Source: Nocardia sp. BMG111209
Lineage (GTDB): Bacteria; Actinomycetota; Actinomycetes; Mycobacteriales; Mycobacteriaceae
Assembly: GCF_000381925.1 (NCBI RefSeq)
Contig: NZ_KB907307.1
Span: 682,001-746,000 of the forward strand
Direction of reading: 5' to 3'
Length of the DNA: 64,000 bases
Under the pieces are notes generated by a model. That model worked only from the letters and a program-made list of their open reading frames with translations, was not told where the DNA came from and did no database searches. Every line of letters starts with the position of its first letter. Position 1 is the stretch's first letter. Both the position numbers and the translations under genes were made by a program. Shown here in pieces: positions 1-64,000 of the stretch.

Positions 1-879
1 GCCCCCGAGGAGACCGCCGACCACGGCGCCGCCCAGTGCGGCCGCAGCGCCGGCGCCGACTGCGCCGAGACCGGCCCCGGCGACACCGCCGATGATTGCC
101 CCCGCACCGATGGCGGTGCCGATGGTTCCCCCGGCAAGGATCGGGATTGCCGCGATTTCCGGGATCGCCGCCACCCCGCCGGTCGCCAACGCCGCACCGA
201 CCGCACCGGCGGCACCGGCGATCATTGCGCCGCCGACACCGACCACGCCGCCGACGACCGCGCCGACCCCGGTACCGATTCCGGCGCCTGCGACACCACC
301 GACGACAGCGGCGGGGATCGCCGCAGTTACCGCGCCGATACCCGCTCCCAGTGCGGCACCGGCGATCGTTGCGGCCGCGACCCGATCCGAGCGGTCCGGC
401 GACACGCCCACCGAATTCCAGGCTTCCGTGATTCTCGCTTCCGCCAGTGCTGCATCGGAATTGATCCGATCGGTCAACTCGATGGGCAGCCATTCCGGCC
501 GCGGCGCCTCGAATTCACCGACCCGGACCGTGTCCGGGTCAGGCCGGATCGGCAATACCGGCTCCACTGCTTCCGGCGGGTGCAATTGCGCAGGATCGAT
601 CGCGGGTACCGGTGCCGTCGTGTCCGGTATGGAACGGGTCGCATACGGCTGCGCCGAGCTCGGCCCTTCCACACCCCGGTCCGGCAACATCGGAGCCGGC
701 GGAGTGCCGGTCACCCCGGCCTGCCCGCCGCCGGTCTGGCTGGTGCCGATCCCCGGCTGCACCACGGTCTCCGCTGTCGCTGGAACCGCTGTACCGCAAA
801 GGATCACGGCCGCAATCGGTGCTGCCGATGCGGCCAACATCGACGCTCGCCGCGTCCGAGTAACCAATCCACCGCTCAT
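1..879 (-). CDS. Exported Ala/Gly-rich protein with glycine-zipper core, 3' end beyond window
   Basis: The frame is open from an ATG at 879 to the window edge (293 codons, no stop), so the C-terminus is missing. A GAGGAAAG ribosome site precedes the ATG. The N-terminus (MSGGLVTRTRRASMLAAS, then an Ala-rich core ending ATA) looks like a Sec signal peptide of about 35 residues. Residues 36-130 are Pro/Thr-rich and include LPDRGVEGPSS. From about residue 165 onward the sequence is almost only Gly, Ala, Val and Ile with repeated GxxxG spacing (for example GAGIGAVTAAIPAAVVGG), a glycine-zipper pattern that could form membrane-inserted or aggregating helices. Similar proteins are common and uncharacterised in Nocardia. 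It lies just downstream of the cutinase gene on the same strand, 79 bp away. No function is assigned. Confidence 0.7.
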   Translation of the reverse strand, partial: MSGGLVTRTRRASMLAASAAPIAAVILCGTAVPATAETVVQPGIGTSQTGGGQAGVTGTPPAPMLPDRGVEGPSSAQPYATRSIPDTTAPVPAIDPAQLHPPEAVEPVLPIRPDPDTVRVGEFEAPRPEWLPIELTDRINSDAALAEARITEAWNSVGVSPDRSDRVAAATIAGAALGAGIGAVTAAIPAAVVGGVAGAGIGTGVGAVVGGVVGVGGAMIAGAAGAVGAALATGGVAAIPEIAAIPILAGGTIGTAIGAGAIIGGVAGAGLGAVGAGAAAALGGAVVGGLLGG

Positions 880-958
880 GGTCGTTTCTTTCCTCATCCT
901 TCTGGGTTGGTCCGGCCCGAGATCCGAGCGCGGACCGAGGGAACGCTTCGTCGGCTGT

Positions 959-2620
959 TCAGTGCGCGTCAGCGTGCGGCGGTGCGACCGAAGAGGCCGA
1001 CGGTGCCGGCACCGAGACGGTTGGTCCAGGTATCGACACGTCCTCCAGACCGCTGGAGCCCGAATCCCACGGGTATCGCGGAGATCCCGGTGAACTGGCC
1101 CCGGTCGGGGTCGTGGCGGTCGCGCTGCCGCGGAAGTTGCTGCCCATAGTCGGTTGTGGCTGAATCGACTTGTCGTCGGCCGGATTCGATGCGGAGAGGT
1201 CGCGGGCGACGGCAGTGAACCAGTCCGCGGTGAACTGTGTGGCCGAACGCCCGCCGGAGGTGATCGGGTCCACGCCGTAGGAGTCGTGGCGGGTAATCGC
1301 GTCGGAGTACTTCGCCCACACCGCCGTATCCACCAGATCCCGATTGTCGGTGATATTGCTGGTCACCACCTGGAACGCCGACTGCACCAGCCCGATCGCG
1401 GTCTGCGGCGGCATCAACTGCGGCAACGCACCCAACAGCTTTATTCCGAACGTCGCCAGACCGGCGATCGGATCCGTCAGCCCCGCGGTCGCCACCGCCG
1501 TGATCGTGTCCGGACTCAACACTGTCCGTGCCACCGCGACAACAGAATTGAATCCGATCGTCGCGATCTTCATCGCAGCCTGCACCACATCACCGGGATC
1601 CAACGGAGTACGCGGATCAGAGGCATCCGCGATCCGCTGCGACAGGCTGACTTTCGGAGCAATCGACAAGTCCTGCAACGAATTACCCTGCACGTCTTCA
1701 TTGATCGCCGACGACACCGTCTTGATCGACGTGAAGGCCAGCGCCTGAGTCACACTCCACAATGCCCGCAGCGGATCACCGCCGAACTCGGCCTGCCCCG
1801 CGATGTTCGCTACCGCCTTCAAAATCGGTGCGTGGTCCGGGGCATCGCACGCCAGATCACCAGATGCGCACACACTCAGCACCCGCCCCGCGAATACACC
1901 GAAGTCGCCGGTCTGGTCCCGGTCCGGGCCGATACCACCCCCGGACGTCGGAGCCGGTGGCACCTGGTCCAGGTCCCGCACTGCCACACCGTCTGTACCC
2001 GGCGCCGGATCGGGAACCTGCTGACCAGCACGACCGGGGAACACCGGCGCGCCTGGAGCACGCACGGGGTCACCGAACAACGCGATCGCCGCCACCCGCT
2101 CGGGTCTGATTTCTCCGGACCCGGCGCCGATCCGCTGCGCCCACATGCTCACCACATGCGCACCCTGGCTGTACCCCGCGACCGCGAACCGCGTCTGCGG
2201 GCACTCGCCGGCGACCCGCGTCACCATCTGCTGCAGCTGATCGACACCGCCTTGCACCGACTTCGCGTACGAGGCGCTGTCCGGATTCACCGGACTGTCG
2301 AAACCGCCGAACGATGCCTCATACGGCACATAGGCGCGAGCGACCTTCACATGTGCCGCATCGGCTTCGGCCAACATCGGAGCGAACACCTCCGACAACA
2401 TCCCCGTATCAGTAGATACCGGCGCATCCGGAGAGGACTGGCCCGTGCCTTGCACTCCCAGCGCGTACAGCACTGGGCAGCTGCCACCGGTCAAATCCAC
2501 GTCGGCGATTGGCGCAGCTGCTGCTACCGCGGCGCTACCGGTTAACAGAGCCGATACCGCCGCTGCTGTCGCGGTACGTGCCCACGCCTGCCGCGTGACG
2601 TGATTGCCTGGTACCACCAT
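959..2620 (-). CDS. Secreted cutinase-family serine esterase with long C-terminal extension
   Basis: The ATG at 2620 (553 aa) was chosen over an upstream in-frame ATG because GAAGGG sits at the right distance and a clean signal peptide follows (residues 1-37, ending AVAAAAP). The cutinase domain spans about residues 45-270: nucleophile elbow GYSQG with Ser151, then Cys251, Asp255, Cys258 and His263 in the order C-x3-D-x2-C-x4-H expected for the disulfide and the Asp/His of the triad. Cutinase-family enzymes hydrolyse esters of lipids, cutin or mycolate-like wall components outside the cell. Single-domain members are about 200-230 residues. This one carries about 280 extra residues, helical in the first part (residues 270-460) and Pro/Ser-rich at the end, with no domain I recognise. 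Substrate unknown. Confidence 0.88.
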   Translation of the reverse strand: MVVPGNHVTRQAWARTATAAAVSALLTGSAAVAAAAPIADVDLTGGSCPVLYALGVQGTGQSSPDAPVSTDTGMLSEVFAPMLAEADAAHVKVARAYVPYEASFGGFDSPVNPDSASYAKSVQGGVDQLQQMVTRVAGECPQTRFAVAGYSQGAHVVSMWAQRIGAGSGEIRPERVAAIALFGDPVRAPGAPVFPGRAGQQVPDPAPGTDGVAVRDLDQVPPAPTSGGGIGPDRDQTGDFGVFAGRVLSVCASGDLACDAPDHAPILKAVANIAGQAEFGGDPLRALWSVTQALAFTSIKTVSSAINEDVQGNSLQDLSIAPKVSLSQRIADASDPRTPLDPGDVVQAAMKIATIGFNSVVAVARTVLSPDTITAVATAGLTDPIAGLATFGIKLLGALPQLMPPQTAIGLVQSAFQVVTSNITDNRDLVDTAVWAKYSDAITRHDSYGVDPITSGGRSATQFTADWFTAVARDLSASNPADDKSIQPQPTMGSNFRGSATATTPTGASSPGSPRYPWDSGSSGLEDVSIPGPTVSVPAPSASSVAPPHADAH

Positions 2621-2949
2621 CCTTGGATATCCCTTCGATTCTGCCGATTCGTTGATCGTGATCGACCGTAGAAAACCTGTAGACAACGCACAATCCGCGG
2701 TTCAGGAAGGTAAAACTAGGGAAAATCAGCGAACGGAAAAGGTTGGCTATGACGAACTACGATCGCCCCGATCCAATCGAGATCGAGTGATTTGCCTCAC
2801 ATTCGGTATTCGATGCAGGTTGGTGGCTGAGACCGGTTGCCGAGATCGTCGGCTGACCGTGGCTGAATCTCCCAGTTCGGCAACGAAACCAACACTGAAA
2901 CAAAGGCTTCCAGCCTATACTGACGAGAACGGTCGATCCGGGGGACGAT
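2621..2949. other. Divergent intergenic region with a likely -10 box
   Basis: This 329-bp gap separates the cutinase gene from the divergent gene starting at 2950. It has lower G+C than its surroundings. A TATACT hexamer at 2916-2921, 28 nt before the GTG start at 2950, is a good -10 candidate on the + strand, with only a weak -35 match near 2893-2898. No convincing ORF or RNA gene is visible. Confidence 0.4.
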
Positions 2950-3549
2950 GTGATCAGTGTTCTTGTTGCTGCTGTGAGTGTCTTTGGGACTGCTCTCGGC
3001 GCAGCCCTGACGGCGATCGTTGCGGCCAGATCCGAAACACGCAGGCAGGGTGCGCTTGAGCGGCAGCAGAAACGGCAGGAACTCGAACAAAGAGAAGGCC
3101 ACCTGCGAGAGTTGCGGCTTGAACATCTGAGATGGCGGAGGGAACGCCGTCAGACCGCCTACCTCGATCTGCTCGGTGCACTGAGCGCCGCGGACCGGGC
3201 CAACCAGCAGTATTTCCGCGAACTGTGCACGGCGACTGCGCCGATGCCGTTGGATACGGACCGGTTGGCTGAGATCCGCCGCCTATCCAAAGACGGCGAA
3301 CAGCTCTTGTTCAAGGTAGTGCTCGAAGGGCCGGCCGAGGTCGCCGAGGTTGCACAGAACCTGATCACACGATTGGGCTCGCTGGTTGCGGAAGTCCGCC
3401 AGTTCGCGGAGGATCATGCGAACTCGGTCGCCGATACAGCTGAGCACGCCATCGCCGTCGATGTAGTCGGCCAGTCCTTCATCGCCATTCAACGCGAGTT
3501 TCTGAAAACTGCTCGAGATGCGCTGGACGAGATCATCAACGAAGCGTAA
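2950..3549 (+). CDS. Membrane-anchored coiled-coil protein, unknown function
   Basis: The start is a GTG with GGGGGA just upstream; product 199 aa. Residues 2-25 form one hydrophobic helix (ISVLVAAVSVFGTALGAALT) and are followed directly by a highly charged helix rich in Arg, Glu and Gln (about residues 27-75, RRQGALERQQKRQELEQ and on), typical of an N-terminal membrane anchor with a cytoplasmic coiled coil. The remainder is predicted largely helical and acidic. Proteins of this layout are frequent beside mobile elements in actinomycetes, but I recognise no named family. It is the first of three unfamiliar genes on this strand before the insertion-sequence pile-up. The three are not tightly coupled (gaps above 100 bp). 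Confidence 0.72.
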   Translation: MISVLVAAVSVFGTALGAALTAIVAARSETRRQGALERQQKRQELEQREGHLRELRLEHLRWRRERRQTAYLDLLGALSAADRANQQYFRELCTATAPMPLDTDRLAEIRRLSKDGEQLLFKVVLEGPAEVAEVAQNLITRLGSLVAEVRQFAEDHANSVADTAEHAIAVDVVGQSFIAIQREFLKTARDALDEIINEA

Positions 3550-3660
3550 CATCAGCTCTCCTCACGGAATGCTGTCGGAACTAACGAGTAGCCGCATGTG
3601 ACCCGTCTTCGGCCCGCGAAAGCCCCCCCCGGTATCATCATGATTCGGCACAATCGAGTC

Positions 3661-4215
3661 ATGATCCCAGGGGTAAATACTGGCCGGCGCAGTGGCTTGA
3701 GCCTTGACGCCGTGCATTGGCATCTCATGCGGGAGGATGCGCAGCGGACTGCGATCTCCGTTCGTGCCGGCGTGGTCCTGGGCGCCAACACGCTTGTCGT
3801 CGGAGGGACCACCTTGGCCTTCTCGCTGAAAAGAACGGAGCGGTTGAGTGTGTGGTGGGTGTTCTCGCCAGCAATCTGTGCGCTCGTTCTGGCCGGAGGT
3901 TCCGTCATCTTTGCGACGCAAGCGCTGGTCATGTTGCGAAGTACCGAGCGAGCGTTCATCGAGACGCGCACTGCGGCGTCGACTGTCTACAGTCTGTCCC
4001 GAATCGGCCGCACCTGGAAGACTTTTGAGGACTTTCGGGTGGCGGTGTCGGATCAATCTCCGGAACAGCAGCTCCGTGGAGCTCTCGACGAGTTGTGGCG
4101 TGCTTCCCAACTGCACGCCTTCCGCTACCGCCAGTTCCGTAGAGCCGCATGGCTTCTCCTGTTCGCTATCGGAATGCTCCTCATTACGGTGCTTGTAGCC
4201 GCCGCTACGCGCTGA
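3661..4215 (+). CDS. Three-helix membrane protein, unknown function
   Basis: I place the start at ATG 3661 (184 aa). GTG 3598 and ATG 3640 are in-frame alternatives, and no strong ribosome site separates them. Three hydrophobic segments are evident: about residues 31-52 (AGVVLGANTLVVGGTTLAFSL), 60-90 (two blocks around VFSPAICALVLAGGSVIF) and 158-182 (WLLLFAIGMLLITVLVAAA). A soluble helical stretch lies between the second and third. The sequence just before the first helix (HWHLMREDAQRTAISVRAG) loosely recalls the W-x-D-x-K/R lead-in of small TM effector proteins such as the Pycsar TM effectors, but the match is weak and by eye only. It precedes the PD-(D/E)XK gene by 164 bp. Confidence 0.65.
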   Translation: MIPGVNTGRRSGLSLDAVHWHLMREDAQRTAISVRAGVVLGANTLVVGGTTLAFSLKRTERLSVWWVFSPAICALVLAGGSVIFATQALVMLRSTERAFIETRTAASTVYSLSRIGRTWKTFEDFRVAVSDQSPEQQLRGALDELWRASQLHAFRYRQFRRAAWLLLFAIGMLLITVLVAAATR

Positions 4216-4342
4216 CCCTCGCTGGGTGCCCGCATTCCCGAATCACGCCTAGTCAGCGGCCTCACCGCCAGGTCGGATCGTTCGGTAGTGTTCGGTAGCG
4301 CAAGATCCGATCGTGGGATTCCCCTGCTCACAGCGAAAATAG

Positions 4343-4358
4343 TTATGCAGCTGCATAA
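4343..4358. promoter_or_regulatory. Perfect 16-bp palindrome before the nuclease-like gene
   Basis: TTATGCAG is followed directly by its own reverse complement, CTGCATAA, giving a perfect 16-bp palindrome in an AT-rich patch. It ends 21 bp before the likely GTG start at 4380. The position suits an operator, but the partner protein is unknown and no second copy was seen in the window. Confidence 0.45.
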
Positions 4359-4379
4359 TTGAGATGCGATGATCGCAGG

Positions 4380-6119
4380 GTGAACGACCTGACCGAGGTG
4401 CGGCGATTCGAAGCCGAACTGGATGCTGCGCTCGAAGCGCGCCCGCTGATCGCACAGGGAACCGCGAGCTCGATCGTGGACTGTGTCGCTGTCGTCACGA
4501 TGGCATTTTCGCGGCCCCACGCTGAAGCGCTCGGCGGCGCGTTGGCCAACGGGCTGCAGATCGCCTTGGGCGCTCTCATGCGCCGCGGCGCCACCACGGC
4601 ATCGCCGCCCTCGGTCGACGACCTCGTGCGAGATCTGCTGTTTCTGGGCCACTATTACATCCTTCGCGAGCTGCTCTACTACACCTACAACATGCCGGAC
4701 TCTCTGCAATGGAGCTTCACTGGCGAGCGTGTGACGATCGCCTTCCGGGATCCGTCGCTGCGGAGAGAATTTGCGCTGCGCTACAACACTGCAATTGTGA
4801 CCCGCATCGAGTTTCATTCTGAGACCGAGCGTATGACCGAGGAGTTGCACTCACTGCTTGTGGGCGCTCCTGAAATCGGACAGGGCGAGCACATCGACCG
4901 GGCATTCGAGCTTTGCACGGCAGAAGCAGAGCATCGGATGCGCAGCCATTTCGACATGCTCGGCGGTGAATCCTCGAATATCGAGTTCCCCGACTACTCT
5001 TACGCCGACCTCTACCGCGTCTACCGGTACTTGCTGACCAAAGCCATCTACCACCGGCACTACGCAGAGATCAACGACTTGGTACCGATGTTCAGGTTCG
5101 ACCGAGACAGCCTGCTCCTTGAGATCGAATACGCCACCGGCATCGCCCAGCCTACGATCGCCATGATCCTGGACGACATGACGTACTCGGTCCGCACCGC
5201 CGCCATGCAGCCAATGCATTTCTCGCTGGTAGAGCCACCCGATTCGGGCGAATACCTCATGATCGCCGACAGGATTATCGATAACGACGGCATTGCGAAG
5301 GTGCTGCGGGTACATGCGTTGCGTGCGCCGGGCAGATTCAATGCGACCCTCAGTGAAGCGCTCGGCAAGGCGTTCAACAAAACGGTGGCCGCCGACTTTG
5401 AAGCTGCCGGATTCCATGTCCGAACCAACATCGAACTCGACAAGTTCTCCCCAGGCGCACCCGACATTGATATTCTGGCGATCTCGCCGGAAGCGACCCT
5501 GGGCTACTTCGTGTTCCTGTGCGAGACGAAAGGATTCCTTCCCGGTTTCTGGGCCAAGGACTACCTGCGGGCCGCCGACAAGGCAGTGATCCCCAAGGCA
5601 TACGAGCAACTTGAGCGTATTGATGCCGCGCTGTGCACCGATGCCGGGCGCGAGTTCTTCGTCGACGTTGTCACTCATAGTGCGCCACAGCTGGTCGAGC
5701 AAGGCCTCATCACCGGTCGCCACATCATCGTGACCTCGCAGAACAGCGGTATGTTCTTCGACCAGCGATCACGCGACGTACCGGTGATCGATTACCGGAC
5801 ACTGCGGTTACTGCTGCGCCGTTGCGACGGCGATGTCCTCTACATCCTCCATTACCTGACTCAGTTGCCCGAGTTGTTCGGTGCCGACGACCCGGTCACA
5901 ATGCAGCTCGACATTGGCGGACGTGTCGTCGAGTACGAGGGCCAGGGATTCAGTGTCGAATCCGTGGTGAACTACGAGAGCAACACCTGGAAGACCGATG
6001 GCCTGGACGAGGCGGTCGCCGAAGAATTCTTCGCTGCCGGGGGATCCCCGTTCGATGTTCTCGACGAGTGTCAGGTCACCGCAGAGACAGACCCGACCAG
6101 CCCGTCCGCCCCGCAATGA
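4380..6119 (+). CDS. PD-(D/E)XK nuclease-like protein, unknown family
   Basis: The frame opens at a TTG (4359). The GTG at 4380 is a better start (579 aa), although neither has a clear ribosome site. The N-terminal 330 residues are helical and not recognised. The C-terminal part carries a readable restriction-endonuclease-like signature: GAPDIDILAI around residues 359-368 supplies the Asp (Asp364), and CETKG supplies Glu382-x-Lys384 after a beta strand, the D-x17-E-x-K arrangement of PD-(D/E)XK nucleases. The following FWAKDYLRAADKAVIPKAYEQL helix and ARREFFVDVVTHSAP-like region fit the rest of that fold. Such domains occur in restriction, anti-phage and repair enzymes. The location between exported-protein genes and stacked insertion sequences, beside two membrane proteins, makes a defence role plausible but unproven. 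Confidence 0.7.
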   Translation: MNDLTEVRRFEAELDAALEARPLIAQGTASSIVDCVAVVTMAFSRPHAEALGGALANGLQIALGALMRRGATTASPPSVDDLVRDLLFLGHYYILRELLYYTYNMPDSLQWSFTGERVTIAFRDPSLRREFALRYNTAIVTRIEFHSETERMTEELHSLLVGAPEIGQGEHIDRAFELCTAEAEHRMRSHFDMLGGESSNIEFPDYSYADLYRVYRYLLTKAIYHRHYAEINDLVPMFRFDRDSLLLEIEYATGIAQPTIAMILDDMTYSVRTAAMQPMHFSLVEPPDSGEYLMIADRIIDNDGIAKVLRVHALRAPGRFNATLSEALGKAFNKTVAADFEAAGFHVRTNIELDKFSPGAPDIDILAISPEATLGYFVFLCETKGFLPGFWAKDYLRAADKAVIPKAYEQLERIDAALCTDAGREFFVDVVTHSAPQLVEQGLITGRHIIVTSQNSGMFFDQRSRDVPVIDYRTLRLLLRRCDGDVLYILHYLTQLPELFGADDPVTMQLDIGGRVVEYEGQGFSVESVVNYESNTWKTDGLDEAVAEEFFAAGGSPFDVLDECQVTAETDPTSPSAPQ

Positions 6120-6592
6120 TCGCCATAGCGATTCCAGGCACGGCAGCGATTCCAGGCACGGCGCAGGCTCAGCATTGGTGGGCGAACAACAGCGTCGAGC
6201 TGGGATTTTTAGAGACCGAATGGTCTCCGGAACGGGCTGGGCCGACGCTCGGCTGCCATGACAGCATGGTCGCCGCAGCAGGGCCAATGCATCAACTCGA
6301 TTCGCCCACATTGTCATTCGCGCGGGGCGGACATGGTCGTCACACGCAATTCGACATGAGCGGATGCCGCGAGACGCAACAGGATTCGCCCGAAATGGGA
6401 CCGCTGCACGTTCGGTTCGCAGTGCGACACGCCCATGCAGCAGCCCAACTCGCACTGGAACCAGGCCGTGCTGGGCAAAAGGGACATCGGTGGCAACCCA
6501 CCGGCCCGGCGTCGATTGCGTTGCGGTGCAACTGGTTAACGATTTAAGCCTGGCCAACACCATCGGTCCCCGCTCTACGCCAGTGTGGCTAA
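6120..6592. other. Gene-free stretch before the IS5-type element
   Basis: No ORF in this 473-bp stretch has convincing composition in any frame. It contains a two-unit 18-bp tandem repeat (next entry). It may be the decayed tail of the island module that ends at 6119. Confidence 0.4.
6127..6162. repeat. Two-unit 18-bp tandem repeat
   Basis: AGCGATTCCAGGCACGGC occurs twice back to back, immediately after the stop codon of the nuclease-like gene. A short slippage duplication is the simplest explanation. Confidence 0.8.
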
Positions 6593-6653
6593 GAGCTCCT
6601 AACAGGTTCTGTCGGGTGGTGGCGAGTCCTGTTGTAGCGCAGTATGTTTCATC

Positions 6654-7055
6654 GTGGCAGCGCCGTGGATCGTGGATGACCAGCTATGGGCAGTGATCGA
6701 ACCGCTATTGCCGGTCAAGGCACCGGGAACGCCAGGACCAGCACGGATGAACGATCGGCTTGTCCTGCAAGGGATCTTGTTCGTACTGATCACCGGCATC
6801 GGGTGGGAGGACCTGCCCCAGGAGCTGGGATTCGGGTCCGGCATGACCTGCTGGCGACGACTACGAGACTGGCAGGCCGCCGGAGTCTTCGAGGCCATGC
6901 ACACCACGATGCTCGCCCACTGCCACCGCGCGGGATTGATCGATTTCGACCGCGTCATACCCGATGGCTCGCATGTGCGGGCCAAAAAAGGGGCGCCGAC
7001 ACCGGTCCCAGCCCGGTCGACCGCCGCAAGACCGGGGCCAAACACCACATCCTGA
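6654..7055 (+). CDS. IS5-family transposase, OrfA part
   Basis: This 133-aa N-terminal half of an IS427-type DDE transposase starts with the typical VDDQLWAVIEPLLP and includes GWEDLPQELGFGSGMTCWRRL. The first catalytic Asp is in IPDGSHVRAKKG. At 6984-6990 the slippery heptamer AAAAAAG lies in the phase A-AAA-AAG. A -1 shift there joins this frame to OrfB (next entry), the family's normal way of making the full transposase. Without the shift, translation ends at 7055 in non-homologous sequence. Confidence 0.85.
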   Translation: MAAPWIVDDQLWAVIEPLLPVKAPGTPGPARMNDRLVLQGILFVLITGIGWEDLPQELGFGSGMTCWRRLRDWQAAGVFEAMHTTMLAHCHRAGLIDFDRVIPDGSHVRAKKGAPTPVPARSTAARPGPNTTS

Positions 7056-7386
7056 CCTGCGGCAACGGGCTTCCCCTCGCAATCGTGCAGTCCGCGGCCA
7101 ACGTCAATGATCACCTCGTGCTGCCCGAGCTGCTCGATCGAGTACGGCCGCTGCGAGGACGCCCCGGCCGACCACGCGAGAAGATCACGACCCTGATCGC
7201 GGACAAAGGCTACGACTACCCCCGGGTCTACGACGAACTCGAACAACGACGGATCACCGGCTACATCCCACGCCGAGGCACTCGCGACAAGGTGACCGCC
7301 GGCCGCTGGATCGTCGAGCAAACCCTGGCCTTGCTGCACCAATATGAGGGGCTGGAAAGATTTCGGACAGCGAGTTTTTGGTTTCC

Positions 7387-8272
7387 TCAAGCTGCCTTGT
7401 TCTGTTCGAACCACTCGGACTCTACCTCGTTCGGGGTTCGATAGTCAATTCCAGAATGAAGCCGAATCTGGTTGTACCGCAACTCGATATAGGCGCAGAT
7501 GTCTCTGCGGGCATGCTCGCGGGTCGGGTACTGGGTTGCGGTGGACACGCTCGTTCTTCAGGGTGCCATTGAACGATTCCGCCCAGCAATTATCCCAGCA
7601 CACTCCAGTGCGGCCTACGGACCGTCGAGCACCCAATTCTTCAGCGACGGACGCGAATTCAGACGACATATATTGCGCGCCGCGATCGCTGTGGAATATC
7701 GTCTCGCCATGCCGGAACGGCAGATTCCGTGCCGCCATCCGCAAGGCATCGGTCACCAATTCGGTGCGCATATGGTCGGCCATCGCGTACCCGACGACCT
7801 TCTTCGAGAAACAGTCCAGCACCGTCGCCAAGTACAACCAGCCTTCCCAGGTTCGAATATATGTAATATCACCGACGAGCTTGGCTGCCGGCTTCTCGGC
7901 GGTGAAATCGCGGCGCACCAGATCCGGCAGTTCTGCCGAGTCACCGGCGATCGTTGTCACCGGCCGCCACGGGCGCGGCTGGCACGGGACCAGGCCCAGC
8001 TCACGCATGATCACCCGGACCGTGTCCGGGTCCACTACCGTGCCCCAGCGGGCCAGCTGGGCGTGGATACGGCGATAACCGTAGGTGCCGTCAGAATGCT
8101 CGAAAGAGAATCGGATCTCGGCTTCGAGGATCTCCCGGCGCTGCGCGGTGGCCGATGGTTTCCGGTGACGCCGGGCGTAATAGCCCGACCGGGAGACCTG
8201 CGCCCACCGACACATGGACACGACAGCATGATTGCCTTCTTCGGAGGCGATGAACGCGTATTTCGCTGTCAC
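7387..8272 (-). pseudogene. IS3-family transposase OrfB, frameshifted near its end
   Basis: From GTG 8272 the frame encodes a typical OrfB: YAFIASEEGNHAVVSMC, the HTH_21 region (YGYRRIHAQL), and the rve core with DITYIRTWEGWLYLATVLD (first Asp), HSDRGAQY (second Asp) and [14 protein letters not shown] (Glu). Just after that Glu, near 7533-7545, the homologous C-terminus moves to another frame ([13 protein letters not shown] through [14 protein letters not shown], stop at 7387), while the original frame ends early at 7445. A 1-nt indel or sequencing error explains this, so the copy is probably inactive. Confidence 0.8.
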
Positions 8273-8580
8273 CGGTGCTTCTTCGCGAAGAAGGCCACCG
8301 ATTTTCCCAAGAATCGGTTCTCTTCCTCGAGTTCCCGGACTCGCCGCTCCAATTCCTTCAGCCGCGCCCGCTCGGTCACCGACAGCCCTGGATCGGTCAC
8401 AGCATGCGTGTCCCGGAAATCTCTCACCCAGTTCCGGATCGTCTGACCCGTCACCCCGCAATCGCGGGCCACGTCCTCGACCGGCCGCGACTTCTCGACG
8501 ACCTCCCTGGCCGCCGTTTCCCGGAACTCGGGAGTGAAATGCCGCGGCTTCTGCCGCGGCTTCCTCTGTGCCACAAACAA
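8269..8580 (-). CDS. IS3-family transposase OrfA
   Basis: This 103-aa protein has an N-terminal helix-turn-helix (HFTPEFRETAAREVVE then VARDCGVTGQTIRNWVRDF) and a leucine-zipper-like end (LKELERRVRELEEENRFL). It matches the IS3 OrfA layout of DNA binding plus oligomerisation. Its TGA overlaps the GTG of orfB (GTGA), so the two are coupled. No long A-run for frameshifting is visible, unlike in the second IS3 copy in this window. Confidence 0.88.
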   Translation of the reverse strand: MFVAQRKPRQKPRHFTPEFRETAAREVVEKSRPVEDVARDCGVTGQTIRNWVRDFRDTHAVTDPGLSVTERARLKELERRVRELEEENRFLGKSVAFFAKKHR

Positions 8581-8790
8581 CTCCGTTCAGTGCTACCCAA
8601 TCCTACTTTGGGCCACTGTCCGAGATCCTCCGGGCACCTCAATACCGGCGTTTGGCCATCCGTTGGGAACGTCGCACCGACATCCACCAAGGATTCCTCG
8701 ACCTCGCCGCAGCGCTGATCTGCTGGCGACGACTCAGCAATCGAACCTGATAGGAGCTCTAAACCTGAATCCACTGACGGGGGTTTCGTG

Positions 8791-8821
8791 CTGGTCCGCG
8801 CGCCTGCGGCGCGCGGACCAG
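8791..8821. terminator. Strong hairpin at the end of the IS1380-family element
   Basis: CTGGTCCGCGCGCC (8791-8804), a TGC loop, and a perfect 14-bp complement (8808-8821) lie 83 bp past the transposase stop. It has no T-run on the minus strand. It may end transposase transcription or shield the element from outside reading. Confidence 0.6.
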
Positions 8822-8903
8822 CGGGTTTCGGGCGTGGGGTAGCCGCTGGCCTGGCCAGCTTTTCCACGTGAGTCCTCGGTTCGGGCCCGTCGGGCGGGGA
8901 TGG

Positions 8904-10355
8904 TCAGATGCTGTCGGGTTGTGGTGGTGTGTAACCGATTGTGTTGTGCCACAACGTGAGCCATGCGTCCGCCCAGGGCCAGCAGCGGGGCAGGTGCAGG
9001 ATGGGACGCCGTTGAGGGCGAGCGAGCCGGGCGGGGATGGTGATGATTTTGCGGCGCAGGGTCGATCCGCGGGCCCGGCCGAGTCGGCCACCGGCCAGTA
9101 TTCCGGCGGTGCGCAGCAGGTTGTGGGCGATCGCGGCGCACAGGACCCAGGCGAAGTTGGCGCCGAATTTCCCGGACGGAATGTGAGCCAGTGGCCCGTC
9201 GATCAGGTCGGCGAACACGGTTTCGATGATGGCGTGTTTGCGGTGGGTGATGTCGGCATCGGCGACGGGCTCGGTGGAGTTGGTGAAGAACGGGTGATAC
9301 CGCCAGACCGGGAACAGGGCATCGGGGTATCGGGCGTCTTTCACCCGGCGCACGATCAGCCTCGCGGTGGTCCGGTCTTTCGTGGAAGCGAAAGCGGTAT
9401 AAGAGATTTCGGCGACCTCGGCGTCGGAGATCCACTCACCGGTATCGGGATCACGCACGGCACCGGGATACCGCACCGGAGTCCATTGGTCTTCGCCGAT
9501 CGCGGTGATCGCGGCGTTGACCGCCGAATTCTTGGTCAGTACCAGCGAGAACTGTGCCCCGGCGCGCAACGCGGCGCACACGACTTTGCGGGTGCCGTAT
9601 GCGGAGTCCCCACGCACCAGCACGATGCCGGTGGCGCGGGCGGCACGAGCGGTGCCGATCGCGGCGGTAACCATCGATGCGGCACCTTTGCCCGAGCCGG
9701 TCTTACCTGCGCGTAGCCGTATCCCGGCGATCACCGGTGCCGCCAGGTCGGTGCTGATCGTGGTTGCCAGGGGTGAAAGTCCTTTGCGGAGAACCTTTTT
9801 CCCAGCAATCTTCGTGTGCCCGTACGACGCGCCCTGCTTCTGGTGGCCATAGACCGGGCGCAGCAGCGAATCGATATCGACGAAGGTCCGCACAGCCGCA
9901 CCGGGCAACAGATCCGCGCGCGCGGTCAAGGCCAGCAGATGCTCGCGCATCACCGACTCCAACTGCTTGGCGTGACCGAATGTGAACTCCCGCAACAGAG
10001 TCCCGACCGTCGAGGGCGCATACACGCCACTGAACAGCGTCTTGCACCCGCCGCTGCGCAGCAGACCGATATCGTCGATGCTGTCCGCACCCGCACACAT
10101 CCCGGCGATCAACGTGGCCAGTTTCGGTGCCGGGTTCACCGACCCGGACTTGACTCGTGGCGCGTCGATGGCAATTTTCTCGGTCAACAGCCTGGTCAGA
10201 CCCGTCTGCTCGGCCAGGGTCATCACCGGAACCAACCCCGCCACCGACACGAGGCCATCATCATCGAACCTCGCCGAGGACTCGGCGAACCTGTGGAACA
10301 ATCGCACTGAAAGTGTCTTTCGGAACTTGTCTTGGTTGTTGTGTGGTAACTCCAA
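8904..10355 (-). CDS. IS1380-family transposase
   Basis: This 483-aa, full-length DDE transposase is the only gene of the element. VDIDSLLRPVYGHQKQGA holds the first catalytic Asp, VLVRGDSAYGTRKV the second, and HAIIETVFADLIDGPLAHIPSG the Glu with the downstream signature of this family. No frameshift or premature stop is visible, so the copy may be functional. Confidence 0.92.
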   Translation of the reverse strand: MELPHNNQDKFRKTLSVRLFHRFAESSARFDDDGLVSVAGLVPVMTLAEQTGLTRLLTEKIAIDAPRVKSGSVNPAPKLATLIAGMCAGADSIDDIGLLRSGGCKTLFSGVYAPSTVGTLLREFTFGHAKQLESVMREHLLALTARADLLPGAAVRTFVDIDSLLRPVYGHQKQGASYGHTKIAGKKVLRKGLSPLATTISTDLAAPVIAGIRLRAGKTGSGKGAASMVTAAIGTARAARATGIVLVRGDSAYGTRKVVCAALRAGAQFSLVLTKNSAVNAAITAIGEDQWTPVRYPGAVRDPDTGEWISDAEVAEISYTAFASTKDRTTARLIVRRVKDARYPDALFPVWRYHPFFTNSTEPVADADITHRKHAIIETVFADLIDGPLAHIPSGKFGANFAWVLCAAIAHNLLRTAGILAGGRLGRARGSTLRRKIITIPARLARPQRRPILHLPRCWPWADAWLTLWHNTIGYTPPQPDSI

Positions 10356-10553
10356 TCATCCCAGGTCAGAAGGCACTTTCTTCATTTCGACACACCCAAA
10401 TACACCGAATTCATCGGTGGATTCAGGCTAAACGCTCCCGGAACCCGAGGTGTTTTCGTACATCGACGTAACGCGCCACGCCCGCCGTTTTGTTGATACC
10501 GTATGTCCCGCTTCGTGTTTCGATCGGAGCCATTGGGGAGTATTGGGAGACAA

Positions 10554-10814
10554 GTGTTCAAGAAAGCTATCACTACGGCCACGCTGGCCGCGATGGTCAC
10601 CCTCGGTACGGCGGGGATCGCCAGCGCTGAAAGCACATCCGTCGACACCGGTTCCGCGGGTTCCCGGCCGGCGCCCGGAACCCGGCAGCACGATGACTTC
10701 CTTCTACCCCGCGAATGCGAGAACCAACGCAGCGAGGTCATTGCCGACGGGGCTCGATACGCCACCTGTACCGAGGGCAGCGGGGGCTATGACGTACTGA
10801 CCGTCATCTGGTGA
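10554..10814 (+). CDS. Small secreted protein, unknown function
   Basis: I choose GTG 10554 (86 aa), preceded by GGGAG at 4 nt, over the in-frame ATG 10503, because it gives a compact signal peptide (MFKKAITTATLAAMVTLGTAGIASA, cleavage after ASA). The mature part is about 60 residues and polar, with two Cys (in RECENQ and ATCTEG) that could form a disulfide. A strong terminator follows. No family is recognised. It lies 122 bp from the IS1380 end, so its original promoter region may be altered by that insertion. Confidence 0.65.
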   Translation: MFKKAITTATLAAMVTLGTAGIASAESTSVDTGSAGSRPAPGTRQHDDFLLPRECENQRSEVIADGARYATCTEGSGGYDVLTVIW

Positions 10815-10838
10815 TACACCGGCGTGTTTGATCTCCTG

Positions 10839-10882
10839 CCACGAACATCGTCACTCCAGGACCCTGGGGACGATGTTCGTGG
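10839..10882 (+). terminator. Terminator hairpin after the small secreted protein gene
   Basis: CCACGAACATCGTC (10839-10852) pairs perfectly with 10869-10882. The 16-nt loop can itself fold (CCAGG/CCTGG). GGTTTAGGG follows, so the T-run is weak. Confidence 0.7.
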
Positions 10883-11260
10883 TTTAGGGCTACGCACTGG
10901 GACGCATGGCCGTATCCACTCGGCCTCAATGCCACCCAATGGTGGTCGTCGGGTTATGAGCTCAGGCTTGCCCATGTATGCGCAAGCCGCTATATGATAG
11001 CTAATGATGTGCTGCTTTAGGCTCTGCGTCATCGTATGGCAGCGCTGGCTGGGTGGGGCAGCTCGGCCCGCGAGGCCGATCCCACGGTTAGCAATGGATC
11101 GACTTCGTATTCTACCTGTTCAAAACGGTGCATCAGCTCCTTCGTGATACGCATGCATGCCGCACATCAATCCCGGTGCCGCTTTGCCACGCCCGCGGAC
11201 CTCTGATTAACTGTTTGTGCGCTACGCGAGTTTCCGTGGCCGTGACAGGGGTTGCTTCGG
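10883..11260. other. Gene-free stretch before the split peptidase gene
   Basis: This 378-bp stretch has locally AT-rich patches (for example CTATATGATAGCTAATGATG near 10990-11010). No ORF in it has convincing coding composition. It should contain the promoter of the split ImmA/IrrE-type gene. Confidence 0.4.
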
Positions 11261-11505
11261 ATGGATGACTCGACACAGCGAGTGATGATGGCGCGTGAGC
11301 TGGTGATGTGGCTCGTGCCGTCGCCGTGGGACCGTACCCGGTTTCTGGCGGGCTTGGGGGCTTGGCGGGGGCGGCCGATCGAACTGATGCCGGTCGATTC
11401 GACGCTGCTGCCGGGAACGCTGGACTTGGGCCGGGGAACGCCGTGTGGACCGTTCCCGGTTTGGTGGACACGAGGGTCGAAGCTGCCCGGTAGGACGGGA
11501 GTTCG

Positions 11506-11805
11506 GTGTTGGGATCGACGCGGCGTAGGTTTACTGATGAGTACAGGGCTCAGGCGGTAGGATTCGTCCGGGATGAAGGTCGGCCGGTGGCTGAGGTGGC
11601 GCGGAATATCGGTGTCCACGAGATGACGTTGAGGAATTGGTTGAAGAAGGCGAAGGAATCCGGTGGCGGTGATTCCGCTGATCGGGATTTGACCGACTCG
11701 GAGCGGGCCGAGTTGGAGCGTTTGCGTGCGGAGAACGCGGAGCTGAAGATGCAGGTCGCGTTCGCAAAAAAAGTTGCGACCTGGTTCGCGAAAGACCAGC
11801 GGTAA
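11506..11805 (+). CDS. IS3-family transposase OrfA (second copy)
   Basis: This 99-aa OrfA has the HTH (RRRFTDEYRAQAVGFV, then IGVHEMTLRNWLKKA) and zipper (LERLRAENAELKMQVAF). The run AAAAAAAG at 11766-11773 is a classic -1 slippery site. Shifting there enters the OrfB frame and produces the OrfAB fusion transposase. Confidence 0.9.
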   Translation: MLGSTRRRFTDEYRAQAVGFVRDEGRPVAEVARNIGVHEMTLRNWLKKAKESGGGDSADRDLTDSERAELERLRAENAELKMQVAFAKKVATWFAKDQR

Positions 11806-11858
11806 AGTTCGCTGCGATCGCGGGCTGGGTCGAGTCCGGGGATTTCGGTGTCGAATTC

Positions 11859-12689
11859 ATGTGCCGGGAACTGGGTGTTTCCCGGTCGGGGTATTACGCG
11901 TGGCGTGGCCGGGCCGTGTCCGGCCGGGACCGGGAGGATGTCACGCTGACCGGGCTGATCGCGGCGATGTTCGAGAAGCTGCGCGGTAATCCGGGTGTGC
12001 GCCGGATCCATGCCGGCCTGGCGGTGGCGGGGTGGCGGGTGTCACGTAAGCGGGTGTGGCGGTTGATGCGGGCCGCGGGCCTGCAAGGACGACATCCGAA
12101 GTCGTTCCGGCGGACCACGATTGCGGGTACGCGACCGGTCGGCGCGCCGGATCTGATCGGCCGGGACTTCGCTACCGGGGGCGGTGCGGGCCGGCGCTGG
12201 TGTGGCGACATCACGTATGTGAAGACCTGGTCCGGGTGGGCGTACATGGCCACGGTGATCGATGTACACGACCGGTCGGTGATCGGGTGGGCCGTGGCGG
12301 ATCATATGCGTACAAGCCTGGTTTTGGAGGCCCTGGATATGGCGCTCGGGCGTCGCCGGCCGGAGCCGGGTATCATTTTTCACAGCGACCGGGGAGCGCA
12401 ATATACCTCACGAGAGTTCGACCGGTATTGCCGCCGGAACGGTATCCGCCGTTCCCTCGGTCGGACTGGATCTTGTTTCGATAATGCCGTATCGGAATCA
12501 CTGTTCGCGACCTACAAGAAAGAGCTGATCCATACCCGTCCGTGGCCGACGGTCGAGGTTCTCCGGAAGGCGACGTTCGGCTGGATCGAGAACTACTACA
12601 ACGTTCAGCGCAGGCATTCAGCTCTCAACTATTTGACACCAATGGAATATGCGTTAGGATTCAGGGAAATCAGTCAGATCGCGGCTTGA
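11859..12689 (+). CDS. IS3-family transposase OrfB (second copy)
   Basis: From ATG 11859 this is 276 aa, but the frame is open and homologous back to the slippery run (KFAAIAGWVESGDFGVEF), so the active product is the OrfAB fusion. It shows the HTH_21 region (GVRRIHAGLAVAGWRVSRKR) and the rve core with DITYVKTWSGWAYMATVID, HSDRGAQYTSREF and the Glu in NAVSESLFATYKKE, ending NYLTPMEYALGF. It is intact, so the element may be mobile. Confidence 0.9.
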   Translation: MCRELGVSRSGYYAWRGRAVSGRDREDVTLTGLIAAMFEKLRGNPGVRRIHAGLAVAGWRVSRKRVWRLMRAAGLQGRHPKSFRRTTIAGTRPVGAPDLIGRDFATGGGAGRRWCGDITYVKTWSGWAYMATVIDVHDRSVIGWAVADHMRTSLVLEALDMALGRRRPEPGIIFHSDRGAQYTSREFDRYCRRNGIRRSLGRTGSCFDNAVSESLFATYKKELIHTRPWPTVEVLRKATFGWIENYYNVQRRHSALNYLTPMEYALGFREISQIAA

Positions 12690-13037
12690 TCCGGTGTCCA
12701 TTCAACCGGGAACACTCCAGTGCGGGCTGTGGCTGGATTGCGTGGATGTCGATGTGATTGCCTATGACGCGGGTACGACGGACTTCCACATCGACCAGAT
12801 CATCGCCCATGAAGTCGGACACATGGTGCTCGATCATGATGCTGGTGTGTCTGGCCTGGCCGGCCTGCAACGGCTTCTGCCGGACCTGGATCCAGCACTG
12901 ATCCGTCGTGTTCTGGGGCGAAGCGAGTTTCGCGACGACCAGGAGGACGAGGCAGAACAGTTCGGTGATCTGCTGTTGTCCGGAGTATCGCGCTGGCGTA
13001 TATCGCGGCCGATGCGCTCGTTCTGGGGTGGTGACTG

Positions 13038-14201
13038 GTGACGTCTTCGGCGCCGCAGCCGATCGCCTGGTTGATCATCGGATTCGGTGCTGTCGCGGCC
13101 ATGCTGCGGCTGGTGCTGCTGTACGGCCGTGCCCGGCCGAGCGAGCGTCAGGTGACCTATGCCCTGATCTGTGCGGTGACCGCTGCCATGCTGCGTGAGC
13201 AGGCCGTGCAACGTGGGCTGGCCGAGGCCGGCCTCCTCAGTATCGGCTTCACCCGACAGCTCGGCACTACGTTCATCGTGCTCACGTTCGCTCCGTTGGT
13301 TGTGCTGACGGCGTCGTGGTCGGAGCGGTGGTCGGAGCACGGACGGATCGGCTATCGGCGGATGAGCACGACCATCTGGGCCGCGGCCGGGGTGTCGATT
13401 GTGTCGATGTTGTTCTGCGGGTCCTATGCGCGCGGTCTCGGGCAATACATCGACCGCACCGAGGGGTGGCAGACGGTGGTGTATTTCGCATTCTTCTCGC
13501 TGTGGTGCGCAGCGACGGGCGCGCTGATCGTGTCGGCCAGCCTGCGCGAAATACGGGCAGGCCACTTGCGGCCGTCTCATCGATTGACCTATGCGGTGAT
13601 CGTGCTCGTCGGCGGGTGGGCGCTCGAAGAAGCAGTATCGATCTTCGTCAGCGCCGTGTGCGCCGCGACCGGGACCGGGCAGGTTTTCGTGGACTTCCGG
13701 TTCCACGCCAACGAGAACAACTTCGTGTACATGGTCGGGTTGGGCGCGCTGGCCGCGGCGGCCCGGGTGGGCACCGAAATCGTGCGATGGCTAGGTGCGG
13801 ATCCCGCATCACGAACCGTCCGGCAGATGACGCCGATGTGGCGTGATCTTGTCACGGTCTGCGTAGAGATTCCGCGGCCGTCGCACACCGACCCGGACCC
13901 GGATCCACGGCGGCGCATGCACCGCATGACGGTGGAGATCCGCGATGCGCTATTGGTGCTCGGCCGCTTTGCGGCTCCGATACCGGCGGATGTACCCAGG
14001 CCGGCCGCAGAAGCCGTCCAGATCGCGCGGGCTCTGCATCTCAAGGCCGAAGGAGCCGAACCGGGCCCGTACGTCCGATTACAAGCTTCCGCACCCGGCC
14101 GCGACATCATCGACGAAACCCGTACGCTGCGCCGCATCGCACGGCACTGGAAACATGCAGACATCTATCTGGGCAGCCCCCAATTGGACGGAGCGAGATG
14201 A
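13038..14201 (+). CDS. Seven-TM membrane protein, MAB_1171c-like
   Basis: This 387-aa protein starts at a GTG overlapping the peptidase stop. The N-terminal ~240 residues contain about seven hydrophobic helices (for example WLIIGFGAVAAMLRLVLLY, TIWAAAGVSIVSMLF, FVYMVGLGALAAAARVGTEI). The C-terminal ~140 residues are cytoplasmic and carry TPMWRDLVTVCVEIPR and HRMTVEIRDALLVLGRF, the signature I associate with the actinobacterial 'MAB_1171c putative transporter' family (DUF6545). No transport has been shown for that family. Members regularly sit next to ImmA/IrrE peptidases, XRE regulators and P450s, exactly as here. Its stop overlaps the P450 start (ATGA), so the two are translationally coupled. 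Confidence 0.75.
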   Translation: MTSSAPQPIAWLIIGFGAVAAMLRLVLLYGRARPSERQVTYALICAVTAAMLREQAVQRGLAEAGLLSIGFTRQLGTTFIVLTFAPLVVLTASWSERWSEHGRIGYRRMSTTIWAAAGVSIVSMLFCGSYARGLGQYIDRTEGWQTVVYFAFFSLWCAATGALIVSASLREIRAGHLRPSHRLTYAVIVLVGGWALEEAVSIFVSAVCAATGTGQVFVDFRFHANENNFVYMVGLGALAAAARVGTEIVRWLGADPASRTVRQMTPMWRDLVTVCVEIPRPSHTDPDPDPRRRMHRMTVEIRDALLVLGRFAAPIPADVPRPAAEAVQIARALHLKAEGAEPGPYVRLQASAPGRDIIDETRTLRRIARHWKHADIYLGSPQLDGAR

Positions 14202-15604
14202 CCACCAACTCCTCGACCGAGAGGCCCATTCGGGCCGCCGACCGGGAGCTACCGCACCCGCCGTTCCGGTTGCCGGTTCTCGGCGATGTGTGGGATCTGC
14301 ATGTCACCGACAGCAGCCAATGGGGAATGCGCGGTGCGCAGCAGTACGGGGGCATCTACGAACGCAACATCTTCGGCGCCCGCGTGACCTATGTGTCCGA
14401 TCCGGACCTGCTGACCGAGATCAACGACGACAAGCTCTGGGCGAAGTTCCTCGGCGTCCCGATCGGAACGCTGCGGTCGGTGGCCGGTGACGGCCTGTTC
14501 ACCGCGCACAACAGCGAACCCAACTGGCGCAAAGCGCACGAGATTCTGGCCCCGAGCTTCACCGCTGCCGCCATGCGCGGCTACCACGCCACCATGCAGG
14601 CGTGCGCGAACGAGCTGATCGAGTACTGGGCCGATCGCTCCGGGCAGTGGATCGATGTGCCCAGCGACACCAACAAGGTGGCGCTGGAGGTGATCGGCCG
14701 GGCCGGTTTCGGCTACGAGTTCGGTTCGTTCACCCGCACCGACGAGCATCCGCTGGTGGCCGCGATGCTGCGCATCCTCACCTACATCAATCGGTCCGCG
14801 TATTCACATCCGCTCGTCGAGCGCACGGTCTTCCGGCAGCAGCGGGCCCAGCATCTCGCGGACCTCAGGTTCGTCAACACCGAGGTCGACGCGGTCATCG
14901 CGCAGCGTCAGAGCGAGGGCGCCGGAGGTCACGGGGATCTGCTCGACCGGATGCTCACGGTCTCCGATCCCGAGACCGGCGAGTGCCTGGACGCGACGAA
15001 CATCCGCCACCAGATCCTGACGTTCCTCGCCGCCGGCCACGAGACATCAGCGGGGGTGCTCGCATTCGCACTCCACTACTTGTCCCGGTCGCCGGAGATC
15101 GCGGAACAGGCCCGCCGCGAAATCGCCGAGGTGTGGACTGGAGAAGACCTCACCTACGAGCAGGTCGGCAAACTCCGGCTTGTCCGACGCATCATCGACG
15201 AGTCACTGAGGCTGTGGCCGACGGCGCCCGGTTATTTCCGTAAAGCCAAGCAGGACACCATGCTTGCCGACCGCTATCCGTTCGAGAAGGGCGAGTGGGT
15301 GTTCGTGGTCCTACTCCAACTGCATCGGCATCCATCCTGGGGAGGAGATCCTGAGACGTTCGATCCGGATCGCTTCCTGCCGGAACGCGTCAAGGCACGC
15401 CACCCCGAGCTCTACAGGCCGTTCGGAGTCGGGATGCGTGGATGCATCGGCCGTCAGTTCGCCTACCACGAACTGCAATTGGTCCTCGCGACGATCCTCC
15501 GGAACTTCGACCTGACACCGGATCCAGCCTACCAACTGAAGGTGAAGGAAACGATCACGTTGAAGCCGGAAGGGTTACGCCTCAAGCTTTCCCGGCGCGA
15601 TTAG
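14198..15604 (+). CDS. Cytochrome P450, CYP102-like heme domain without reductase
   Basis: The product is 468 aa. The I-helix motif AGHETSAG, the K-helix ESLRLWP (ExxR) and the heme loop FGVGMRGCIG with the thiolate ligand at about Cys416 are all present. The C-terminal half closely follows the heme domain of Bacillus P450 BM3 (RLWPTAPGYFRKAKQDT, then ETITLKPEG), a fatty-acid hydroxylase family. No flavin reductase domain is fused, and no ferredoxin or ferredoxin reductase gene is nearby, so electrons must come from elsewhere. Substrate is unknown; a fatty acid or lipid is a reasonable guess from the subfamily. It is the last gene of the peptidase/membrane-protein/P450 row and converges on the HTH gene at 15601 with a 4-nt overlap. 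Confidence 0.9.
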   Translation: MTTNSSTERPIRAADRELPHPPFRLPVLGDVWDLHVTDSSQWGMRGAQQYGGIYERNIFGARVTYVSDPDLLTEINDDKLWAKFLGVPIGTLRSVAGDGLFTAHNSEPNWRKAHEILAPSFTAAAMRGYHATMQACANELIEYWADRSGQWIDVPSDTNKVALEVIGRAGFGYEFGSFTRTDEHPLVAAMLRILTYINRSAYSHPLVERTVFRQQRAQHLADLRFVNTEVDAVIAQRQSEGAGGHGDLLDRMLTVSDPETGECLDATNIRHQILTFLAAGHETSAGVLAFALHYLSRSPEIAEQARREIAEVWTGEDLTYEQVGKLRLVRRIIDESLRLWPTAPGYFRKAKQDTMLADRYPFEKGEWVFVVLLQLHRHPSWGGDPETFDPDRFLPERVKARHPELYRPFGVGMRGCIGRQFAYHELQLVLATILRNFDLTPDPAYQLKVKETITLKPEGLRLKLSRRD

Positions 15605-16002
15605 GAGCTGCCGCGCTGGCGCTCGGTGAGGCTGCGAATCAGGGCCTGTCGGTCGCTGGACGTCGGTGTGCCCCGCAGCCGGACGCGGTTCACCCCCGCG
15701 TCGCGCAGCGCACGCAACAGGTCTAGCTGGGTGTGTAGAGCCAGGACGCGATCCGCGTCGCCGGGATCGGTGAGGTACCAGGGTTCCTGACCGAAGTGCT
15801 CGGCGATCGCGGCCAGCAGCTCCGGCGCCGCATCGCCGATCCGACCCGATCGGATATCGGCCAATACCGTTGCCTGCGTTGTGAAACCGCGGCCTTGCAT
15901 TGCCTCCGCAACGTCTTCGGCGCTGGGCTCGTTGTTCGGGCCGGAGTGCAAGGCCCGGAAGAGCATGTCCGTGCGCTCGGCCAGCGACAATCCCGTACTC
16001 AT
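15601..16002 (-). CDS. Small HTH regulator-like protein
   Basis: The product is 133 aa. Residues about 20-80 (AEDVAEAMQGRGFTTQATVLADIRSG, then ELLAAIAEHFGQEPWYL) follow the lambda-repressor-like HTH pattern seen in EspR-type and 'helix-turn-helix domain-containing' actinobacterial proteins. A C-terminal helical stretch (LDLLRALRDAGVNRV) may dimerise. The start overlaps the upstream XRE gene stop by 4 nt, so both are made from one transcript. With the ImmA/IrrE-type gene nearby, one of the two HTH proteins is a plausible cleavage target. Confidence 0.7.
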   Translation of the reverse strand: MSTGLSLAERTDMLFRALHSGPNNEPSAEDVAEAMQGRGFTTQATVLADIRSGRIGDAAPELLAAIAEHFGQEPWYLTDPGDADRVLALHTQLDLLRALRDAGVNRVRLRGTPTSSDRQALIRSLTERQRGSS

Positions 16003-16631
16003 CGACCGCCCTCCACTCGTGACTCGAACACGGTTCGCAACCGGTCATCGATGGTCACCGGCATCCCGGCCAGCCACCTTCTGTACGCGGCTTCTTCCCA
16101 GTCATCATCGTCGGGGCTGATCGGTCGGTCGAGAAACTCGCCGAGGACAACGACGAGGGGGGCCAGCGCCCCCTGCTGTCGCCGGTTCGCTTCGAGCAGT
16201 TCGGTGACGTACTGCCCGTAAAGCGGCTGGATCGCCACGTTGAGCCGATCCGCGGCGGCCTGCATCAGGGGTGAGTCTGCCTGGGCGAGGTCGGTTATTT
16301 CCCGGGCGACGCGGATCAGCTGACCGATCGCTTCTGCCGGCACCTTGATGGCGGCAGGCCCGACGGCGATGTCGCGGTGTCGACGCTCATCGAGTGGTCT
16401 CGGGATCCCGCCGGCGACGATCGTAGCCGTTGATCCCGCCTCCCATCTGAGGCACACATCGAGCTTGCGCATGGTGTCGGGGCTGACTCGCGTGGCCTCA
16501 CCGCGCTCGATCTTCAACATGGTCGGTTCGGTCGGACCGCCGCTGAGACCGGCCTGCCGCCGACTGATGTCGAGTTGCTTCCGGCGCTCTCGAACGAATC
16601 CGCCGAGACGCTCGGCAGTGGTTCTATCCAC
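15999..16631 (-). CDS. XRE-family transcriptional regulator
   Basis: The product is 210 aa. The N-terminal HTH (residues about 8-60) reads LGGFVRERRKQLDISRRQA, then TEPTMLKIERGEATRVSPDTMRKLDVCL, a clear Cro/C1-type domain. The C-terminal two thirds are helical and contain IRVAREITDLAQADSPLM, with no enzyme motif. It heads a two-gene operon with the smaller HTH gene, convergent with the P450 operon. Known parallels pair XRE repressors with ImmA/IrrE peptidases, but here the peptidase gene is broken, so regulation may be locked in one state. Confidence 0.8.
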   Translation of the reverse strand: MDRTTAERLGGFVRERRKQLDISRRQAGLSGGPTEPTMLKIERGEATRVSPDTMRKLDVCLRWEAGSTATIVAGGIPRPLDERRHRDIAVGPAAIKVPAEAIGQLIRVAREITDLAQADSPLMQAAADRLNVAIQPLYGQYVTELLEANRRQQGALAPLVVVLGEFLDRPISPDDDDWEEAAYRRWLAGMPVTIDDRLRTVFESRVEGGR

Positions 16632-17203
16632 TCCGGATCACACTCCAGCCGATGGCACAGTACGCACGCACAAGCGCAATCATATACACAAGCCTTCGCG
16701 GAGCGGTGACGTAGGCAACGAGCTCGTTGCCGCTCGCACCTCGATCAACATAGCTGCTGATAGGATCTGCACCGCCGTGCGGCCGCTCAAGGTGTCAGTC
16801 TTCGAAGTCGGACTTGATTTGCGTGGTTACTTTCGTATTATTTACGCATGCTAACGGTAGTGGAGGGCCTGAACGGCCGAACGCTCGGCCCCCGCACGGC
16901 CGGAGTCGCTCGCCAGCACGCTGATCGGTGGGCACGAGGCCAGCGAGCGGCGACCGAACCTGCCGTTACGTGTCACTGGCCAACGGGGTCGCGGCCCGCC
17001 GAGCGGACGTCGCTGGAGGCTCGGCGGCATCGCGCGCGATATCGCTGCGCCGTGCGTTTGCGCCGAAACCGGGGATTGCGCCGGGCCACTGGTGTTCTGT
17101 TGTCTCGCCGCCAGAGGCCGCCGCCCGACGGTGAGAGCGGCACACTGCCGCGAAACTTCAAGCGCCACTTCGCAACACACCGCTTCCAGTAATGAAGGAC
17201 ACC
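16632..17203. other. Intergenic region with one promoter-like site, no clear gene
   Basis: This 572-bp stretch separates the XRE gene from the excisionase-like genes. TTGATT (16814-16819), a 16-bp spacer and TATTAT (16836-16841) form a promoter-like pair on the + strand, framed by TGCGT...ACGCA arms. Short ORFs downstream (for example 16848-17192) are Arg-rich and not convincing as proteins. Confidence 0.4.
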
Positions 17204-17452
17204 ATGAACGCGCAAGAAGCCGACGAAACCTGGCTCACCAGCCAGGAACTCGCGGACCGACTCAAGGTCAAAGTCAGCACACTGGACAAGTGGGCTCACA
17301 CCGGGACCGGCCCCACCTACATCAAACCCGGCCGGATCCGCCGGTATGCACTCAGCGAAATCGTCGCCTGGGAGAAAGCTCTCCTGGCCGAAGCCCAGCT
17401 TCGCCGCCGGTTCCCCTCCGTAGCGGTCCGGCCTGCAGGTCGGACCGTCTGA
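17204..17452 (+). CDS. Excisionase/MerR-like HTH protein
   Basis: ATG 17204 (82 aa) is preferred to 17192 because GAAGGA lies directly before it. The sequence WLTSQELADRLKVKVSTLDKWAHTGTGP then YIKPGRIRRYALSEIVAWE is the winged-helix pattern of excisionase-family (HTH_17) proteins, which bend DNA at attachment sites or repress integrase. It is followed after 24 bp by a paralogue with the same architecture and then by the integrase gene, forming an integration module. Confidence 0.82.
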   Translation: MNAQEADETWLTSQELADRLKVKVSTLDKWAHTGTGPTYIKPGRIRRYALSEIVAWEKALLAEAQLRRRFPSVAVRPAGRTV

Positions 17453-17476
17453 TCTGCAGGCAGGAGGAGAACGCGC

Positions 17477-17707
17477 ATGGCCACCGCAGAGGTCTGGCTC
17501 AGCACCGAGGATCTGTCCAAGCGCTACCAGGTCCCGATCAAAACGATCGCAGTCTGGGCATCAACGGGTCGTGGGCCGCGCTACATCCGCGTGGGCCGCT
17601 ACCGTCGTTACCGTCTTGCGGATGTCGAGGCGTGGGAGCGTGAGCTGCTCGATTCTTCCCGACCGGACTCGCCGCCGAACGGTTACCGCAGGCCCAGGTC
17701 CGCCTGA
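17477..17707 (+). CDS. Second excisionase-like HTH protein
   Basis: The product is 76 aa with a strong GGAGGAG ribosome site. VWLSTEDLSKRYQVPIKTIAVWASTGRGP then YIRVGRYRRYRLADVEAWE matches the upstream gene in layout (WL-x(2)-[ED]-L ... P-x-YI-x-xGRxRRY), so the pair arose by duplication. Two tandem Xis-like genes before an integrase is unusual. One may be the directionality factor and the other a regulator. They are probably co-transcribed. Confidence 0.82.
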   Translation: MATAEVWLSTEDLSKRYQVPIKTIAVWASTGRGPRYIRVGRYRRYRLADVEAWERELLDSSRPDSPPNGYRRPRSA

Positions 17708-17932
17708 AACTGATCGCTGGATAGAACGTGGCCCTCGATTTGGCGTCGAGGGCCACGCAGCGCTATCGCAGTCTTGTCGAAAGTTGGCAACAATACTCAG
17801 ACCCAATCGTCGTGTCAATTGCGATGCTCCGAGGTCGGGTCGATCAAATAGTTTGCTGGAAGTTACACCGCATACGATCAAATTACCCGCCTGAAGGTCG
17901 GGTCAGATCCAAATTCTAATGAAGGTCGGTCC

Positions 17933-19171
17933 ATGTCCAACTCCCCGCTCGAACCCGGTCAACAAGGGGAAATAAACTGCTGGCAGTTGAACAGTGGCGC
18001 ATGGCGTGCCACCTGCCGGGTCGGCCTCTACAGTGGTGCCACTGCGCAGGTCTCCGGCAGTGGTGCCACGGCACGCAAAGCGAAAACGAAACTCCAGCAG
18101 AATATCGCGAAGAAGCTGTCGGATAGGTTCGGTGGCACCGAAAGGCTGGTCGCGCCAGAAACGAAACTGTCGGTGCTGGCCGACCTGTTCCTCGCGGAAG
18201 CGGAACTCGATGACACAATCGGCGATGCGACCGTTGCTGGTTATCGCAAGGAGATCGAGGTATCGACAGACAAACGGGCCAAGAAAGAGACCATCAAGAT
18301 CAAGAGCGAACTCGGTGAACTGAAGGTCCGGCAGGCCACCACACACCGGCTCGACATGCATGTCAAGCTGCTGCTCGCGGCCGGCTACAAGAAGAAAGCC
18401 AAGGATCAGCGGGCGATCCTGAAGAAGATGATGGCCATCGCCGTCCGATACGACGCCCTCGACCACAACCCGATGGACAACGTCACCAGGGTGAAGAAGC
18501 GCGCTGGCCAGCCGAAGGCGGCCACGCCGGAGCAGATCGAGGCGCTCCGGGCGCAGATGGCCCGCTGGCTCGCCGGTGAGGCGATCCCCGGCGGCGCGGC
18601 GCGATACCGATCTGGCCCCCGCAGGTCTCGCAAGATCGTCGATATCGCCGAGGTGGCGATCGGCACCGGCGCGCGGCCTGGTGAGGTTCTGGCGGTCCGG
18701 TGGTGCGACATCGATTTCGACGCCAAGCCGCCACGACTTACCTTCTGCGGCACATTCTCTCAGCAGAAGGGAGGTACGAAGCACCGGCAGACGTGGACGA
18801 AAACGAAGACCGAGCGCACGGTGCAACTCACCGCGGCGACGGTCGCGATCCTGCGGCGGGTCGGCGCCGAACAGCGGCGATCCGGAATCACCCCGGACGA
18901 TGACCTGGTCTTCACGACCCGTACCGGTGCGATCTTCGACGAGCAGTCGTTCAACCGCACCTGGCGGCAGATCCGCGGCAGCGAATTCGACTGGTGGACA
19001 GGGCGGACCTTCCGCAAGGTGGTCGCGACCCACCTGAGCCGGGAAATCGATCCGCTCGCGGCGGCCAAGCAACTCGGCCATGCGCAGGACTCGATGACCC
19101 TGCGGCACTACATCGAGCCGGACCAGCTAGTTCCCGATTACACTGCCGCTTTGGAGCGCCTGACCGGGTAA
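17933..19171 (+). CDS. Tyrosine site-specific integrase
   Basis: The 412-aa product has GAAGG before the ATG. An N-terminal arm-binding and SAM-like region (about residues 1-200, with many Lys) is followed by the catalytic domain: GTGARPGEVLAVRW supplies the first Arg, GRTFRKVVATHLS the second Arg, LGHAQDSM a His (about 383) and LRHY the nucleophile Tyr (about 393). The usual HxxR box reads RxxR here. The gene ends about 100 bp from the 3' end of tRNA-Pro, the normal position of an integrase whose attachment site is the tRNA gene. Integration of the region to its left is the natural reading. Confidence 0.92.
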   Translation: MSNSPLEPGQQGEINCWQLNSGAWRATCRVGLYSGATAQVSGSGATARKAKTKLQQNIAKKLSDRFGGTERLVAPETKLSVLADLFLAEAELDDTIGDATVAGYRKEIEVSTDKRAKKETIKIKSELGELKVRQATTHRLDMHVKLLLAAGYKKKAKDQRAILKKMMAIAVRYDALDHNPMDNVTRVKKRAGQPKAATPEQIEALRAQMARWLAGEAIPGGAARYRSGPRRSRKIVDIAEVAIGTGARPGEVLAVRWCDIDFDAKPPRLTFCGTFSQQKGGTKHRQTWTKTKTERTVQLTAATVAILRRVGAEQRRSGITPDDDLVFTTRTGAIFDEQSFNRTWRQIRGSEFDWWTGRTFRKVVATHLSREIDPLAAAKQLGHAQDSMTLRHYIEPDQLVPDYTAALERLTG

Positions 19172-19173
19172 GC

Positions 19174-19213
19174 GTGTACGTCGGAAGCGGCAAAGCGTGT
19201 ACAACTCGTGTAC
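19174..19213. repeat. Three GTGTAC repeats between integrase and tRNA-Pro
   Basis: GTGTAC occurs at 19174-19179, 19197-19202 and 19208-19213, the first two within the longer repeat AAGCGTGTAC. Short repeats between an integrase gene and its tRNA target often serve as arm-type integrase or excisionase sites. That role is inferred from position only. Confidence 0.45.
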
Positions 19214-19226
19214 ACGGAGCAAGTCG

Positions 19227-19268
19227 AAGGCCCGGTCACGGCGATCGAAATCGCTGTGACCGGGCCTT
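19227..19268. terminator. Bidirectional terminator between integrase and tRNA-Pro
   Basis: An almost perfect 19-bp stem (arm AAGGCCCGGTCAC then GGCGAT) closes on a CGAA loop, with one unpaired position. It can end transcripts from both the integrase and the tRNA. Confidence 0.8.
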
Positions 19269-19273
19269 TCCGG

Positions 19274-19347
<74 letters not shown>

Positions 19348-19734
19348 CCGCACCCGCTCCGCGAGTGCTCGATGAGATTACCTCACGACACCCCTGTTCA
19401 ACCAAATCGGCTGACTGAGCTGGAACGATATGCCGAGCACCCGCCCGCTCGGGGGTACCCAGAGTTGGTTGGGGTGCGTCGCGCGGTTTCATTCGCCGAC
19501 CACGCGCAGCGCGGGACCGCAGATGCTCGGGCATGTTCTCATCCACCTCCGTGTACGCCTACACCACGGTTCTCGGGAAGACCCGTGACACCGTCTCGGC
19601 GCAGTACAAATGGCCCGAGTGCAGGACCACCTGTGCTGCCGACCGGATCCAGTGTGGTGACATTCACGCTGAACGGCACCACCGTCACCGCGCAGGGGCA
19701 GTTTCCGCCGAACTGACGGCCGCGCGGCATCGAC
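19348..19734. other. Intergenic region, possible remnant of a secreted-protein gene
   Basis: No intact gene is seen. On the + strand, 19533-19716 reads as a plausible secreted-protein end only if a frameshift is allowed near 19640 (YAYTTVLGKTRDTVSAQYKW in one frame, VTFTLNGTTVTAQGQF in another). This may be a decayed gene or chance. Confidence 0.3.
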
Positions 19735-20226
19735 TCAGTACACGTAGACCTGGCCGGGCTGGGCCAGCGAGAACCCGTGCCGGTCACCGGTGACGCAGCC
19801 CCGGGCCATGTAATGGCCGTCGCCGCAACGGATCTGGGTTCCGAGCAGGGGCGGATTCGGTGTACAGGCTTGGCCCGGGCAGCCGTTCGGTTCGTACACC
19901 GGGGCCGGATTGCCGCCAGGGAGGGTGAACGGGGTTCCGGGAAGGGAGGTTCCGTGCATCGGCCCACCCACGACGTCCTGGGTGATCTGCCGCCCCGACG
20001 CCGGCAGGGACAGGCCGTCTGCGCTGCCCGACGGCAGGAACCCCGGTCGCTGCGTCACCACCAGTCCATCGGGCAGGTCACAGCCCAGCAGGCCGGTGGC
20101 GGAGACCGCGCAGTTCAGCCCTTGATGGTTGAAGTAGACGGGGTCGGCCGCATGCGCTGGTCCGCCGCATTCGATCACCAGTCCCGCGGCCACCAGTCCC
20201 AGCGCCCCTGCCGTCCATCGCCCCAT
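19735..20226 (-). CDS. Secreted hypothetical protein
   Basis: ATG 20226 (163 aa) is preferred over the longer open frame because GGAGG lies 5 nt upstream and a signal peptide follows at once (MGRWTAGALGLVAAGLVIECGG, cleavage near AHA). The mature protein has YFNHQGLNCAVSATGLLGCDLPDG and several Cys, with a repeated pattern of short Gly/Pro loops. It resembles uncharacterised exported proteins of Nocardia and mycobacteria. It is monocistronic, on the far side of tRNA-Pro from the integrase, so it is probably part of the chromosome backbone. No function is assigned. Confidence 0.72.
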   Translation of the reverse strand: MGRWTAGALGLVAAGLVIECGGPAHAADPVYFNHQGLNCAVSATGLLGCDLPDGLVVTQRPGFLPSGSADGLSLPASGRQITQDVVGGPMHGTSLPGTPFTLPGGNPAPVYEPNGCPGQACTPNPPLLGTQIRCGDGHYMARGCVTGDRHGFSLAQPGQVYVY

Positions 20227-20939
20227 CTTCCCCTCCGGCTCAGTATTCGAATGAATCATGTTGATCACCAGCCTGTTCCGGTGATCGCAGCGGTGTTCGA
20301 CGGTCCCAGGGTAGAGCACCGCTAGTGGCGGATCCAGTGATCCGGCGCCTGCCGATGAGGGGTGCCGCCGGGGCGCGGTTGTCGGTTGATAGCACACACA
20401 TCGAGGGCATGGTCGAGACGATGACGGGCACGGGACGAGCGCGGCGAGTGTAAGTGGCATGCCGGCTGGACGACCATGTTGTCGTGTTCCCAGTCAGCCG
20501 GCTGTCAGTCGGTCGATCGGTGACGCTGAAACTGGGAGCTGTCTCGAACATGCCGAGGACGTGGCGTCGCCGGTGGTCCGCCCCTCTGTGATATGCCCTA
20601 GACAAGATCTCGGATGCCCCTTCAGCGCTGCCTGCGGGCTTTCGTCCCGCCAGGACAGGGACGGAAACTCGGCGCACGAGGCGACGTGTTCGATTGTCGA
20701 CCGGCCGTGGGCCTCACGCTCGGAGCCCGGGCAGGCATCGGTCGCGTCTGCGCCGCCGCTCGATCGGCTCCAGGTTTGCCTGCGAAGCGCTGGTCCGGCC
20801 AGGCGTCGCGGCCTTGCTCGGGGCCGCGTGGCAGACCTCCTCGACCCGTGATGAGTCGACGGTTCGGGAAACGGATTGTGGTGACCTGCGCTGGAGCATG
20901 GAACTTGCTCATGTGGGAGATGACTACAGACGGATGTTA
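20227..20939. other. Long intergenic region before the permease, no recognised gene
   Basis: Over 700 bp with overlapping ORFs on both strands, none with convincing composition, family match or ribosome site. A short stretch near 20740-20950 could be a decayed gene. The only clear signal is the copper-type operator at its right end. Confidence 0.4.
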
Positions 20940-20964
20940 CCCTATACCCCATAGGGGTATAGGG
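20940..20964. promoter_or_regulatory. CsoR-type metal-responsive operator
   Basis: CCCTATACCCC and its exact complement GGGGTATAGGG flank a 3-bp ATA centre. The core TACCCC-N3-GGGGTA is the known form of CsoR-family operators, which are released by Cu(I). It lies 39 bp before the permease start, at promoter distance. No csoR gene is in the window. Confidence 0.8.
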
Positions 20965-21003
20965 TTAGGCAAGGTACTCGGTGGTGCGAGAGAAGGGATC
21001 GTT

Positions 21004-22185
21004 GTGCGGGCTGTGGGACATGCGTTGGGGTTGGCGGGGTCCATGACCTGGGAGATTCTGTGGGCTCTGGTGTTGGGGTTCTTCCTGTCGGCAGTGGTGC
21101 AGGCGTTGGTGCGGAAGTCGACCGTGGTGCGATTGCTCGGGGATGACCGGCCTCGGACGTTGGTGGTGGCTGCCGGGTTGGGGGCGGCTTCTTCGTCTTG
21201 TTCCTATGCGGCGGTGGCGTTGGCTCGGTCGTTGTTCCGGAAGGGGGCGAACTTCACGGCGGCCATGGCTTTCGAGATCGGGTCGACCAATTTGGTGGTG
21301 GAGTTGGGGATCATTCTGGCTTTGTTGCTGGGGTGGCAGTTCACGGTGGCGGAGTTCGTGGGTGGGCCGATCATGATTGTGTTCGTTGCCCTTTTGTTCC
21401 GGGTGTTCGTGCGGTCTCGGCTCGTGGCGGCTGCTCGTGAGCAGGCCGAGCGGGGGGTTGCGGGGTCGATGGAGGGGCATGCGGCCATGGATATGGCTGT
21501 CGCGGGGGAGGGGTCGTTCTGGCGGCGGTTGGTGTCGGGGCGGGGGTTCACCGCTGTGGCACACGTTTTCGTGATGGAGTGGGCCGCCATACTTCGGGAT
21601 CTGGTGGTGGGGTTGCTGATTGCGGGGGCCATCGGGGCGTGGGTGCCGGATGCGTTCTGGCAGAGGTTCTTTCTGGAGGGGCATACGGTGTTGTCGGCGA
21701 TGTGGGGGCCGGTGGTCGGGCCCGCGGTGGCGATTGCGGCGTTCGTGTGTTCCATCGGGAATGTGCCGTTGGCGGCTGTTCTGTGGAACGGGGGGATCAG
21801 TTTCGGTGGGGTGGTGGCGTTCGTGTTCGCCGATCTGCTGATTCTTCCGATTCTCAACATCTATCGGAAGTATTACGGGGTTCGGATGACGGTTGTTCTG
21901 TTCGGGACGTTCTATGTCGCGATGGTGGGGGCCGGGTATCTGGTGGAGATTCTGTTCGGGGTGGCGGGGCTCACGCCTACGGAGCGGAATGCCATGGTCA
22001 TGACCGAGGGGGTTCGGTGGAATTACACGACCTGGTTGAACATCGTGTTTCTGGTGTTGGCGGCGGTGCTGGTGGTGCGGTTCGTGCGGACCGGGGGGAT
22101 TCCCATGTTGCGGATGATGGGTGGGGTGCCGGGGAGTGGGCATGATCATGAGCACGAGCATGGGCACGGGGTTGTGGACGGGTAG
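21004..22185 (+). CDS. Permease (ArsP/DUF318 family), probable metal exporter
   Basis: GTG 21004 (393 aa) is preceded by AAGGGA. The frame is open far upstream, but that part lacks coding character. About eight to ten TM segments are visible (TWEILWALVLGFFLSAVVQAL through WLNIVFLVLAAVLVVRFV). SSSCSYAAVALARSLFRKGA and FVCSIGNVPLAAVLWNGG are the paired Cys-containing motifs of the 'permease' family PF03773, whose members include ArsP and SO_0444-type Cu/Zn efflux proteins. The last residues (GHDHEHEHGHG) are a His-rich metal-binding tail. With the CsoR-type operator upstream, copper or a related soft metal is the best substrate guess. It converges directly on the hydrolase gene at 22186. Confidence 0.82.
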   Translation: MRAVGHALGLAGSMTWEILWALVLGFFLSAVVQALVRKSTVVRLLGDDRPRTLVVAAGLGAASSSCSYAAVALARSLFRKGANFTAAMAFEIGSTNLVVELGIILALLLGWQFTVAEFVGGPIMIVFVALLFRVFVRSRLVAAAREQAERGVAGSMEGHAAMDMAVAGEGSFWRRLVSGRGFTAVAHVFVMEWAAILRDLVVGLLIAGAIGAWVPDAFWQRFFLEGHTVLSAMWGPVVGPAVAIAAFVCSIGNVPLAAVLWNGGISFGGVVAFVFADLLILPILNIYRKYYGVRMTVVLFGTFYVAMVGAGYLVEILFGVAGLTPTERNAMVMTEGVRWNYTTWLNIVFLVLAAVLVVRFVRTGGIPMLRMMGGVPGSGHDHEHEHGHGVVDG

Positions 22186-23139
22186 TTATGCGCCGTGGAG
22201 GGGTTCGGCGCCGGGGGCGGCGGGGACGGTGGGGGGAGTGCCGGTGGGGTAGTCGGCGGGAGTGGTTGTGGCGGTGAGGAAGTCGGTGGTCCAATCGGTG
22301 GCCAGGTGCTGGAGGGTGGCCACATCGGCGGGTTGAGGTGTGCCGCAGAAGATTTCGCCCAGAGCGTCGGTGCTGGCGCCTTCGGCGTCGGTGTGGGCGC
22401 CGGTGGGGAGGCGGACGCCGACGAAGTCTCGGTGTAGGAGGGTTTGGAGGGCTACCGTGCCGGTTCCGAAGTTGTTGCAGGGGGCGGGTGGGCCGGAGAT
22501 CGTGAGGATGGGTAGCGCGGTGTGATCCAGGTCGGTGAGGGCTGTGTCGGTGTTGTTGCCCAGGAAGGACTTCACCGGGTCGAGGAGGATCAGGCCGCGT
22601 AGGTGCTGCCATGCGGTGGGGGCGGCGGTGTGGAGGTGGTGGGCGACGTATTCGACCGCTTCGGCGCCGGCGGAGTGGCCGATGAAGACCAGGTCGTGAG
22701 GGAGGGGCGGGGTGGGGCGGTTCTGGGCGGCGGCCGCTGCGGAGAGGGAGACGGTCAGGGGGGCGGTGGGGTCGTCGGCGGTGGTGAACAGGGCCGCGAC
22801 CTGGTTCAGGAAGGGGGTGTTGTCGCCGAGGTTCTGGAGGGTGCAGCCGGCCGGATCGATGAAGGGGAGGCTGGGGGTGAAGACGAGATAGCCGGCCGCC
22901 GTGAGGGTTTCGGCCAGGTCGGCTACGTTGCCGTCGGCGCGGGCGAAGCCGTGCTGGAGCCAGACCAGACCGCGCGGGGTGCCCTCGGGGAGATACCAGT
23001 CGGCGGGCTGGTGGTGGATCGTGCCGGCGCAGGGGATGTCGACGGTGGTGGGGAGGGGTGCCGCGGACGCGGTGGCGGGGAGAGTCGCCGGGGCCGCCAG
23101 GCAGGCGGCGGCGATCAGGGTGACTAGGTGTGCGCGCAT
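22186..23139 (-). CDS. Secreted alpha/beta hydrolase under the composite GTTTC/GAAAC operator
   Basis: ATG 23139 (317 aa) has GGAG upstream and starts a signal peptide (MRAHLVTLIAAACLAAPATL, cleavage near ASA). LVWLQHGFARADGNVADLAE is the oxyanion-side strand, FIGHSAGAEAVEYVA the nucleophile elbow and GAHTDAEG the likely His region. The overall layout recalls chlorophyllase/PETase-type secreted esterases, but the substrate cannot be read from sequence. The composite operator at 23242-23266 lies about 100 bp upstream, the same motif that fronts the RCCR/Rieske operon, so this may be the extracellular hydrolase of that pathway. Confidence 0.8.
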   Translation of the reverse strand: MRAHLVTLIAAACLAAPATLPATASAAPLPTTVDIPCAGTIHHQPADWYLPEGTPRGLVWLQHGFARADGNVADLAETLTAAGYLVFTPSLPFIDPAGCTLQNLGDNTPFLNQVAALFTTADDPTAPLTVSLSAAAAAQNRPTPPLPHDLVFIGHSAGAEAVEYVAHHLHTAAPTAWQHLRGLILLDPVKSFLGNNTDTALTDLDHTALPILTISGPPAPCNNFGTGTVALQTLLHRDFVGVRLPTGAHTDAEGASTDALGEIFCGTPQPADVATLQHLATDWTTDFLTATTTPADYPTGTPPTVPAAPGAEPLHGA

Positions 23140-23241
23140 CGCGACTCCAGGTGGGGGACAGGCTGTTCCGTTGACGGGACGGCGGGTGGGAACTTGTGCG
23201 CCGACCGTATGTGGCGGCCGGGGCCGTGTGGTTGCCTGTGT

Positions 23242-23266
23242 GTTTCTAGTGTCGAAACGGTGTTTC
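23242..23266 (-). promoter_or_regulatory. Composite operator, copy 1
   Basis: GTTTC (23242-23246), N7, GAAAC (23254-23258), N3, GTTTC (23262-23266), all arms exact. It lies upstream of the secreted hydrolase gene, oriented as in the other copies relative to the controlled gene. Confidence 0.75.
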
Positions 23267-23273
23267 CTTTTTG

Positions 23274-24017
23274 TCAGTGTTCGCGGAGGAGGGTGCCCGC
23301 GTTGTCCACTCGGTCGTCGAATCCGTGGTCGCGCAACGCATACCAGAGGGTGGCGGCGTTGATCGCGATCACCGGTTTGCCGAGTTCGCGTTCCAGCTCG
23401 TCGGCCTGGGCCACGAAGGAGAGGTTGGTGCCGACCTGGACGATGGCCTCCACGTCGGGGGCGTCGATCTCGGCGATCATGGCGCGCAGGCGATCCGGGG
23501 CCACTCGGGCGATATCCATCGCGGTGGGGCAGCGTAGGCCGGTGATGGCGGCGACGTCGAAGCCGGCCTCGGTGAAGAAGCGGCCCACCTCCACGTCGGC
23601 GACCGGCTGATAGGGGGAGAAGACGGCGATGCGGTGGCAGCCGAGTTCGTGCAGGGCGGCTCGGCAGGAACTCGCGCCGGTGGTCACGGGGAGGCCGGTG
23701 CGGTCGCGCAGGCGTTGTTCGAAGGCGGCGTTGCCCTCGATGCCGCCCCAGAACGTCTCCGCCGACATGCCCATCACCATGCGGTCCGGTTCGGCGGTGA
23801 GGGCGTCGCGGACTGCGGTGTCTATCGAGGCGCGGATCTGGCCCAGCAGGGCGCGGAAATCGTCGTCGTTGCCCATCACCGGATCCGGGATGTACATGGA
23901 GCCGGCGCGGTAGGCGACGCCGGGGACTCCGGATCGCCAATAGTCGTGTTCGACAACGGTATTGGTACTCGGCACGATCACGCCGAAGACGGCTCTGGGG
24001 CCAACGGCATTGGTCAT
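23274..24017 (-). CDS. Maleate isomerase / Asp-Glu racemase superfamily protein 1
   Basis: This 247-aa full-length member has VPSTNTVVEHDYW at the N-terminus, FSPYQPVADVEVGRFF in the middle and GKPVIAINAATLWYALRDHG at the end, the landmarks of maleate cis-trans isomerases and arylmalonate decarboxylases. The family's two catalytic Cys are not where expected: the first region reads VMGMSAETFWGG and the second QVGTNLSF. The chemistry may therefore differ (isomerase, decarboxylase, or amide-ring hydrolysis). A paralogue with the same substitutions is at 25680-26423. The gene is downstream of, and probably co-transcribed with, the TetR gene (17-bp gap). Confidence 0.8.
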   Translation of the reverse strand: MTNAVGPRAVFGVIVPSTNTVVEHDYWRSGVPGVAYRAGSMYIPDPVMGNDDDFRALLGQIRASIDTAVRDALTAEPDRMVMGMSAETFWGGIEGNAAFEQRLRDRTGLPVTTGASSCRAALHELGCHRIAVFSPYQPVADVEVGRFFTEAGFDVAAITGLRCPTAMDIARVAPDRLRAMIAEIDAPDVEAIVQVGTNLSFVAQADELERELGKPVIAINAATLWYALRDHGFDDRVDNAGTLLREH

Positions 24018-24034
24018 CGGATCCTCGCTGGGGG

Positions 24035-24604
24035 TCAGGACGGGGGAATTGTGGTGTGGGACAGGGCTTCCGCGACGGTGCGGTGGGCGCGGTCGCGGTC
24101 GACCGGGAGGTCCAGCAGCAGTACGTCGATCAGCAGGGGGGAGACGACGGCCTTGGCGGTCTCCGCGACGACGGATTCGTCCTCGATGCCCAGCGCGCGT
24201 ACGCCGCGGTGGAAGGGGGCCAGCAGGTCCCGCACGTAGCGGCGGCGCAGGTCGGCGCAGCCGGGATCGGTCGCGGAGGCGGTGATCAGGGCGCGCAGGA
24301 ACGCGGCCACGGGCTTGTCGCGCAGGCGATCACAGAGTCGGTCCACCTCGGCGTGCAGGTCGGTGACCGGATCGCCGGTGGGATCGGCGGCCGGATGGGG
24401 GGCCACCTCGATCAGGGCGGCGAGGAAATCCCTCGTCGTGGGCCAGTGCCGGTAGATCGTGGTGCGGGCCACGCCCGTGATGCCGTGCAGCCGTTGCGGA
24501 GTCAGCGCCACCGCGCCTTCGGTGAGGATCAGCTCGAGTGCCGCGGTGAGCACGATCTCGGCGGTGTCGGCGGCGGGGCCGGCGGGGCGTCCGGGTCTGT
24601 TCAC
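24035..24604 (-). CDS. TetR-family regulator
   Basis: GTG 24604 (189 aa) is the chosen start; an in-frame ATG lies about 45 nt upstream, beyond the palindrome. The N-terminal HTH is ALELILTEGAVALTPQRLHGITGVARTTIYRHWPTTRDFLAALIE, clearly TetR. The C-terminal part is helical with LLIDVLLLDLPVDRDRAH. It is divergent from the bicupin gene across an 81-bp region that holds a palindrome, so autoregulation and control of the bicupin gene are likely. Confidence 0.85.
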   Translation of the reverse strand: MNRPGRPAGPAADTAEIVLTAALELILTEGAVALTPQRLHGITGVARTTIYRHWPTTRDFLAALIEVAPHPAADPTGDPVTDLHAEVDRLCDRLRDKPVAAFLRALITASATDPGCADLRRRYVRDLLAPFHRGVRALGIEDESVVAETAKAVVSPLLIDVLLLDLPVDRDRAHRTVAEALSHTTIPPS

Positions 24605-24627
24605 CGGATAAACAGTACAGGTTGCAG

Positions 24628-24643
24628 CGCTTATTGGTAAGCG
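24628..24643. promoter_or_regulatory. Palindrome in the TetR/bicupin divergent promoter
   Basis: CGCTTA-TTGG-TAAGCG is an exact inverted repeat between the divergent TetR and bicupin starts, a good operator candidate for the TetR protein. It is unlike the GTTTC/GAAAC motif elsewhere in the region. Confidence 0.6.
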
Positions 24644-24685
24644 ATACATTTTGTAGCGTAAATCGACACTCCTCCAGGAGGATCC

Positions 24686-25579
24686 ATGCGTCCGCATGTC
24701 GAACTGATCGACGAAAAAGACCTGATCTGGCATATCGCCGAGTTCCAGCACGCGACCGGCACCGCGCGGCAGCGCAATCTCAGCTATGACGAGGAGGACG
24801 GATCCGCCTCGCTGAAGGTGACCTTCACCAGCGACTGGTCCCGGCCGGCGGGGGTGCACGCGGCCGAGACGGAGTGGTACGTGCTCTCGGGACGAATCAC
24901 TCTGGGGGACACCGAACTCGGGCCGGGCGGGTATTGGACGGCGCCGGTGGGGGTCTGGACGCCGGCGCTCACGGTCGCCGAGGGCACCGAGATCCTGTTG
25001 TTCCGCGAGGGCGCGGACTGGGCGTTCGAGCCCGCCGACGGTGATCGCGAAAACGTCCGGCCAGACCAGGTTCTGGTGGTCCTCGACTCCGCGGCGATGC
25101 CGTGGATCGACGTGAAGGACGGCAGCCCCATGCGTTTCGATCTGGGTGGTACGCCGGTGCCGGGGCTCTACATCAAACTGCTGCACCGCGACGAGAAGAC
25201 CGGGTTCTACACGCGGCTGATCAAGGCCAAGCCCGGCTGGCGGGAAGTGCCGCTGGCACACCATCCGTGCAGTGAGGAGGCGTACTGCCTGGACGGCGGC
25301 TTCGAGTACAACTTCGGGACCATGTGGCCGGGGACGTACTTCTGGCGGCCGCCGTTCATCCGGCACGGCGATTTCACCGCCGACGCCGAGCAGGGCTGCA
25401 CCTGGCTGCTGCGGTCCGACGCCGATCTGGTGGATTGGTACACGGAGAACGCGCAGGTCGTGATGACCGGTGACGCGACCAACTGGGGGCCGGAGTTCCC
25501 GCAGACCCTCGCGCCGCGGCTGATCGAGCCGGTGCGGTCGGCCTCGATCGGGCGGTGGCTGGACCCCACCCACCAATAG
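24686..25579 (+). CDS. Two-domain cupin protein
   Basis: The 297-aa product has an AGGAGG ribosome site. Two beta-barrel repeats are visible. The first (residues about 35-120) has AGVHAAETEWYVLSGRITLGD and PAPVGVWTPALTV-like strands. The second (about 150-260) has PLAHHPCSEEAYCLDGGFEYNFG and YFWRPPFIRHGDFT, where His, Glu and a later His match the cupin metal-ligand pattern. Bicupins of this sort are often dioxygenases or isomerases of small acids. Placement among catabolic genes and opposite a TetR gene suggests a degradative enzyme, substrate unknown. A strong terminator follows. Confidence 0.75.
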   Translation: MRPHVELIDEKDLIWHIAEFQHATGTARQRNLSYDEEDGSASLKVTFTSDWSRPAGVHAAETEWYVLSGRITLGDTELGPGGYWTAPVGVWTPALTVAEGTEILLFREGADWAFEPADGDRENVRPDQVLVVLDSAAMPWIDVKDGSPMRFDLGGTPVPGLYIKLLHRDEKTGFYTRLIKAKPGWREVPLAHHPCSEEAYCLDGGFEYNFGTMWPGTYFWRPPFIRHGDFTADAEQGCTWLLRSDADLVDWYTENAQVVMTGDATNWGPEFPQTLAPRLIEPVRSASIGRWLDPTHQ

Positions 25580-25591
25580 CGGGACGCGACA

Positions 25592-25621
25592 GCGCCCGTC
25601 CGGCCGGGGCCGGACGGGCGC
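25592..25621. terminator. Bidirectional terminator between convergent operons
   Basis: GCGCCCGTCCGGC pairs perfectly with 25609-25621 around a CGGG loop, between the bicupin gene (+) and the end of the RCCR/Rieske operon (-). Confidence 0.85.
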
Positions 25622-25679
25622 CGGGCGGCGGGATGAGAGGAAGGAATCCCGCCGCCGTCCGATGGTCGCGCGGAACCGG

Positions 25680-26423
25680 TCAGTGGTCGCGCAACAGTCC
25701 ACCCGCGCCCTCGATCCGGTCGTCGAAACCGTTGTCGCGCAGCGCCATCCACCAGGTCGCGGCATTGATGGCGATCACCGGCTTGCCCAGCCAGCGTTCG
25801 GCCTCGTCGGCCAGCCGCAGCATCGACAGATTGGTGCCGCACTGGACGAGGGCGTCGATATCGTCGCCGTCGACCTCGCGCAGCGCCGCGCGCAGTTCGT
25901 CCTCGGTGACGTGTGCGATGGAAACCGCGGTGGGACAGCGCAATCCCTCGATAGCGCCGACCTTCACACCGAGTTCGCCGAAGAACCGGACGACGTTCTC
26001 GTCGCCCACCGGCTGATACGGGGTGACGACGCCGATCCTGGTGGCGCCGTACAACTCCAGGGCGCGCCGGCACGCCTCGGCGCCGGTGGCGACCTCGAGG
26101 CCGGTCACCTCGTGGATCTGCCGCACGAACGCGCGGTTGCCTTCCACACCGCCCCAGAAGGTTTCGGCGGACATACCCATGACCATGTAGTCCGGTTCGC
26201 AGGTCAGGACCCGCTCGCAGGCCGCGACGATCTCCGCGCGGATTTGATCGAGCAGCCGGCCCATCCCGGCGTCGTCGCTCATGTTCTGGTCTCGGATGTG
26301 GATGCGGCCGAAGTGGGTGGTGACGCCGGGCACGCCCAGGCGGGCGAAATCCGGCTCCACCACGGTATTGGTGGACGGTGCCAGCACGCCGAACTTGGCG
26401 CGCCAGCCGAGTACATCGGGCAT
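25680..26423 (-). CDS. Maleate isomerase / Asp-Glu racemase superfamily protein 2
   Basis: The 247-aa product has GAGGAA before the ATG. It is a close paralogue of the protein at 23274-24017 (shared VMGMSAETFWGG and GKPVIAINAATWW). The second active-site region reads VQCGTNLSM, with a Cys one position before the spot occupied by the catalytic Cys in Pseudomonas NicE by my by-eye alignment. It is the last gene of the eight-gene operon headed by the nitrilase, 15 bp after the NYC1/NOL-like SDR. In nicotinate catabolism maleate isomerase follows maleamate amidase. Here a maleamate-amidase-like gene is at 46012, consistent with a maleimide or methylmaleate route. Confidence 0.8.
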   Translation of the reverse strand: MPDVLGWRAKFGVLAPSTNTVVEPDFARLGVPGVTTHFGRIHIRDQNMSDDAGMGRLLDQIRAEIVAACERVLTCEPDYMVMGMSAETFWGGVEGNRAFVRQIHEVTGLEVATGAEACRRALELYGATRIGVVTPYQPVGDENVVRFFGELGVKVGAIEGLRCPTAVSIAHVTEDELRAALREVDGDDIDALVQCGTNLSMLRLADEAERWLGKPVIAINAATWWMALRDNGFDDRIEGAGGLLRDH

Positions 26424-26438
26424 GGCTGTTCCTCGGGA

Positions 26439-27227
26439 TCAGGATTCGGGTGTTTCGGCGAACAGATCGCGGCGGCGGAACGGGGCGGTGGCGAAGCGGC
26501 GCATCACCTTGCCGGTCGTCAGCCAGGCCACGTGCTCGCCGTTGCGGGTGCGGGTGACCGCGCGCTCGGCCAGCCACGGGGTGACCGTCTCCACGCGGTC
26601 GGCGAGGATGTTGAACACCTTGCGCGCCTTGGCCAGTTCGTCCGGATCGGCATAGCCGCCGGTGAGCAGATCGGTGACCACCATGCCGGGGCTGAGCAGG
26701 CCCACCGAGACACCGGCGGGGACCTCGCGGGTCAGGCCGCGGGTCAGGTAGGTGACCGCGCGTTTGGTGGCGCCGTAGACGGTCAGGCCGGGCACGGACC
26801 GGCCGTCGCTGCCGAGGCCCTCCATGTTCCAGACGTGGCCGCCGCCGGTCGCGGCCAGGGCCGGGATGGCCACCGCGCAGCCGTTGAGCACGCCGATCAG
26901 GTTGGTGGACACCACTTTCCGGGCCTCGGCCGCCGGTAGTTCCCAGATCGGGGCCCGGGGGTGCGCGACGCCGGCGTTGTTGATCCACACGTCGACGCCG
27001 CCGAACCGGTCCACGGCCGCGTCCCAGAGTTGTTGCAGGCTCGCCCGATCGGTGACATCGGCGGTGATCGCCAGGGCGGCAGGGAGTTCCGCGGCCACCT
27101 CGGCGACCCGCGCGGAGTCGGTGCCGCACACCGCGACCCGATGCCCGGCGGCGAGCAGGGCACGGGTCAGACCGAGGCCGATACCGCGGGTGCCGCCGGT
27201 CACGACCACCGTGCGGGGCGTCGTCAT
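26439..27227 (-). CDS. SDR resembling chlorophyll b reductase (NYC1/NOL type)
   Basis: The product is 262 aa. The nucleotide motif is TGGTRGIG (residues 10-17), NNAG is at 83-86 and YGATK at 151-155. The segment normally holding the catalytic Ser reads NMEGLGSDGR (134-143). This NMxGxGSDGR...YGATKR block, VDVWINNAG and LSPGMVVTDLLTGG with a following FNILAD closely match plant NYC1/NOL reductases, which reduce the 7-formyl group of chlorophyll b. Ordinary bacterial SDRs lack these strings. NYC1/NOL homologues outside phototrophs are little studied. The start overlaps the stop of the upstream gene (ATGA). A reductase of a formyl or keto group on a tetrapyrrole or similar ring is inferred. Confidence 0.8.
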   Translation of the reverse strand: MTTPRTVVVTGGTRGIGLGLTRALLAAGHRVAVCGTDSARVAEVAAELPAALAITADVTDRASLQQLWDAAVDRFGGVDVWINNAGVAHPRAPIWELPAAEARKVVSTNLIGVLNGCAVAIPALAATGGGHVWNMEGLGSDGRSVPGLTVYGATKRAVTYLTRGLTREVPAGVSVGLLSPGMVVTDLLTGGYADPDELAKARKVFNILADRVETVTPWLAERAVTRTRNGEHVAWLTTGKVMRRFATAPFRRRDLFAETPES

Positions 27228-28165
27228 TCGCGCTCCAGCACGCCGTGCACGATCGTCGCCAGGCGATTGTGCTCGAACAGTTGGTAGACCACCGCCAGCG
27301 TCGCACCGGCCCCCATACCCGGCTCGGCGTCGATCATGAATTCCCGGCCCACCAGCCGGACCCCGTCGGTGCGGTGCATCCGGACGAAATGCGCACGGCC
27401 GAAGGCGGTTCCGTTGCCCCAGACGTCGGGTCCCTCGTGGAACCAGCGGGTGCCGTCGCGGCGGACGACGGCGCGGGTCTCGGAATCCAGTGCGCCGGAG
27501 ACGGTCAGGTGATGTTCGGCGGTGAGCAGGCTGTGCGGTGTGACGTCCAGCGTCATCCGGGCCTTGCCCTGCGCGGTCTGGTCGGCGCTCCACACCTCGA
27601 GATCACCGGCGTAGCGCGACGGATCCTTACTGGGCAGCGTGAACGGCACCGCGCCACAGCGGGTTTCGGCGGCCAGGCGCTCGTCGACCAGCTCCGGATC
27701 GCGGGTGTAGACGCCGTCGAACACGCCGACCACCGCCGGGCCCTGCGACAGCACCGACGAATAGACCTGGGTGTCACCGACGGTCTGGTTCCAGGTGTTC
27801 AGCGACACCTGCCAGCCGGGCCCGTAGTAGTGCGCGTCCACGAAACCGCCGTAGGGCTGGCCGGAACCGTAGAAATCGGGACCGGTGTAGATGCGGTCAC
27901 CGTCGGAGTCGACGACGCCGAAGGCGAACGACGCCCCCAGAGCGTAGCGGCCGGCGAGTTTGCCGCCGCCGGTCAGTCCGCCGTCCATGTAGTAGACGGT
28001 CCGGCCGTCCTCGAAGACCGACGAACGGCGGATGTCCTCGAATCCGTGCCACACCCCCTCGGCGTCGAACAGCGAAGGGCGGCCCACCCATTCGCCGGCG
28101 ATCCGCTGCTGCCAGCGGCTCGGCTCGGCGCCGGTGGCCGGGCCCGGCTCCGTGTCGGGGCTCAC
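27224..28165 (-). CDS. Lipocalin-like beta-barrel protein, unknown function
   Basis: The 313-aa product starts at a GTG that overlaps the stop of RCCR-like gene 1 (GTGA). It has no signal peptide and no TM segment. The sequence alternates hydrophobic and polar residues in many short strands with frequent Gly and aromatic residues (WQQRIAGEWVGRPSLFD, then TVYYMDGGLTGGGKLAGRY, then HYYGPGWQVSLNTWNQ). The opening W-x-x-R-I-x-G-x-W-x-G is lipocalin-like, so two barrel halves are possible. Lipocalin-fold proteins such as CpcS-type lyases and DUF3598 proteins bind bilins. In an operon with RCCR-like genes, pigment binding or a ring-modifying activity is a fair hypothesis only. Confidence 0.6.
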   Translation of the reverse strand: MSPDTEPGPATGAEPSRWQQRIAGEWVGRPSLFDAEGVWHGFEDIRRSSVFEDGRTVYYMDGGLTGGGKLAGRYALGASFAFGVVDSDGDRIYTGPDFYGSGQPYGGFVDAHYYGPGWQVSLNTWNQTVGDTQVYSSVLSQGPAVVGVFDGVYTRDPELVDERLAAETRCGAVPFTLPSKDPSRYAGDLEVWSADQTAQGKARMTLDVTPHSLLTAEHHLTVSGALDSETRAVVRRDGTRWFHEGPDVWGNGTAFGRAHFVRMHRTDGVRLVGREFMIDAEPGMGAGATLAVVYQLFEHNRLATIVHGVLERE

Positions 28166-28851
28166 CGCGCCAGCTCCTGCCGCACCCGCTCGGCCTGTTC
28201 GGCCCCGAGCAGCCGGGTGACCTGTGCCCACACCGGATCCACCTGCGGACTGAACAGATTCGCGCGGTTGGCGTGGTCGCGCGCCGGCAGATCGGCGCGC
28301 ACGGCGGGAACGCCCTTGTCCACCAGCGTGAGCCAGTGCCGCAGATAGGTGTCCACGGTGGCGCTCAGGGCGCCGAACGCGGATTCGGTGGCGCGGCACA
28401 CCAGCATCCACGGCGACATCATCGCCCGCTGCCGGGGGCCGACGGCCGCGGCCGAGACACCCGCCACCTGCCACGCGGCATCCAGCAGCGGGGTCAGCGG
28501 GAGGAACGCGGCGTCCAGGTATTCCAGTTCGACGGCGAGATCGGCGCGCGGGATCAGATCCAGGTGCATCGCGTAGTACTCGCCGCCGTACACCGCGTCC
28601 AGCGTGAAATGCGGTACAGCCGAATCACTTCCGGTGAAGGCGAAGATCATGTGACTGTCCAGGCCGATCGGCGGGACGACCAGGTCGACGGTCACCAGCT
28701 TGTCGATCGGGCCGCCGCGCAGGACGCGCAGTCGCCCGACCGGATCCGGGGACATGGCGCTGGTCAGCGGTTCGTCGGTCGTGACCGCCAGACCCAGCGC
28801 GGCGGACAGTGTTTCGAGGGTGCGCTCACTGAGCGCGGTGGGCAGGCTCAT
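28162..28851 (-). CDS. RCCR-like (red chlorophyll catabolite reductase-like) protein 1
   Basis: The product is 229 aa. The central part reads LDSHMIFAFT, VPHFTLDAVYGGEYY, then LDLIPRADLAVELEYLDAAF. This parallels plant RCCR: the strand pair before an acidic active-site residue (plant Glu in FVVEL, here Asp85), and the LDLPxRKDL...DYL block. The end (PARDHANRANLFSP) parallels the RRD...R...FG region. RCCR belongs to the ferredoxin-dependent bilin reductase fold and reduces the linear tetrapyrrole left after pheophorbide ring opening. ATGA overlap with the Rieske gene shows tight coupling. Identification is by eye from motif order, so I give it as 'RCCR-like'. Confidence 0.72.
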   Translation of the reverse strand: MSLPTALSERTLETLSAALGLAVTTDEPLTSAMSPDPVGRLRVLRGGPIDKLVTVDLVVPPIGLDSHMIFAFTGSDSAVPHFTLDAVYGGEYYAMHLDLIPRADLAVELEYLDAAFLPLTPLLDAAWQVAGVSAAAVGPRQRAMMSPWMLVCRATESAFGALSATVDTYLRHWLTLVDKGVPAVRADLPARDHANRANLFSPQVDPVWAQVTRLLGAEQAERVRQELAR

Positions 28852-29969
28852 TTCGGGGCTCCTCCGTTGCGGGCCTTGTGTACCCAGGCGCTGGCCAGTT
28901 CCGGATTCTCGCGCCGCACCGGCGACGCGATGACCGTCGCGCTGCGGTGCGGGCCGTCGCCGGTGACGACGTCGGTGTCGCCGACCCACCAGCCGTCCTC
29001 GATCAGCTGGGCGCGCCGGCGGCGGTAGGCGATCTGCAGGGCATCGCTGCGGACGTGCAGTTCGTCGGCGAGATCGAACGGAAGCAGTTCCGGCCGTTGC
29101 GATTCCACCACCGGCCGATCCTGTAGCAGGATCTTCTCGATGCGCTTGCGGGTGTTCCCGTCGGCCCACGCCCCGGTGAAGAAGCTGCGGAAGCCGAGGA
29201 TCTTCACCAGGGTCCGATCCTGCGACAGCGGAATGTTGAAGTCGTAGAGGATCAGATCGCCGATCGGCAGCCGCACGTGCAACTTGACCACGTTCGGCAG
29301 ATACCAGCCGTTGGTCACCGTCACGTACTCGGGGCGTTCCTTGCGCCGGGCGAGCAGGCCCCACAGGCCCTTCGGCGGCGGCGGGCTCATCAGGATGTCC
29401 GCCTCGCCGGACCAGTCCGTCTGCCGCACTTCGTAATCCGGGATCTGCGGCCGGTCCGGATTGCCGAACGCGGTGCCGTGCACGAAGGGGGTGTGCGAGG
29501 CGTCCACGACGTTCTCGAAGGTGCGCTCGTAGTTCGCGTCCACCACCATCTCGTATTCGACGGCCTTGAACGCCGGATCGTCCCACTGCGGGATCTCCGG
29601 GATGGGCGGGCGCTGCTCCTCGGGCAGATCACCGAGGAAGGCCCAGATCATGCCGTACCGTTCCACGGTGGGATACGCGTCGACCCGCGCCTTGCGCGGG
29701 ATGTTGCGCTCCGGCGCGTTGGCGGGGATGCGGACGCACACGCCACCGCTGTCGTACTGCCAGCCGTGATACGGGCAGGTGATGATGTCGCCGGCGACCG
29801 TACCCATCGACAGCGCGCCGCCGCGATGGACGCACAGGTCCGAAAGACAGGTCACCGCACCGGATTCGGTGCGATACAGCACGAAATTCTGGCCGAGGCA
29901 GACGACCCGGCGCGGTTGCGCGCCGACCTTGGAGGCGAATTCGACGGCGTACCAGAAGTTCTTGAGCAC
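28848..29969 (-). CDS. Rieske non-heme iron oxygenase, pheophorbide a oxygenase/VanA-like
   Basis: The 373-aa product starts at GTG with GAGGAG upstream. Rieske ligands: Cys46-x-His48 (CVHRGG) and Cys65-x2-His68 (CPYHGW). Mononuclear iron site: ENVVDASHTPFVHG with His159 and His164 after Asp156. The C-terminal region VVESQRPELLPFDLADELHV is typical of the PaO/VanA/CMO branch. Plant PaO opens the chlorin ring of pheophorbide a, while VanA demethylates vanillate. Sequence alone does not decide, but the immediate neighbours (two RCCR-like proteins, a chlorophyllase-like hydrolase and an NYC1/NOL-like SDR) favour a tetrapyrrole-type substrate. No ferredoxin or reductase gene is in this operon, so a housekeeping electron donor is needed. 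Confidence 0.85.
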   Translation of the reverse strand: MLKNFWYAVEFASKVGAQPRRVVCLGQNFVLYRTESGAVTCLSDLCVHRGGALSMGTVAGDIITCPYHGWQYDSGGVCVRIPANAPERNIPRKARVDAYPTVERYGMIWAFLGDLPEEQRPPIPEIPQWDDPAFKAVEYEMVVDANYERTFENVVDASHTPFVHGTAFGNPDRPQIPDYEVRQTDWSGEADILMSPPPPKGLWGLLARRKERPEYVTVTNGWYLPNVVKLHVRLPIGDLILYDFNIPLSQDRTLVKILGFRSFFTGAWADGNTRKRIEKILLQDRPVVESQRPELLPFDLADELHVRSDALQIAYRRRRAQLIEDGWWVGDTDVVTGDGPHRSATVIASPVRRENPELASAWVHKARNGGAPK

Positions 29970-29979
29970 AACGATCTCC

Positions 29980-30927
29980 TCAGTGCCGTTTCAGCAGCAA
30001 TCCGTCGTCGAAAGCGGCCAGTTCGTCGCGCGCCGAGGCCGATTCCGACAGGTGGGTGCGCAGGAACAGCGTCGTCAGCCGCGCGAACGGGGGCAGGCCG
30101 TCGGCCTCCGCGGGTCCGTCCAGGAAGGCGCGGGCCGCGGTGGGATCGGCGTCGGCGATGCCGAAGTGGTTGGCGCCCGGCACGACCGCGAGCAGATGCT
30201 CGCCGTCGGGCAGCGCCTCGGTGAAGGTGCGTGCCACCGGATCCGGGCGGGCCGCGTCGTCGGATTCACCGTAGCGGTCGGCACTGCCCTGGATGACGCC
30301 GTCGTTGGTACCGACACCCAGCAGCACCGGGCATTCCACCTGGGCGGGGAGCACGGTGCCCGGATCCCAGCCGAGCATGGTCGCCACCATCGTGTGTGCG
30401 CCCCAGGCGAATACGGCGCGCACGCCGGGGAAGAACCGCGCCGATTGCAACACCACGGTGCCGCCGGCGGAATGGCCGCCGAGCGCGACCCGGTCGAGAT
30501 CCAGTGCGCCACGCAGTGGTTCGGTCTCGTTCAGTTCGGCGACGGCGGCCAGTACGGCCGTGATGGTGGGGCAGGTGGGCCGGGTGCCGTAGCTGTCGGG
30601 CCGGGCGGCGGCCAGATCGACGCCGGGGGTGATCCCGCGCTGGCCGCCGAACAGATCGGCGACCCGATCGAAGGTGACGACCACGAAACCGGCCTCGGCG
30701 ATGGCGGTCGCGTAGCGGCGGTAGGCGTCCTGGCCGACATTGACGCCGGACAGGAACAGCACCACCGGATACGGCGCGCGGGCCGGATCCGGCGCGAACA
30801 CGCCGGTGAGGCGTTCGGCGTCGTCACCGGAGGCGACGGCCGGGTAGTAGACCTTCAGATGTGCGGTGTCGAACGGGGCGTCGCCGTCGGTGCGCGCCGA
30901 CCACCACAGGGAGCGGACGAGTGTCAT
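29980..30927 (-). CDS. Chlorophyllase-like alpha/beta hydrolase
   Basis: The product is 315 aa, without a signal peptide. YPVVLFLSGVNVGQDAYRRYATAIAEAGFVVVTFD matches the start of the chlorophyllase/PAF-AH fold (plant: PVxxFxHGxxxxNxxYxxLLxHIAxxGFIVVAP). The nucleophile is Ser153 in GGHSAGG, the Asp is probably Asp209 in GTNDGV, and the His is His254 in GANHFG. Chlorophyllases remove phytol from chlorophyll or pheophytin. Bacterial relatives also include polyester and dienelactone hydrolases. It lies 2 bp after RCCR-like gene 2 and 10 bp before the Rieske gene, so it is co-expressed with them. Confidence 0.78.
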   Translation of the reverse strand: MTLVRSLWWSARTDGDAPFDTAHLKVYYPAVASGDDAERLTGVFAPDPARAPYPVVLFLSGVNVGQDAYRRYATAIAEAGFVVVTFDRVADLFGGQRGITPGVDLAAARPDSYGTRPTCPTITAVLAAVAELNETEPLRGALDLDRVALGGHSAGGTVVLQSARFFPGVRAVFAWGAHTMVATMLGWDPGTVLPAQVECPVLLGVGTNDGVIQGSADRYGESDDAARPDPVARTFTEALPDGEHLLAVVPGANHFGIADADPTAARAFLDGPAEADGLPPFARLTTLFLRTHLSESASARDELAAFDDGLLLKRH

Positions 30928-30929
30928 GA

Positions 30930-31739
30930 TCAGCCCACCGGCCTCGGGGAGACACGGTCGCCGCCCCACAGCGCGCGCACCAGGCGCGCGGTGAGTTCGG
31001 CCCCGAACATGCGCTCGCCCATCACATTCGCCGGATCGCGTTCGGCGATGTTGCGGCGCACGCGCAGATCCCGCTCCGCCAGCGCGGCCTGTTCCTCGGC
31101 GGGAACGGGTTCGGCGGCGTCGACCCAGCCGAGCCAGCGGTCCACCGTCGTCGTGAGCACCTCGCGCACGGTGTCCAGATTGGGGCGGGTGGTGGGGAAG
31201 GAGTAGCAGTACGCGGTCGGCGACAGGCTGGCCCGGATGAATCCGGTCCGGCTGGTGAACCAGGTGAAATCCGGATGGGCCTGCTTGAAGGTCAGCCAGG
31301 GCTCGTCGGTGCCGGCGTAGTAGCGGTCGAAGTAGTCGCCGTCGCCGACGAGATCGCCGCGCGGTACGCCGTCGACGTAGAACCAGCCCTGCGGCCACAG
31401 CAGCAGCGCCGACGCCAGATGCGGCACCCGCACCTGCGGGCCCAGCCACGCGGTGAGGTGCAGGTTCACGAAACCCGTTCGGGGATCACCGATCCAGGAG
31501 TGGACCAGCCAGTCGATCTCGGGCCCGCTGTAGGCGGCCAGGCTGCCGGAGGGACCGTTGTCGGGATCACCGTAGGAGTCCAGATCGGTGGTGGAGCCGT
31601 CGCGGGTCAGCTCGAAGCGGTCGTCGAGGCGGCCCTTCAGGCCCGCCAGCATCTCCTGCCACTCCCGGAAGATCTCGCTCACATCGGTTCTGGGGTTCTC
31701 GTCGACCATCTGCTCGACGTGTTGCAGGGTTTCGCTCAT
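30930..31739 (-). CDS. RCCR-like protein 2
   Basis: The product is 269 aa and is the clearer RCCR relative. By eye against Arabidopsis ACD2 (from memory) these blocks match in order: IDWLVHSWIG (75-84) with plant IDFVIGSWIH; VPHLASALLLW with APNFVVELIQ; VPRGDLVGDGDYFDRYY (125-141) with PHRKDLVLNPDYLKEYY; FIRASLSPTA (167-176) with FVRSAFSPTA; and ERDLRVRRNIAERD then RMFGAELTARLV (222-254) with ERRDKSFRRKSIEDD then RMFGEEVSSRVV. The plant active-site Glu is replaced (Ala/Leu), while the C-terminal Asp is present (Asp235). The ATGA overlap with the nitrilase gene shows coupling. Two RCCR-like paralogues in one operon suggest successive reductions or a heteromer. Confidence 0.8.
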   Translation of the reverse strand: MSETLQHVEQMVDENPRTDVSEIFREWQEMLAGLKGRLDDRFELTRDGSTTDLDSYGDPDNGPSGSLAAYSGPEIDWLVHSWIGDPRTGFVNLHLTAWLGPQVRVPHLASALLLWPQGWFYVDGVPRGDLVGDGDYFDRYYAGTDEPWLTFKQAHPDFTWFTSRTGFIRASLSPTAYCYSFPTTRPNLDTVREVLTTTVDRWLGWVDAAEPVPAEEQAALAERDLRVRRNIAERDPANVMGERMFGAELTARLVRALWGGDRVSPRPVG

Positions 31740-33358
31740 GGCAGCTCCGGTTCGATGGTGGCGGTGGCGGGTTCGCGCGTGAGGGCGGTGAGTGCGGCGA
31801 GCGGGATCCCGGCCACCAGATCGGTGCCCCGGGAGACCGCGCGATTGACCGCCTGGGCGGGCCGGACCGTGGTGACGAGCCGCGGCGCGCCCGGCGGCGC
31901 GGTGACGAGGTCGGGATGGCTGATACGACCGGTGAACGGTCCCTGCCAGGCGGTCCAGAGGGTGAAATCAGGGCTGAGGGCGCACACCGTGGCGGTGAGG
32001 CCGCCGGTCGCGTCGATTCCGGCGGCGACGATGTTGAGCCGGTTCTCCGCGGACCGCTCGGGCAGGCCGAGCCGGACCTCCCACGGCTCGGCCGGGGTGT
32101 GCGGTACGGCCACCACATCGGCGTCGCGAATCACGGCCAGCCGGAAGGTCTCCGGGAACAGCGCATCGTCGCCGACCACCAGTGCCAGCCTGCCCCACGG
32201 CAATTCGAAGATCTCGATCCCGGCGCCGGCCGCCTCGTGCCCGGCGGTCCGGTGCAGCCGGGGCTGGCGGCCCGCGATACCGTCGGCGTTCACCAGCAGG
32301 CCGGCGCCGCCGGCCTCGGTGAGCACCACGTGTGCGGTCGAATCACTTAGTGCGGCAATGACTTTCGGGATCTCCAGGGTGGCCGATTCCGGCAGCACGA
32401 TCAGCTGTGCGCCGTCGGCGACCGCGGCGGCGATCTGCGCGGGATCGGGAAGTGCCGCCGCGACCGTGAGCGTCTCCGCGCCGGCCGGGGCCCGGCGGAC
32501 CCCGGAGCCGGTGAGCAGCGGGGTGTACAGCCGCGGGCGGCGGGCGGCCAGGATGTCGGTGCCGTCGGGGCGGCGCTTGTCGTCGGCCCGCGCGACGTCG
32601 ATATCGGCGACCACCAGCGACTCGCCGGTCGCGGGGGCGCGGGCCACCGTGATGCCGTCCGGGGCGACGATCTGGCTCTCGCCGGCGCCGTGCAGTTTGT
32701 CGGCCGGAACACCGAGCCGGGTCGCGATGTCGGGCAACAGGTCCGCCGGGAGCAGCGGGCCGACCTTGTTGGCCGCCACCACCCAGACCTTGTTCTCCGC
32801 GGCGCGGACCGGGATGTGCAGGCCCGCCTCGTCGGAGGCGAAGGAGTTGAGGCTGTTCAGCAGGATCTGCGCGCCGCGCACCGCCAGGGAGCGGGCGACC
32901 TCACAGATGACCCCCTCCATACAGGCGTACAGGCCGAGGCGGCCCAGCGGTGTGTCGATGATCTCCGAATCGGACTCCCCGCGGACGAGATGATCGTTCT
33001 CCGCACCCATCAGGATCTGCTTGTGCGACTGTCCGATCAGCTCGCCGTCCGGTCCGAACAGCAGGCTCGCGCCGGTCGTGCCGCCGTCGTCGTGGGCGAG
33101 GGTGACGCCGATCTTCACGTACATCCGGTGCCGGGTGGCCCGTTCGGCCACCGGGCCGAGGAAATGATCTCCGATCCGGCACGCCATTCGGTGCGCGTGG
33201 GACCGGTCCGTGTACCACGATAGGTGGTTACAGAACTCGGGTAGCACCACCAACTCGGCTTCGGCGGTCGCCGCGTCGTCGATCAGGCGCAGGCAGGCGT
33301 CGAGGTTGGCCGCGACGTCGGTGCCTGCGGCGAGTTGGGCGGCGGCGACTCGCGTCAT
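31736..33358 (-). CDS. Tandem nitrilase-superfamily protein, second domain degenerate
   Basis: ATG 33358 (540 aa) has AGGAGGTG upstream. Domain 1 (residues 1-260) has the full Glu-Lys-Cys triad: Glu41 in VVLPEFCNH, Lys113 in SHKQILMGAENDH and Cys146 in YACMEGV. Domain 2 (about 300-520) keeps the fold (LIVLPESATLEIP, then WGRLALVVGDDALFPE) but has Gly/Asp where the Cys should be, so it is probably structural. Nitrilase-superfamily enzymes cleave nitriles or amide C-N bonds, and an amidase acting on ring-opened amides or imides would fit this pathway. It is the first gene of the eight-gene operon, directly behind composite operator copy 2. Confidence 0.85.
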   Translation of the reverse strand: MTRVAAAQLAAGTDVAANLDACLRLIDDAATAEAELVVLPEFCNHLSWYTDRSHAHRMACRIGDHFLGPVAERATRHRMYVKIGVTLAHDDGGTTGASLLFGPDGELIGQSHKQILMGAENDHLVRGESDSEIIDTPLGRLGLYACMEGVICEVARSLAVRGAQILLNSLNSFASDEAGLHIPVRAAENKVWVVAANKVGPLLPADLLPDIATRLGVPADKLHGAGESQIVAPDGITVARAPATGESLVVADIDVARADDKRRPDGTDILAARRPRLYTPLLTGSGVRRAPAGAETLTVAAALPDPAQIAAAVADGAQLIVLPESATLEIPKVIAALSDSTAHVVLTEAGGAGLLVNADGIAGRQPRLHRTAGHEAAGAGIEIFELPWGRLALVVGDDALFPETFRLAVIRDADVVAVPHTPAEPWEVRLGLPERSAENRLNIVAAGIDATGGLTATVCALSPDFTLWTAWQGPFTGRISHPDLVTAPPGAPRLVTTVRPAQAVNRAVSRGTDLVAGIPLAALTALTREPATATIEPELP

Positions 33359-33383
33359 GAACGCGCACCTCCTGGGTGAAAGC

Positions 33384-33408
33384 GTTTCGGAGGTCGAAAC
33401 GCTGTTTC
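33384..33408 (-). promoter_or_regulatory. Composite operator, copy 2 (RCCR/Rieske operon)
   Basis: GTTTC (33384-33388), N7, GAAAC (33396-33400), N3, GTTTC (33404-33408), all arms exact. The site ends 26 bp before the nitrilase ATG. Upstream on the minus strand, TGGACA, a 17-bp gap and CAGAAT form a possible promoter whose start point would fall just before the operator, consistent with repression. Confidence 0.8.
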
Positions 33409-33528
33409 CAACAAGTGCGATTCTGTACCGATGGCGCGGATCTGTCCAGCGGGCGGGCAAATCTCCGACCCGATGGCCGTTCGGGTTGAAAAATGCCTGT
33501 TTCCAGGCTGTTACGTGCGCATTCGCGC

Positions 33529-33558
33529 TTGACACCCTCCGCCGGTCCGGGTTCAATA
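33529..33558 (+). promoter_or_regulatory. Promoter of the membrane-protein/neocarzinostatin-fold operon
   Basis: A perfect -35 TTGACA (33529-33534), an 18-bp spacer and TCAATA (33553-33558) give one of the best promoter matches in the window. The predicted start point (about 33565) is immediately followed by composite operator copy 3. Confidence 0.75.
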
Positions 33559-33568
33559 TGGCAACTGC

Positions 33569-33593
33569 GAAACCGTGTTTCCTTCTACGAAAC
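33569..33593 (+). promoter_or_regulatory. Composite operator, copy 3
   Basis: In + orientation: GAAAC (33569-33573), N3, GTTTC (33577-33581), N7, GAAAC (33589-33593). This is the exact reverse complement of copies 1 and 2, matching the opposite direction of the gene it precedes. It lies 19 bp before the start at 33613. Confidence 0.8.
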
Positions 33594-33612
33594 GCGGGGC
33601 TGGAGGTGAGAG

Positions 33613-34950
33613 ATGACGACACCGAGCGCATCCACCGGAACAGGAACCACCCCGTCCACCCGGCCGCCGTTCATCGCCGAATCCGCCGCCCACCGCGCCG
33701 CCTCGTGGCTGCCGCTGCTCGCCGCCGCGGCGGCCGGACCCGCGGCGGGCGTCGAGATCGTGCTGCTGGGCAAGGCGCTCGGCGGCCGCGCCGGACTGCC
33801 CGGCGCGGTGGTGGGATATATCGCCGCGACCGCGGCGGTGCTCGCGGCCGTCGCGATCGTGCTCGGCCGTCGCCGGTTGCCGCCGCGCACCGGCCGCGGC
33901 GGCGGGCTGCTCGCGCTGCTCGCGGGGCTGGGACTGATCGTCGCCGGGGCGATTCCGGCTGTACCGGCGCTGACGATCGGCCTGTTGCTGACCGGTGTGG
34001 TGGGCGGGCCGCTGCTGCTCACGGCCCGAATCGTGAACGAGCCGAAAGCGTTTCGGGCCGCGATGACCGTCGGGGCACTGGCGGGGGCCGGGGTCGCCGC
34101 CGTCACCACCGAGTACCCGGGAGTGGCCGTCGCCGTCGCGGGCGTGGTGGCGGGGCTCGCCGGATTGCTCTCGGTGGCAGGGAATCCGGTGCCGCCCAGG
34201 GCTGTCGGCCTCGGTGCCCCGGATGCCGCCGTGCCGGGCGAGCCGGAGTCGTTCGTCCTCGGTGGCACCGAGGCGGAGTCGTTCGTCCTCGGTGGCACCG
34301 CGCCGGAGTCGTTCGTCCCCGGCCGCGCCGCGCCGGAGTCGTTCGTCCCCGACCGCGCCGCGCCGGAATCGTCGATTCTTGGCGGCGCCGAGACGGGTGC
34401 CGAGCCAGATACGGTCACCGGCTCGGGGCCGGGGGAGTGGATCGTCCGGGCCGCAGCCGGATTCGCGGTCGGTGCGACCGTCCTGCCGGCCCTGCATCTG
34501 CTGCTGTTCCGCTGGACCGTACTCGACGCCGATCAGCCGCCGTACCTGGCCGTCGCCCTGATCCCCGCGGCGCTGGTCGCCTTCCTCGCCGGCGCTCGCC
34601 GCGCGGCCGCGGCGCCGCTGCTCGTCCTCGCCGCGGGCGGACCGGTTCTCGTCGCGACCGCACCCGGCCCCTGGCAGGCGACCCTCGGGATCGCCGTGAC
34701 CGTGACAGCCGCGGTCCGCGCCCTCACCCTCCGCGGCCCAGATTCCACGAAACCGATTCTCGCGCTGCTGATTCCACCCCTCGCCGCAGCCGTGGCCCTC
34801 GCCCTCGCGCTCGGCCTGCGGCACCTGTGGGGTGACGGCGCGGCCCTGACCCTGCTCGCGCTGCCGGTGCTCGCCGCCGCCCTGTCCGTCACCCGGCCGG
34901 GGGCGATCACCCGGCCGGACCCCGAACCCACCTCCGAAGGAGGCGCGTGA
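33613..34950 (+). CDS. Polytopic membrane protein with internal repeat, possible transporter
   Basis: The 445-aa product has GGAGGTGAG before the ATG. About ten to twelve hydrophobic segments are arranged in two halves (residues 35-200 and 275-430), an MFS-like layout but with no recognised family motif. A loop between the halves carries five 10-residue repeats of the type PESFVLGGTA. The 3' end overlaps the neocarzinostatin-fold gene start. Because operator copy 3 controls it, this protein probably moves a substrate or product of the RCCR/Rieske pathway, or assists the two secreted proteins downstream. Both are inferences. Confidence 0.72.
   Translation: MTTPSASTGTGTTPSTRPPFIAESAAHRAASWLPLLAAAAAGPAAGVEIVLLGKALGGRAGLPGAVVGYIAATAAVLAAVAIVLGRRRLPPRTGRGGGLLALLAGLGLIVAGAIPAVPALTIGLLLTGVVGGPLLLTARIVNEPKAFRAAMTVGALAGAGVAAVTTEYPGVAVAVAGVVAGLAGLLSVAGNPVPPRAVGLGAPDAAVPGEPESFVLGGTEAESFVLGGTAPESFVPGRAAPESFVPDRAAPESSILGGAETGAEPDTVTGSGPGEWIVRAAAGFAVGATVLPALHLLLFRWTVLDADQPPYLAVALIPAALVAFLAGARRAAAAPLLVLAAGGPVLVATAPGPWQATLGIAVTVTAAVRALTLRGPDSTKPILALLIPPLAAAVALALALGLRHLWGDGAALTLLALPVLAAALSVTRPGAITRPDPEPTSEGGA
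34243..34392 (+). repeat. Five 30-bp tandem repeats inside the membrane-protein gene
   Basis: Five units beginning CCGGAGTCGTTCGTC (with variants) encode PESFVLGGTE, AESFVLGGTA, PESFVPGRAA, PESFVPDRAA and PESSILGGAE. Later units drift, so the array is not newly expanded. It forms the central loop of the protein. Confidence 0.9.
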
Positions 34951-35555
34951 TGATTCGCGTAAACCGCCGTGGCGCTGTGGCGTTCGCCGCCGCCGTACTG
35001 GCCGCCGGACCGATCGCCGCCGCGCCCGCGTCGGCGGATCCGGCCGCACCGGCGGTCCTGCACGTCAGCGCCACCACCGATCTGGCGGACGGGCAGCGGG
35101 TCACCGTGAGCGGCAGCGGTTTCCAGCCCGGACTGCCGGCCGTCGCGGTCGGGCTGTGCCGGCAGGGATACACCAACGGGCTCAACGACTGTGATCTCGG
35201 CGGCGGTGCGGGTTTCGTGAACATCGCACCGGACGGGACCTTCAAAACCCTGACGCTGACGCTGCATCCGCGGTTCAAGGAGATCGACTGCCTGAAGCAG
35301 CAGTGCGAGGTGGCCGCCGCCCCGCTGCCGGGCACCCAGCCGGTCCCGGTGATCACCGCCAACACGGCCGTCACGCCGATGGCCTTCGCCGGTGCGACCT
35401 TTGCGCCGCCCACCACTTCGGCCGCCACCGCCGCCGGAACCGCCGCGTCCGCCGCCCCCGAGACCCGGGGGCCGTCGGTGGCGCTGTGGTCGGTGACGGC
35501 GGGCCTGCTCGCCGTCGTCGCCGGAGCCGCCTTCGCCGATCGGCGTCGGCTGTAG
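34950..35555 (+). CDS. Secreted neocarzinostatin-family protein with C-terminal membrane anchor
   Basis: ATG 34950 has AGGAGG 6 nt upstream; GTG 34947 is an alternative. Product 201 aa: signal peptide 1-30 (ending ASA), then a neocarzinostatin-type domain (HVSATTDLADGQRVTVSGSGF, then AVAVGLCRQGYTNGLNDCDLGGG, with paired Cys as in the family), a Thr/Ala-rich stalk and a final TM helix plus RRRL, so it should be tethered to the outer face of the membrane. Neocarzinostatin-fold apoproteins bind large aromatic chromophores. In this operon, binding of a pigment outside the cell is a testable idea. The gene is coupled to the membrane-protein gene. Confidence 0.82.
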   Translation: MIRVNRRGAVAFAAAVLAAGPIAAAPASADPAAPAVLHVSATTDLADGQRVTVSGSGFQPGLPAVAVGLCRQGYTNGLNDCDLGGGAGFVNIAPDGTFKTLTLTLHPRFKEIDCLKQQCEVAAAPLPGTQPVPVITANTAVTPMAFAGATFAPPTTSAATAAGTAASAAPETRGPSVALWSVTAGLLAVVAGAAFADRRRL

Positions 35556-35593
35556 TGCATCCGCACTCGTAGTGGATTATCAAGGAGGAAAAC

Positions 35594-36001
35594 ATGTCTC
35601 GAATCGGAACCCGTCTCGTTCCGCTGCTGGCGGCGGCGGCCGCGTTCGCCCTGCTCGGCAGCGCCACCGCGCAGGCGGCGTCGGTGAGTGTGAGCCAGAC
35701 CGGTGGGGTCTCGGTCGGCCAGAGCGTCAGTGTGTCGGTGAACGGCTTGGCGCCCAACCTCGCTCAGGTCGCCGTCGGGCAGTGCACCGCGCAGATCTCC
35801 GGCCCGAACGACTGCAATCTCGGCGGTTCGCTGCTGGGCAACGCCGACGGCAACGGGCACTTGTCCGCGGGCAGTATCACGCTGGTCGGTTCGGTCGGTG
35901 GCGTGGACTGCACCGCGTCGGCCGGCGCCTGCACCATCGCCGTCACCAGCCTGACCGATCCGTACAACATCCTGGCCGCGGTCTCGCTCAGCTTCGGCTG
36001 A
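35594..36001 (+). CDS. Secreted neocarzinostatin-family protein
   Basis: The 135-aa product has AAGGAGG upstream. Signal peptide 1-29 (ending AQA), then a complete 105-residue neocarzinostatin fold: VSVSQTGGVSVGQSVSVSVNGL, VAVGQCTAQISGPNDCNLGG (first disulfide) and GGVDCTASAGACTIAVTSL (second disulfide). The size equals that of mature enediyne apoproteins (about 110 residues). No enediyne synthase genes are nearby, so an antibiotic carrier role is unlikely. It is the freely secreted partner of the anchored protein encoded 38 bp upstream, and a strong terminator follows. Confidence 0.85.
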   Translation: MSRIGTRLVPLLAAAAAFALLGSATAQAASVSVSQTGGVSVGQSVSVSVNGLAPNLAQVAVGQCTAQISGPNDCNLGGSLLGNADGNGHLSAGSITLVGSVGGVDCTASAGACTIAVTSLTDPYNILAAVSLSFG

Positions 36002-36018
36002 TCGGTCCCGGGCATTCC

Positions 36019-36046
36019 GCGGCCACCGCCCGCGCACGGTGGCCGC
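36019..36046. terminator. Terminator between the neocarzinostatin-fold gene and TetR gene
   Basis: GCGGCCACCG (36019-36028) pairs with 36037-36046 around an 8-nt loop, between convergent genes. Confidence 0.75.
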
Positions 36047-36061
36047 ACCGCTCGTCCCGGC

Positions 36062-36721
36062 TCACGAGGGAACCTGCAACATCGGAACCAGGAAGCGGCG
36101 GGCCAGATCCGACAGACTCGCGTCGTCGTCGAGATCGATGACCTCGCTGGGGATGGTCAGGAACGACGCGCACAGCCGCACCATGAGCTCGGCGACCACC
36201 TGGATGTCCACCCGGTCGTCGATCTGCCCGGCCCGCTGCTCGCGGCGCAGCTGCCCGGCCACGAACTGCCGGACCGCGGCCACGGTCCGGCCCTGATCGC
36301 CGATCAAGGAGCTGACCAGACGGTCCGGTTCCGCGATCAGCAGGCCGCCGATGAGCGGATTGCCCCGGATCGCCCGCAGCGAGCTCACGAAGCCCACCAC
36401 CACCCGATCGGACACGGTCGCGGCATCCTGGATATCGAGCAGGAATTGATCGAAATAGCGGCGGAATTCGCGCCGGATCACCTGCTCGACCAGGGCGTCC
36501 TTGGTGGTGAAACGCCGATAGACGGTGATCCGTGACAGATTCGCCCGCCGGGCGACATCCTCCATGGTGGACCGCTGCACACCGATCCGGCAGAACTGTT
36601 CGTAGGCCGCGTCGAGGAGCCGGGATCGGATCTCGTCGGTCTCGTCCACCTGCCCCACCGCATCACTCAAGGCGCGCGCCAGCAACGACCCCGCATCCGA
36701 ATCCGTCACCGCGTCCGCCAT
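36062..36721 (-). CDS. TetR-family regulator, likely controls the Lcp-like gene
   Basis: ATG 36721 (219 aa) is chosen because GGAGGAG lies directly upstream; the frame extends further without coding character. HTH: IRSRLLDAAYEQFCRIGVQRSTMEDVARRANLSRITVYRRFTTKDALVEQV. The C-terminal ligand domain is helical. It is divergent from the latex-clearing-protein-like gene across a 541-bp gap. TetR regulators (LcpR) adjoin lcp genes in other rubber-degrading actinomycetes, so control of that gene is likely. Confidence 0.85.
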   Translation of the reverse strand: MADAVTDSDAGSLLARALSDAVGQVDETDEIRSRLLDAAYEQFCRIGVQRSTMEDVARRANLSRITVYRRFTTKDALVEQVIRREFRRYFDQFLLDIQDAATVSDRVVVGFVSSLRAIRGNPLIGGLLIAEPDRLVSSLIGDQGRTVAAVRQFVAGQLRREQRAGQIDDRVDIQVVAELMVRLCASFLTIPSEVIDLDDDASLSDLARRFLVPMLQVPS

Positions 36722-37262
36722 GCTCTCCTCCTGTTTCCGAATTACTACTTCCACCAAGGTGACACGGCAACACTTGTGACGACCACCAGGACACGGTTCG
36801 CGACGCATCCGCTCCGTTCACCGGGCGGCCCGTTTGCCCGCCGGCCGGAACCCGGTGCGCCGCGGGATATCCGCGGCCGGTGCGTTCGTGATCGGGCACC
36901 GGCCGCCGGATCCCGGCCCGCCGAATCTATTCGACTGCGGCAACCGCGGGCCAGATCGGTGTCCCGGTCGCGGCGGACCCCAGATCCAGCTGGTTGAGAA
37001 GATTCTGGACGAGAATCCACAGGTTCATCGGTTACTCCTCGGTCGTTCGTTTCATCCTCGATGCCGTGCGTTCGCGCGGTCCCGTGCCGCCGGTGTTTGC
37101 CCGAAAGACGCTGGTATCAACGCCGTTCCGGGGCGCCGGGTGGTCCGGTTCCGCGAATCCCGCCGACATCTTGTGACGGCACCCACAGTGTGGTGTCATC
37201 ATGATACTCAGATGCAGGAAATGTATCTCTGTATCTGTGACTCGACGAAGAGGAACAGTGGC
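36722..37262. other. Divergent control region between TetR and Lcp-like genes
   Basis: 541 bp without a convincing ORF. It should contain both promoters. Near the Lcp-like gene there are short related elements (GATACTCAGATGC, AAATGTATCTC, TGTATCTG around 37202-37238) that could be regulator sites, but no clean palindrome was found. Confidence 0.4.
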
Positions 37263-38486
37263 ATGGACGCAACCCGACTCAGCAGACGTAACGCGTTCCG
37301 GGCAGGCGGCGGCCTCCTGGGGGCCGTCGGCGCCCTCACATTCATGGCGCAGACCGTCCGGGCCGAGCCCTGGACATGGGCGCCGGAGGGCTCGGTGGTG
37401 GGCAGCGGCAACGGGGCCGATCCGCTGACCATGTGGGATCCCGAGGCGGATCCCGTGGTCGCCGATGTGATGGACAACGCCGATGTACCCGCGGTCAACC
37501 GACTGCTGGCGACGTGGACGAACAACGGTCAGCCCATTCCGGCCGGGCTGCCCCAGAATCTGCGCGATTTCATGGAATACGCGCGGCAGCTGCCGTCGTG
37601 GGCGGATCCGGGCCGGCTGGGGCAGTCGTTCCAGTTCACCCAGAAGCGCGGCACCTATCTCGGCGTGCTGTACGCGTTCGCCAGCGGGATGATGTCCACG
37701 GTCATTCCGCACGAGGCGCTCGCGGTGTACTACTCGCGCGGTGGTTCACACCTGAAGGACCGCATCGCCAAGACCGCGAAATTCGGTTACGACATCGGCA
37801 CCGTCAACGCGTACGCACCCGACGGCGAGATGATCGTGACCTGTGTCAAGACGCGGATCATCCACGCGGCGGTGCGGCATCTGCTGCCGACCTCGCCGCA
37901 TTGGCCGGCCGACGTCAAACCGATCAGCCAGAACGACGTCATGGTGACGTGGCACAGCCTGGCCACGACCATCATGCGGGTGTTCAAGCAGTGGAATCTG
38001 AACATCCCGCCCGCCGAATCCGACGGATATCTGCACAGCTGGCAGCTGGCCGGTCATTTCCTCGGCGTCCGGGACGAATACATTCCGGCGTCCTGGGATC
38101 AGGCCGACGACCAGGCCAAGCAGGTCCTCGATCCGATCATCGCCCCGACCGCGGAGGGCGTGTCCCTCGCGCACGGACTGCTGGATCTGGGTTTCGACCT
38201 CGATCTGACGCTGCTCAGCAAACCCATTCTGGGCGCGTTCACCCGGTTCATTCTCGGTGATCAGGTGGCGGATTGGCTGCAGATTCCGCGGGAGCCGGTC
38301 TGGAGCCCGTTGCTGCAATTCGCCTGGGGCCCGTTCGTCGCGGTCAAAGAGGGTGTGCAGGGCGTCGTTCCGCCGACGAAGGATGTCGCGTACCTGTTCG
38401 ACGAATTCCTGCGGCAATTCGTGTTGTGGTACGTGTCCGAACTGCACATGCCGCTGAGCATCGAGATTCCGCAGACCAACCGGTAG
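37263..38486 (+). CDS. Latex clearing protein-like (Lcp) oxygenase, Tat-exported
   Basis: The 407-aa product has GAGGAAC upstream. The N-terminus has a twin-arginine signal (RLSRRNAFRAGGGLLGAVGAL, then AQTVRA). The body matches the Lcp/DUF2236 oxygenase family: KRGTYLGVLYAFASGMMSTVIP, the VKTRIIHAAVRHLLP block with the Lys-Thr pair, and NDVMVTWHSLATTIMR, whose His matches the proximal heme ligand region. Lcp cleaves cis-1,4-polyisoprene to oligo-isoprenoids with keto and aldehyde ends. The Arg described three residues before the Lys in Streptomyces Lcp is not obvious here (Thr instead), so substrate range may differ. The gene is monocistronic, with a terminator downstream, and no OxiAB-like partner is adjacent. 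Confidence 0.82.
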   Translation: MDATRLSRRNAFRAGGGLLGAVGALTFMAQTVRAEPWTWAPEGSVVGSGNGADPLTMWDPEADPVVADVMDNADVPAVNRLLATWTNNGQPIPAGLPQNLRDFMEYARQLPSWADPGRLGQSFQFTQKRGTYLGVLYAFASGMMSTVIPHEALAVYYSRGGSHLKDRIAKTAKFGYDIGTVNAYAPDGEMIVTCVKTRIIHAAVRHLLPTSPHWPADVKPISQNDVMVTWHSLATTIMRVFKQWNLNIPPAESDGYLHSWQLAGHFLGVRDEYIPASWDQADDQAKQVLDPIIAPTAEGVSLAHGLLDLGFDLDLTLLSKPILGAFTRFILGDQVADWLQIPREPVWSPLLQFAWGPFVAVKEGVQGVVPPTKDVAYLFDEFLRQFVLWYVSELHMPLSIEIPQTNR

Positions 38487-38503
38487 CCGGGCGGACCCCG
38501 ATC

Positions 38504-38534
38504 GAGTGGGCGGCAGCGACGCTGCCGCCCACTC
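38504..38534. terminator. Terminator after the Lcp-like gene
   Basis: GAGTGGGCGGCAGC (38504-38517), loop GAC, perfect 14-bp complement (38521-38534). A second, imperfect GC-rich hairpin lies at about 38552-38595. The pair separates this gene from the convergent aldehyde dehydrogenase operon. Confidence 0.85.
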
Positions 38535-38635
38535 GCCGTCCCGCCCCGAAAACACCGGCGCCGGTCCCGGACCCCGCGCGGTCCGGAACCGGCACCGGAA
38601 GGCGGTCCGCCCCACCGGAATTCACCGGTGGGTGT

Positions 38636-40051
38636 CTACTGCCCCGGCGGATAGGCCCGGGCCGGCAGGCCGGCGCCACCGGGCCGGAACACGCCCGGCG
38701 CATGGGTGACCGTGGTCTGCACGTATTCGCGCAGCCCCTCCTCGGCGTATTCCCGGCCGAAACCGCTGCGCTTGATGCCGCCGAACGGGGCCCGCAGCGA
38801 CATCCCGGTGCGATTGTGGGTGTTCACGAAGGTGAATCCGGCCTCCAGCCGCGCGGCGACCCGGAAGGCCCGGTCCTCGTCCGCCGACCACACCGAGGCG
38901 CCGAGCCCGAGCTCGGAATCGTTGGCGCGCGCGATCATCTCGTCCTCGTCGCGGTAGGTCAGAAGCGGTACGGCGGGCCCGAACTGCTCGGTACACACCA
39001 GCGGCGCATCGTCCGGCGGTGTGCGGGCCAGGACCGCATCCGCGAAATAGCCGTCCCCGCGGGGGGCCCGCGCCAGCGTGATCAGTTCGGCGCCGCGGTC
39101 CGCGGCATCGCGCACCAGGCCCGAAATGCGTTCCACCGCGGCCCGGTTCACCACCGGGCCCATCGTGGTGTCCTCGTCGGCCGGATCGCCGATACGCAGG
39201 ATCCGTTGCGCGGCGGCCACATACGCGTCGAGGAACTCCGCGGCGCGGCGCTGCGGGACGTAGAGCCGCTTGGCGGCCATGCAGACCTGGCCCGAGGTGG
39301 CGAACGAGGCCAGCACCAACCGCTCGTAGTCGTCTCCGGTGAGCGCGAAGTCGTCGAGGAATACGGCGGGATCGTTGCCGCCGAGTTCGAGCACCACCGG
39401 CGTCAGGGCCCGCCCGGCCGCGGCGGCGATACTGCGTCCGGCCACCTCGCCGCCGGTGAACGCGACCTTGCCGACCAGCGGATGCGCGACCAGCGCCTGC
39501 ACCAGTTCGGGGCCGCCGTGCACGACCGTGGTCTCCGGCAGTAGTTCCGCGACCGCGGTCACGGTCAGCGGCGCCAGCGGGGAAGGCTTGAGCAGCACCG
39601 TATTTCCCGCCGCCAGCGCCGGGCCGAGCTTCAGCACGGCGAGGATGATCGGCGCGTTCCAGGGTGTGACGGCCGCGATCACCCCGTACGGGCGCGGGGT
39701 GGTGGTGAGCCGGCCCGCGGCGTCGTCGAGTTCGGTCGCGCCGTACACCGCCGGGGCGTGCGCGCACACCCACTCCAGATAGCGTGCGGCGAAACCGATC
39801 TCGCCGCGGCAGTCGGCGACCGGTTTACCGCTCTCCCGGGCCAGCAGCGCCGCCAGTTCCGCGGTGCGGGCATCCAGTGCCGCGGCGGCGGTGCGCAGCG
39901 GGTCCAGCCGCCGCGGCAACGGCAGCGCCGACCACGCCCGGAAGCGGTGATCGGCGGCCCGGACCAGTTCGTCCACGGCGGTGACCGGGGTGACCGGGAC
40001 CGATCCGACCATCTCGGCCGGGCGCGCCGGATTCTCCCGCTCGATCCTCAT
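38636..40051 (-). CDS. Aldehyde dehydrogenase family protein
   Basis: ATG 40051 (471 aa), overlapping the FAD-monooxygenase stop (ATGA). Motifs: VTPWNAPI and KPSPLAP (cofactor site), VAFTGGEVAGRSI, the general-base Glu in VLELGGNDP, the nucleophile Cys in SGQVCMAAKRLYV, and EQFGPAVPLLTY. It is an NAD(P)-dependent semialdehyde-type dehydrogenase, complete for the family (about 470-490 residues). It is last in the five-gene operon that starts at 44322. Substrate unknown; oxidation of an aldehyde released by the two monooxygenases upstream is likely. Confidence 0.88.
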   Translation of the reverse strand: MRIERENPARPAEMVGSVPVTPVTAVDELVRAADHRFRAWSALPLPRRLDPLRTAAAALDARTAELAALLARESGKPVADCRGEIGFAARYLEWVCAHAPAVYGATELDDAAGRLTTTPRPYGVIAAVTPWNAPIILAVLKLGPALAAGNTVLLKPSPLAPLTVTAVAELLPETTVVHGGPELVQALVAHPLVGKVAFTGGEVAGRSIAAAAGRALTPVVLELGGNDPAVFLDDFALTGDDYERLVLASFATSGQVCMAAKRLYVPQRRAAEFLDAYVAAAQRILRIGDPADEDTTMGPVVNRAAVERISGLVRDAADRGAELITLARAPRGDGYFADAVLARTPPDDAPLVCTEQFGPAVPLLTYRDEDEMIARANDSELGLGASVWSADEDRAFRVAARLEAGFTFVNTHNRTGMSLRAPFGGIKRSGFGREYAEEGLREYVQTTVTHAPGVFRPGGAGLPARAYPPGQ

Positions 40052-41190
40052 GCCGTGGGCTCCAGCGAATCCATCAGGCACGCCTTGCGCAGATGGGCCC
40101 GGGTCGCGACGGGATCGGCTGCCAGCGCACGCAATCGGGCCCGGTAGCTCTCGTCGTGGCCGTGCAGATACGACCAGTTGGCGCGGCTGGTGCGCTGCAC
40201 GTGCTCGACCGCGACGGTGTGCCGCCGCCGGGCGGCGTCGTGGAGGACCTGTTCCGGTGCGCCGCCCAGGACCGCGGCGAGGGCGTCGGTGATCCGGACG
40301 GCGTCGTGGATGCCGCTGTTCATGCCGAGGCCGCCGAGCGGATTGTTCACGTGCGCGGCGTCTCCCATGAGCAGCACCCGTCCGGTGCGGAAGTGCGGGG
40401 TGACCCGCTCGTGGACGCGGTAGAGGGTGGCGTGCGCGATCCGCCACGGCCGGCCCAGGTCCGCGACCCGGGCCAAACGCGAAGGGAGCTTGCTCAATTC
40501 GACATCGTCGGGGGTGTCGCCCGCGGTCGGCAGCAGCACCCGCCAGTGGTCCGGGGTGCGCAGCAGGACCAGCCACTCGTCCGGATCGAAGACGTAGTTG
40601 ATCGGGGCGATGCCGGGCAGCGCGGCCTCGAGTTCCTCCTCGACCGACGCGACCAGGAAACGACCCGGATAGGTGCTGCCGGTGAAATCGGCGCCGAGGC
40701 CGTGCCGGACCGCCGAATGCGCGCCGTCGGCCCCGATCAGCCAGTCGCAGTGGACGATTCCGCCCGTGGTCGACACCGCCACGCCCCGCGGTCCCGTCGC
40801 GACACCCGTGACCGCGTGGTCGAAGTGCACCTCGGCGGTGCCGGGCAGGGCGTCGAGCAGGATCGGGGTGAGTTTGCTCTGCTCGCACTGCACCCGGTAC
40901 GGATACGCGGTGTCACCGGCCAGCACACCCATGTCCAGGGTGGCGATGGCGCTCCCGCCGCGCTCGCGGTACTGGAAGGTCTCCGCCACCAGGCCCGCGC
41001 GCAGCAGCGGCGCCACCACGCCGAGGTCGCGCAGCATCTCGAGCGTCGGCGGATGGAAGGTGGAGGCCCGCGATTCGGTCGCCAGCCGCGGTCCCTGTTC
41101 CAGGACGGTGACGTCGATGCCGCGGCGGGCCAGCGCCAGGGCCGCGGTCAGCCCGACCGGTCCGGCCCCGGCGATCGCGACGGTGCTCAT
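40048..41190 (-). CDS. FAD-dependent monooxygenase, PHBH (class A) type
   Basis: The product is 380 aa. The FAD dinucleotide motif GAGPVGLTAALALARRG opens the protein. The DG motif is GADGAHSAVRHGL, and the GD motif with the active-site loop is LLMGDAAHVNNPLGGLGMNSG. These enzymes hydroxylate aromatic or N-heteroaromatic rings with NAD(P)H and O2. ATGA overlaps on both sides tie it to the two aldehyde dehydrogenases. Placement in an operon behind a degenerate copy of the composite operator links it to the RCCR/Rieske pathway. Confidence 0.88.
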   Translation of the reverse strand: MSTVAIAGAGPVGLTAALALARRGIDVTVLEQGPRLATESRASTFHPPTLEMLRDLGVVAPLLRAGLVAETFQYRERGGSAIATLDMGVLAGDTAYPYRVQCEQSKLTPILLDALPGTAEVHFDHAVTGVATGPRGVAVSTTGGIVHCDWLIGADGAHSAVRHGLGADFTGSTYPGRFLVASVEEELEAALPGIAPINYVFDPDEWLVLLRTPDHWRVLLPTAGDTPDDVELSKLPSRLARVADLGRPWRIAHATLYRVHERVTPHFRTGRVLLMGDAAHVNNPLGGLGMNSGIHDAVRITDALAAVLGGAPEQVLHDAARRRHTVAVEHVQRTSRANWSYLHGHDESYRARLRALAADPVATRAHLRKACLMDSLEPTA

Positions 41191-42575
41191 GACGTGTGCA
41201 GGGCGAAACGCCCCTCGACACCGACCACCCGCGCGCCGGTGAAGAACCGCAGCGTCTCGGCCGTGCCCTCCTCGCCGAGGCCGGAGACGCCCCACGCCGG
41301 GCGCGGGGTCATCAGGTGCAGGCTCATGATCGAGGATCCGTTCACCTTCACCTCGCCCGCGCGGATGCGCCGGGCCACCGCCAGCGCGAATTCGGTATCC
41401 GTACCGCACACATAGGCTTCCAGGCCGTAGGGGACGGCGTTGGCCAGCGCCACGATGTCCTCGGGCCGCTCGTAGGTGGTGACCCCGGCGACCGGGCCGA
41501 AGATCTCGTCGGTGAGATCGCCGTCGAGAAGTACCGGCGCGACGTAGTTTCCGGCCCCGGGCAGGAGGCCGTAGGCCCGGTGCGGCCGATCCGCGACGGC
41601 GGCCGATACGGCCCGGACGTGCCGGGAATGGACCAGCGGGCCGAATTCGGTCGCCTCGTCCAGCGGTGGTCCGGCGTGCAGCGCGTCCAGCCGCTTGCCG
41701 ATCGCCTCGAGCAGTTCGGGGGCGCGCGACCGCGGCAGGATCAGCCTCCCCAGCGCCCGGCACCACTGGCCGTTGAGCGTGGTGAGCAGTTCGGCGGCGG
41801 CGCGGGCCGCGGTGTCGAGGTCGGCGTCGGGCAGGACGACCAGCGGATTGTTCCCGCCCAGCTCCAGCTGGCAGGGCCGGAACAGCGGCGCGGACGCGGT
41901 CGCGACCGCCTGCCCGCCGGGCACGCCGCCGGTGAAGGACACGGCCTTGATCCGCGGATCGCCGACCAGGTGGGCGCCGGTGGCGGCGTCGCCGTGGACC
42001 AGCTGGAACATGCCCGGGGGTACGTGTTGCGCGATCACCTCGGCGAGCACCACCGCGCTGTACGGCGCCAGCTCGCTGACCTTCAGGATCACCGGGCAGC
42101 CCGCGGCCAGCGCATTGGCGACCTTGTGTGCGGCCATGGGTGCGGGCGCGTTCCACGGCACCAGGGCCAGCGCCGGGCCGAGCGGCAGCCGGTGCACCTC
42201 GACCCCGTCGCGATCGGCGCGCAGCGCCCCGGATCGCAGCTGCGCGGCCGCCAGCCGGAACGAACCGGCGACGATCACCCCGAGCGGGCGGGTCTGGGCC
42301 AGCGGCACGCCGGTGGCGAACGCGTCGAGGACGGCGAGCCGGTCCACCTGCGCGTCCAGCGCGTCGGCGATCCGCTCGAGCAGATCCGCGTCGATGCGCC
42401 CGGCGGCGGCGTCGGCGACCGCGAGGGCGCGGTCCACCCGCTCCGGTGCGGTCGCGACGGCGCGGGCCACCGCGACGCCGGTGGCCGGATCCTCCAGGGC
42501 GACACCGAGATCCACGCTCGGATCACCCCATTCGCCGTCGACGAGATCGCGGATCGCGGGCAGTTCGATGGTCAT
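41187..42575 (-). CDS. Aldehyde dehydrogenase family protein, divergent
   Basis: The product is 462 aa. VPWNAPAPMAAHKVANALAAGC and KVSELAPYS form the cofactor site, VSFTGGVPGGQAV follows, the general-base Glu is in LELGGNNP, and the nucleophile Cys is in LNGQWCRALGRLIL. The sequence is clearly distinct from the ALDH at 38636, so the two are not recent duplicates and probably act on different aldehydes. The start overlaps the stop of the acyl-CoA-dehydrogenase-like monooxygenase gene by 4 nt. Confidence 0.85.
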   Translation of the reverse strand: MTIELPAIRDLVDGEWGDPSVDLGVALEDPATGVAVARAVATAPERVDRALAVADAAAGRIDADLLERIADALDAQVDRLAVLDAFATGVPLAQTRPLGVIVAGSFRLAAAQLRSGALRADRDGVEVHRLPLGPALALVPWNAPAPMAAHKVANALAAGCPVILKVSELAPYSAVVLAEVIAQHVPPGMFQLVHGDAATGAHLVGDPRIKAVSFTGGVPGGQAVATASAPLFRPCQLELGGNNPLVVLPDADLDTAARAAAELLTTLNGQWCRALGRLILPRSRAPELLEAIGKRLDALHAGPPLDEATEFGPLVHSRHVRAVSAAVADRPHRAYGLLPGAGNYVAPVLLDGDLTDEIFGPVAGVTTYERPEDIVALANAVPYGLEAYVCGTDTEFALAVARRIRAGEVKVNGSSIMSLHLMTPRPAWGVSGLGEEGTAETLRFFTGARVVGVEGRFALHTS

Positions 42576-43846
42576 CGCGCCGCCTCCACGGGGGCGGTGG
42601 CGAACAGTTCGTTGGCGCGCGCCTCGGTGACGATGCGCGCCACCTCGAGCATGCCGCGCTCGGCGGGGAAGGTCATGACCAGGCCCATCGCGAGATCGCG
42701 CAGCGAGCGGCCGATCACCCCGGACATCGACGCCGCGGAGGTGCCGCCAGCCTTCAGCGCGCCCAGCGCGACCCGGAAGCACGCCTCGGTGACCGCGCCC
42801 TTGCCCAGCCGCCACTGCGCGAACACGTCGGACTTCGATTTGAACGGCACCTCGGCGGTCTCCACGGCCAGCTGATACCGCAGCCACAGGTAGGCGGTCT
42901 CCAGGCTGCGGGTCATCTCGCCGAACAGCAACTGGTGCACCGGCGAGGACGCGATCGGCTCACCGGTGTCGGCGAAGGTGCGGGTGGTGGTCGCGGTGAG
43001 GATCTCGTCGTAAACCCGTTGCGCGCAACCGGTGTAGACCGCCGCGATGGCCAGCTGATTGCCCACGAAACTGCCGCGGCTCTGGGTCAGCATCTTGGTG
43101 AACGCGCCCGGCACGCCGAGCGCCTCGTCGTCGGGGACGAACACGTCGGTGAGCCGGATGCCGTTGTTGGCGGTGGCGCGCATGCCCAGCCCGTCCCAGG
43201 GCGCGCGGACCGCGACCCCCGCGGCGTCGCGCGGTACGAAGAAGGTCGCGAGTCCCTCCGCGGTGTCGTAACCTTCGAGTTTGGCGGAGGTGAGGTAGTA
43301 GTCGGCGACGCCGGTCGCGCAGCCGAAGGACTTCTCCCCGTTGAGCATCCAGCCGCCGTCCACCTTGCGCGCGGTGGTCGCGATGGTGATGTTGGCGCCG
43401 GAGGTCTTCACCGATTCGGAGGCGAAATTGGCCAGCCAGATACCGTCGGCCATCCGGGTCAGCACCTTCTCGGCGAAGGCGCGCACGACGGGGATCTCCG
43501 CGTCCGCGAACAGGCCGGCGTCGATGGCCTCCAGCGGCAGCAGCCCGCGCGAGGCGCTGGTGCTGTGGAAGAAGTAGGCCAGCGCGGTGGACGGGCAGGC
43601 GGTCCCCATGGCGAAGGTGGCGGCGGCGAGGTCGCGCAGGGTGCCGCCGAGGCCGCCGAACTTCTCCGGCACCACCAGCCCCAGCAGCCCCGCCTCGCGC
43701 AGCAGCGCGAGGTGCGAGGGCGGGAAGGTGCCGGTGCGGTCGGCCTCCTCCGCGGCGTCGCGCAACGCCGGCAACACGGACTCGACCCGTTCGGCGCGTT
43801 CGCGTTCCGGCGTGGTCATGTCTTCGACGAGTCGTTCTCCGATCAT
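42572..43846 (-). CDS. Acyl-CoA-dehydrogenase-fold flavin-dependent monooxygenase
   Basis: The 424-aa product has GAGGGG upstream. The acyl-CoA dehydrogenase fold is evident (LPALRDAAEEADRTGTFPPSH, PEKFGGLGGTLRDLAA, LNGEKSFGCATGVADYYLT, GLGMRATANNGIRLTDVFVP). The usual catalytic Glu of CoA dehydrogenases is not identifiable, and the gene is coupled to a flavin reductase, the pairing of two-component monooxygenases such as DszC/HpaB-like enzymes. It would hydroxylate or oxidatively cleave an aromatic or heteroaromatic substrate with reduced flavin. The exact substrate is unknown. Confidence 0.82.
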   Translation of the reverse strand: MIGERLVEDMTTPERERAERVESVLPALRDAAEEADRTGTFPPSHLALLREAGLLGLVVPEKFGGLGGTLRDLAAATFAMGTACPSTALAYFFHSTSASRGLLPLEAIDAGLFADAEIPVVRAFAEKVLTRMADGIWLANFASESVKTSGANITIATTARKVDGGWMLNGEKSFGCATGVADYYLTSAKLEGYDTAEGLATFFVPRDAAGVAVRAPWDGLGMRATANNGIRLTDVFVPDDEALGVPGAFTKMLTQSRGSFVGNQLAIAAVYTGCAQRVYDEILTATTTRTFADTGEPIASSPVHQLLFGEMTRSLETAYLWLRYQLAVETAEVPFKSKSDVFAQWRLGKGAVTEACFRVALGALKAGGTSAASMSGVIGRSLRDLAMGLVMTFPAERGMLEVARIVTEARANELFATAPVEAAR

Positions 43847-44322
43847 CGGGCAATCCCCTCGTGATAGGTGCGGTCGTGATAGATGAGCGGGGCGGTCGGC
43901 CGCGGTGTGGCCGCGTCCTGCACCAGCCCGAGCACGATGGTGTGATCGCCGGCCGGATAACAGGCGGCCACCACGCAGTCGATCCAGGCGACGGCGTCGG
44001 TGAGCACGGCGGTGCCGGTGGTCGCGACGTCCCAGTCGCCCAGGGCGAACCGGTCGGTGGCCGTGGTGGTGGCGAAACGGCGGCCGATCTCCTCGTGATC
44101 GCAGCCGAGCACGTTCACCGCGAACACGCCGCTGCTGCGGATCGCGCGGCAGGTCGTGCTGTCGGAGGCCACACATACCGAGACGAGCGGCGGATCGAGC
44201 GCCACACTGGTGAACGAACTGGCGGTCATACCGTGGTGGCCGCCCTCCTCGGTGCGCGTGGTGAGCACGACGACACCGGTGGCCCATTGCGCCAGCACCG
44301 TACGGAGATACCGGGAATCCAT
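43843..44322 (-). CDS. Flavin reductase (HpaC-like), partner of the monooxygenase
   Basis: The 159-aa full-length member of the flavin-reductase-like domain family has LAQWATGVVVLTTRTEEGGHHGMTASSFTSVALDPPLVSVCV at the start, then FAVNVLGCDHEEIGRRFA and DHTIVLGLVQDA at the end. It supplies reduced FMN/FAD to the monooxygenase encoded next (4-nt overlap). It is the first gene of the five-gene operon. Operator copy 4 ends only 10 bp before the ATG, and the ribosome site is weak. Confidence 0.9.
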   Translation of the reverse strand: MDSRYLRTVLAQWATGVVVLTTRTEEGGHHGMTASSFTSVALDPPLVSVCVASDSTTCRAIRSSGVFAVNVLGCDHEEIGRRFATTTATDRFALGDWDVATTGTAVLTDAVAWIDCVVAACYPAGDHTIVLGLVQDAATPRPTAPLIYHDRTYHEGIAR

Positions 44323-44331
44323 AGCTGGTCC

Positions 44332-44356
44332 GTTTCGGTAGTGGAAACGCTGTAAC
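44332..44356 (-). promoter_or_regulatory. Composite operator, copy 4 (one arm degenerate)
   Basis: GTTTC (44332-44336), N7, GAAAC (44344-44348), N3, GTAAC (44352-44356; two mismatches in the last arm). The spacing equals that of the three exact copies, and the flanks resemble copy 2 (both read CGTTTCGG at the left and GAAACGCTGT in the middle). It precedes the flavin reductase operon. Confidence 0.7.
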
Positions 44357-44407
44357 GCACAAGGTAACGGTGCCGGGCAGTTCGCGCAAGCGGAGCAGCG
44401 GGATGGT

Positions 44408-44424
44408 GTTTCCCATCGGGAAAT
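44408..44424 (+). promoter_or_regulatory. Partial composite operator before the IclR gene
   Basis: GTTTC (44408-44412), N7, GAAAT (44420-44424) matches two of the three arms, in the orientation expected for the gene to the right. The same stretch contains the inverted repeat TTTCCC-ATC-GGGAAA. It sits just upstream of a -10 box, so it could mediate autoregulation. Confidence 0.6.
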
Positions 44425-44433
44425 CTTTCCCCC

Positions 44434-44439
44434 TAGACT
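44434..44439 (+). promoter_or_regulatory. -10 box implying a leaderless IclR transcript
   Basis: TAGACT lies 6 bp before the GTG at 44446, so transcription would start at or within a base of the start codon, giving a leaderless mRNA. Leaderless genes are common in mycobacteria-like actinomycetes. No ribosome site is present, in agreement. Confidence 0.6.
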
Positions 44440-44445
44440 GGCCGG

Positions 44446-45231
44446 GTGCCCGATACCGAATCCGACGGCCAGAGTCGCTCCATCGCCGCGGTCGAACGCG
44501 CGATGGACGTGCTGCTGCTCTTCGGCCGCAGCGGCCGTTCCGACCTCGGCGTCACCGAGATCGCCAACGAGCTCGGCCTCACCAAAGCCGCTGTGCACCG
44601 GATACTTACGGCCCTGCGCAGCCGCGACCTGATCACCCTGGAACCCAGTACCCGCCGGTACGCGCTCGGGCACGCGGCCATGGCGCTGGGCCGGGCCTAT
44701 CTGGCGCGCACCGATCTGCGCGTGATGGCGGGCCCGGAGCTGCGCCGGCTGGCGTCGCTGACCGGGGAGACCGCGACGCTGTCGATCCGCCGCGGCGATA
44801 CCCGCATGTATGTGGACCAGGTGGTGCCGGAACAGGAACTGCGCATGGAACTGGTACTGGGACAACCGTATCCGCTGCACGCCGGCAGTTCCTCGAAGGC
44901 GATCCTCGCCTACCTCCGCAAGGAGGAGATCGACGAGTACCTGCAGCGCAACGAGCTGACCGGATTCACCGACGCCACCATCGTCTCGCAGCGCAAGCTG
45001 CGCGCCGAACTGGTGACCGTGCGCAAGCGCGGCTACGCCTGCTCGATGGGGGAGCGGCAGATCGGCGCGGCGTCCATCGCGGCGCCGATCCTCGATCACG
45101 ACGGCGGCGTGGTGGCCTCGATCAGCGTGTGCGGGCCGCTGCCGCGGTTCGAACCGCACATGGACGAGTACGCGCCGATGCTGCTCGACGCGGCCACCAC
45201 CCTGTCGACCCAGTTGGGTTATGCGGGTTAG
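44446..45231 (+). CDS. IclR-family regulator, candidate controller of the composite-operator regulon
   Basis: The product is 261 aa. The N-terminal winged HTH (residues about 12-75) has ERAMDVLLLFG, VTEIANELGLTKAAVHRILTALRSRDLI and RRYALGHAAMALG. The C-terminal effector domain (85-255) has LRRLASLTGETATLSI, LHAGSSSKAILAYL and RKRGYACSMGERQIGAASIAAPIL, the complete IclR layout. It is divergent from the flavin reductase operon with a shared 123-bp control region. IclR proteins often bind composite palindromes near promoters of aromatic catabolism genes. The partial operator in its own promoter supports it as the DNA-binding partner. Confidence 0.88.
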   Translation: MPDTESDGQSRSIAAVERAMDVLLLFGRSGRSDLGVTEIANELGLTKAAVHRILTALRSRDLITLEPSTRRYALGHAAMALGRAYLARTDLRVMAGPELRRLASLTGETATLSIRRGDTRMYVDQVVPEQELRMELVLGQPYPLHAGSSSKAILAYLRKEEIDEYLQRNELTGFTDATIVSQRKLRAELVTVRKRGYACSMGERQIGAASIAAPILDHDGGVVASISVCGPLPRFEPHMDEYAPMLLDAATTLSTQLGYAG

Positions 45232-45935
45232 AGATTCGCGCCGGGCTTGAACACTCCGAGCGCGGCCGCGCCGAGGACGCTGCCCCAGATCGTCCACACG
45301 TAGGGCAGGCAGCCGTTCACGCTGCGCCGCAGCACCGCCTCCAGATCCGGCCCGGATTCCCCGCCCATCAGCCGGCCGAAGGCGGGACCGAAGGGGCGCA
45401 ACGTGATCCGGATACCCAGCCCGGCGGCGACGGCCGCGCACCACAGCAGGATCTTGCCGCCGAGCCAGCGCGGATTCGTGGTGACGCCGAACGGATCGTG
45501 CGCGATCAGGGTGTACAGGCCGGCGGCCGTCATGCCGATGATCGCGGCGGTCCGCAGCGCGAGGTCGGCGCGGACCACCGCCGTGATGCGCCCGTGCGTG
45601 CGGTGCGTCACCACCGCCAGGGCGAGCCAGGCGAGCGCGAACACCCACACCGGTGCCACCAGCCACCAGGGGAACAGGGTGATGCCGAACAGCTTCGCGC
45701 CGTGCGGATCACACGCCATCAGCGTCACGCCGCTGGGCAGGAACAGGATCAGGCAGATGCGCGGCGCCAGATCCAGTCCGCTCATGATCGCCAGCGCGGT
45801 GGCGCGGGCGGGCGGGGTCAGCTTCGGGTCGATGACGAAACGGCTGGAGTAGAAGACGCCGAGGTCGCCACCGAGCCAGAAGACGAACAGCACCAGATGC
45901 AGCAGGATCCACCAGCCGTGGTGATGCGGGCCCAT
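45228..45935 (-). CDS. Integral membrane protein with conserved histidines, unknown function
   Basis: ATG 45935 (235 aa) with AGGA upstream. Six to seven TM helices; the first contains HHHGWWILLHLVLFVFWLGGDLGVF, and later helices contain LRTAAIIGMTAAGLYTLIAHD and PRWLGGKILLWCAAVAAGLGI. The His and layout recall CopD/DUF2269-type membrane proteins that bind heme or copper, but I cannot name a family. It converges on the IclR gene (4-nt overlap) and lies 76 bp downstream of the cysteine hydrolase on the same strand, so it may belong to that operon. Confidence 0.7.
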   Translation of the reverse strand: MGPHHHGWWILLHLVLFVFWLGGDLGVFYSSRFVIDPKLTPPARATALAIMSGLDLAPRICLILFLPSGVTLMACDPHGAKLFGITLFPWWLVAPVWVFALAWLALAVVTHRTHGRITAVVRADLALRTAAIIGMTAAGLYTLIAHDPFGVTTNPRWLGGKILLWCAAVAAGLGIRITLRPFGPAFGRLMGGESGPDLEAVLRRSVNGCLPYVWTIWGSVLGAAALGVFKPGANL

Positions 45936-46011
45936 GATTGTCCTAACGGGGAGCGGCGGAAAGTGCTGCGGCACATCGTTGTTCGCAGTCCGTCCGGATT
46001 CGAGCGGGAGG

Positions 46012-46737
46012 TCAGCGCAGCAGCGACAGCGCGGCGGCGAGGTCGATCACGTCGGCGTACTTGGCATCCAGGTCGAGCAGGTTCGCCTCGTGCAGGCGCG
46101 GATCGCGATCGCCGCAGGCGTCGGCCACCACCAGCGGCCGGAAACCGTGCTGGAGCGCGTCGGTCGCGCTGGCGCGGATACACCCGCTGGTGGTGAGGCC
46201 GGTGACCAGCACGGTGTCGATCCGCCGCGTGCTCAGGTCGGCGGCCAGCGCGGTGCCGTGGAAGGCGCTGGCGTAATGCTTGGACACCACGGTTTCCCCC
46301 GGCCGCGGCGCCGGATCGGGCGGGAACTCGGCCAGCGGGTTGCCCTCCTCGAAGGAGCCGAGCGCCGGGACCTTTCGCCGGAACAGGCCGCCGTCGCCGG
46401 TGCCGGGCCGGTAGCTGACCCGCGTGAAGATCACCGGCACACCGGTTTCGCGCGCACGGGCGACCAGGCGCGCGGTGGCGGCCACCGCGTCCTCCACCGG
46501 CGCGCGCAGCGGCGACCCGTCGGTGAGATAGGCCATGCAGACATCGATGACCAGCACCGCGAGCTTCTCGCCCGCGCCGAGCCGGGCCGCGAAACCGTGG
46601 GTGCGGTAGTCCGCCGCCAGATCGGCCGGGCCGGCGCCGTCCGGCGATGCGAACTGTGCTGCCGCCGTGTCGTTTCCGGTATGGCCGCCACTGTCCGGAG
46701 TCCCGGTGCGCGGCGCGTCGGTGTCGTTGCTGGGCAC
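46012..46737 (-). CDS. Cysteine hydrolase, maleamate/N-carbamoylsarcosine amidase-like
   Basis: GTG 46737 (241 aa) has AGGAGG upstream. Isochorismatase-fold triad: Asp65 in VLVIDVCMAYL, Lys153 in VVSKHYASAFHGT and Cys186 in TGLTTSGCIRAS. KHYASAF and TTSGCIRASATDALQHGFRP are characteristic of the N-carbamoylsarcosine amidase/maleamate amidohydrolase (NicF) group rather than nicotinamidase. Maleamate amidase makes maleate, the substrate of maleate isomerase, and two such isomerase-like genes are in this region. It is co-transcribed with the CoA-transferase gene (11-bp gap). The N-terminal 50 residues are a variable, Gly/Pro-rich extension. Confidence 0.85.
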   Translation of the reverse strand: MPSNDTDAPRTGTPDSGGHTGNDTAAAQFASPDGAGPADLAADYRTHGFAARLGAGEKLAVLVIDVCMAYLTDGSPLRAPVEDAVAATARLVARARETGVPVIFTRVSYRPGTGDGGLFRRKVPALGSFEEGNPLAEFPPDPAPRPGETVVSKHYASAFHGTALAADLSTRRIDTVLVTGLTTSGCIRASATDALQHGFRPLVVADACGDRDPRLHEANLLDLDAKYADVIDLAAALSLLR

Positions 46738-46748
46738 GATGGTCCTCC

Positions 46749-47963
46749 TCAGACGATGCCGGCGGTGGCGAGGCCGGCGAGTTCGTCCGAACCGAGGCCC
46801 AGCAGCGTGGAATAGATCTCGGTGCTGTGCTCGCCCAGTTCGGGCCCGGTGTGCCGGACCCGGCCCGGGGTTTCGCTCAGCCGGGGAAAGACGTTCTGCA
46901 TCGGGAACTCGCCGAGATCCGGATGTGCCAGTCGCACAATGGCATCCCGCGCGGCGAAGTGCGGATCGGCGAACATGTCGCGCGCGGTGTAGATGCGCCC
47001 GGCCGGTACCCCCGCCTCGTGCAGCAGGTCCAGGACCTCGCCGGCCGGTCGCGCGCCGGTCCACTCGGCGATGATGTCGTCGAGTTCGGCCATGTTCTCC
47101 CCGCGCGCCGAATGGGTCGCGAAACGTTGCGCGACAGCCAGATCGGGGCGGCCCATGGCCGTGGTCAGGCGGCCGTACACGGTGTCCTGGTTGGCGGCGA
47201 TGAGGATCATCTCGCCACCGGCGGTGGGATAGACGTTGCTGGGCGCGACATTCGGCAGCACCGCGCCGGTCCGCTCACGCTGATATCCGGTGATATCCCA
47301 TTCCGGCAGCAGCGATTCCATCATCGCCAGCACCGCCTCGTAGATCGCCGAGTCGACGATCTGGCCGCGGCCGGTGAGTTCGCGATGGTGCACCGCGGCG
47401 AGCGTGCCGATGGTCGCGAAGACCGCGGCCAGTGAATCGCCCAGGGAAATACCGGTTCTGGCGGGCTGATGATCCGGATCGCCGGTGGTGTAGCGAATTC
47501 CGCCCATCGCCTCGCCGATCGAGCCGAACCCGGCGCGGGCGGCATACGGCCCGCTCTGCCCGTACCCGGTGACCCGGGTGAGGATCAGGCCGGGATTGTC
47601 CGCCCGCAGGGTCTCGTAATCCAGCCCCCAGCGTTCCAGCGTGCCCGGCCGGAAGTTCTCCACGACCACATCGGCCTTGGCGATCAAGCGGCGGGCCAGA
47701 TCCTGCCCCTCGGGAGTGCGCAGATTGCAGGTCACCGACTTCTTGTTGCGCGCCACCACGGGCCACCACAGCGACCGGCCCTTCGGCTTCTCGCGGCCCC
47801 ATTCCCGCATCGGATCACCCTGTCCAGGCGATTCGAGTTTGATCACCTCGGCCCCGAAATCCCCGAGCAACTGACCGCAGAACGGGCCCGCCAGCAGCTG
47901 ACCCATCTCGATCACCCGCAGGTCGTGTAGCGGTCCGGGCGTTCCGGTGGTGAGATCTGCCAT
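46749..47963 (-). CDS. Class III (CaiB/BaiF) CoA-transferase
   Basis: The product is 404 aa. LHDLRVIEMGQLLAGPFCGQLLGDFGAEVIKLE is the family start, NKKSVTCNLRTPEGQDL follows, and the catalytic Asp is Asp176 in GISLGDSLAA. It moves CoA between carboxylic acids (substrates in known members include formate/oxalate, carnitine, and mesaconate or succinate). With maleamate-amidase-like and maleate-isomerase-like neighbours, activation of fumarate- or mesaconate-type diacids is a reasonable inference. It heads the operon, divergent from the methyltransferase gene. Confidence 0.88.
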   Translation of the reverse strand: MADLTTGTPGPLHDLRVIEMGQLLAGPFCGQLLGDFGAEVIKLESPGQGDPMREWGREKPKGRSLWWPVVARNKKSVTCNLRTPEGQDLARRLIAKADVVVENFRPGTLERWGLDYETLRADNPGLILTRVTGYGQSGPYAARAGFGSIGEAMGGIRYTTGDPDHQPARTGISLGDSLAAVFATIGTLAAVHHRELTGRGQIVDSAIYEAVLAMMESLLPEWDITGYQRERTGAVLPNVAPSNVYPTAGGEMILIAANQDTVYGRLTTAMGRPDLAVAQRFATHSARGENMAELDDIIAEWTGARPAGEVLDLLHEAGVPAGRIYTARDMFADPHFAARDAIVRLAHPDLGEFPMQNVFPRLSETPGRVRHTGPELGEHSTEIYSTLLGLGSDELAGLATAGIV

Positions 47964-48058
47964 GCGGCCGACTCCGTTCCGGCACGGATCGCGTCGCGAT
48001 CGGTGTCCTCGTTGCTGTCGTGGTTCCGGGGCGAGCGAGCGGCGGCCACCGCCGGAAT

Positions 48059-48073
48059 GGATACAATGTATCC
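48059..48073. promoter_or_regulatory. Palindrome in the CoA-transferase/methyltransferase divergent region
   Basis: GGATACA-A-TGTATCC is an exact inverted repeat, of a type used by GntR-family regulators. It lies 96 bp before the CoA-transferase start and 108 bp before the methyltransferase start. No GntR gene is in the window. Confidence 0.5.
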
Positions 48074-48180
48074 CGCAGCGAAACAGTCGGCAAGATCAGG
48101 GGAACGGGGTGGGCACGGCACGCGGTCGCTCAGGTCTGCGAATTCCTGCGCTTTGCAGTCCACCGGGACCGAGGCGGAAG

Positions 48181-49059
48181 ATGGATCCCATGGCCACACG
48201 CGACAGCGGCGCCGCTCGGCGCGCGACGATGTACGGCAGCGGCAATCTGGCCGCCAGCAAACTCTTCTCGGGCCATTTCATCAATTTCGGGTACTGGACC
48301 GACGGCGTCGTCCCCGGCCACCTCACCGAGGATCAGCGCACCGCCAGCCAGGCCGACCTGTACCGAGAAGTCCTGCGCCGAGCCGGGATCGGCGAAACAG
48401 ATGCCGTGCTGGAAGTCGGCTGCGGCATCGGAGTCGGCGCGGTGCTCGCACTCCGGGAGTTCGGTCCGCAGCGGTTCGCCGGGCTCGATCTCTCCGATGA
48501 TCAAATTGCGCGGGCCGAGCGGATCAATGCCGAGGAGTTGATCGCCGACCCCGGCCGCTTGTCGTTCCGTCAAGGCTCGGCGTTCGCGATTCCGTTCCAG
48601 GACAGCACATTCGACCAGTGCATCTCGATCGAAGCAGCGCAGCATTTCGAGGATCTGCCAGGATTCGCCGCCGAGGCGAACCGAATCCTGAAACCGGGCG
48701 GCAAGCTGACGGTGTCGACCTTCTTCACCACCGCGGAGGACTGCGCACGCCAGTTGGAGCCGATGATCGAAACCATCCGTACCGGGGTCGACGTTGTGGC
48801 GCCGATCGGCGTGTTCGCCGAGGTACTACGGGCGTCCGGCTTCGAGCCGGTCGGCGTCGAGTCGATCGGCAAGCACGTCTGGCACGGGTTCGATGCCTGG
48901 ATGCAGCAGAGCGGGTTCGAGAATCACTGGGCCCGCAACTGGCTGCCGGCATATCAGAACGGCCGACTCGACTACTACATCGTGTCGGCAGAGAAGCCGG
49001 ATGATTCGAAGCCGACAGTGCCGAAGTCCGGCCCGGCCCTCGGTGAGGTTGCCCGCTGA
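48181..49059 (+). CDS. SAM-dependent methyltransferase
   Basis: ATG 48181 (292 aa) with GAGGCGGAAG upstream; ATG 48190 is an alternative. The class I fold: LYREVLRRAGIGETDAVLEVGCGIGVGAVLAL holds the SAM-binding motif, FAGLDLSDDQIARAERI motif II, and FDQCISIEAAQHFEDLPGFAAEANRILKPGGKLTVSTFF the later motifs. The layout resembles small-molecule C/O-methyltransferases of the tocopherol/phosphoethanolamine type (methyltransf_11). Substrate unknown. It shares a divergent control region with the CoA-transferase operon, so a link to that pathway is possible. Confidence 0.85.
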   Translation: MDPMATRDSGAARRATMYGSGNLAASKLFSGHFINFGYWTDGVVPGHLTEDQRTASQADLYREVLRRAGIGETDAVLEVGCGIGVGAVLALREFGPQRFAGLDLSDDQIARAERINAEELIADPGRLSFRQGSAFAIPFQDSTFDQCISIEAAQHFEDLPGFAAEANRILKPGGKLTVSTFFTTAEDCARQLEPMIETIRTGVDVVAPIGVFAEVLRASGFEPVGVESIGKHVWHGFDAWMQQSGFENHWARNWLPAYQNGRLDYYIVSAEKPDDSKPTVPKSGPALGEVAR

Positions 49060-49329
49060 TCCGGAGGTCGGGGCGGCCGGCGCCCCGAGCGGACCGGGGA
49101 TCGTGCCGGAGCGGGGAGGTCGATCCGGGTCCACTCGAGACCATGCGGTGTCGGCTTGCGCTCGGCGTGGTCAGCGGAGGAGTGAATCGTTCACGCCTAC
49201 CTCTGGATCTACGAACCAGCGCACCATGATCCCGCATCGGGGCTGCTGCACGACGTTCGACCTGTGGTCGATGAGTTGTCGAAATGCGCTGTGCCGGAGC
49301 AGTTATGGGTTCACATGGCCCCGGGCCGC

Positions 49330-49638
49330 TCAGCCGAGTTCGTAATCCAGCCGGATGCGGTGGGTGCCGTCGGCGTCGACCGCCATTGCGCCACCGCCGG
49401 TGATTCCGGTGAGATCCCCGGAACCGCTGGTCGGGACGATGACGAAGAACTCCGCCGTGCGATCGGTGCCCGAGGTCGTGGCCGAATGCGCGAAGCAGAA
49501 TGTGCCCGCGGCTCCGTTGAGTGAGCCCTCGAACGATTCCATGGCCACGTAGGTGCCCACGTCGGTGGCCTGGTCGGATGCTGCGGTGAACAGCGTTGCG
49601 GCCCGGGCTTCGGCATCCCGCGCGCACCCGGACGACAC
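49330..49638 (-). CDS. DUF3224-family protein, possibly N-terminally truncated
   Basis: The product is 102 aa. YVAMESFEGSLNGAAGTFCFAHSATTSG then VIVPTSGSGDLTGITGGGAM and IRLDYELG match the C-terminal two thirds of DUF3224 (allene-oxide-cyclase-like barrel) proteins. Family members are normally about 125-130 residues and start with a GTWTVTSW-type strand that is absent here. The first ~20 residues (MSSGCARDAEARAATLF) do not resemble the family, so the gene is probably a decaying copy or has a rearranged start. Confidence 0.55.
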   Translation of the reverse strand: MSSGCARDAEARAATLFTAASDQATDVGTYVAMESFEGSLNGAAGTFCFAHSATTSGTDRTAEFFVIVPTSGSGDLTGITGGGAMAVDADGTHRIRLDYELG

Positions 49639-49776
49639 GGGCGACGCCGGCTCGAAATCGCTGTGCTGACGTGACGGTCGGGCGGTAACGATCGCCCGGC
49701 GGAGCCGTACCGCACTACGTGCCGGGCGGCGGCGCGGAGCACCTTTCCGGTGTGGAAGGTGTTGTCCGAGTGCCGG

Positions 49777-52700
49777 TTACGGGGTTTTGCGGGGGAAGCG
49801 GAGGGTGAGGAGTTGGAAGGGGCGCAGGCGCAGGTGGATCGAGGGGTCGTCGTCGGCGCTGGTGAGGGCGGGGTCGGGGATCGGGCGCTCCAGCAGATCG
49901 CAGGTGTGTACGCCCTCGGTGTCGAAATTCGGGGTGATCACCGCGGTGGCGCGGCCGCCGAGGGATTCGTACACGCGCAGGATCACGTCGCCGGAGCCGT
50001 CGTCGGCGAGTTTCACCGCGCTGGTCACCACGGCGTCGTTGTCGACCGTGAACAGGGGTCGGACCGGTTGTGCCACACCGGTTTCCGGGGCCGAGAGGTT
50101 GAGGCGGTAGCCCTCGCGGACCGCGTCGGCGAGATCCGCGCCGGGGAAGACGGCGTGGCGGAAGCGGTGCAGGCCCTGGTCGGTGTGGGGGTCCGGGAAG
50201 CGGGGGGCGCGCAGCAGCGAGAAGCGCAGGGTGGTCGTGGCGCCGCCGTCGGCGCGGACGGTCCGGGTGACGTCGTGGCCGTAGGTGGAGGCGCTGATCA
50301 GCGCGACACCCCAGCCGGGTTCGGCGAAGTGGACGAACCGGTGGTTACAGGCCTCGAATTTCGCGTTCTCCCAGCTGGTGTTGGTGTGGGTGGGGCGGTA
50401 CAGGTGGCCGAACTGGGTTTCGGCGGCGTAGCGGTCGGCGTGGATGTCCAGGGGGAAGGCCAGTTTCAGGAACTTCTCGGTTTCGTGCCAGTCCACCTCG
50501 GTGTCGACGGTGAGACCGGCGTCGCCCGAACGCAGCGCGAGAGTCTGGGTGACGGAGGAGTTTCCGAAGGAGCGCACCACCCGCAGGGCCGCGGTGTCCG
50601 GCGAGTCCGCGATCACGGTCAGGGAATCCAGCTCGGTCAGATCGGTGCCGGTGTTGCGGTAGAAGGCGTCGACGTCCCACGCGTCCCAGGCGTTGGGGAA
50701 ATCCGGGTGCAGCTGAAGCAGATTCGCGGTCGAACCCGGGGGCAGGGTCTCGCGGCGGTTCGCGAGATCGACCAGCGACACCACCAGGCCGCGGTGGTCG
50801 ACCTCGGCCCGCACCAACTCGTTGGCGAGTACGTAGCCGCCGTCGTCGCAGGTGGTGACGGTGCACGCGGGTGCGCGGGTATCCGCGACCGCCGCGCCGC
50901 CCGCCGGAATCGACGACCAGGCGTGCGGCGCCGGGTTGAACAGATGCGGACCGGTCTGCTCGCCGCCGAGGGCCCACTGCGCGCGGCGCGTGATCTCCGC
51001 GAGTTCCGTGGCGACGCGCGTGTAGGTCTGCTCCGCCTCGCGGTGCACCCAGGCGATCGAGGAGCCGGGCAGGATGTCGTGGAACTGCAACAGCAGCACC
51101 ACTTTCCAGAGCCGGTCCAGTTCCGCGCGCGGGTATTCGGCGCCGGCGCGCACGGCGGCGGTGGCCGCCCACAGTTCGGCCTCGCGCAGCAGATGTTCAC
51201 TGCGGCGGTTGCCCTGTTTGGTGCCGGCCTGGCTGGTGAGGGTGGCGCGGTGCAGCTCCAGATACAGTTCGCCGACCCAGACCGGTGGTTCGGCGTATTC
51301 GGCCTCGGCCGCGTCGAAGAAGTCGGCGGGGGACTGCCAGCGGACCGTCGGCGAGCCCTCCAGATCGCGCAGCCGGGCCGCCTTCGCGATCATCTCCCGG
51401 GTCGTCCCGCCGCCGCCGTCGCCGAAACCGGTCGGCGCCAGCGATCGGGTCGCCCGGCCCTTCTCCTTGAAATTCCTTGCCGCGTGCGCTATTTCGCTGC
51501 CCGACATGGTGCAGTTGTAGGTGTCGACGGGTGGGAAGTGGGTGAAGACGCGACTGCCGTCGATCCCCTCCCAGCGGAACGTATGGTGCGGAAAGGTATT
51601 GGTGCGGCTCCACGAGATCTTCTGCGTCAGCAGCCGATCCGAGCCCGCCGCCCGCATGATCTGCGGCAGCCCGGCGGCGAAGCCGAAGGTGTCGGGCAGC
51701 CACACCTCCCGGCTCTCGATCCCGAATTCGTCGAGGAAGAAACGTTTCCCGTAGGCGAACTGCCGGGCCATCGCCTCCGAACCGGGCATATTGGTGTCCG
51801 CCTCGATCCACATCCCGCCGGTCGGCACGAACCGGCCCGCCGACACCGCCTTGCGGACCTGCTCGTAGATCTCCGGCCGCTCCCGTTTCAGGAAGTCGAA
51901 CTGCGCGGCCTGCGACATGGTGAAGACGAAGTCGGGGTCGGCGGCCAGCAGCGCGGTCATATTGGCCGCGGTGCGGGCGACCTTGCGGACCGTCTCGCGC
52001 AGCGGCCACAGCCAGGCGGTGTCGATGTGCGCGTGCCCGACCGCCGAGATGCGGTGCGCGGACGCGGAGGCCGGTCGCGACAGGGCCTCGGCCAGACAGG
52101 CGCGGGCCGCCGTGGCGGTGCCGCCGATATCGCCGAGATCGAGCGCGTCGAGTGCCCGCTCGATCGCCCGCACGATCTCGTAACGCCGGGCGTCCTCGGG
52201 CAGTTCGTGCATCAGCTCGCCGAGTACCTCGAGATCCTGCACCAGATGCCAGACCTCCTCGTCGAGGATCGCGAGATCCAGTCGCCCGAGCCGATATTGG
52301 GGCCGGTTCCCGGCGGTCTCCTTGTCGCCCAGATTGTTCGGGCGGAACGGGACGGCCGGATTGGATGCGGCCTCCACGTGCAGCAGGACCTGCTCGCCGC
52401 CGGCGGCCGGGGCCGCCACGGGCACCCACTGATTGCGCGGATGCAGCCCCTTCACCGGTGTGCCGTCGGGCCGGTAGACCAGCCCTTCGCATTGGAAACC
52501 CGGTATGCCGCCCTCGAATCCGAGATCGATCAGGGCCTCCACGGTACGTCCGGCCCACTGCGCCGGCACGGTCGCCTCGACCGTCAGCCAGCTCGTCCCC
52601 CAGGGCGCGCCCCACTCGGCGCCGGATTCGATCGGCGTCCGCGGCGCGGCCAGCCCCTCGGCGACCGGGACCGGCTCGTCCGGGGCGACCCAGATCGACG

Positions 52701-52797
52701 CCCGCAGCGGCACCGATTGCGGATGGATCGCGGGCACGATCCGTTCCGACAGCATCCGGGTCAGGCGATCCTCGAGCAACCGGCGGTCGTCGTGCAT
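49777..52797 (-). CDS. Alpha-mannosidase, glycoside hydrolase family 38
   Basis: The 1006-aa product is full length. The N-terminal beta domain (1-245) is followed by the catalytic domain with AVGHAHIDTAWLWPLRET (zinc ligands His257 and Asp259), EVWLPDTFGFAAGLPQI (nucleophile Asp369), GGMWIEADTNMPGSEAMARQ, and QFHDILPGSSI (later zinc His). C-terminal beta-sandwich domains follow. Bacterial GH38 enzymes cleave alpha-mannosides and are mostly cytoplasmic; no signal peptide is seen. It is monocistronic, and its neighbours are unrelated. Confidence 0.93.
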   Translation of the reverse strand: MHDDRRLLEDRLTRMLSERIVPAIHPQSVPLRASIWVAPDEPVPVAEGLAAPRTPIESGAEWGAPWGTSWLTVEATVPAQWAGRTVEALIDLGFEGGIPGFQCEGLVYRPDGTPVKGLHPRNQWVPVAAPAAGGEQVLLHVEAASNPAVPFRPNNLGDKETAGNRPQYRLGRLDLAILDEEVWHLVQDLEVLGELMHELPEDARRYEIVRAIERALDALDLGDIGGTATAARACLAEALSRPASASAHRISAVGHAHIDTAWLWPLRETVRKVARTAANMTALLAADPDFVFTMSQAAQFDFLKRERPEIYEQVRKAVSAGRFVPTGGMWIEADTNMPGSEAMARQFAYGKRFFLDEFGIESREVWLPDTFGFAAGLPQIMRAAGSDRLLTQKISWSRTNTFPHHTFRWEGIDGSRVFTHFPPVDTYNCTMSGSEIAHAARNFKEKGRATRSLAPTGFGDGGGGTTREMIAKAARLRDLEGSPTVRWQSPADFFDAAEAEYAEPPVWVGELYLELHRATLTSQAGTKQGNRRSEHLLREAELWAATAAVRAGAEYPRAELDRLWKVVLLLQFHDILPGSSIAWVHREAEQTYTRVATELAEITRRAQWALGGEQTGPHLFNPAPHAWSSIPAGGAAVADTRAPACTVTTCDDGGYVLANELVRAEVDHRGLVVSLVDLANRRETLPPGSTANLLQLHPDFPNAWDAWDVDAFYRNTGTDLTELDSLTVIADSPDTAALRVVRSFGNSSVTQTLALRSGDAGLTVDTEVDWHETEKFLKLAFPLDIHADRYAAETQFGHLYRPTHTNTSWENAKFEACNHRFVHFAEPGWGVALISASTYGHDVTRTVRADGGATTTLRFSLLRAPRFPDPHTDQGLHRFRHAVFPGADLADAVREGYRLNLSAPETGVAQPVRPLFTVDNDAVVTSAVKLADDGSGDVILRVYESLGGRATAVITPNFDTEGVHTCDLLERPIPDPALTSADDDPSIHLRLRPFQLLTLRFPRKTP

Positions 52798-52869
52798 GTC
52801 GGGCTCCCAACCGAGCGCAGCGTGGACGGTGACGCCTCGATCCTAGTGCCGGGCCCGGCGGGCCGGGGT

Positions 52870-53463
52870 TCAGCGGACGGCGGCGGTTGCCTGGATGTGT
52901 TGCAGCAGCCGGACGAGCACGTTCTTGACCGATTCCCGGTTGCGGGCATCGCACAGCTGCACCGGGATCCCGGCGGAAAGGTCCAGCGCGCCGCGGATCT
53001 CGTCCTCGGCGTAGATCTCGGCGCCGTCGAAGCAGTTCGCCGCGACCACGAACGGGATCCCCCGCGATTCGAAATAGTCCACCGCGGCGAAGGATTCGGG
53101 TAGCCGCCGGGTGTCCGCGAGCACCACCGCGCCGATCGCGCCGACCGACAGTTCCTTCCAGACGAACCAGAAGCGGTCCTGTCCCGGCGTGCCGAACAGA
53201 TAGACGACCAGTTCCGGATTGATCGTGATGCGGCCGAAGTCCAGCGCCACGGTGGTGGTGGACTTGCCCTCCACACCCGTCAGATCGTCGACGGCGGTAC
53301 CGATTTCGGACAGCCGCTCCTCGGTGCGCAGCGGGGCGATCTCGCTGACCGCGCCGACCATGGTCGTCTTGCCGACGCCGAATCCGCCCGCGATCAGCAG
53401 CTTGATCGTCTGCACCGTGTTCAGGCGTTCGGGATCGGCGTATTCAGATATTGCGTATGCCAT
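52870..53463 (-). CDS. Conservon GTPase-like protein (CvnD type)
   Basis: The product is 197 aa. Walker A is GGFGVGKTT, and the switch region includes STTTVALDFGRI. FGTPGQDRFWFVWKEL replaces the DxxG box in the way typical of CvnD proteins, and VAANCFDG stands for NKxD. CvnD is the Ras-like GTPase of actinobacterial conservons, which work as membrane-associated heteromeric signalling complexes. The start overlaps the DUF742 gene end by 20 nt. Confidence 0.9.
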   Translation of the reverse strand: MAYAISEYADPERLNTVQTIKLLIAGGFGVGKTTMVGAVSEIAPLRTEERLSEIGTAVDDLTGVEGKSTTTVALDFGRITINPELVVYLFGTPGQDRFWFVWKELSVGAIGAVVLADTRRLPESFAAVDYFESRGIPFVVAANCFDGAEIYAEDEIRGALDLSAGIPVQLCDARNRESVKNVLVRLLQHIQATAAVR

Positions 53464-53824
53464 CGAGCACCGCCTGCAGTAGTTCCGGATCGGGGGTGTT
53501 CGCGGCCGGGGTCGGCGACCGGAAGATGAGGTAGCCGGATTCGATCAGGTCACCGACGAGGACCTTGACCGCGGCCAGCAACAGGTTGAGGTGAGCGGCG
53601 AGTTCGGCGATCGACACCGGCCGGGCCTGGCACAGGCGCACGATCTCCGCGTATTCCCGGTCCAGCGTCGCGGCCTCGGTCTCGGATCGGACGGCGACCA
53701 CCAGGCTCAGCATGTCGAGTGTGTTGACATACTTCCCGGCGCGGCCGCGGGTCACCGCGAAGGGCCGCACCAGTGGGCCGGGATCCTCGTCCGCCGCCCA
53801 GGGATCGCCGCGGAAATAGCTCAC
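53444..53824 (-). CDS. Conservon DUF742 protein (CvnC type)
   Basis: The product is 126 aa. LVRPFAVTRGRAGKYVNTLDMLSLVVAV opens the DUF742 domain, and the rest is a winged-helix-like fold (LCQARPVSIAELAAHLNLLLAAVKVLVGDLIESGYL). CvnC proteins sit between the roadblock protein and the GTPase in conservons and may couple them or bind DNA. It overlaps both neighbours. Confidence 0.9.
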   Translation of the reverse strand: MSYFRGDPWAADEDPGPLVRPFAVTRGRAGKYVNTLDMLSLVVAVRSETEAATLDREYAEIVRLCQARPVSIAELAAHLNLLLAAVKVLVGDLIESGYLIFRSPTPAANTPDPELLQAVLDGIRNI

Positions 53825-54261
53825 GACACCAGCGGCGCCCGCAGGGTGCCCGCCGCGCCGCGCGGCATCGCCGACAACTGTTCGCCGACCTGTCCGAGGA
53901 TGACGTTCACCTCGTAGGCGATCAGGCCGAGGTCCGCGTCGATCTCCGCGAGCAGGGCCAGGCAGGTGCCCTGGCCCGCCTCGGTCACCACCAGGTAGCC
54001 CCTGGCCAGTTCGACCACGGTCTGCTGGAGTTCGCCCTTGTCGAAACGCTCGCCGACACCGCGGGCCAGGCTGTGCAGCGCGGACGCGATGGCGGCGAGG
54101 TGCTCGGAGTCCTCGCGGCCCAGGCTCTTCGAATGCGCCAGCGGCAGGCCGTCGGCCGACAGCACCAGCGCGTGTTCGGACCCGGGTACCCGGGTGACGA
54201 GTCCGTCGAGGAGCCAGTCCAGGGCGTTGCGGGCCTTCTGGGCCTTCGCGTCAGTGCTCAT
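53821..54261 (-). CDS. Conservon roadblock/LC7 protein (CvnB type)
   Basis: The product is 146 aa. ALDWLLDGLVTRVPGSEHALVLSADGLPLAHSKSL and HLAAIASALHSLARGVGERF are characteristic roadblock/LC7 strands and helix. Such proteins act as GTPase-activating or scaffold subunits for CvnD. It overlaps the histidine-kinase-like gene end (11 nt) and the DUF742 start (4 nt). Confidence 0.92.
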   Translation of the reverse strand: MSTDAKAQKARNALDWLLDGLVTRVPGSEHALVLSADGLPLAHSKSLGREDSEHLAAIASALHSLARGVGERFDKGELQQTVVELARGYLVVTEAGQGTCLALLAEIDADLGLIAYEVNVILGQVGEQLSAMPRGAAGTLRAPLVS

Positions 54262-56641
54262 GTTCCGACCGTCCGTTCTCGTGTTCGGTGCGTGCGGTGG
54301 TCTCGCGGGCCCGGCGGGTGCCGCGCTGGAAGGCCGCCATGGAGTGGCGGATCTCCTCCGGCGGACGCCGATCGGCCGGTGATTCGGCCGCGGCGGTCTG
54401 TCCGGGCGCGGGGTCCGGCCGCAGTTCGGGTGCGAGATGGGTCAGCCGCTGCCGTTTGGGCAGCGGGGTGCGGCTGCGCCGCGACGGCCGCAGCACCGGC
54501 GCCGCGGACCGGTCGATGCCGGAATCCGCTGCCGGCGAATCGGTTTCGGCTGTCGGCGTGGCGACCGGCCACGGGGGCAGTTGCGGGACGGTCGATCCGG
54601 GCATCGGCGGCACCGCGTCGGTCACCGGCTGCGGCACCGTCGCCCGTCCGGCGGCGCGACCGGTTTCGACGGGGGCGGAATCACGTTCGGGGGCAACGGT
54701 GTCCATGATCTCGCTCGGAATCAGGACGATGGCGTTGACTCCGCCGTAGGCCGATTGGTGCAGGCTGACCGTGACGCCGAGCCGTCGGGCCAGCCGCCCG
54801 ACCACGAACAGGCCGAGATACCGGTGCCCGGCGAGCGTCATCTCCTCGAATTCGGGTGGGCTGGCGAGCAGTTCGTTGAGACGTTCCCGTTCGTCGAACC
54901 GGATGCCGAGGCCCTGGTCCATGATCTCGATGACCATGCCGCGGCTCACCGGGTTGCCGTGCACGGTCACCGGGGCCTCGGGTGGCGAGAACAGGGTGGC
55001 GTTGTCGATCAGCTCGGCCAGCAGGTGGATGAGGTCGGCCACCGCGTTGCCGTGCACCCAGGCGTCGGGTAGCCGGATCGCGCTGACCCGTGCGAAGTCC
55101 TGGGTCTCGGAGGCGGCGCTGCGGACGATCTGCTCCACCGCGACCGATTCCCGCCAGCGCCGGCCGGGTTGCGCGCCACCGAGAATCAGCAGGTTCTCCG
55201 CGTTGCGCCGGCCGCGCGTGGCCAGATGGTCCAGCTGGAACAGCATTTCGAGATGTTCGGGATCGTTCTGCTTGGCCTGGGCGATGTCGAGTACGTCCAT
55301 CTGGCGGCGGACCAGGACCTGACTGCGCCGGGCGATGTCGACGAAGACCTTGTTGAACCCGTCCCGGGTGCGCATCTCGGAACTCGCGGCGGCCATGGCC
55401 GTCCGCTGCGCGACGGTGAACGCCTCGGCCACCTGCGCGATCTCGTCGGCACCGTCGTCGAGCACCGCCGCCTCGGCCTCGATGTCGACCTGTTCACCGG
55501 CGTTGAGGCGCCGGATGATCGACGGCAGGGTGTCGTTAGCCAGCTCCAGACTGCGGGACCGCAGCGAGCGCAGGCGCCGCACGAGTCCGTTCGCGAGCAG
55601 GATCGCGAACCCGAACACGGCGATCGTGATGACCGTGATGCCCACCGCGGCCAGGATCGCGCGGTTCAGCAGCCGGTTCGCCGCATCGCCGACCAGTGAA
55701 TTCGTGTACCGCGCATGGGTTTCGAAGATGCCCATGAGCTGGGCCTGCACCGACTGCTCGGCCGCGCGCCACTCCTCGACCGGAACCGACGGGGCTCCCC
55801 GCGACATCAGCTGATCTTCCGAGTCGGATGCCGTGTGCCACTGCGGACTCGTGGTCAATGTGGTGTACAGCGCTCGATCGCCGGGGGTGAACCGCGTGGC
55901 CAGCGCCGCGAGCGAGGTGCGATAGCCGCCGATCAGCGCGGTGATGTCGCGCCGGTCATCCGGGCCGAGCGTGCCGCCGGTCAGCGCCGCGTCCGCGATT
56001 CCGATTGCGCGCGAATGGTTGTCGACCACGCGGAGCGCGGCGGCAGTCGTCATCTCCTCGGCGCCGCTCATCGAATCCGGCGTGTAGTGCGCGATACCCT
56101 CGAAACCCACCGGCGCGGTGCCGAGCAGCCCGGTGAAGAAATCGTCCACGTCGGCGGTGGTCGCCCGGCGCTGGTCGACGGCCTGGCGCAGGGGACCGAT
56201 CCGGCTGCCGAGGGCCAGATACTCCGGTGACACCGTGGCCAGGCCCGGATTCAGCGGCCGCATCTCCACCGCCAGCCCGTTGACATCGGCGAGGGCGGCA
56301 TCGGTTTTCGTGCGTTGTGCGGGCAGATCGGCCAGGGCCTGCTGGTCGCCCGTGGCCGCCATCAGGCTCAGCGTCCGTTCGTCCTCCATCGTGGTGACGA
56401 AGGCGACCAGCGGGGTGATCCGATGACTGAGCAGGTCCGACCAGCGGCCCGCCGTGCGGGCCTGATCGCCCAGGCTCACCGCGATGCTGGTGCCCGTGAT
56501 CAGCAGGGCGACGGACGGCACCAGCGCGATCGCGAGCATGCGGGTGCGAATGCTGCGCGCGGTCCGGAGTCCGGGCAACCGCGGCCGGGAAGGCCGGTGT
56601 GGTCGTTGCCCGTCCGGTGCTGACGGTGATTTCTCGATCAA
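54251..56641 (-). CDS. Conservon sensor kinase-like protein (CvnA type)
   Basis: The product is 796 aa. TM1 (about 38-60, LAIALVPSVALLITGTSIAVSL), an extracytoplasmic nitrate/nitrite-sensing-like helical domain, TM2 (about 325-350, AILAAVGITVITIAVFGFAILLA), a HAMP-like linker and a GHKL ATPase domain (ELIDNATLFSPPEAPVTVHG, IMDQGLGIRF, GLFVVGRLARRLGVTVSLH). There is no clear phospho-acceptor His box, usual for CvnA. A Pro-rich tail of about 150 residues follows. It is the membrane sensor of the four-gene cvn operon. Confidence 0.92.
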   Translation of the reverse strand: MIEKSPSAPDGQRPHRPSRPRLPGLRTARSIRTRMLAIALVPSVALLITGTSIAVSLGDQARTAGRWSDLLSHRITPLVAFVTTMEDERTLSLMAATGDQQALADLPAQRTKTDAALADVNGLAVEMRPLNPGLATVSPEYLALGSRIGPLRQAVDQRRATTADVDDFFTGLLGTAPVGFEGIAHYTPDSMSGAEEMTTAAALRVVDNHSRAIGIADAALTGGTLGPDDRRDITALIGGYRTSLAALATRFTPGDRALYTTLTTSPQWHTASDSEDQLMSRGAPSVPVEEWRAAEQSVQAQLMGIFETHARYTNSLVGDAANRLLNRAILAAVGITVITIAVFGFAILLANGLVRRLRSLRSRSLELANDTLPSIIRRLNAGEQVDIEAEAAVLDDGADEIAQVAEAFTVAQRTAMAAASSEMRTRDGFNKVFVDIARRSQVLVRRQMDVLDIAQAKQNDPEHLEMLFQLDHLATRGRRNAENLLILGGAQPGRRWRESVAVEQIVRSAASETQDFARVSAIRLPDAWVHGNAVADLIHLLAELIDNATLFSPPEAPVTVHGNPVSRGMVIEIMDQGLGIRFDERERLNELLASPPEFEEMTLAGHRYLGLFVVGRLARRLGVTVSLHQSAYGGVNAIVLIPSEIMDTVAPERDSAPVETGRAAGRATVPQPVTDAVPPMPGSTVPQLPPWPVATPTAETDSPAADSGIDRSAAPVLRPSRRSRTPLPKRQRLTHLAPELRPDPAPGQTAAAESPADRRPPEEIRHSMAAFQRGTRRARETTARTEHENGRSEHEH

Positions 56642-56932
56642 CAGGATTTCCTAGGCCGGGATATCGAGTGAGCGGTGGCAGACCATCCGGCGAAAATCCC
56701 ATGGCACATGGCAGTTACGGACACTTCTACTATCGATCGAACGAGAACCAACAATGCGGTCTGGAGGTTAGCGACAACGTTGCGTACTGTCAACGGGCCG
56801 TGCGGAATCCGGTCCGCCGTATTCCCGCCGAAATGCCGGCGCAGCGCCTAGCGCTGCGCAAACGGCCGTGGTGGTGCACTGGGAACCGGGTCACGGAGTC
56901 GTGATCGGATTTTCGGTGAAAGGTGTTCACAA

Positions 56933-57334
56933 ATGGCTGTTTCGAGAATGTCCGCACGGTCCGCGCGGATGGCCGCCGGCCTGGCGATCGCCGGCGGTAT
57001 CGGTGTGGCCGGTCTGCTGGTTCCCGCGGTCGGTGCCGCGCAGCCGCCGGCCGGCGGGGAATTTCTCCGGACCACCTGCAATGCGGCGCAGGTGGAGTCG
57101 GCGCTGCACGAGCATGCTCCCGATCTCGCGGCGCGCGTGGATTCGCATCCGGAATTCAGGAGCCGGCTCGACGAGTTGCTGAATCTGCCGCCCGCCGAAC
57201 GGGAGCAGCGGATCGCGACCTTCCGGCAGCAGCATCCCGACCTCGGCGGCCACCGGCCGATGCCCGCGGGTGTCGACCCCGGCGTCGTGAAGGGCGAACT
57301 GCAGCAGGTTCTCGACACCTGCCACAACTACTGA
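56933..57334 (+). CDS. Hemophore-related secreted protein
   Basis: The product is 133 aa. A signal peptide with Arg-rich start (MAVSRMSARSARMAAGLAIAGG, cleavage near AQP) precedes a helical domain with two Cys (TTCNAAQVESALHEHAP and LDTCHNY) and VDSHPEFRSRLDELLNLPPAEREQRIATFRQQHP, the pattern of mycobacterial Rv0203-like hemophore-related (MHB) proteins. Those bind heme outside the cell. The gene is monocistronic, divergent from the cvn operon and convergent with the two-component system. A heme or tetrapyrrole ligand is expected from the family. Confidence 0.82.
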   Translation: MAVSRMSARSARMAAGLAIAGGIGVAGLLVPAVGAAQPPAGGEFLRTTCNAAQVESALHEHAPDLAARVDSHPEFRSRLDELLNLPPAEREQRIATFRQQHPDLGGHRPMPAGVDPGVVKGELQQVLDTCHNY

Positions 57335-57379
57335 TCCGCGGCGTGCACCGGTGCGAACCGGTGTGGCGCAGCCGGGGTG

Positions 57380-58531
57380 TCAGCGTGGGGCGGGCAGGAC
57401 GACGGTGATCGCCAGCCCGCCCTCCGGCCGCGCGACGGCCGTGACGGTGCCGCCGTGCGCGCGGGCCACCGAACGGACGATGGACAATCCGAGCCCGGCG
57501 CCGCGGCGACCGCCCTCCGCGGCCTCGTCCGGCAGCCGGCGGAACGGTTCGAACAGCCCGTCCACCTCGAGGGCCGCGACGATCGGGCCGCTGTTCGCCA
57601 CGATCAGCCGCGCCGTGCCCTCGGTGACCGCCGTGGTGATCGTGACCCAGCCGTCGCGCGGCAGGTTGTAGCGGACGGCGTTGTCGATCAGGTTGTGCGC
57701 CAGGCGTTCCAGCAGGATCGGATCACCGGTCACCGGCGCGGGCGCCGTCTCGGCCCGCACGGTCACCTCCCCGGGCGGGACGGCGGCGATCGCGCGCGCG
57801 GTCAGTTCGGCCAGATCGGTGCGGCGGACCTCGGTGAGGTGCTGTTCGCTGCCCGCCAGCACCAGCAGTCCGTCGATCAGGCGCTCGTGGCGCCGATTGA
57901 CCTCCAGCAGTGTGGTTCCCAGCTGCCGCAGCGCCAGGGCCGCCGCCGGATCGTCGAGGGCCACCTCCAGCAGGGTGCGGTTGATCGCCAGCGGGGTGCG
58001 CAGTTCGTGCGACGCGTTGGCGACGAAGCGGCGCTGGCCGTCGAACGCGCGGTCCAGCCGTTCCAGCATCGCGTCGAAAGTGTCGGCCAGATCCTTGATC
58101 TCGTCGGGCGGGCCCGCGAGTGCGATGCGTTCGTGCAGGTTCCGGTCGGCGACCCGGCGCGCGGTCGCGGTGACGCGCTGCAACGGTTGCAGCACCCGCC
58201 CGGCCAGCAGCCAGCCGAAGCCCGCGGCGACCACCCCGACCGCGGCCAGCGCCGCCAGCGACCAGCCGAGCATGGCACGCAGGGTGTCCCGGCGCTGCCG
58301 TTCGGCCTGATCGACCAGGGCGTCGTAGATGTTCTCGGTGAACACCGTTTTCGCGCGCATCGGCGGCTCGGGCAGGTTCTGCATCAGGATCTGCCGCAGC
58401 GCGGCGCCCGGCCGTCGCTCCAGCCACTGGTCCAGGGAGAAGTACATCAGCGCGATCAGCACCGCGCCGGCCAGGAAGAACGCCCCCGCGTAGAGCAGGG
58501 TCAGCCGCATCCGGATCGTCGAGCGGGTCAT
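57380..58531 (-). CDS. Two-component sensor histidine kinase
   Basis: The product is 383 aa. TM1 (LTLLYAGAFFLAGAVLIALMYF), a ~75-residue extracytoplasmic loop, TM2 (LGWSLAALAAVGVVAAGFGWLL), HAMP, the H-box FVANASHELRTPLAINR, the N-box ERLAHNLIDNAVRYN and the G-box GRRGAGLGLSIVRSVARAHGG. ATGA overlap with the response regulator gene. A sensor of envelope signals, ligand unknown. Confidence 0.93.
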   Translation of the reverse strand: MTRSTIRMRLTLLYAGAFFLAGAVLIALMYFSLDQWLERRPGAALRQILMQNLPEPPMRAKTVFTENIYDALVDQAERQRRDTLRAMLGWSLAALAAVGVVAAGFGWLLAGRVLQPLQRVTATARRVADRNLHERIALAGPPDEIKDLADTFDAMLERLDRAFDGQRRFVANASHELRTPLAINRTLLEVALDDPAAALALRQLGTTLLEVNRRHERLIDGLLVLAGSEQHLTEVRRTDLAELTARAIAAVPPGEVTVRAETAPAPVTGDPILLERLAHNLIDNAVRYNLPRDGWVTITTAVTEGTARLIVANSGPIVAALEVDGLFEPFRRLPDEAAEGGRRGAGLGLSIVRSVARAHGGTVTAVARPEGGLAITVVLPAPR

Positions 58532-59193
58532 CGGATCCGGTATCCCACACCGGGTTCGGTCTCGATCAGGGTCGGGTCGCCCAGTTTGCGGCGGACCATC
58601 ATGATCGTGTAGCGGACCACGCCGGTGAACGGGTCGATGTGCTCGTCCCACGCCTTCTCCAGCAGATGTTCCGCCGAGACCGGCGCGCCGTCGGCGCGCA
58701 GCAGTTCGGCCAGTACCGCGAACTCCTTGCGCGACAACGTGATCGGTTCGTCGTCGCGGGTCACGGTGTGGTGCTGCGGATCCAGCCGGATACCGGCGCG
58801 GGTGAGCACCGGCGGCGTCGCGGGGCCGGACCGGCGGCCCAGCGCGTGGATGCGGGCGGTCAGCTCGGCGAAGGCGAACGGTTTGGTCAGGTAGTCGTCG
58901 GCGCCGAGGCCCAGGCCCGCGACCCGCTCGGCGATCGCGTCGGCCGCGGTCAGCATGAGAATGCGGGAGGGCGAACCGGATTCCAGCAGGGCCCGGCAGA
59001 CGTCGTCGCCGGAGGTGACGGGCAGTTGCCGGTCGAGCACGACCACGTCGTAGCCGTTGACCGTGGCCCGCTCCAGCGCCGCGCCGCCGTCGTAGACCAC
59101 GTCGACCGCCATGGCCTGCCGGCGCAGGCCGACCGCGATCGCGTCGGCCAGCAGCCGTTCGTCCTCCACCACGAGTACTCGCACGGACCCCAT
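58528..59193 (-). CDS. OmpR-family response regulator
   Basis: ATG 59193 (221 aa); ATG 59196 is equally possible. Receiver domain: VLVVEDERLLADAIAVGLR, phospho-acceptor Asp in YDVVVLDRQLPVTSGDD, LMLTAAD, and DYLTKPFAFAEL with the conserved Lys. The winged-helix output domain ends in DPFTGVVRYTIMMVRRKLGDPTLIETEPGVGYRI. It is the partner of the adjacent kinase. Confidence 0.94.
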   Translation of the reverse strand: MGSVRVLVVEDERLLADAIAVGLRRQAMAVDVVYDGGAALERATVNGYDVVVLDRQLPVTSGDDVCRALLESGSPSRILMLTAADAIAERVAGLGLGADDYLTKPFAFAELTARIHALGRRSGPATPPVLTRAGIRLDPQHHTVTRDDEPITLSRKEFAVLAELLRADGAPVSAEHLLEKAWDEHIDPFTGVVRYTIMMVRRKLGDPTLIETEPGVGYRIR

Positions 59194-59236
59194 CATGACC
59201 GGCGAAACCGTGCGCGGCCTGAGGGAATCCGCTGGA

Positions 59237-60415
59237 TCAGCGCAGTCGCAGCAGTTCGGCGGTGTTCTCCCGCAGGACCTTCCGCGCCACCGCCGGCTCG
59301 CAGGTCTCGAGCCGCGGCAGATAGTCCCGCGGTTCGCGCAGCCCCTCCGGATGCGGCCAGTCCGAGCCGAACAGCACGTGCTCGGTGCCGAGCGCGTCGA
59401 GCAGGTCGTGCACGTCGTCCTCCGGGAACGGGCACACCCAGAGATGTTCGGCGAGTGCGGCACTCGGCTTGTCCGGCAGTGTGCCGCCGATCATCGGACC
59501 GCGCCGGCCCAGCGCCGCCGCCTTGTCCACCATCTTGAACAGCGGGCGCAGCCAGGAGGATCCGTTCTCGATCGAGACGATCTTCACCTTCGGGTGGCGG
59601 CCGAACAGGTTGTGCAGGGTCAGCGCGATCAGCGTATCCACCAGCGGCCGTTCGGTATTGCACAGCGCCCACTGCAACGGCGACTGCTGATGCGAGGGAT
59701 TGTCCGGATTCTCCGACCACTGGGTGCCGTAGAAGTGCTGATATCCACTGTTGGACACGTGGAAGACCACCGGGATCCCGGCCTCGGCCACCGTCGACCA
59801 GAACGGGTCGAAGATCGGATCGGCGGGGGAGCGGCCCGCGATCGGACCCGGGCACAGGTGCACCATCCGGGCGCCGGCCTCGATGACCCGGTTCAATTCG
59901 ACGACGGCGCGGTCGATGTCGAGCAGCGACAGCATGGGCACCGCGAAGATCCGGCCGTCGTCGCCGAAGCCCCAGTCGTCCTCGAGCCAGCGGTTGTAGG
60001 CCGCGAGGCTGGCGTAGGTGAGCTCGACGTCGTCGCGCATGTCGTATTCGACCGAGACGCCGAGCGTCGGCAGCATGATCGTCGCCTCGACGCCCTGCTG
60101 ATCGAGCAGCTTCACCCGCGCGGTCTTCTCGATGAATTCGGGGAACTCCTTGGCGGTGACCACCTCTCGGTGGGTCATGCCCTCGGCCACGCCGCCGACG
60201 AACAGGCCCTGCAGCGCGCCGGGCGCCGAGGCGTAGTCGCCGGGCATCACGCTCATGAAAGTCCGCTTGCCACGCAGGAATACGCGACCGAGCCCGTCAC
60301 TGCCGCGCTCCACCCGGATCGTCTCGTCGGCGAATCGTGACTCGATATGACGGGTGAAGCAGTCGTCGGTCTCGTAATAGTGCCCATCGGCATCGACCAA
60401 CCGATAATCCATCAC
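59237..60415 (-). CDS. Amidohydrolase family 2 (ACMSD-like) protein
   Basis: The product is 392 aa from GTG 60415 (ATG 60412 also possible; GGAGG upstream). DADGHYYETDDCF takes the place of the usual DxHxH metal motif. VVFHVSNSGY supplies the strand-5 His, and LFGSDWPHPEG is the C-terminal Asp-His signature of the ACMSD/amidohydrolase_2 family (decarboxylases and hydratases of ring-cleavage products). It is divergent from the alcohol dehydrogenase operon, and palindromes lie between them. Confidence 0.86.
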   Translation of the reverse strand: MMDYRLVDADGHYYETDDCFTRHIESRFADETIRVERGSDGLGRVFLRGKRTFMSVMPGDYASAPGALQGLFVGGVAEGMTHREVVTAKEFPEFIEKTARVKLLDQQGVEATIMLPTLGVSVEYDMRDDVELTYASLAAYNRWLEDDWGFGDDGRIFAVPMLSLLDIDRAVVELNRVIEAGARMVHLCPGPIAGRSPADPIFDPFWSTVAEAGIPVVFHVSNSGYQHFYGTQWSENPDNPSHQQSPLQWALCNTERPLVDTLIALTLHNLFGRHPKVKIVSIENGSSWLRPLFKMVDKAAALGRRGPMIGGTLPDKPSAALAEHLWVCPFPEDDVHDLLDALGTEHVLFGSDWPHPEGLREPRDYLPRLETCEPAVARKVLRENTAELLRLR

Positions 60416-60461
60416 CGGATACCTCCGCTACGGTCCATCGACCGGGAACGCAATGTGCCCA

Positions 60462-60478
60462 CTCAGTAAGTGAGTGCC
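60462..60478. promoter_or_regulatory. Palindrome in the amidohydrolase/ADH divergent region
   Basis: CACTCA-GTAAG-TGAGTG is an exact inverted repeat 47 bp before the amidohydrolase start, in a stretch of further TAGTTACTAACT-like symmetry. TetR- or FadR-type control of both directions is suggested; no regulator gene for it is in the window. Confidence 0.6.
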
Positions 60479-60572
60479 TAGTTACTAACTCTGCCCGGCG
60501 GCCCGATTGCTGTCAAGGCGGCCGGGTACCGTGCCGGATTGCTGACGTGGCGCTCCGTCTGTGCCTAATATA

Positions 60573-60590
60573 AGTGAGTCCTCGCTCGCT
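60573..60590. promoter_or_regulatory. Second, imperfect copy of the AGTGAG repeat
   Basis: AGTGAG-TCCTCG-CTCGCT is an inverted repeat with one mismatch, sharing the AGTGAG half-site with the palindrome at 60462-60478 and lying 72 bp before the alcohol dehydrogenase start. Confidence 0.45.
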
Positions 60591-60661
60591 AAGGCGTCGG
60601 TCCGCGAGCGGCCGTACACGTTGTCCTTCGATATGTCGGACCTGGTCACCAGGGGTTTGTA

Positions 60662-61738
60662 GTGAGAACAGTCGTAGCCTACGAGGTCGGCCGGCCGCTC
60701 GTGCTCGAGGATCTGCCCGTCCCGGAGGTCGGGCCGCGCGACGTACTGGTACGAGTGACCGCCAGCGGCATCTGCCACACCGATCTCACCGTGATCCAGG
60801 GCCTGTCGCCGCTGCCGTTGCCGATCGTGCCGGGTCACGAGGGCTGCGGCATCGTCGAGGAGGTCGGCTCCGAGGTGCGCCGGGTGCGCGTCGGTGACCG
60901 GGTGCTCGCCTCGGTGTCCCCGGCCTGCGGGCACTGCTGGTGGTGCATCAACGGCATGTCCAACCATTGCGAGCTCAATCCGGGGGTGAAGGCCAAGAAG
61001 CGCTTCACCCTCGCCGATGGGCGCGAGGCCGCGGCCGTCTGCGGTTGCGGGACGTTCGCCGAGGCGATGGTGGTGGACGAGGCGTCGGTGGTCGCGGTGC
61101 AGACCGAACTGCCCGACGAGCAGCTGGCCCTGCTCGGTTGCGGCGTCACCACCGGGCTCGGCGCCGCGCTCAACACCGCGGAGGTCACCCCGGGATCCAG
61201 TGTCGCGGTGATCGGCTGCGGCGGTGTCGGCCAGTCGGTGATCCAGGGCGCCCGGATCGCCGGCGCCGCAACGATCATCGCCGTCGACACGATGGCGAAC
61301 CGGCGAGCGGCCGCCGTGGCCGCCGGCGCCACCCACACCGTCGATCCCGCCGAGGGCGACGCGGTGCAGCAGGTGCGCGCGCTCACCTCCGGCCGGGGCG
61401 CCGACTTCACCTTCGAGGTGGTGGGCCGGCCCGAACTGATCACCCAGTCCATCGATATGGCACGCACCTCCGGCACCGTCACCCTGGTCGGCATGCCGGC
61501 GGCCACCGATGTACTCACGCTGCCGGCCATCTCGACGATCTTCTCCGGCAAGCGGATTCGCGGTTCGGTGGTCGGCGGATCGCAGATCCTGCGGGACTTC
61601 CCCCGCTACATCCGGCTGGTCGAGGCGGGCCGGTTGGATCTGGGATCGATGATCACCCACCGGATCAAGCTCGACGAGATCAACCAGGGCTTCGACCTGC
61701 TCATCCGCGGCGAGGGCGTCCGCACCGTGGTGGTCTAG
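60662..61738 (+). CDS. Zinc-dependent alcohol dehydrogenase
   Basis: GTG 60662 (358 aa) with AGGGG upstream. Catalytic zinc: Cys in GICHTDL and His-Glu in GHEGCG; structural zinc: CGHCWWCINGMSNHC. The nucleotide site is VIGCGGVGQSVIQGARIAGA. It is of the class III-like / nicotinoprotein-mycothiol branch of MDR alcohol dehydrogenases. It is first in a + strand catabolic operon with an SDR and two acyl-CoA dehydrogenases (27-bp gap to the SDR). Confidence 0.92.
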   Translation: MRTVVAYEVGRPLVLEDLPVPEVGPRDVLVRVTASGICHTDLTVIQGLSPLPLPIVPGHEGCGIVEEVGSEVRRVRVGDRVLASVSPACGHCWWCINGMSNHCELNPGVKAKKRFTLADGREAAAVCGCGTFAEAMVVDEASVVAVQTELPDEQLALLGCGVTTGLGAALNTAEVTPGSSVAVIGCGGVGQSVIQGARIAGAATIIAVDTMANRRAAAVAAGATHTVDPAEGDAVQQVRALTSGRGADFTFEVVGRPELITQSIDMARTSGTVTLVGMPAATDVLTLPAISTIFSGKRIRGSVVGGSQILRDFPRYIRLVEAGRLDLGSMITHRIKLDEINQGFDLLIRGEGVRTVVV

Positions 61739-61765
61739 GCCACCCGCGAATTCGAGGACTGCACA

Positions 61766-62545
61766 ATGGATTCCGACCGGATGCCGGTGGCGCTGCGCCG
61801 GTTCGACCTGACCGGACGGGTGGCGATCGTCACCGGCGCCTCCTCCGGACTCGGCGAAACCCTCGCGGAGACACTGGCCGCCGCCGGTGCGCGGGTCGCG
61901 CTGGTGGCCCGCCGCTACGACCGGCTGGCGAAACTGGCCGACCGGATCGACGGTCTCGCGATCGAGGCCGACCTGCTCGACGCCGCCGCGGTCACCGCGG
62001 TGGTGCCGCAGGTGGCCGAGCGGCTCGGTCCGCCGGAGATCCTGATCAACGCCGCCGGCAACATCTTCAGCCACGAACGGGCCGAGGACGAACCGCTCGA
62101 CGCGATCCGGCAGACCATGGATCTGAACCTGATCGCGCCGTTGCTGCTGGCGCAGAACGTATTTCCGCACATGGTGGCCGCCGGCCGGGGCTCGGTGGTG
62201 AACGTGTCCTCGATCAGCGGGCGGGTCGGGGTGCCCGGCATCCCGCAGGCCTCCTATGCCGCAACCAAACTCGGCCTGTCCGGACTGACCGCGGAGCTGG
62301 CCGTGCAATGGGCGCGGCACCACATCCGCGTGAACACGGTGGCCCCCGGCTTCTTCCGCAGCGAGATCACCGACAGTCTGTACGACGACGAACGATCCGC
62401 GGCGTGGCTGCGCCGCAACACCCCGCTGCCGCTGGAGGCCGGGCCGGAGGATATCGCCGGCGCGGTGCTGTGGTTGTGCGGTGACGCCGCCCGCTACGTG
62501 ACCGGCCAGACCATCGTCGTCGACGGTGGATGGACGGCCCGCTAG
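61766..62545 (+). CDS. Short-chain dehydrogenase/reductase
   Basis: The 259-aa product has GAGGA upstream. TGASSGLG, INAAGNIF (NAAG), VNVSSISGRVG (catalytic Ser) and YAATKLGLSGLTAELAVQW (Tyr-x3-Lys) are complete, so it is a classical NAD(P)H-dependent SDR. It probably acts on a 3-hydroxyacyl or alcohol intermediate in the same pathway as the flanking alcohol dehydrogenase and acyl-CoA dehydrogenases. Confidence 0.93.
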   Translation: MDSDRMPVALRRFDLTGRVAIVTGASSGLGETLAETLAAAGARVALVARRYDRLAKLADRIDGLAIEADLLDAAAVTAVVPQVAERLGPPEILINAAGNIFSHERAEDEPLDAIRQTMDLNLIAPLLLAQNVFPHMVAAGRGSVVNVSSISGRVGVPGIPQASYAATKLGLSGLTAELAVQWARHHIRVNTVAPGFFRSEITDSLYDDERSAAWLRRNTPLPLEAGPEDIAGAVLWLCGDAARYVTGQTIVVDGGWTAR

Positions 62546-62567
62546 CCGGGCGAGAAGGAGTATGACA

Positions 62568-63716
62568 GTGGACTTCCGAATGGGTCCGGCCGCGGCCGGA
62601 CTACGGGACGAGTTGCGGCAGTTGGTTGCCGACGAGGTGCCGCAGGACTTCCTCGGCGCCTTCACCGACGACCCCGCGGATCTCGAGATCGCCCAGCGGT
62701 TCTGCCGCACCCTCGCCGATCGGGGCCTGCTGTGCCTGGCCTGGCCCGAGGAGTTCGGCGGCGCCGGCGCCTCGGTCTGGGAGCAGACGGTGGTGCGCGA
62801 GGAGATGTGGGCGCATCACGAGCCGCGCGGCGCGCAGTACATGGGTGTGAACTGGGTCGGGCCGACGATCATGCGGCACGGTTCCGAGGAGCAGCAGCGC
62901 AAGCATCTGCCGCCGATCTCCCGTGGTGAGGTGATCTGGTGCCAGGGCTTCAGCGAGCCGGATGCCGGTTCGGATCTGGCGTCGCTGCGGACCTCGGCGC
63001 GTCGTGACGGTGACGGCTGGCTGGTGTCCGGGCAGAAGATCTGGACCTCCTACGCCTCGATGGCGCAGTGGTGTTTCCTGCTGACCCGCACCTCGCGCGG
63101 CGAGAAGAAGCAGCAGGGGCTCACCATCTTCCTGGTGCCGATGTCCGCGCCGGGCATCGAAGTACGGCCCATCCGAAGCATTCTCGGCCCGCATCACCTC
63201 AACGAGGTGTTCTTCGACGACGTTCGGGTCACCGCGGCCGATGTGCTCGGGACCGTCGACGACGGCTGGCGCGTGGTGCAGGAGGTGCTCGCGTTCGAGC
63301 GCGTCGGGATCGCCCGGTACGCGCGCTGCGAGCGACTGCTGCTCGCCGCGCCGCAGGTGCTCGGTGCGCAATGGGCCCAACTGCCCGAACAACTGCGCGG
63401 CGCGTGGGCCCGGATGCTGGTGCACTGCCGCCGGGCCCGGCTGCTGGCCTACCGCGTGCTGGCGGTCCAGAGCACCGGCCGGGTGCGGCCCGGTGATGCC
63501 GCCGCCTACCGGATCGCGGTCACCAAACTCGACCAGGACAGCGCCGCGGTGCTGACCGAGATCGCCACCTGTGCGGTGGCCGACGACGACGGGACCCGGC
63601 GGTTCCGCCGGGCCGTCGAAGACCACTGGCGCTACACCAACGCCTCCACCGTTGCCTCGGGAAGTATTGAAATGCAACGTATCCTGCTGGCCCGCTCCCT
63701 GATGGCGGCGTCGTGA
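62568..63716 (+). CDS. Acyl-CoA dehydrogenase, first of a coupled pair
   Basis: GTG 62568 (382 aa) suits the GAAGGAG site better than ATG 62562, which lies 1 nt after it. RFCRTLADRGLLCLAWPEEFGG, GFSEPDAGSDLASLRTSARRDGDGWLVSGQKIWTSYA, FFDDVRVTAADVLG and ASGSIEMQRILLARSL are standard acyl-CoA dehydrogenase landmarks. The stop overlaps the next acyl-CoA dehydrogenase start (GTGA). Paired, coupled ACAD genes usually make alpha2beta2 enzymes in steroid or branched-chain catabolism of actinomycetes. Confidence 0.9.
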   Translation: MDFRMGPAAAGLRDELRQLVADEVPQDFLGAFTDDPADLEIAQRFCRTLADRGLLCLAWPEEFGGAGASVWEQTVVREEMWAHHEPRGAQYMGVNWVGPTIMRHGSEEQQRKHLPPISRGEVIWCQGFSEPDAGSDLASLRTSARRDGDGWLVSGQKIWTSYASMAQWCFLLTRTSRGEKKQQGLTIFLVPMSAPGIEVRPIRSILGPHHLNEVFFDDVRVTAADVLGTVDDGWRVVQEVLAFERVGIARYARCERLLLAAPQVLGAQWAQLPEQLRGAWARMLVHCRRARLLAYRVLAVQSTGRVRPGDAAAYRIAVTKLDQDSAAVLTEIATCAVADDDGTRRFRRAVEDHWRYTNASTVASGSIEMQRILLARSLMAAS

Positions 63717-64000
63717 ACATCGAACTCGCCGACGAGGCACTGGAATACGGCACCCAGGTCCGCCGCGCCCTGGAGGCGGCCGGCGGCGACGAACTGGTCC
63801 GCAAGGCCGAAGCCCAACCGGCGGAACGCGAGACGATCGCCCGGGTGCTCGGCGAACTCGGCGCCTGGGAACTCACCCCCCGCGCGGACGCGGTCGAACT
63901 GGAGGCCGCCGCGGCGCTGTGCCGCAGCACCGGCTACTGGGCGGCCCCCTACCCGGTGGCCGAAAGGCTTTCCCGCCCGGCCGATCTCGACGTCGACGGG
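63713..64000 (+). CDS. Acyl-CoA dehydrogenase-family protein, second of the pair, 3' end beyond window
   Basis: From GTG 63713, 96 codons are visible (MNIELADEALEYGTQVRRAL and LGELGAWELTPRADAVELEAAAALCRSTGYWAAPYP), the N-terminal helical domain of an ACAD partner subunit. The coupling overlap with the gene at 62568 supports a heteromeric enzyme. Confidence 0.82.
   Translation, partial: MNIELADEALEYGTQVRRALEAAGGDELVRKAEAQPAERETIARVLGELGAWELTPRADAVELEAAAALCRSTGYWAAPYPVAERLSRPADLDVDG

Follow-up and report, generated by a model that had tools for sequence, protein, structure and literature searches.

A conserved Nocardia operon with two RCCR-fold proteins is a candidate for catabolism of chlorophyll-derived tetrapyrroles

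Nocardia sp. BMG111209, whose nearest relative by genome is Nocardia aurantia, carries a compact block of eight genes in which two proteins of the red chlorophyll catabolite reductase (RCCR)/bilin-reductase fold accompany a Rieske oxygenase and a calycin-like double barrel. The best reading is a catabolic operon that parallels the PAO/phyllobilin pathway of plants by analogy and not by orthology. That this block and the flavin-enzyme and dehydrogenase genes upstream of it break down chlorophyll-derived tetrapyrroles, a substrate that we infer, is in our judgement an even call.

Results

A conserved eight-gene module

The window analysed is a 64,000-nucleotide stretch of contig NZ_KB907307.1, and all positions refer to it. 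The eight minus-strand open reading frames of a preliminary description were confirmed together with their ends. Their likely starts, from nit to mai, lie at 33358, 31739, 30927, 29969, 28851, 28165, 27227 and 26423; junctions range from −4 to +15 bp (four 4-bp overlaps and gaps of 2, 10 and 15 bp), bearing out the tight coupling already claimed. A promoter and terminator scan 5′ of nit picked up a single site of each kind, one resembling a promoter and one a terminator. Open reading frames of at least 70 residues were taken, a length that a small ferredoxin could escape.

Of 80 related loci, 48 have all eight genes on a single strand and in the same order, a fraction that differs from a species frequency, the loci having been picked by RccA similarity (80 kept of 121 relatives, 28 of them Nocardiaceae) and scored at bit-score thresholds of our choosing. 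Both RCCR-fold genes and the barrel gene lie alongside the oxygenase in 61 of the 80. Outside cyanobacteria, RCCR-family genes have this conserved context in records that carry the labels Actinomycetota, Pseudomonadota and Chloroflexota, and the eight genes stay together across several bacterial families. One such locus, L051, is labelled Rhodospirillaceae, groups with Acidimicrobiia in two trees and may be misbinned.

Among 148 Nocardia genomes, with part of the candidates scored in each, rccB was found in 37, rccA in 35 and lip in 36, the same 35 genomes holding all three. The two exceptions among the 37 with any of these genes are G344, with only an RccB fragment (profile positions 113–229), and G366, an assembly of 1340 contigs with rccB and lip and no rccA found. 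A plasmid search with RccA as query gave no match. With the gene order and strand preserved in 48 of the 80 loci, the grouping is more than chance; on this recurrence and the co-occurrence of rccA, rccB and lip in Nocardia we reject fortuitous adjacency, and the eight-gene set is inherited as one module. Our literature search found no operon of this kind outside cyanobacteria.

The RCCR-family proteins RccA and RccB

Linear tetrapyrroles are the substrates of characterised members of the RCCR/bilin-reductase group. RccA (30930..31739, minus strand) matches the Pfam RCC_reductase family PF06405 at 52.9 bits (cut-off 24.9), and its family profile finds Arabidopsis RCCR (AtRCCR, chain 3agb) over almost the full length at E 1.7e-21. 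It is 42–49% identical to four aligned cyanobacterial RCCR homologues. The second protein, RccB (28162..28851, minus strand), is divergent, scoring alone only 16.0 bits against PF06405. Its family is more informative, with 13 of 27 members matching PF06405 at E≤0.1 (best 3.3e-5) and two of 27 matching Fe_bilin_red; searched against the PDB, the family profile returns RCCR chains only, up to E=1 (best 0.0041). The RccB AlphaFold model (pLDDT 95.6) adopts the RCCR/bilin-reductase fold, with 2zxk as best Foldseek match (E 1e-11), although by fold comparison it is no better matched to RCCR than to PebA/PebB. Both proteins, labelled RCCR-like from the outset, hence lie within the fold, RccA by sequence and RccB by model despite its sub-threshold score.

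On the active-site numbering that we assume for AtRCCR, PcyA and PebS, RccB retains the two acidic residues found in bilin reductases: Asp85, shared by all 27 aligned family members, and Asp205, also invariant in the family alignment. RccA has alanine at the first of these positions. The same pair of residues, RccA alanine and RccB Asp85, occupies the RCCR glutamate position, presumably Glu154. In an unrooted tree, six cyanobacterial bilin reductases form one separate group (100/100) and RccB another (99/98), with a long-branch warning where the two join; RccA groups with the RCCR proteins of plants and cyanobacteria, though with support of just 86/45 and on a tree whose plant branch is long.

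The barrel protein and the Rieske oxygenase

The lip product (27224..28165, minus strand) is modelled as a double barrel, with a fold match to DUF3598 and BFA1 proteins across both barrels, which confirms the lipocalin-like barrel originally proposed. Identity is only 9% to the DUF3598 protein Npun_R4044 (2o62) and 6% to BFA1 (5yvf), and Pfam DUF3598_N is matched by one of 27 family members (E 0.019). Fold neighbours include heme- and bilin-binding proteins, strengthening the suggestion of a bilin carrier, a role predicted from the model.

The rie product (28848..29969, minus strand) is a Rieske non-heme iron oxygenase (PF00355, 73.8 bits) with a VanA_C-type C-terminal domain (PF19112, 84.6 bits), carrying CxH..CxxH and N-x2-D-x2-H-x4-H motifs for the Rieske centre and mononuclear iron. 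VanA_C is present in 27 of 27 family members. The PaO domain PF08417 is found in none of the 27 at E≤1 (the same model matches in six of six cyanobacterial genomes), and none has a CxxC within its last 120 residues, a C-terminal feature that we take to mark the PAO/TIC55 group. The preliminary label of a Rieske oxygenase is confirmed, but with the PaO domain absent the protein is not a plant-type PAO. In trees with PaO proteins from cyanobacteria and VanA_C proteins from Nocardia, the family forms its own clade (97/99); with three long-branch rows left out (two VanA_C, one PaO), neither rie+PaO (p-AU 0.27) nor rie with the VanA-like L095 (p-AU 0.35) is rejected. Cyanobacterial genomes gave 13 PaO matches; L084, a 268-residue open frame, was in neither rie tree. 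The closest solved structures are SxtDIOX/SxtT, NdmA/NdmB and DdmC. Plausibly, rie is an analogue of the plant oxygenase.

Hydrolytic, reductive and dicarboxylate enzymes

The α/β hydrolase hyd (29980..30927, minus strand) lies in the DLH/PETase/chlorophyllase neighbourhood with Ser153, Asp209 and His254 invariant. Its chlorophyllase-like label survives at superfamily level and not beyond, the match to chlorophyllase PF07224 reaching 22.6 bits (cut-off 26) and its family matching DLH and PETase as often or more (PF07224 in 10 of 20 at E≤0.01, DLH in 13, PETase in 15). Similarly, sdr (26439..27227, minus strand; PF00106, 138.6 bits), once described as NYC1/NOL-like, is a generic short-chain dehydrogenase/reductase: of 235 NCBIfam matches, the best 25 are to general SDR models, none of them exceeding its own cut-off.

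The tandem nitrilase is upheld in nit (31736..33358, minus strand; PF00795, 138.9 bits), a CN-hydrolase (nitrilase/amidase) whose first domain has a Glu-Lys-Cys triad, intact in 13 of 14 aligned sequences, and whose second is degenerate. The mai product (25680..26423, minus strand) belongs to the arylmalonate decarboxylase/maleate isomerase superfamily (PF17645, 69.6 bits, cut-off 25.9; NCBIfam arylmalonate decarboxylase, 57.9 bits, under its cut-off of 225), and matches 2xed at E 3e-12 and, less closely, AMDase at E about 1e-8. At the catalytic-site positions that we assume for maleate isomerase and AMDase, Cys195 is invariant (15 of 15), one residue ahead of the site altered in 2xed, and no invariant cysteine occurs at the first site (residues 75–90). 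The earlier maleate-isomerase-like assignment thus holds for the Amdase/EutA/maleate isomerase group; a two-cysteine maleate isomerase is weakened and a one-cysteine Amdase-type enzyme favoured. A paralogue that the preliminary description did not record, mai2 (23274..24017, minus strand; PF17645, 81.1 bits), shares 59% identity with mai of the nearest locus and has valine in place of Cys195 (by translation and tblastn); its membership of the cluster is uncertain.

Upstream genes and regulator

Conserved genes upstream of nit, likewise absent from the preliminary description, are part of the same cluster, as is an IclR-family regulator. Two aldehyde dehydrogenases, ald1 (38636..40051; PF00171, 411 bits) and ald2 (41187..42575; PF00171, 308 bits), flank the FAD_binding_3 monooxygenase fad3 (40048..41190; PF01494, 190.5 bits), all three placed by family match and synteny. 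Farther upstream lie acd (42572..43846; PF08028 and related models), a flavin enzyme of acyl-CoA-dehydrogenase fold, and flr (43843..44322; PF01613, 138.9 bits), a flavin reductase of HsaB/HpaC type that scores 126 bits against NCBIfam HsaB (cut-off 230). All five are on the minus strand with inferred starts. Weaker acd matches include DszC- and HsaA-type enzymes, and the pyrrole-forming PigA and RedW models are matched at 76 and 86 bits, far under cut-off; acd is likely the oxygenase component of a two-component monooxygenase. Among the 80 loci, with trimmed proteins at 75 bits, flr was counted in 19, acd in 38, fad3 in 44, ald2 in 55 and ald1 in 56, where the ald counts include unrelated paralogues and 10-kb flanks end many loci early.

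The regulator gene (44446..45231, plus strand; 1mkm, E 2.1e-34) is divergent from flr, occurs in 24 of the 80 loci and adjoins nit in L051 and L062. Membership is uncertain for two minus-strand genes beyond it: iso (46012..46737, start inferred), an isochorismatase-type amidohydrolase (PF00857, 126 bits) matched in two of the 80 loci, and a family III (CaiB-type) CoA-transferase (46749..47963), which matches NCBIfam succinate-glutarate and succinyl-CoA:mesaconate CoA-transferase models under cut-off and has relatives 5′ of nit in L051–L055, L062 and L063. A methyltransferase gene lies at 47947, several scanned frames were assigned no family, and a small neocarzinostatin-like protein is inserted in the Nocardia version of the cluster. 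Some related loci also encode two lyases, one resembling PrpB/dimethylmalate lyase and one resembling RipC, together with a PrpD-like enzyme.

Discussion

The cluster shares with the plant PAO/phyllobilin pathway (NYC1/HCAR, SGR, PPH, PAO, RCCR) a Rieske oxygenase, an RCCR-family reductase, an esterase-type hydrolase and an SDR. It differs in being a single bacterial operon with two RCCR paralogues and extra catabolic enzymes; rie is without the PaO domain and C-terminal CxxC of plant PAO, and hyd and sdr fall under the curated cut-offs tried. The parallel initially drawn holds for its most diagnostic enzyme family, RCCR, which is present here twice, and plausibly for the oxygenase as an analogue; for NYC1/NOL and chlorophyllase it goes no deeper than the superfamily. 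An orthologous copy of the plant pathway is rejected, the PaO domain being absent and the hydrolase and SDR non-specific. The Mg-dechelatase family Staygreen (PF12638) was found in none of 12 rccA-holding genomes, with control genomes equally silent.

Ferredoxin-dependent bilin reductases, including the pre-PcyA proteins of heterotrophic bacteria (PMC10151467), have the fold in common and, with RccB, both acidic positions. Pre-PcyA genes are described there as adjoining genes for globin, V4R and Fe-S proteins, or for a protein that binds B12; none of these families was named among the scanned genes of the block. RCCR homologues of Nostoc/Anabaena (PMC2716323) precede nitrilase-fold and aldehyde dehydrogenase genes in several Nostoc loci, while at the thresholds used rie, rccB and lip were found in none of 16 cyanobacterial loci and hyd in one; in one locus, L066, a weak match to the Rieske protein (30%, 83 bits) lies some 5 kb off. 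The Nocardioides lumichrome (riboflavin) operon (PMC12746152) is also actinobacterial and catabolic, with a Rieske oxygenase and amidases acting on a natural pigment-like heterocycle; it differs in its P450, thiamin-dependent decarboxylation, xanthine oxidase and multi-subunit Rieske dioxygenase, and the portion of that account drawn on here names no RCCR protein.

As a chlorophyll-catabolic route, hyd would strip the phytyl or methyl ester from pheophytin/pheophorbide-type substrates, and rie, like PAO in plants, would open or oxidise the macrocycle. RccB, drawing electrons from a ferredoxin whose gene lies elsewhere, could reduce the open-chain product; RccA, with its alanine at the first acidic position, may attack another bond or take a later intermediate, and lip would carry the photoreactive pigment. 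Cleavage of the chain to pyrrole-derived imides and acids might then fall to the two-component flavin enzyme together with the FAD monooxygenase and the aldehyde dehydrogenases, while hydrolysis of amides and decarboxylation or isomerisation of dicarboxylates would be left to the nitrilase and Amdase-type enzyme. The IclR protein would switch the cluster, and in some relatives the PrpB/dimethylmalate-lyase-like, RipC-like and PrpD-like enzymes may feed methylated dicarboxylates into central metabolism. More tentatively, the whole may be a self-contained bacterial system for chlorophyll mineralisation, in which a convergent non-PAO Rieske enzyme opens the macrocycle, the RCCR-family pair acts on linear pigment bound in the calycin barrel, and the pyrrole fragments reach central metabolism through flavin oxygenases, dehydrogenases, the amidase and dicarboxylate enzymes; plant and Nostoc RCCR would then derive from this bacterial catabolic family.

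The oxygenases found here (Rieske VanA_C, two-component flavin and FAD_binding_3), like the aldehyde dehydrogenases, the CoA-transferase and the IclR regulator, are of kinds typical for the breakdown of aromatic compounds, and an RCCR fold recruited to a non-tetrapyrrole, within a cluster degrading some other aromatic, N-heterocyclic or terpenoid compound, would accommodate them. The missing acidic residue in RccA and the nearest solved structures of rie point the same way. We nevertheless consider this unlikely, given that two RCCR-fold genes and a barrel with heme- and bilin-binding fold neighbours stay with the oxygenase in 61 of 80 loci, and that characterised members of the group use linear tetrapyrroles (PMC10151467). 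Degradation of heme-derived or phycobilin-type bilins (biliverdin, bilirubin, phycobilins), with ferredoxin-dependent bilin reductases and a bilin-cleaving oxygenase, is a rather unlikely alternative; we raised it slightly and lowered the chlorophyll reading slightly, since RccB is no closer to RCCR in the tree. Against it, the sole heme oxygenase match in the genome is about 135 kb away and was rejected as an operon member, with none among the scanned genes of the conserved block; searches with the profiles of RccA and RccB recover RCCR ahead of bilin reductases or to their exclusion; RccA sits beside plant and cyanobacterial RCCR, if at modest support; and an esterase-type hydrolase would have no obvious role on free-acid heme bilins. 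Synthesis or modification of a secreted tetrapyrrole- or pyrrole-derived specialised metabolite, with no pigment degraded, seems improbable. The patchy spread of rccB, rccA and lip through Nocardia, the weak PigA and RedW matches of acd and the neocarzinostatin-like protein would fit, but no assembly-line, glycosyltransferase or prenyltransferase family was named for the genes scanned in or beside the block, the hydrolase, amidase, two aldehyde dehydrogenases and CoA-transferase suit breakdown, and some relatives add lyases resembling those of central metabolism.

Chlorophyll turnover is put at 10^12 kg a year, and what becomes of the breakdown products later, when chlorophyll decays abiotically or is eaten by herbivores, is described as a largely open question (PMC7318184). 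The conserved cluster makes that fate directly testable by genetics and, if it degrades chlorophyll-derived pigments, would help to explain their microbial recycling. The origin of plant RCCR genes was termed problematical when only cyanobacterial homologues were known (PMC2716323); RCCR-family genes in a conserved context outside cyanobacteria bear on that origin.

Gene organization and conservation

The eight-gene block runs on the minus strand from 33358 down to 25680, in the order nit (tandem nitrilase), rccA (RCCR family), hyd (α/β hydrolase), rie (Rieske oxygenase), rccB (divergent RCCR/bilin-reductase fold), lip (double-barrel, calycin-like), sdr and mai (Amdase-type). Neighbouring genes overlap by 4 bp at four junctions and are separated by 2, 10 and 15 bp at the others, making co-transcription likely. 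All eight proteins share 92–99% identity with those of one Nocardia aurantia locus (95% between the window RccA and N. aurantia RccA).

Among 80 loci fetched by RccA similarity, with gene matches counted at set thresholds, rccA, rie, rccB and lip occur together in 61, and the full set of eight is found in the same order on one strand in 48. Sixteen cyanobacterial loci holding rccA have no match to rie, rccB or lip at these thresholds. A phylum-wide draw of 296 genomes confines rccB, rccA and lip to the same three genomes, where they lie within ~5 kb. In a draw of 148 Nocardia genomes, rccB is found in 37, rccA in 35 and lip in 36, with all three common to 35; the module is thus present in roughly one in four of these Nocardia genomes, as a whole or not at all, apart from two exceptions. 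The Actinoplanes couchii locus (L044, 9600–11000) retains rccA and matches nit and rie by fragments only, and looks like a decayed copy.

The analysis confirms the key claim, a conserved operon in which genes for two RCCR-family proteins accompany an oxygenase gene. The block delimited in the preliminary description is real but forms only part of a larger cluster, with flr (flavin reductase), acd (flavin enzyme), ald2, fad3 (FAD_binding_3 monooxygenase) and ald1 (ald1 and ald2 being aldehyde dehydrogenases) lying upstream; inferred starts give a 4-bp overlap at every junction of this set. Trimmed-protein matches were counted in 19 (flr), 38 (acd), 55 (ald2), 44 (fad3) and 56 (ald1) of the 80 loci, figures limited by the 10-kb flanks, which truncate many loci, and, for ald1 and ald2, including unrelated paralogues. 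In the Actinomadura locus L028, ~0.2 kb separates the end of ald1 from nit. An IclR-family regulator (1mkm match, E 2e-34) lies opposite flr in the window; an IclR gene is also divergent from flr in L028, L033 and L024, and relatives (50–51%) immediately precede nit in L051 and L062, two loci of Acidimicrobiia type.

Between ald1 and nit, Nocardia carry a neocarzinostatin-like gene; this genome additionally has genes for a TetR protein and an MPAB/Lcp-type oxygenase there. The small neocarzinostatin-family protein (34947–35555) is a conserved neighbour of the operon across many Nocardia loci; the latex-clearing-like oxygenase (36834–38486), inside the cluster, is matched only in L001 and L002 of the 80 loci. 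A membrane-type protein (45228–45974), with no Pfam match at E 0.001, has counterparts in Pseudohalioglobus (L075:5888–6550) and a few Nocardia loci. For a second Amdase-type gene (23274–24017), with Val at the Cys195 counterpart, all matches of at least 80% came from Nocardia loci, where a TetR gene and a DUF4437/cupin gene are frequent neighbours. A phage-integrase-family gene (+, 17933–19347 region) ends beside tRNA-Pro (19272–19347, −); this site, a few kb from the end of the cluster, is a possible genomic island boundary.

The Rieske oxygenase

Rie retains intact Rieske and mononuclear iron motifs, and its nearest solved structures are SxtDIOX/SxtT, NdmA/NdmB and DdmC. VanA_C is present in 27/27 scanned family members. 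The PaO domain is found in 0/27, and all 27 lack a CxxC within the last 120 residues; by family membership, Rie is not a PAO. In a 2009 study, PaO-similar bacterial sequences were generally without the PaO motif (PMC2716323). A tree with 12 cyanobacterial PaO and 10 Nocardia-genome VanA_C proteins recovers Rie as a single clade (90/85, rising to 97/99 once three long-branch rows are removed); topology tests on the reduced tree rejected neither Rie with PaO (p-AU 0.27) nor Rie with the VanA-like L095 (p-AU 0.35). Because it keeps company with RCCR-family proteins, we infer that Rie works like PAO.

Variants in relatives

Some relatives carry extra genes: a PrpB-like lyase, a RipC-like lyase, a PrpD-like protein, a CoA-transferase, an allantoinase/hydantoinase-like protein and additional barrel-like proteins, all below curated NCBIfam cut-offs wherever such models matched. 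Against the PrpB model, with its cut-off of 354 bits, the L051 PrpB-like lyase reaches 262 bits, and 2,3-dimethylmalate lyase is among its PDB matches. Several actinobacterial loci (L031:15391–16050 and others), but not the window, have an ORF between sdr and mai whose small product apparently crosses the membrane several times. The RCCR homologue of several Nostoc loci is followed by a nitrilase-fold gene and an aldehyde dehydrogenase gene, and these three genes stand in a row in L064, L066 and L076; the sole Nostoc nitrilase-fold protein aligned, from L064, lacks the triad Lys and Cys.

Proposed pathway

Plants run an oxygenase and then RCCR (PMC8219035), suggesting that Rie would open the macrocycle and RccB/RccA would reduce the linear pigment. 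The barrel protein may hold this pigment.

Every pyrrole ring of chlorophyll a bears a methyl group. According to PMC7318184, oxidation in senescent leaves and sediments has been reported to yield maleimides and hematinic acid; that study detected hematinic acid, but maleimides were undetectable. The amidase and Amdase-type enzyme could process maleimide- or hematinic-acid-like fragments, joined in relatives by proteins resembling lyases and dehydratases that act on methylated dicarboxylates. These proteins fit the processing of pyrrole-derived fragments, with substrate and step order as presumed here.

Heme-derived bilins are a possible alternative substrate; a single heme oxygenase match occurs in the genome, ~135 kb from the operon. 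Within the full-text literature (subscription journals and preprints being outside its scope), no RCCR operon outside cyanobacteria was found among the matches listed. The nearest published works among these concern RCCR as an outgroup of bilin reductases (PMC10151467), cyanobacterial RCCR (PMC2716323), a bacterial Mg-dechelatase homologue (PMC8531759) and a lumichrome operon (PMC12746152).

The original observation of an operon resembling plant PAO/phyllobilin chlorophyll breakdown was largely right. Chlorophyll catabolism is the best explanation of the operon, at roughly equal chances of proving right or wrong; that it processes tetrapyrroles of some kind is probable.
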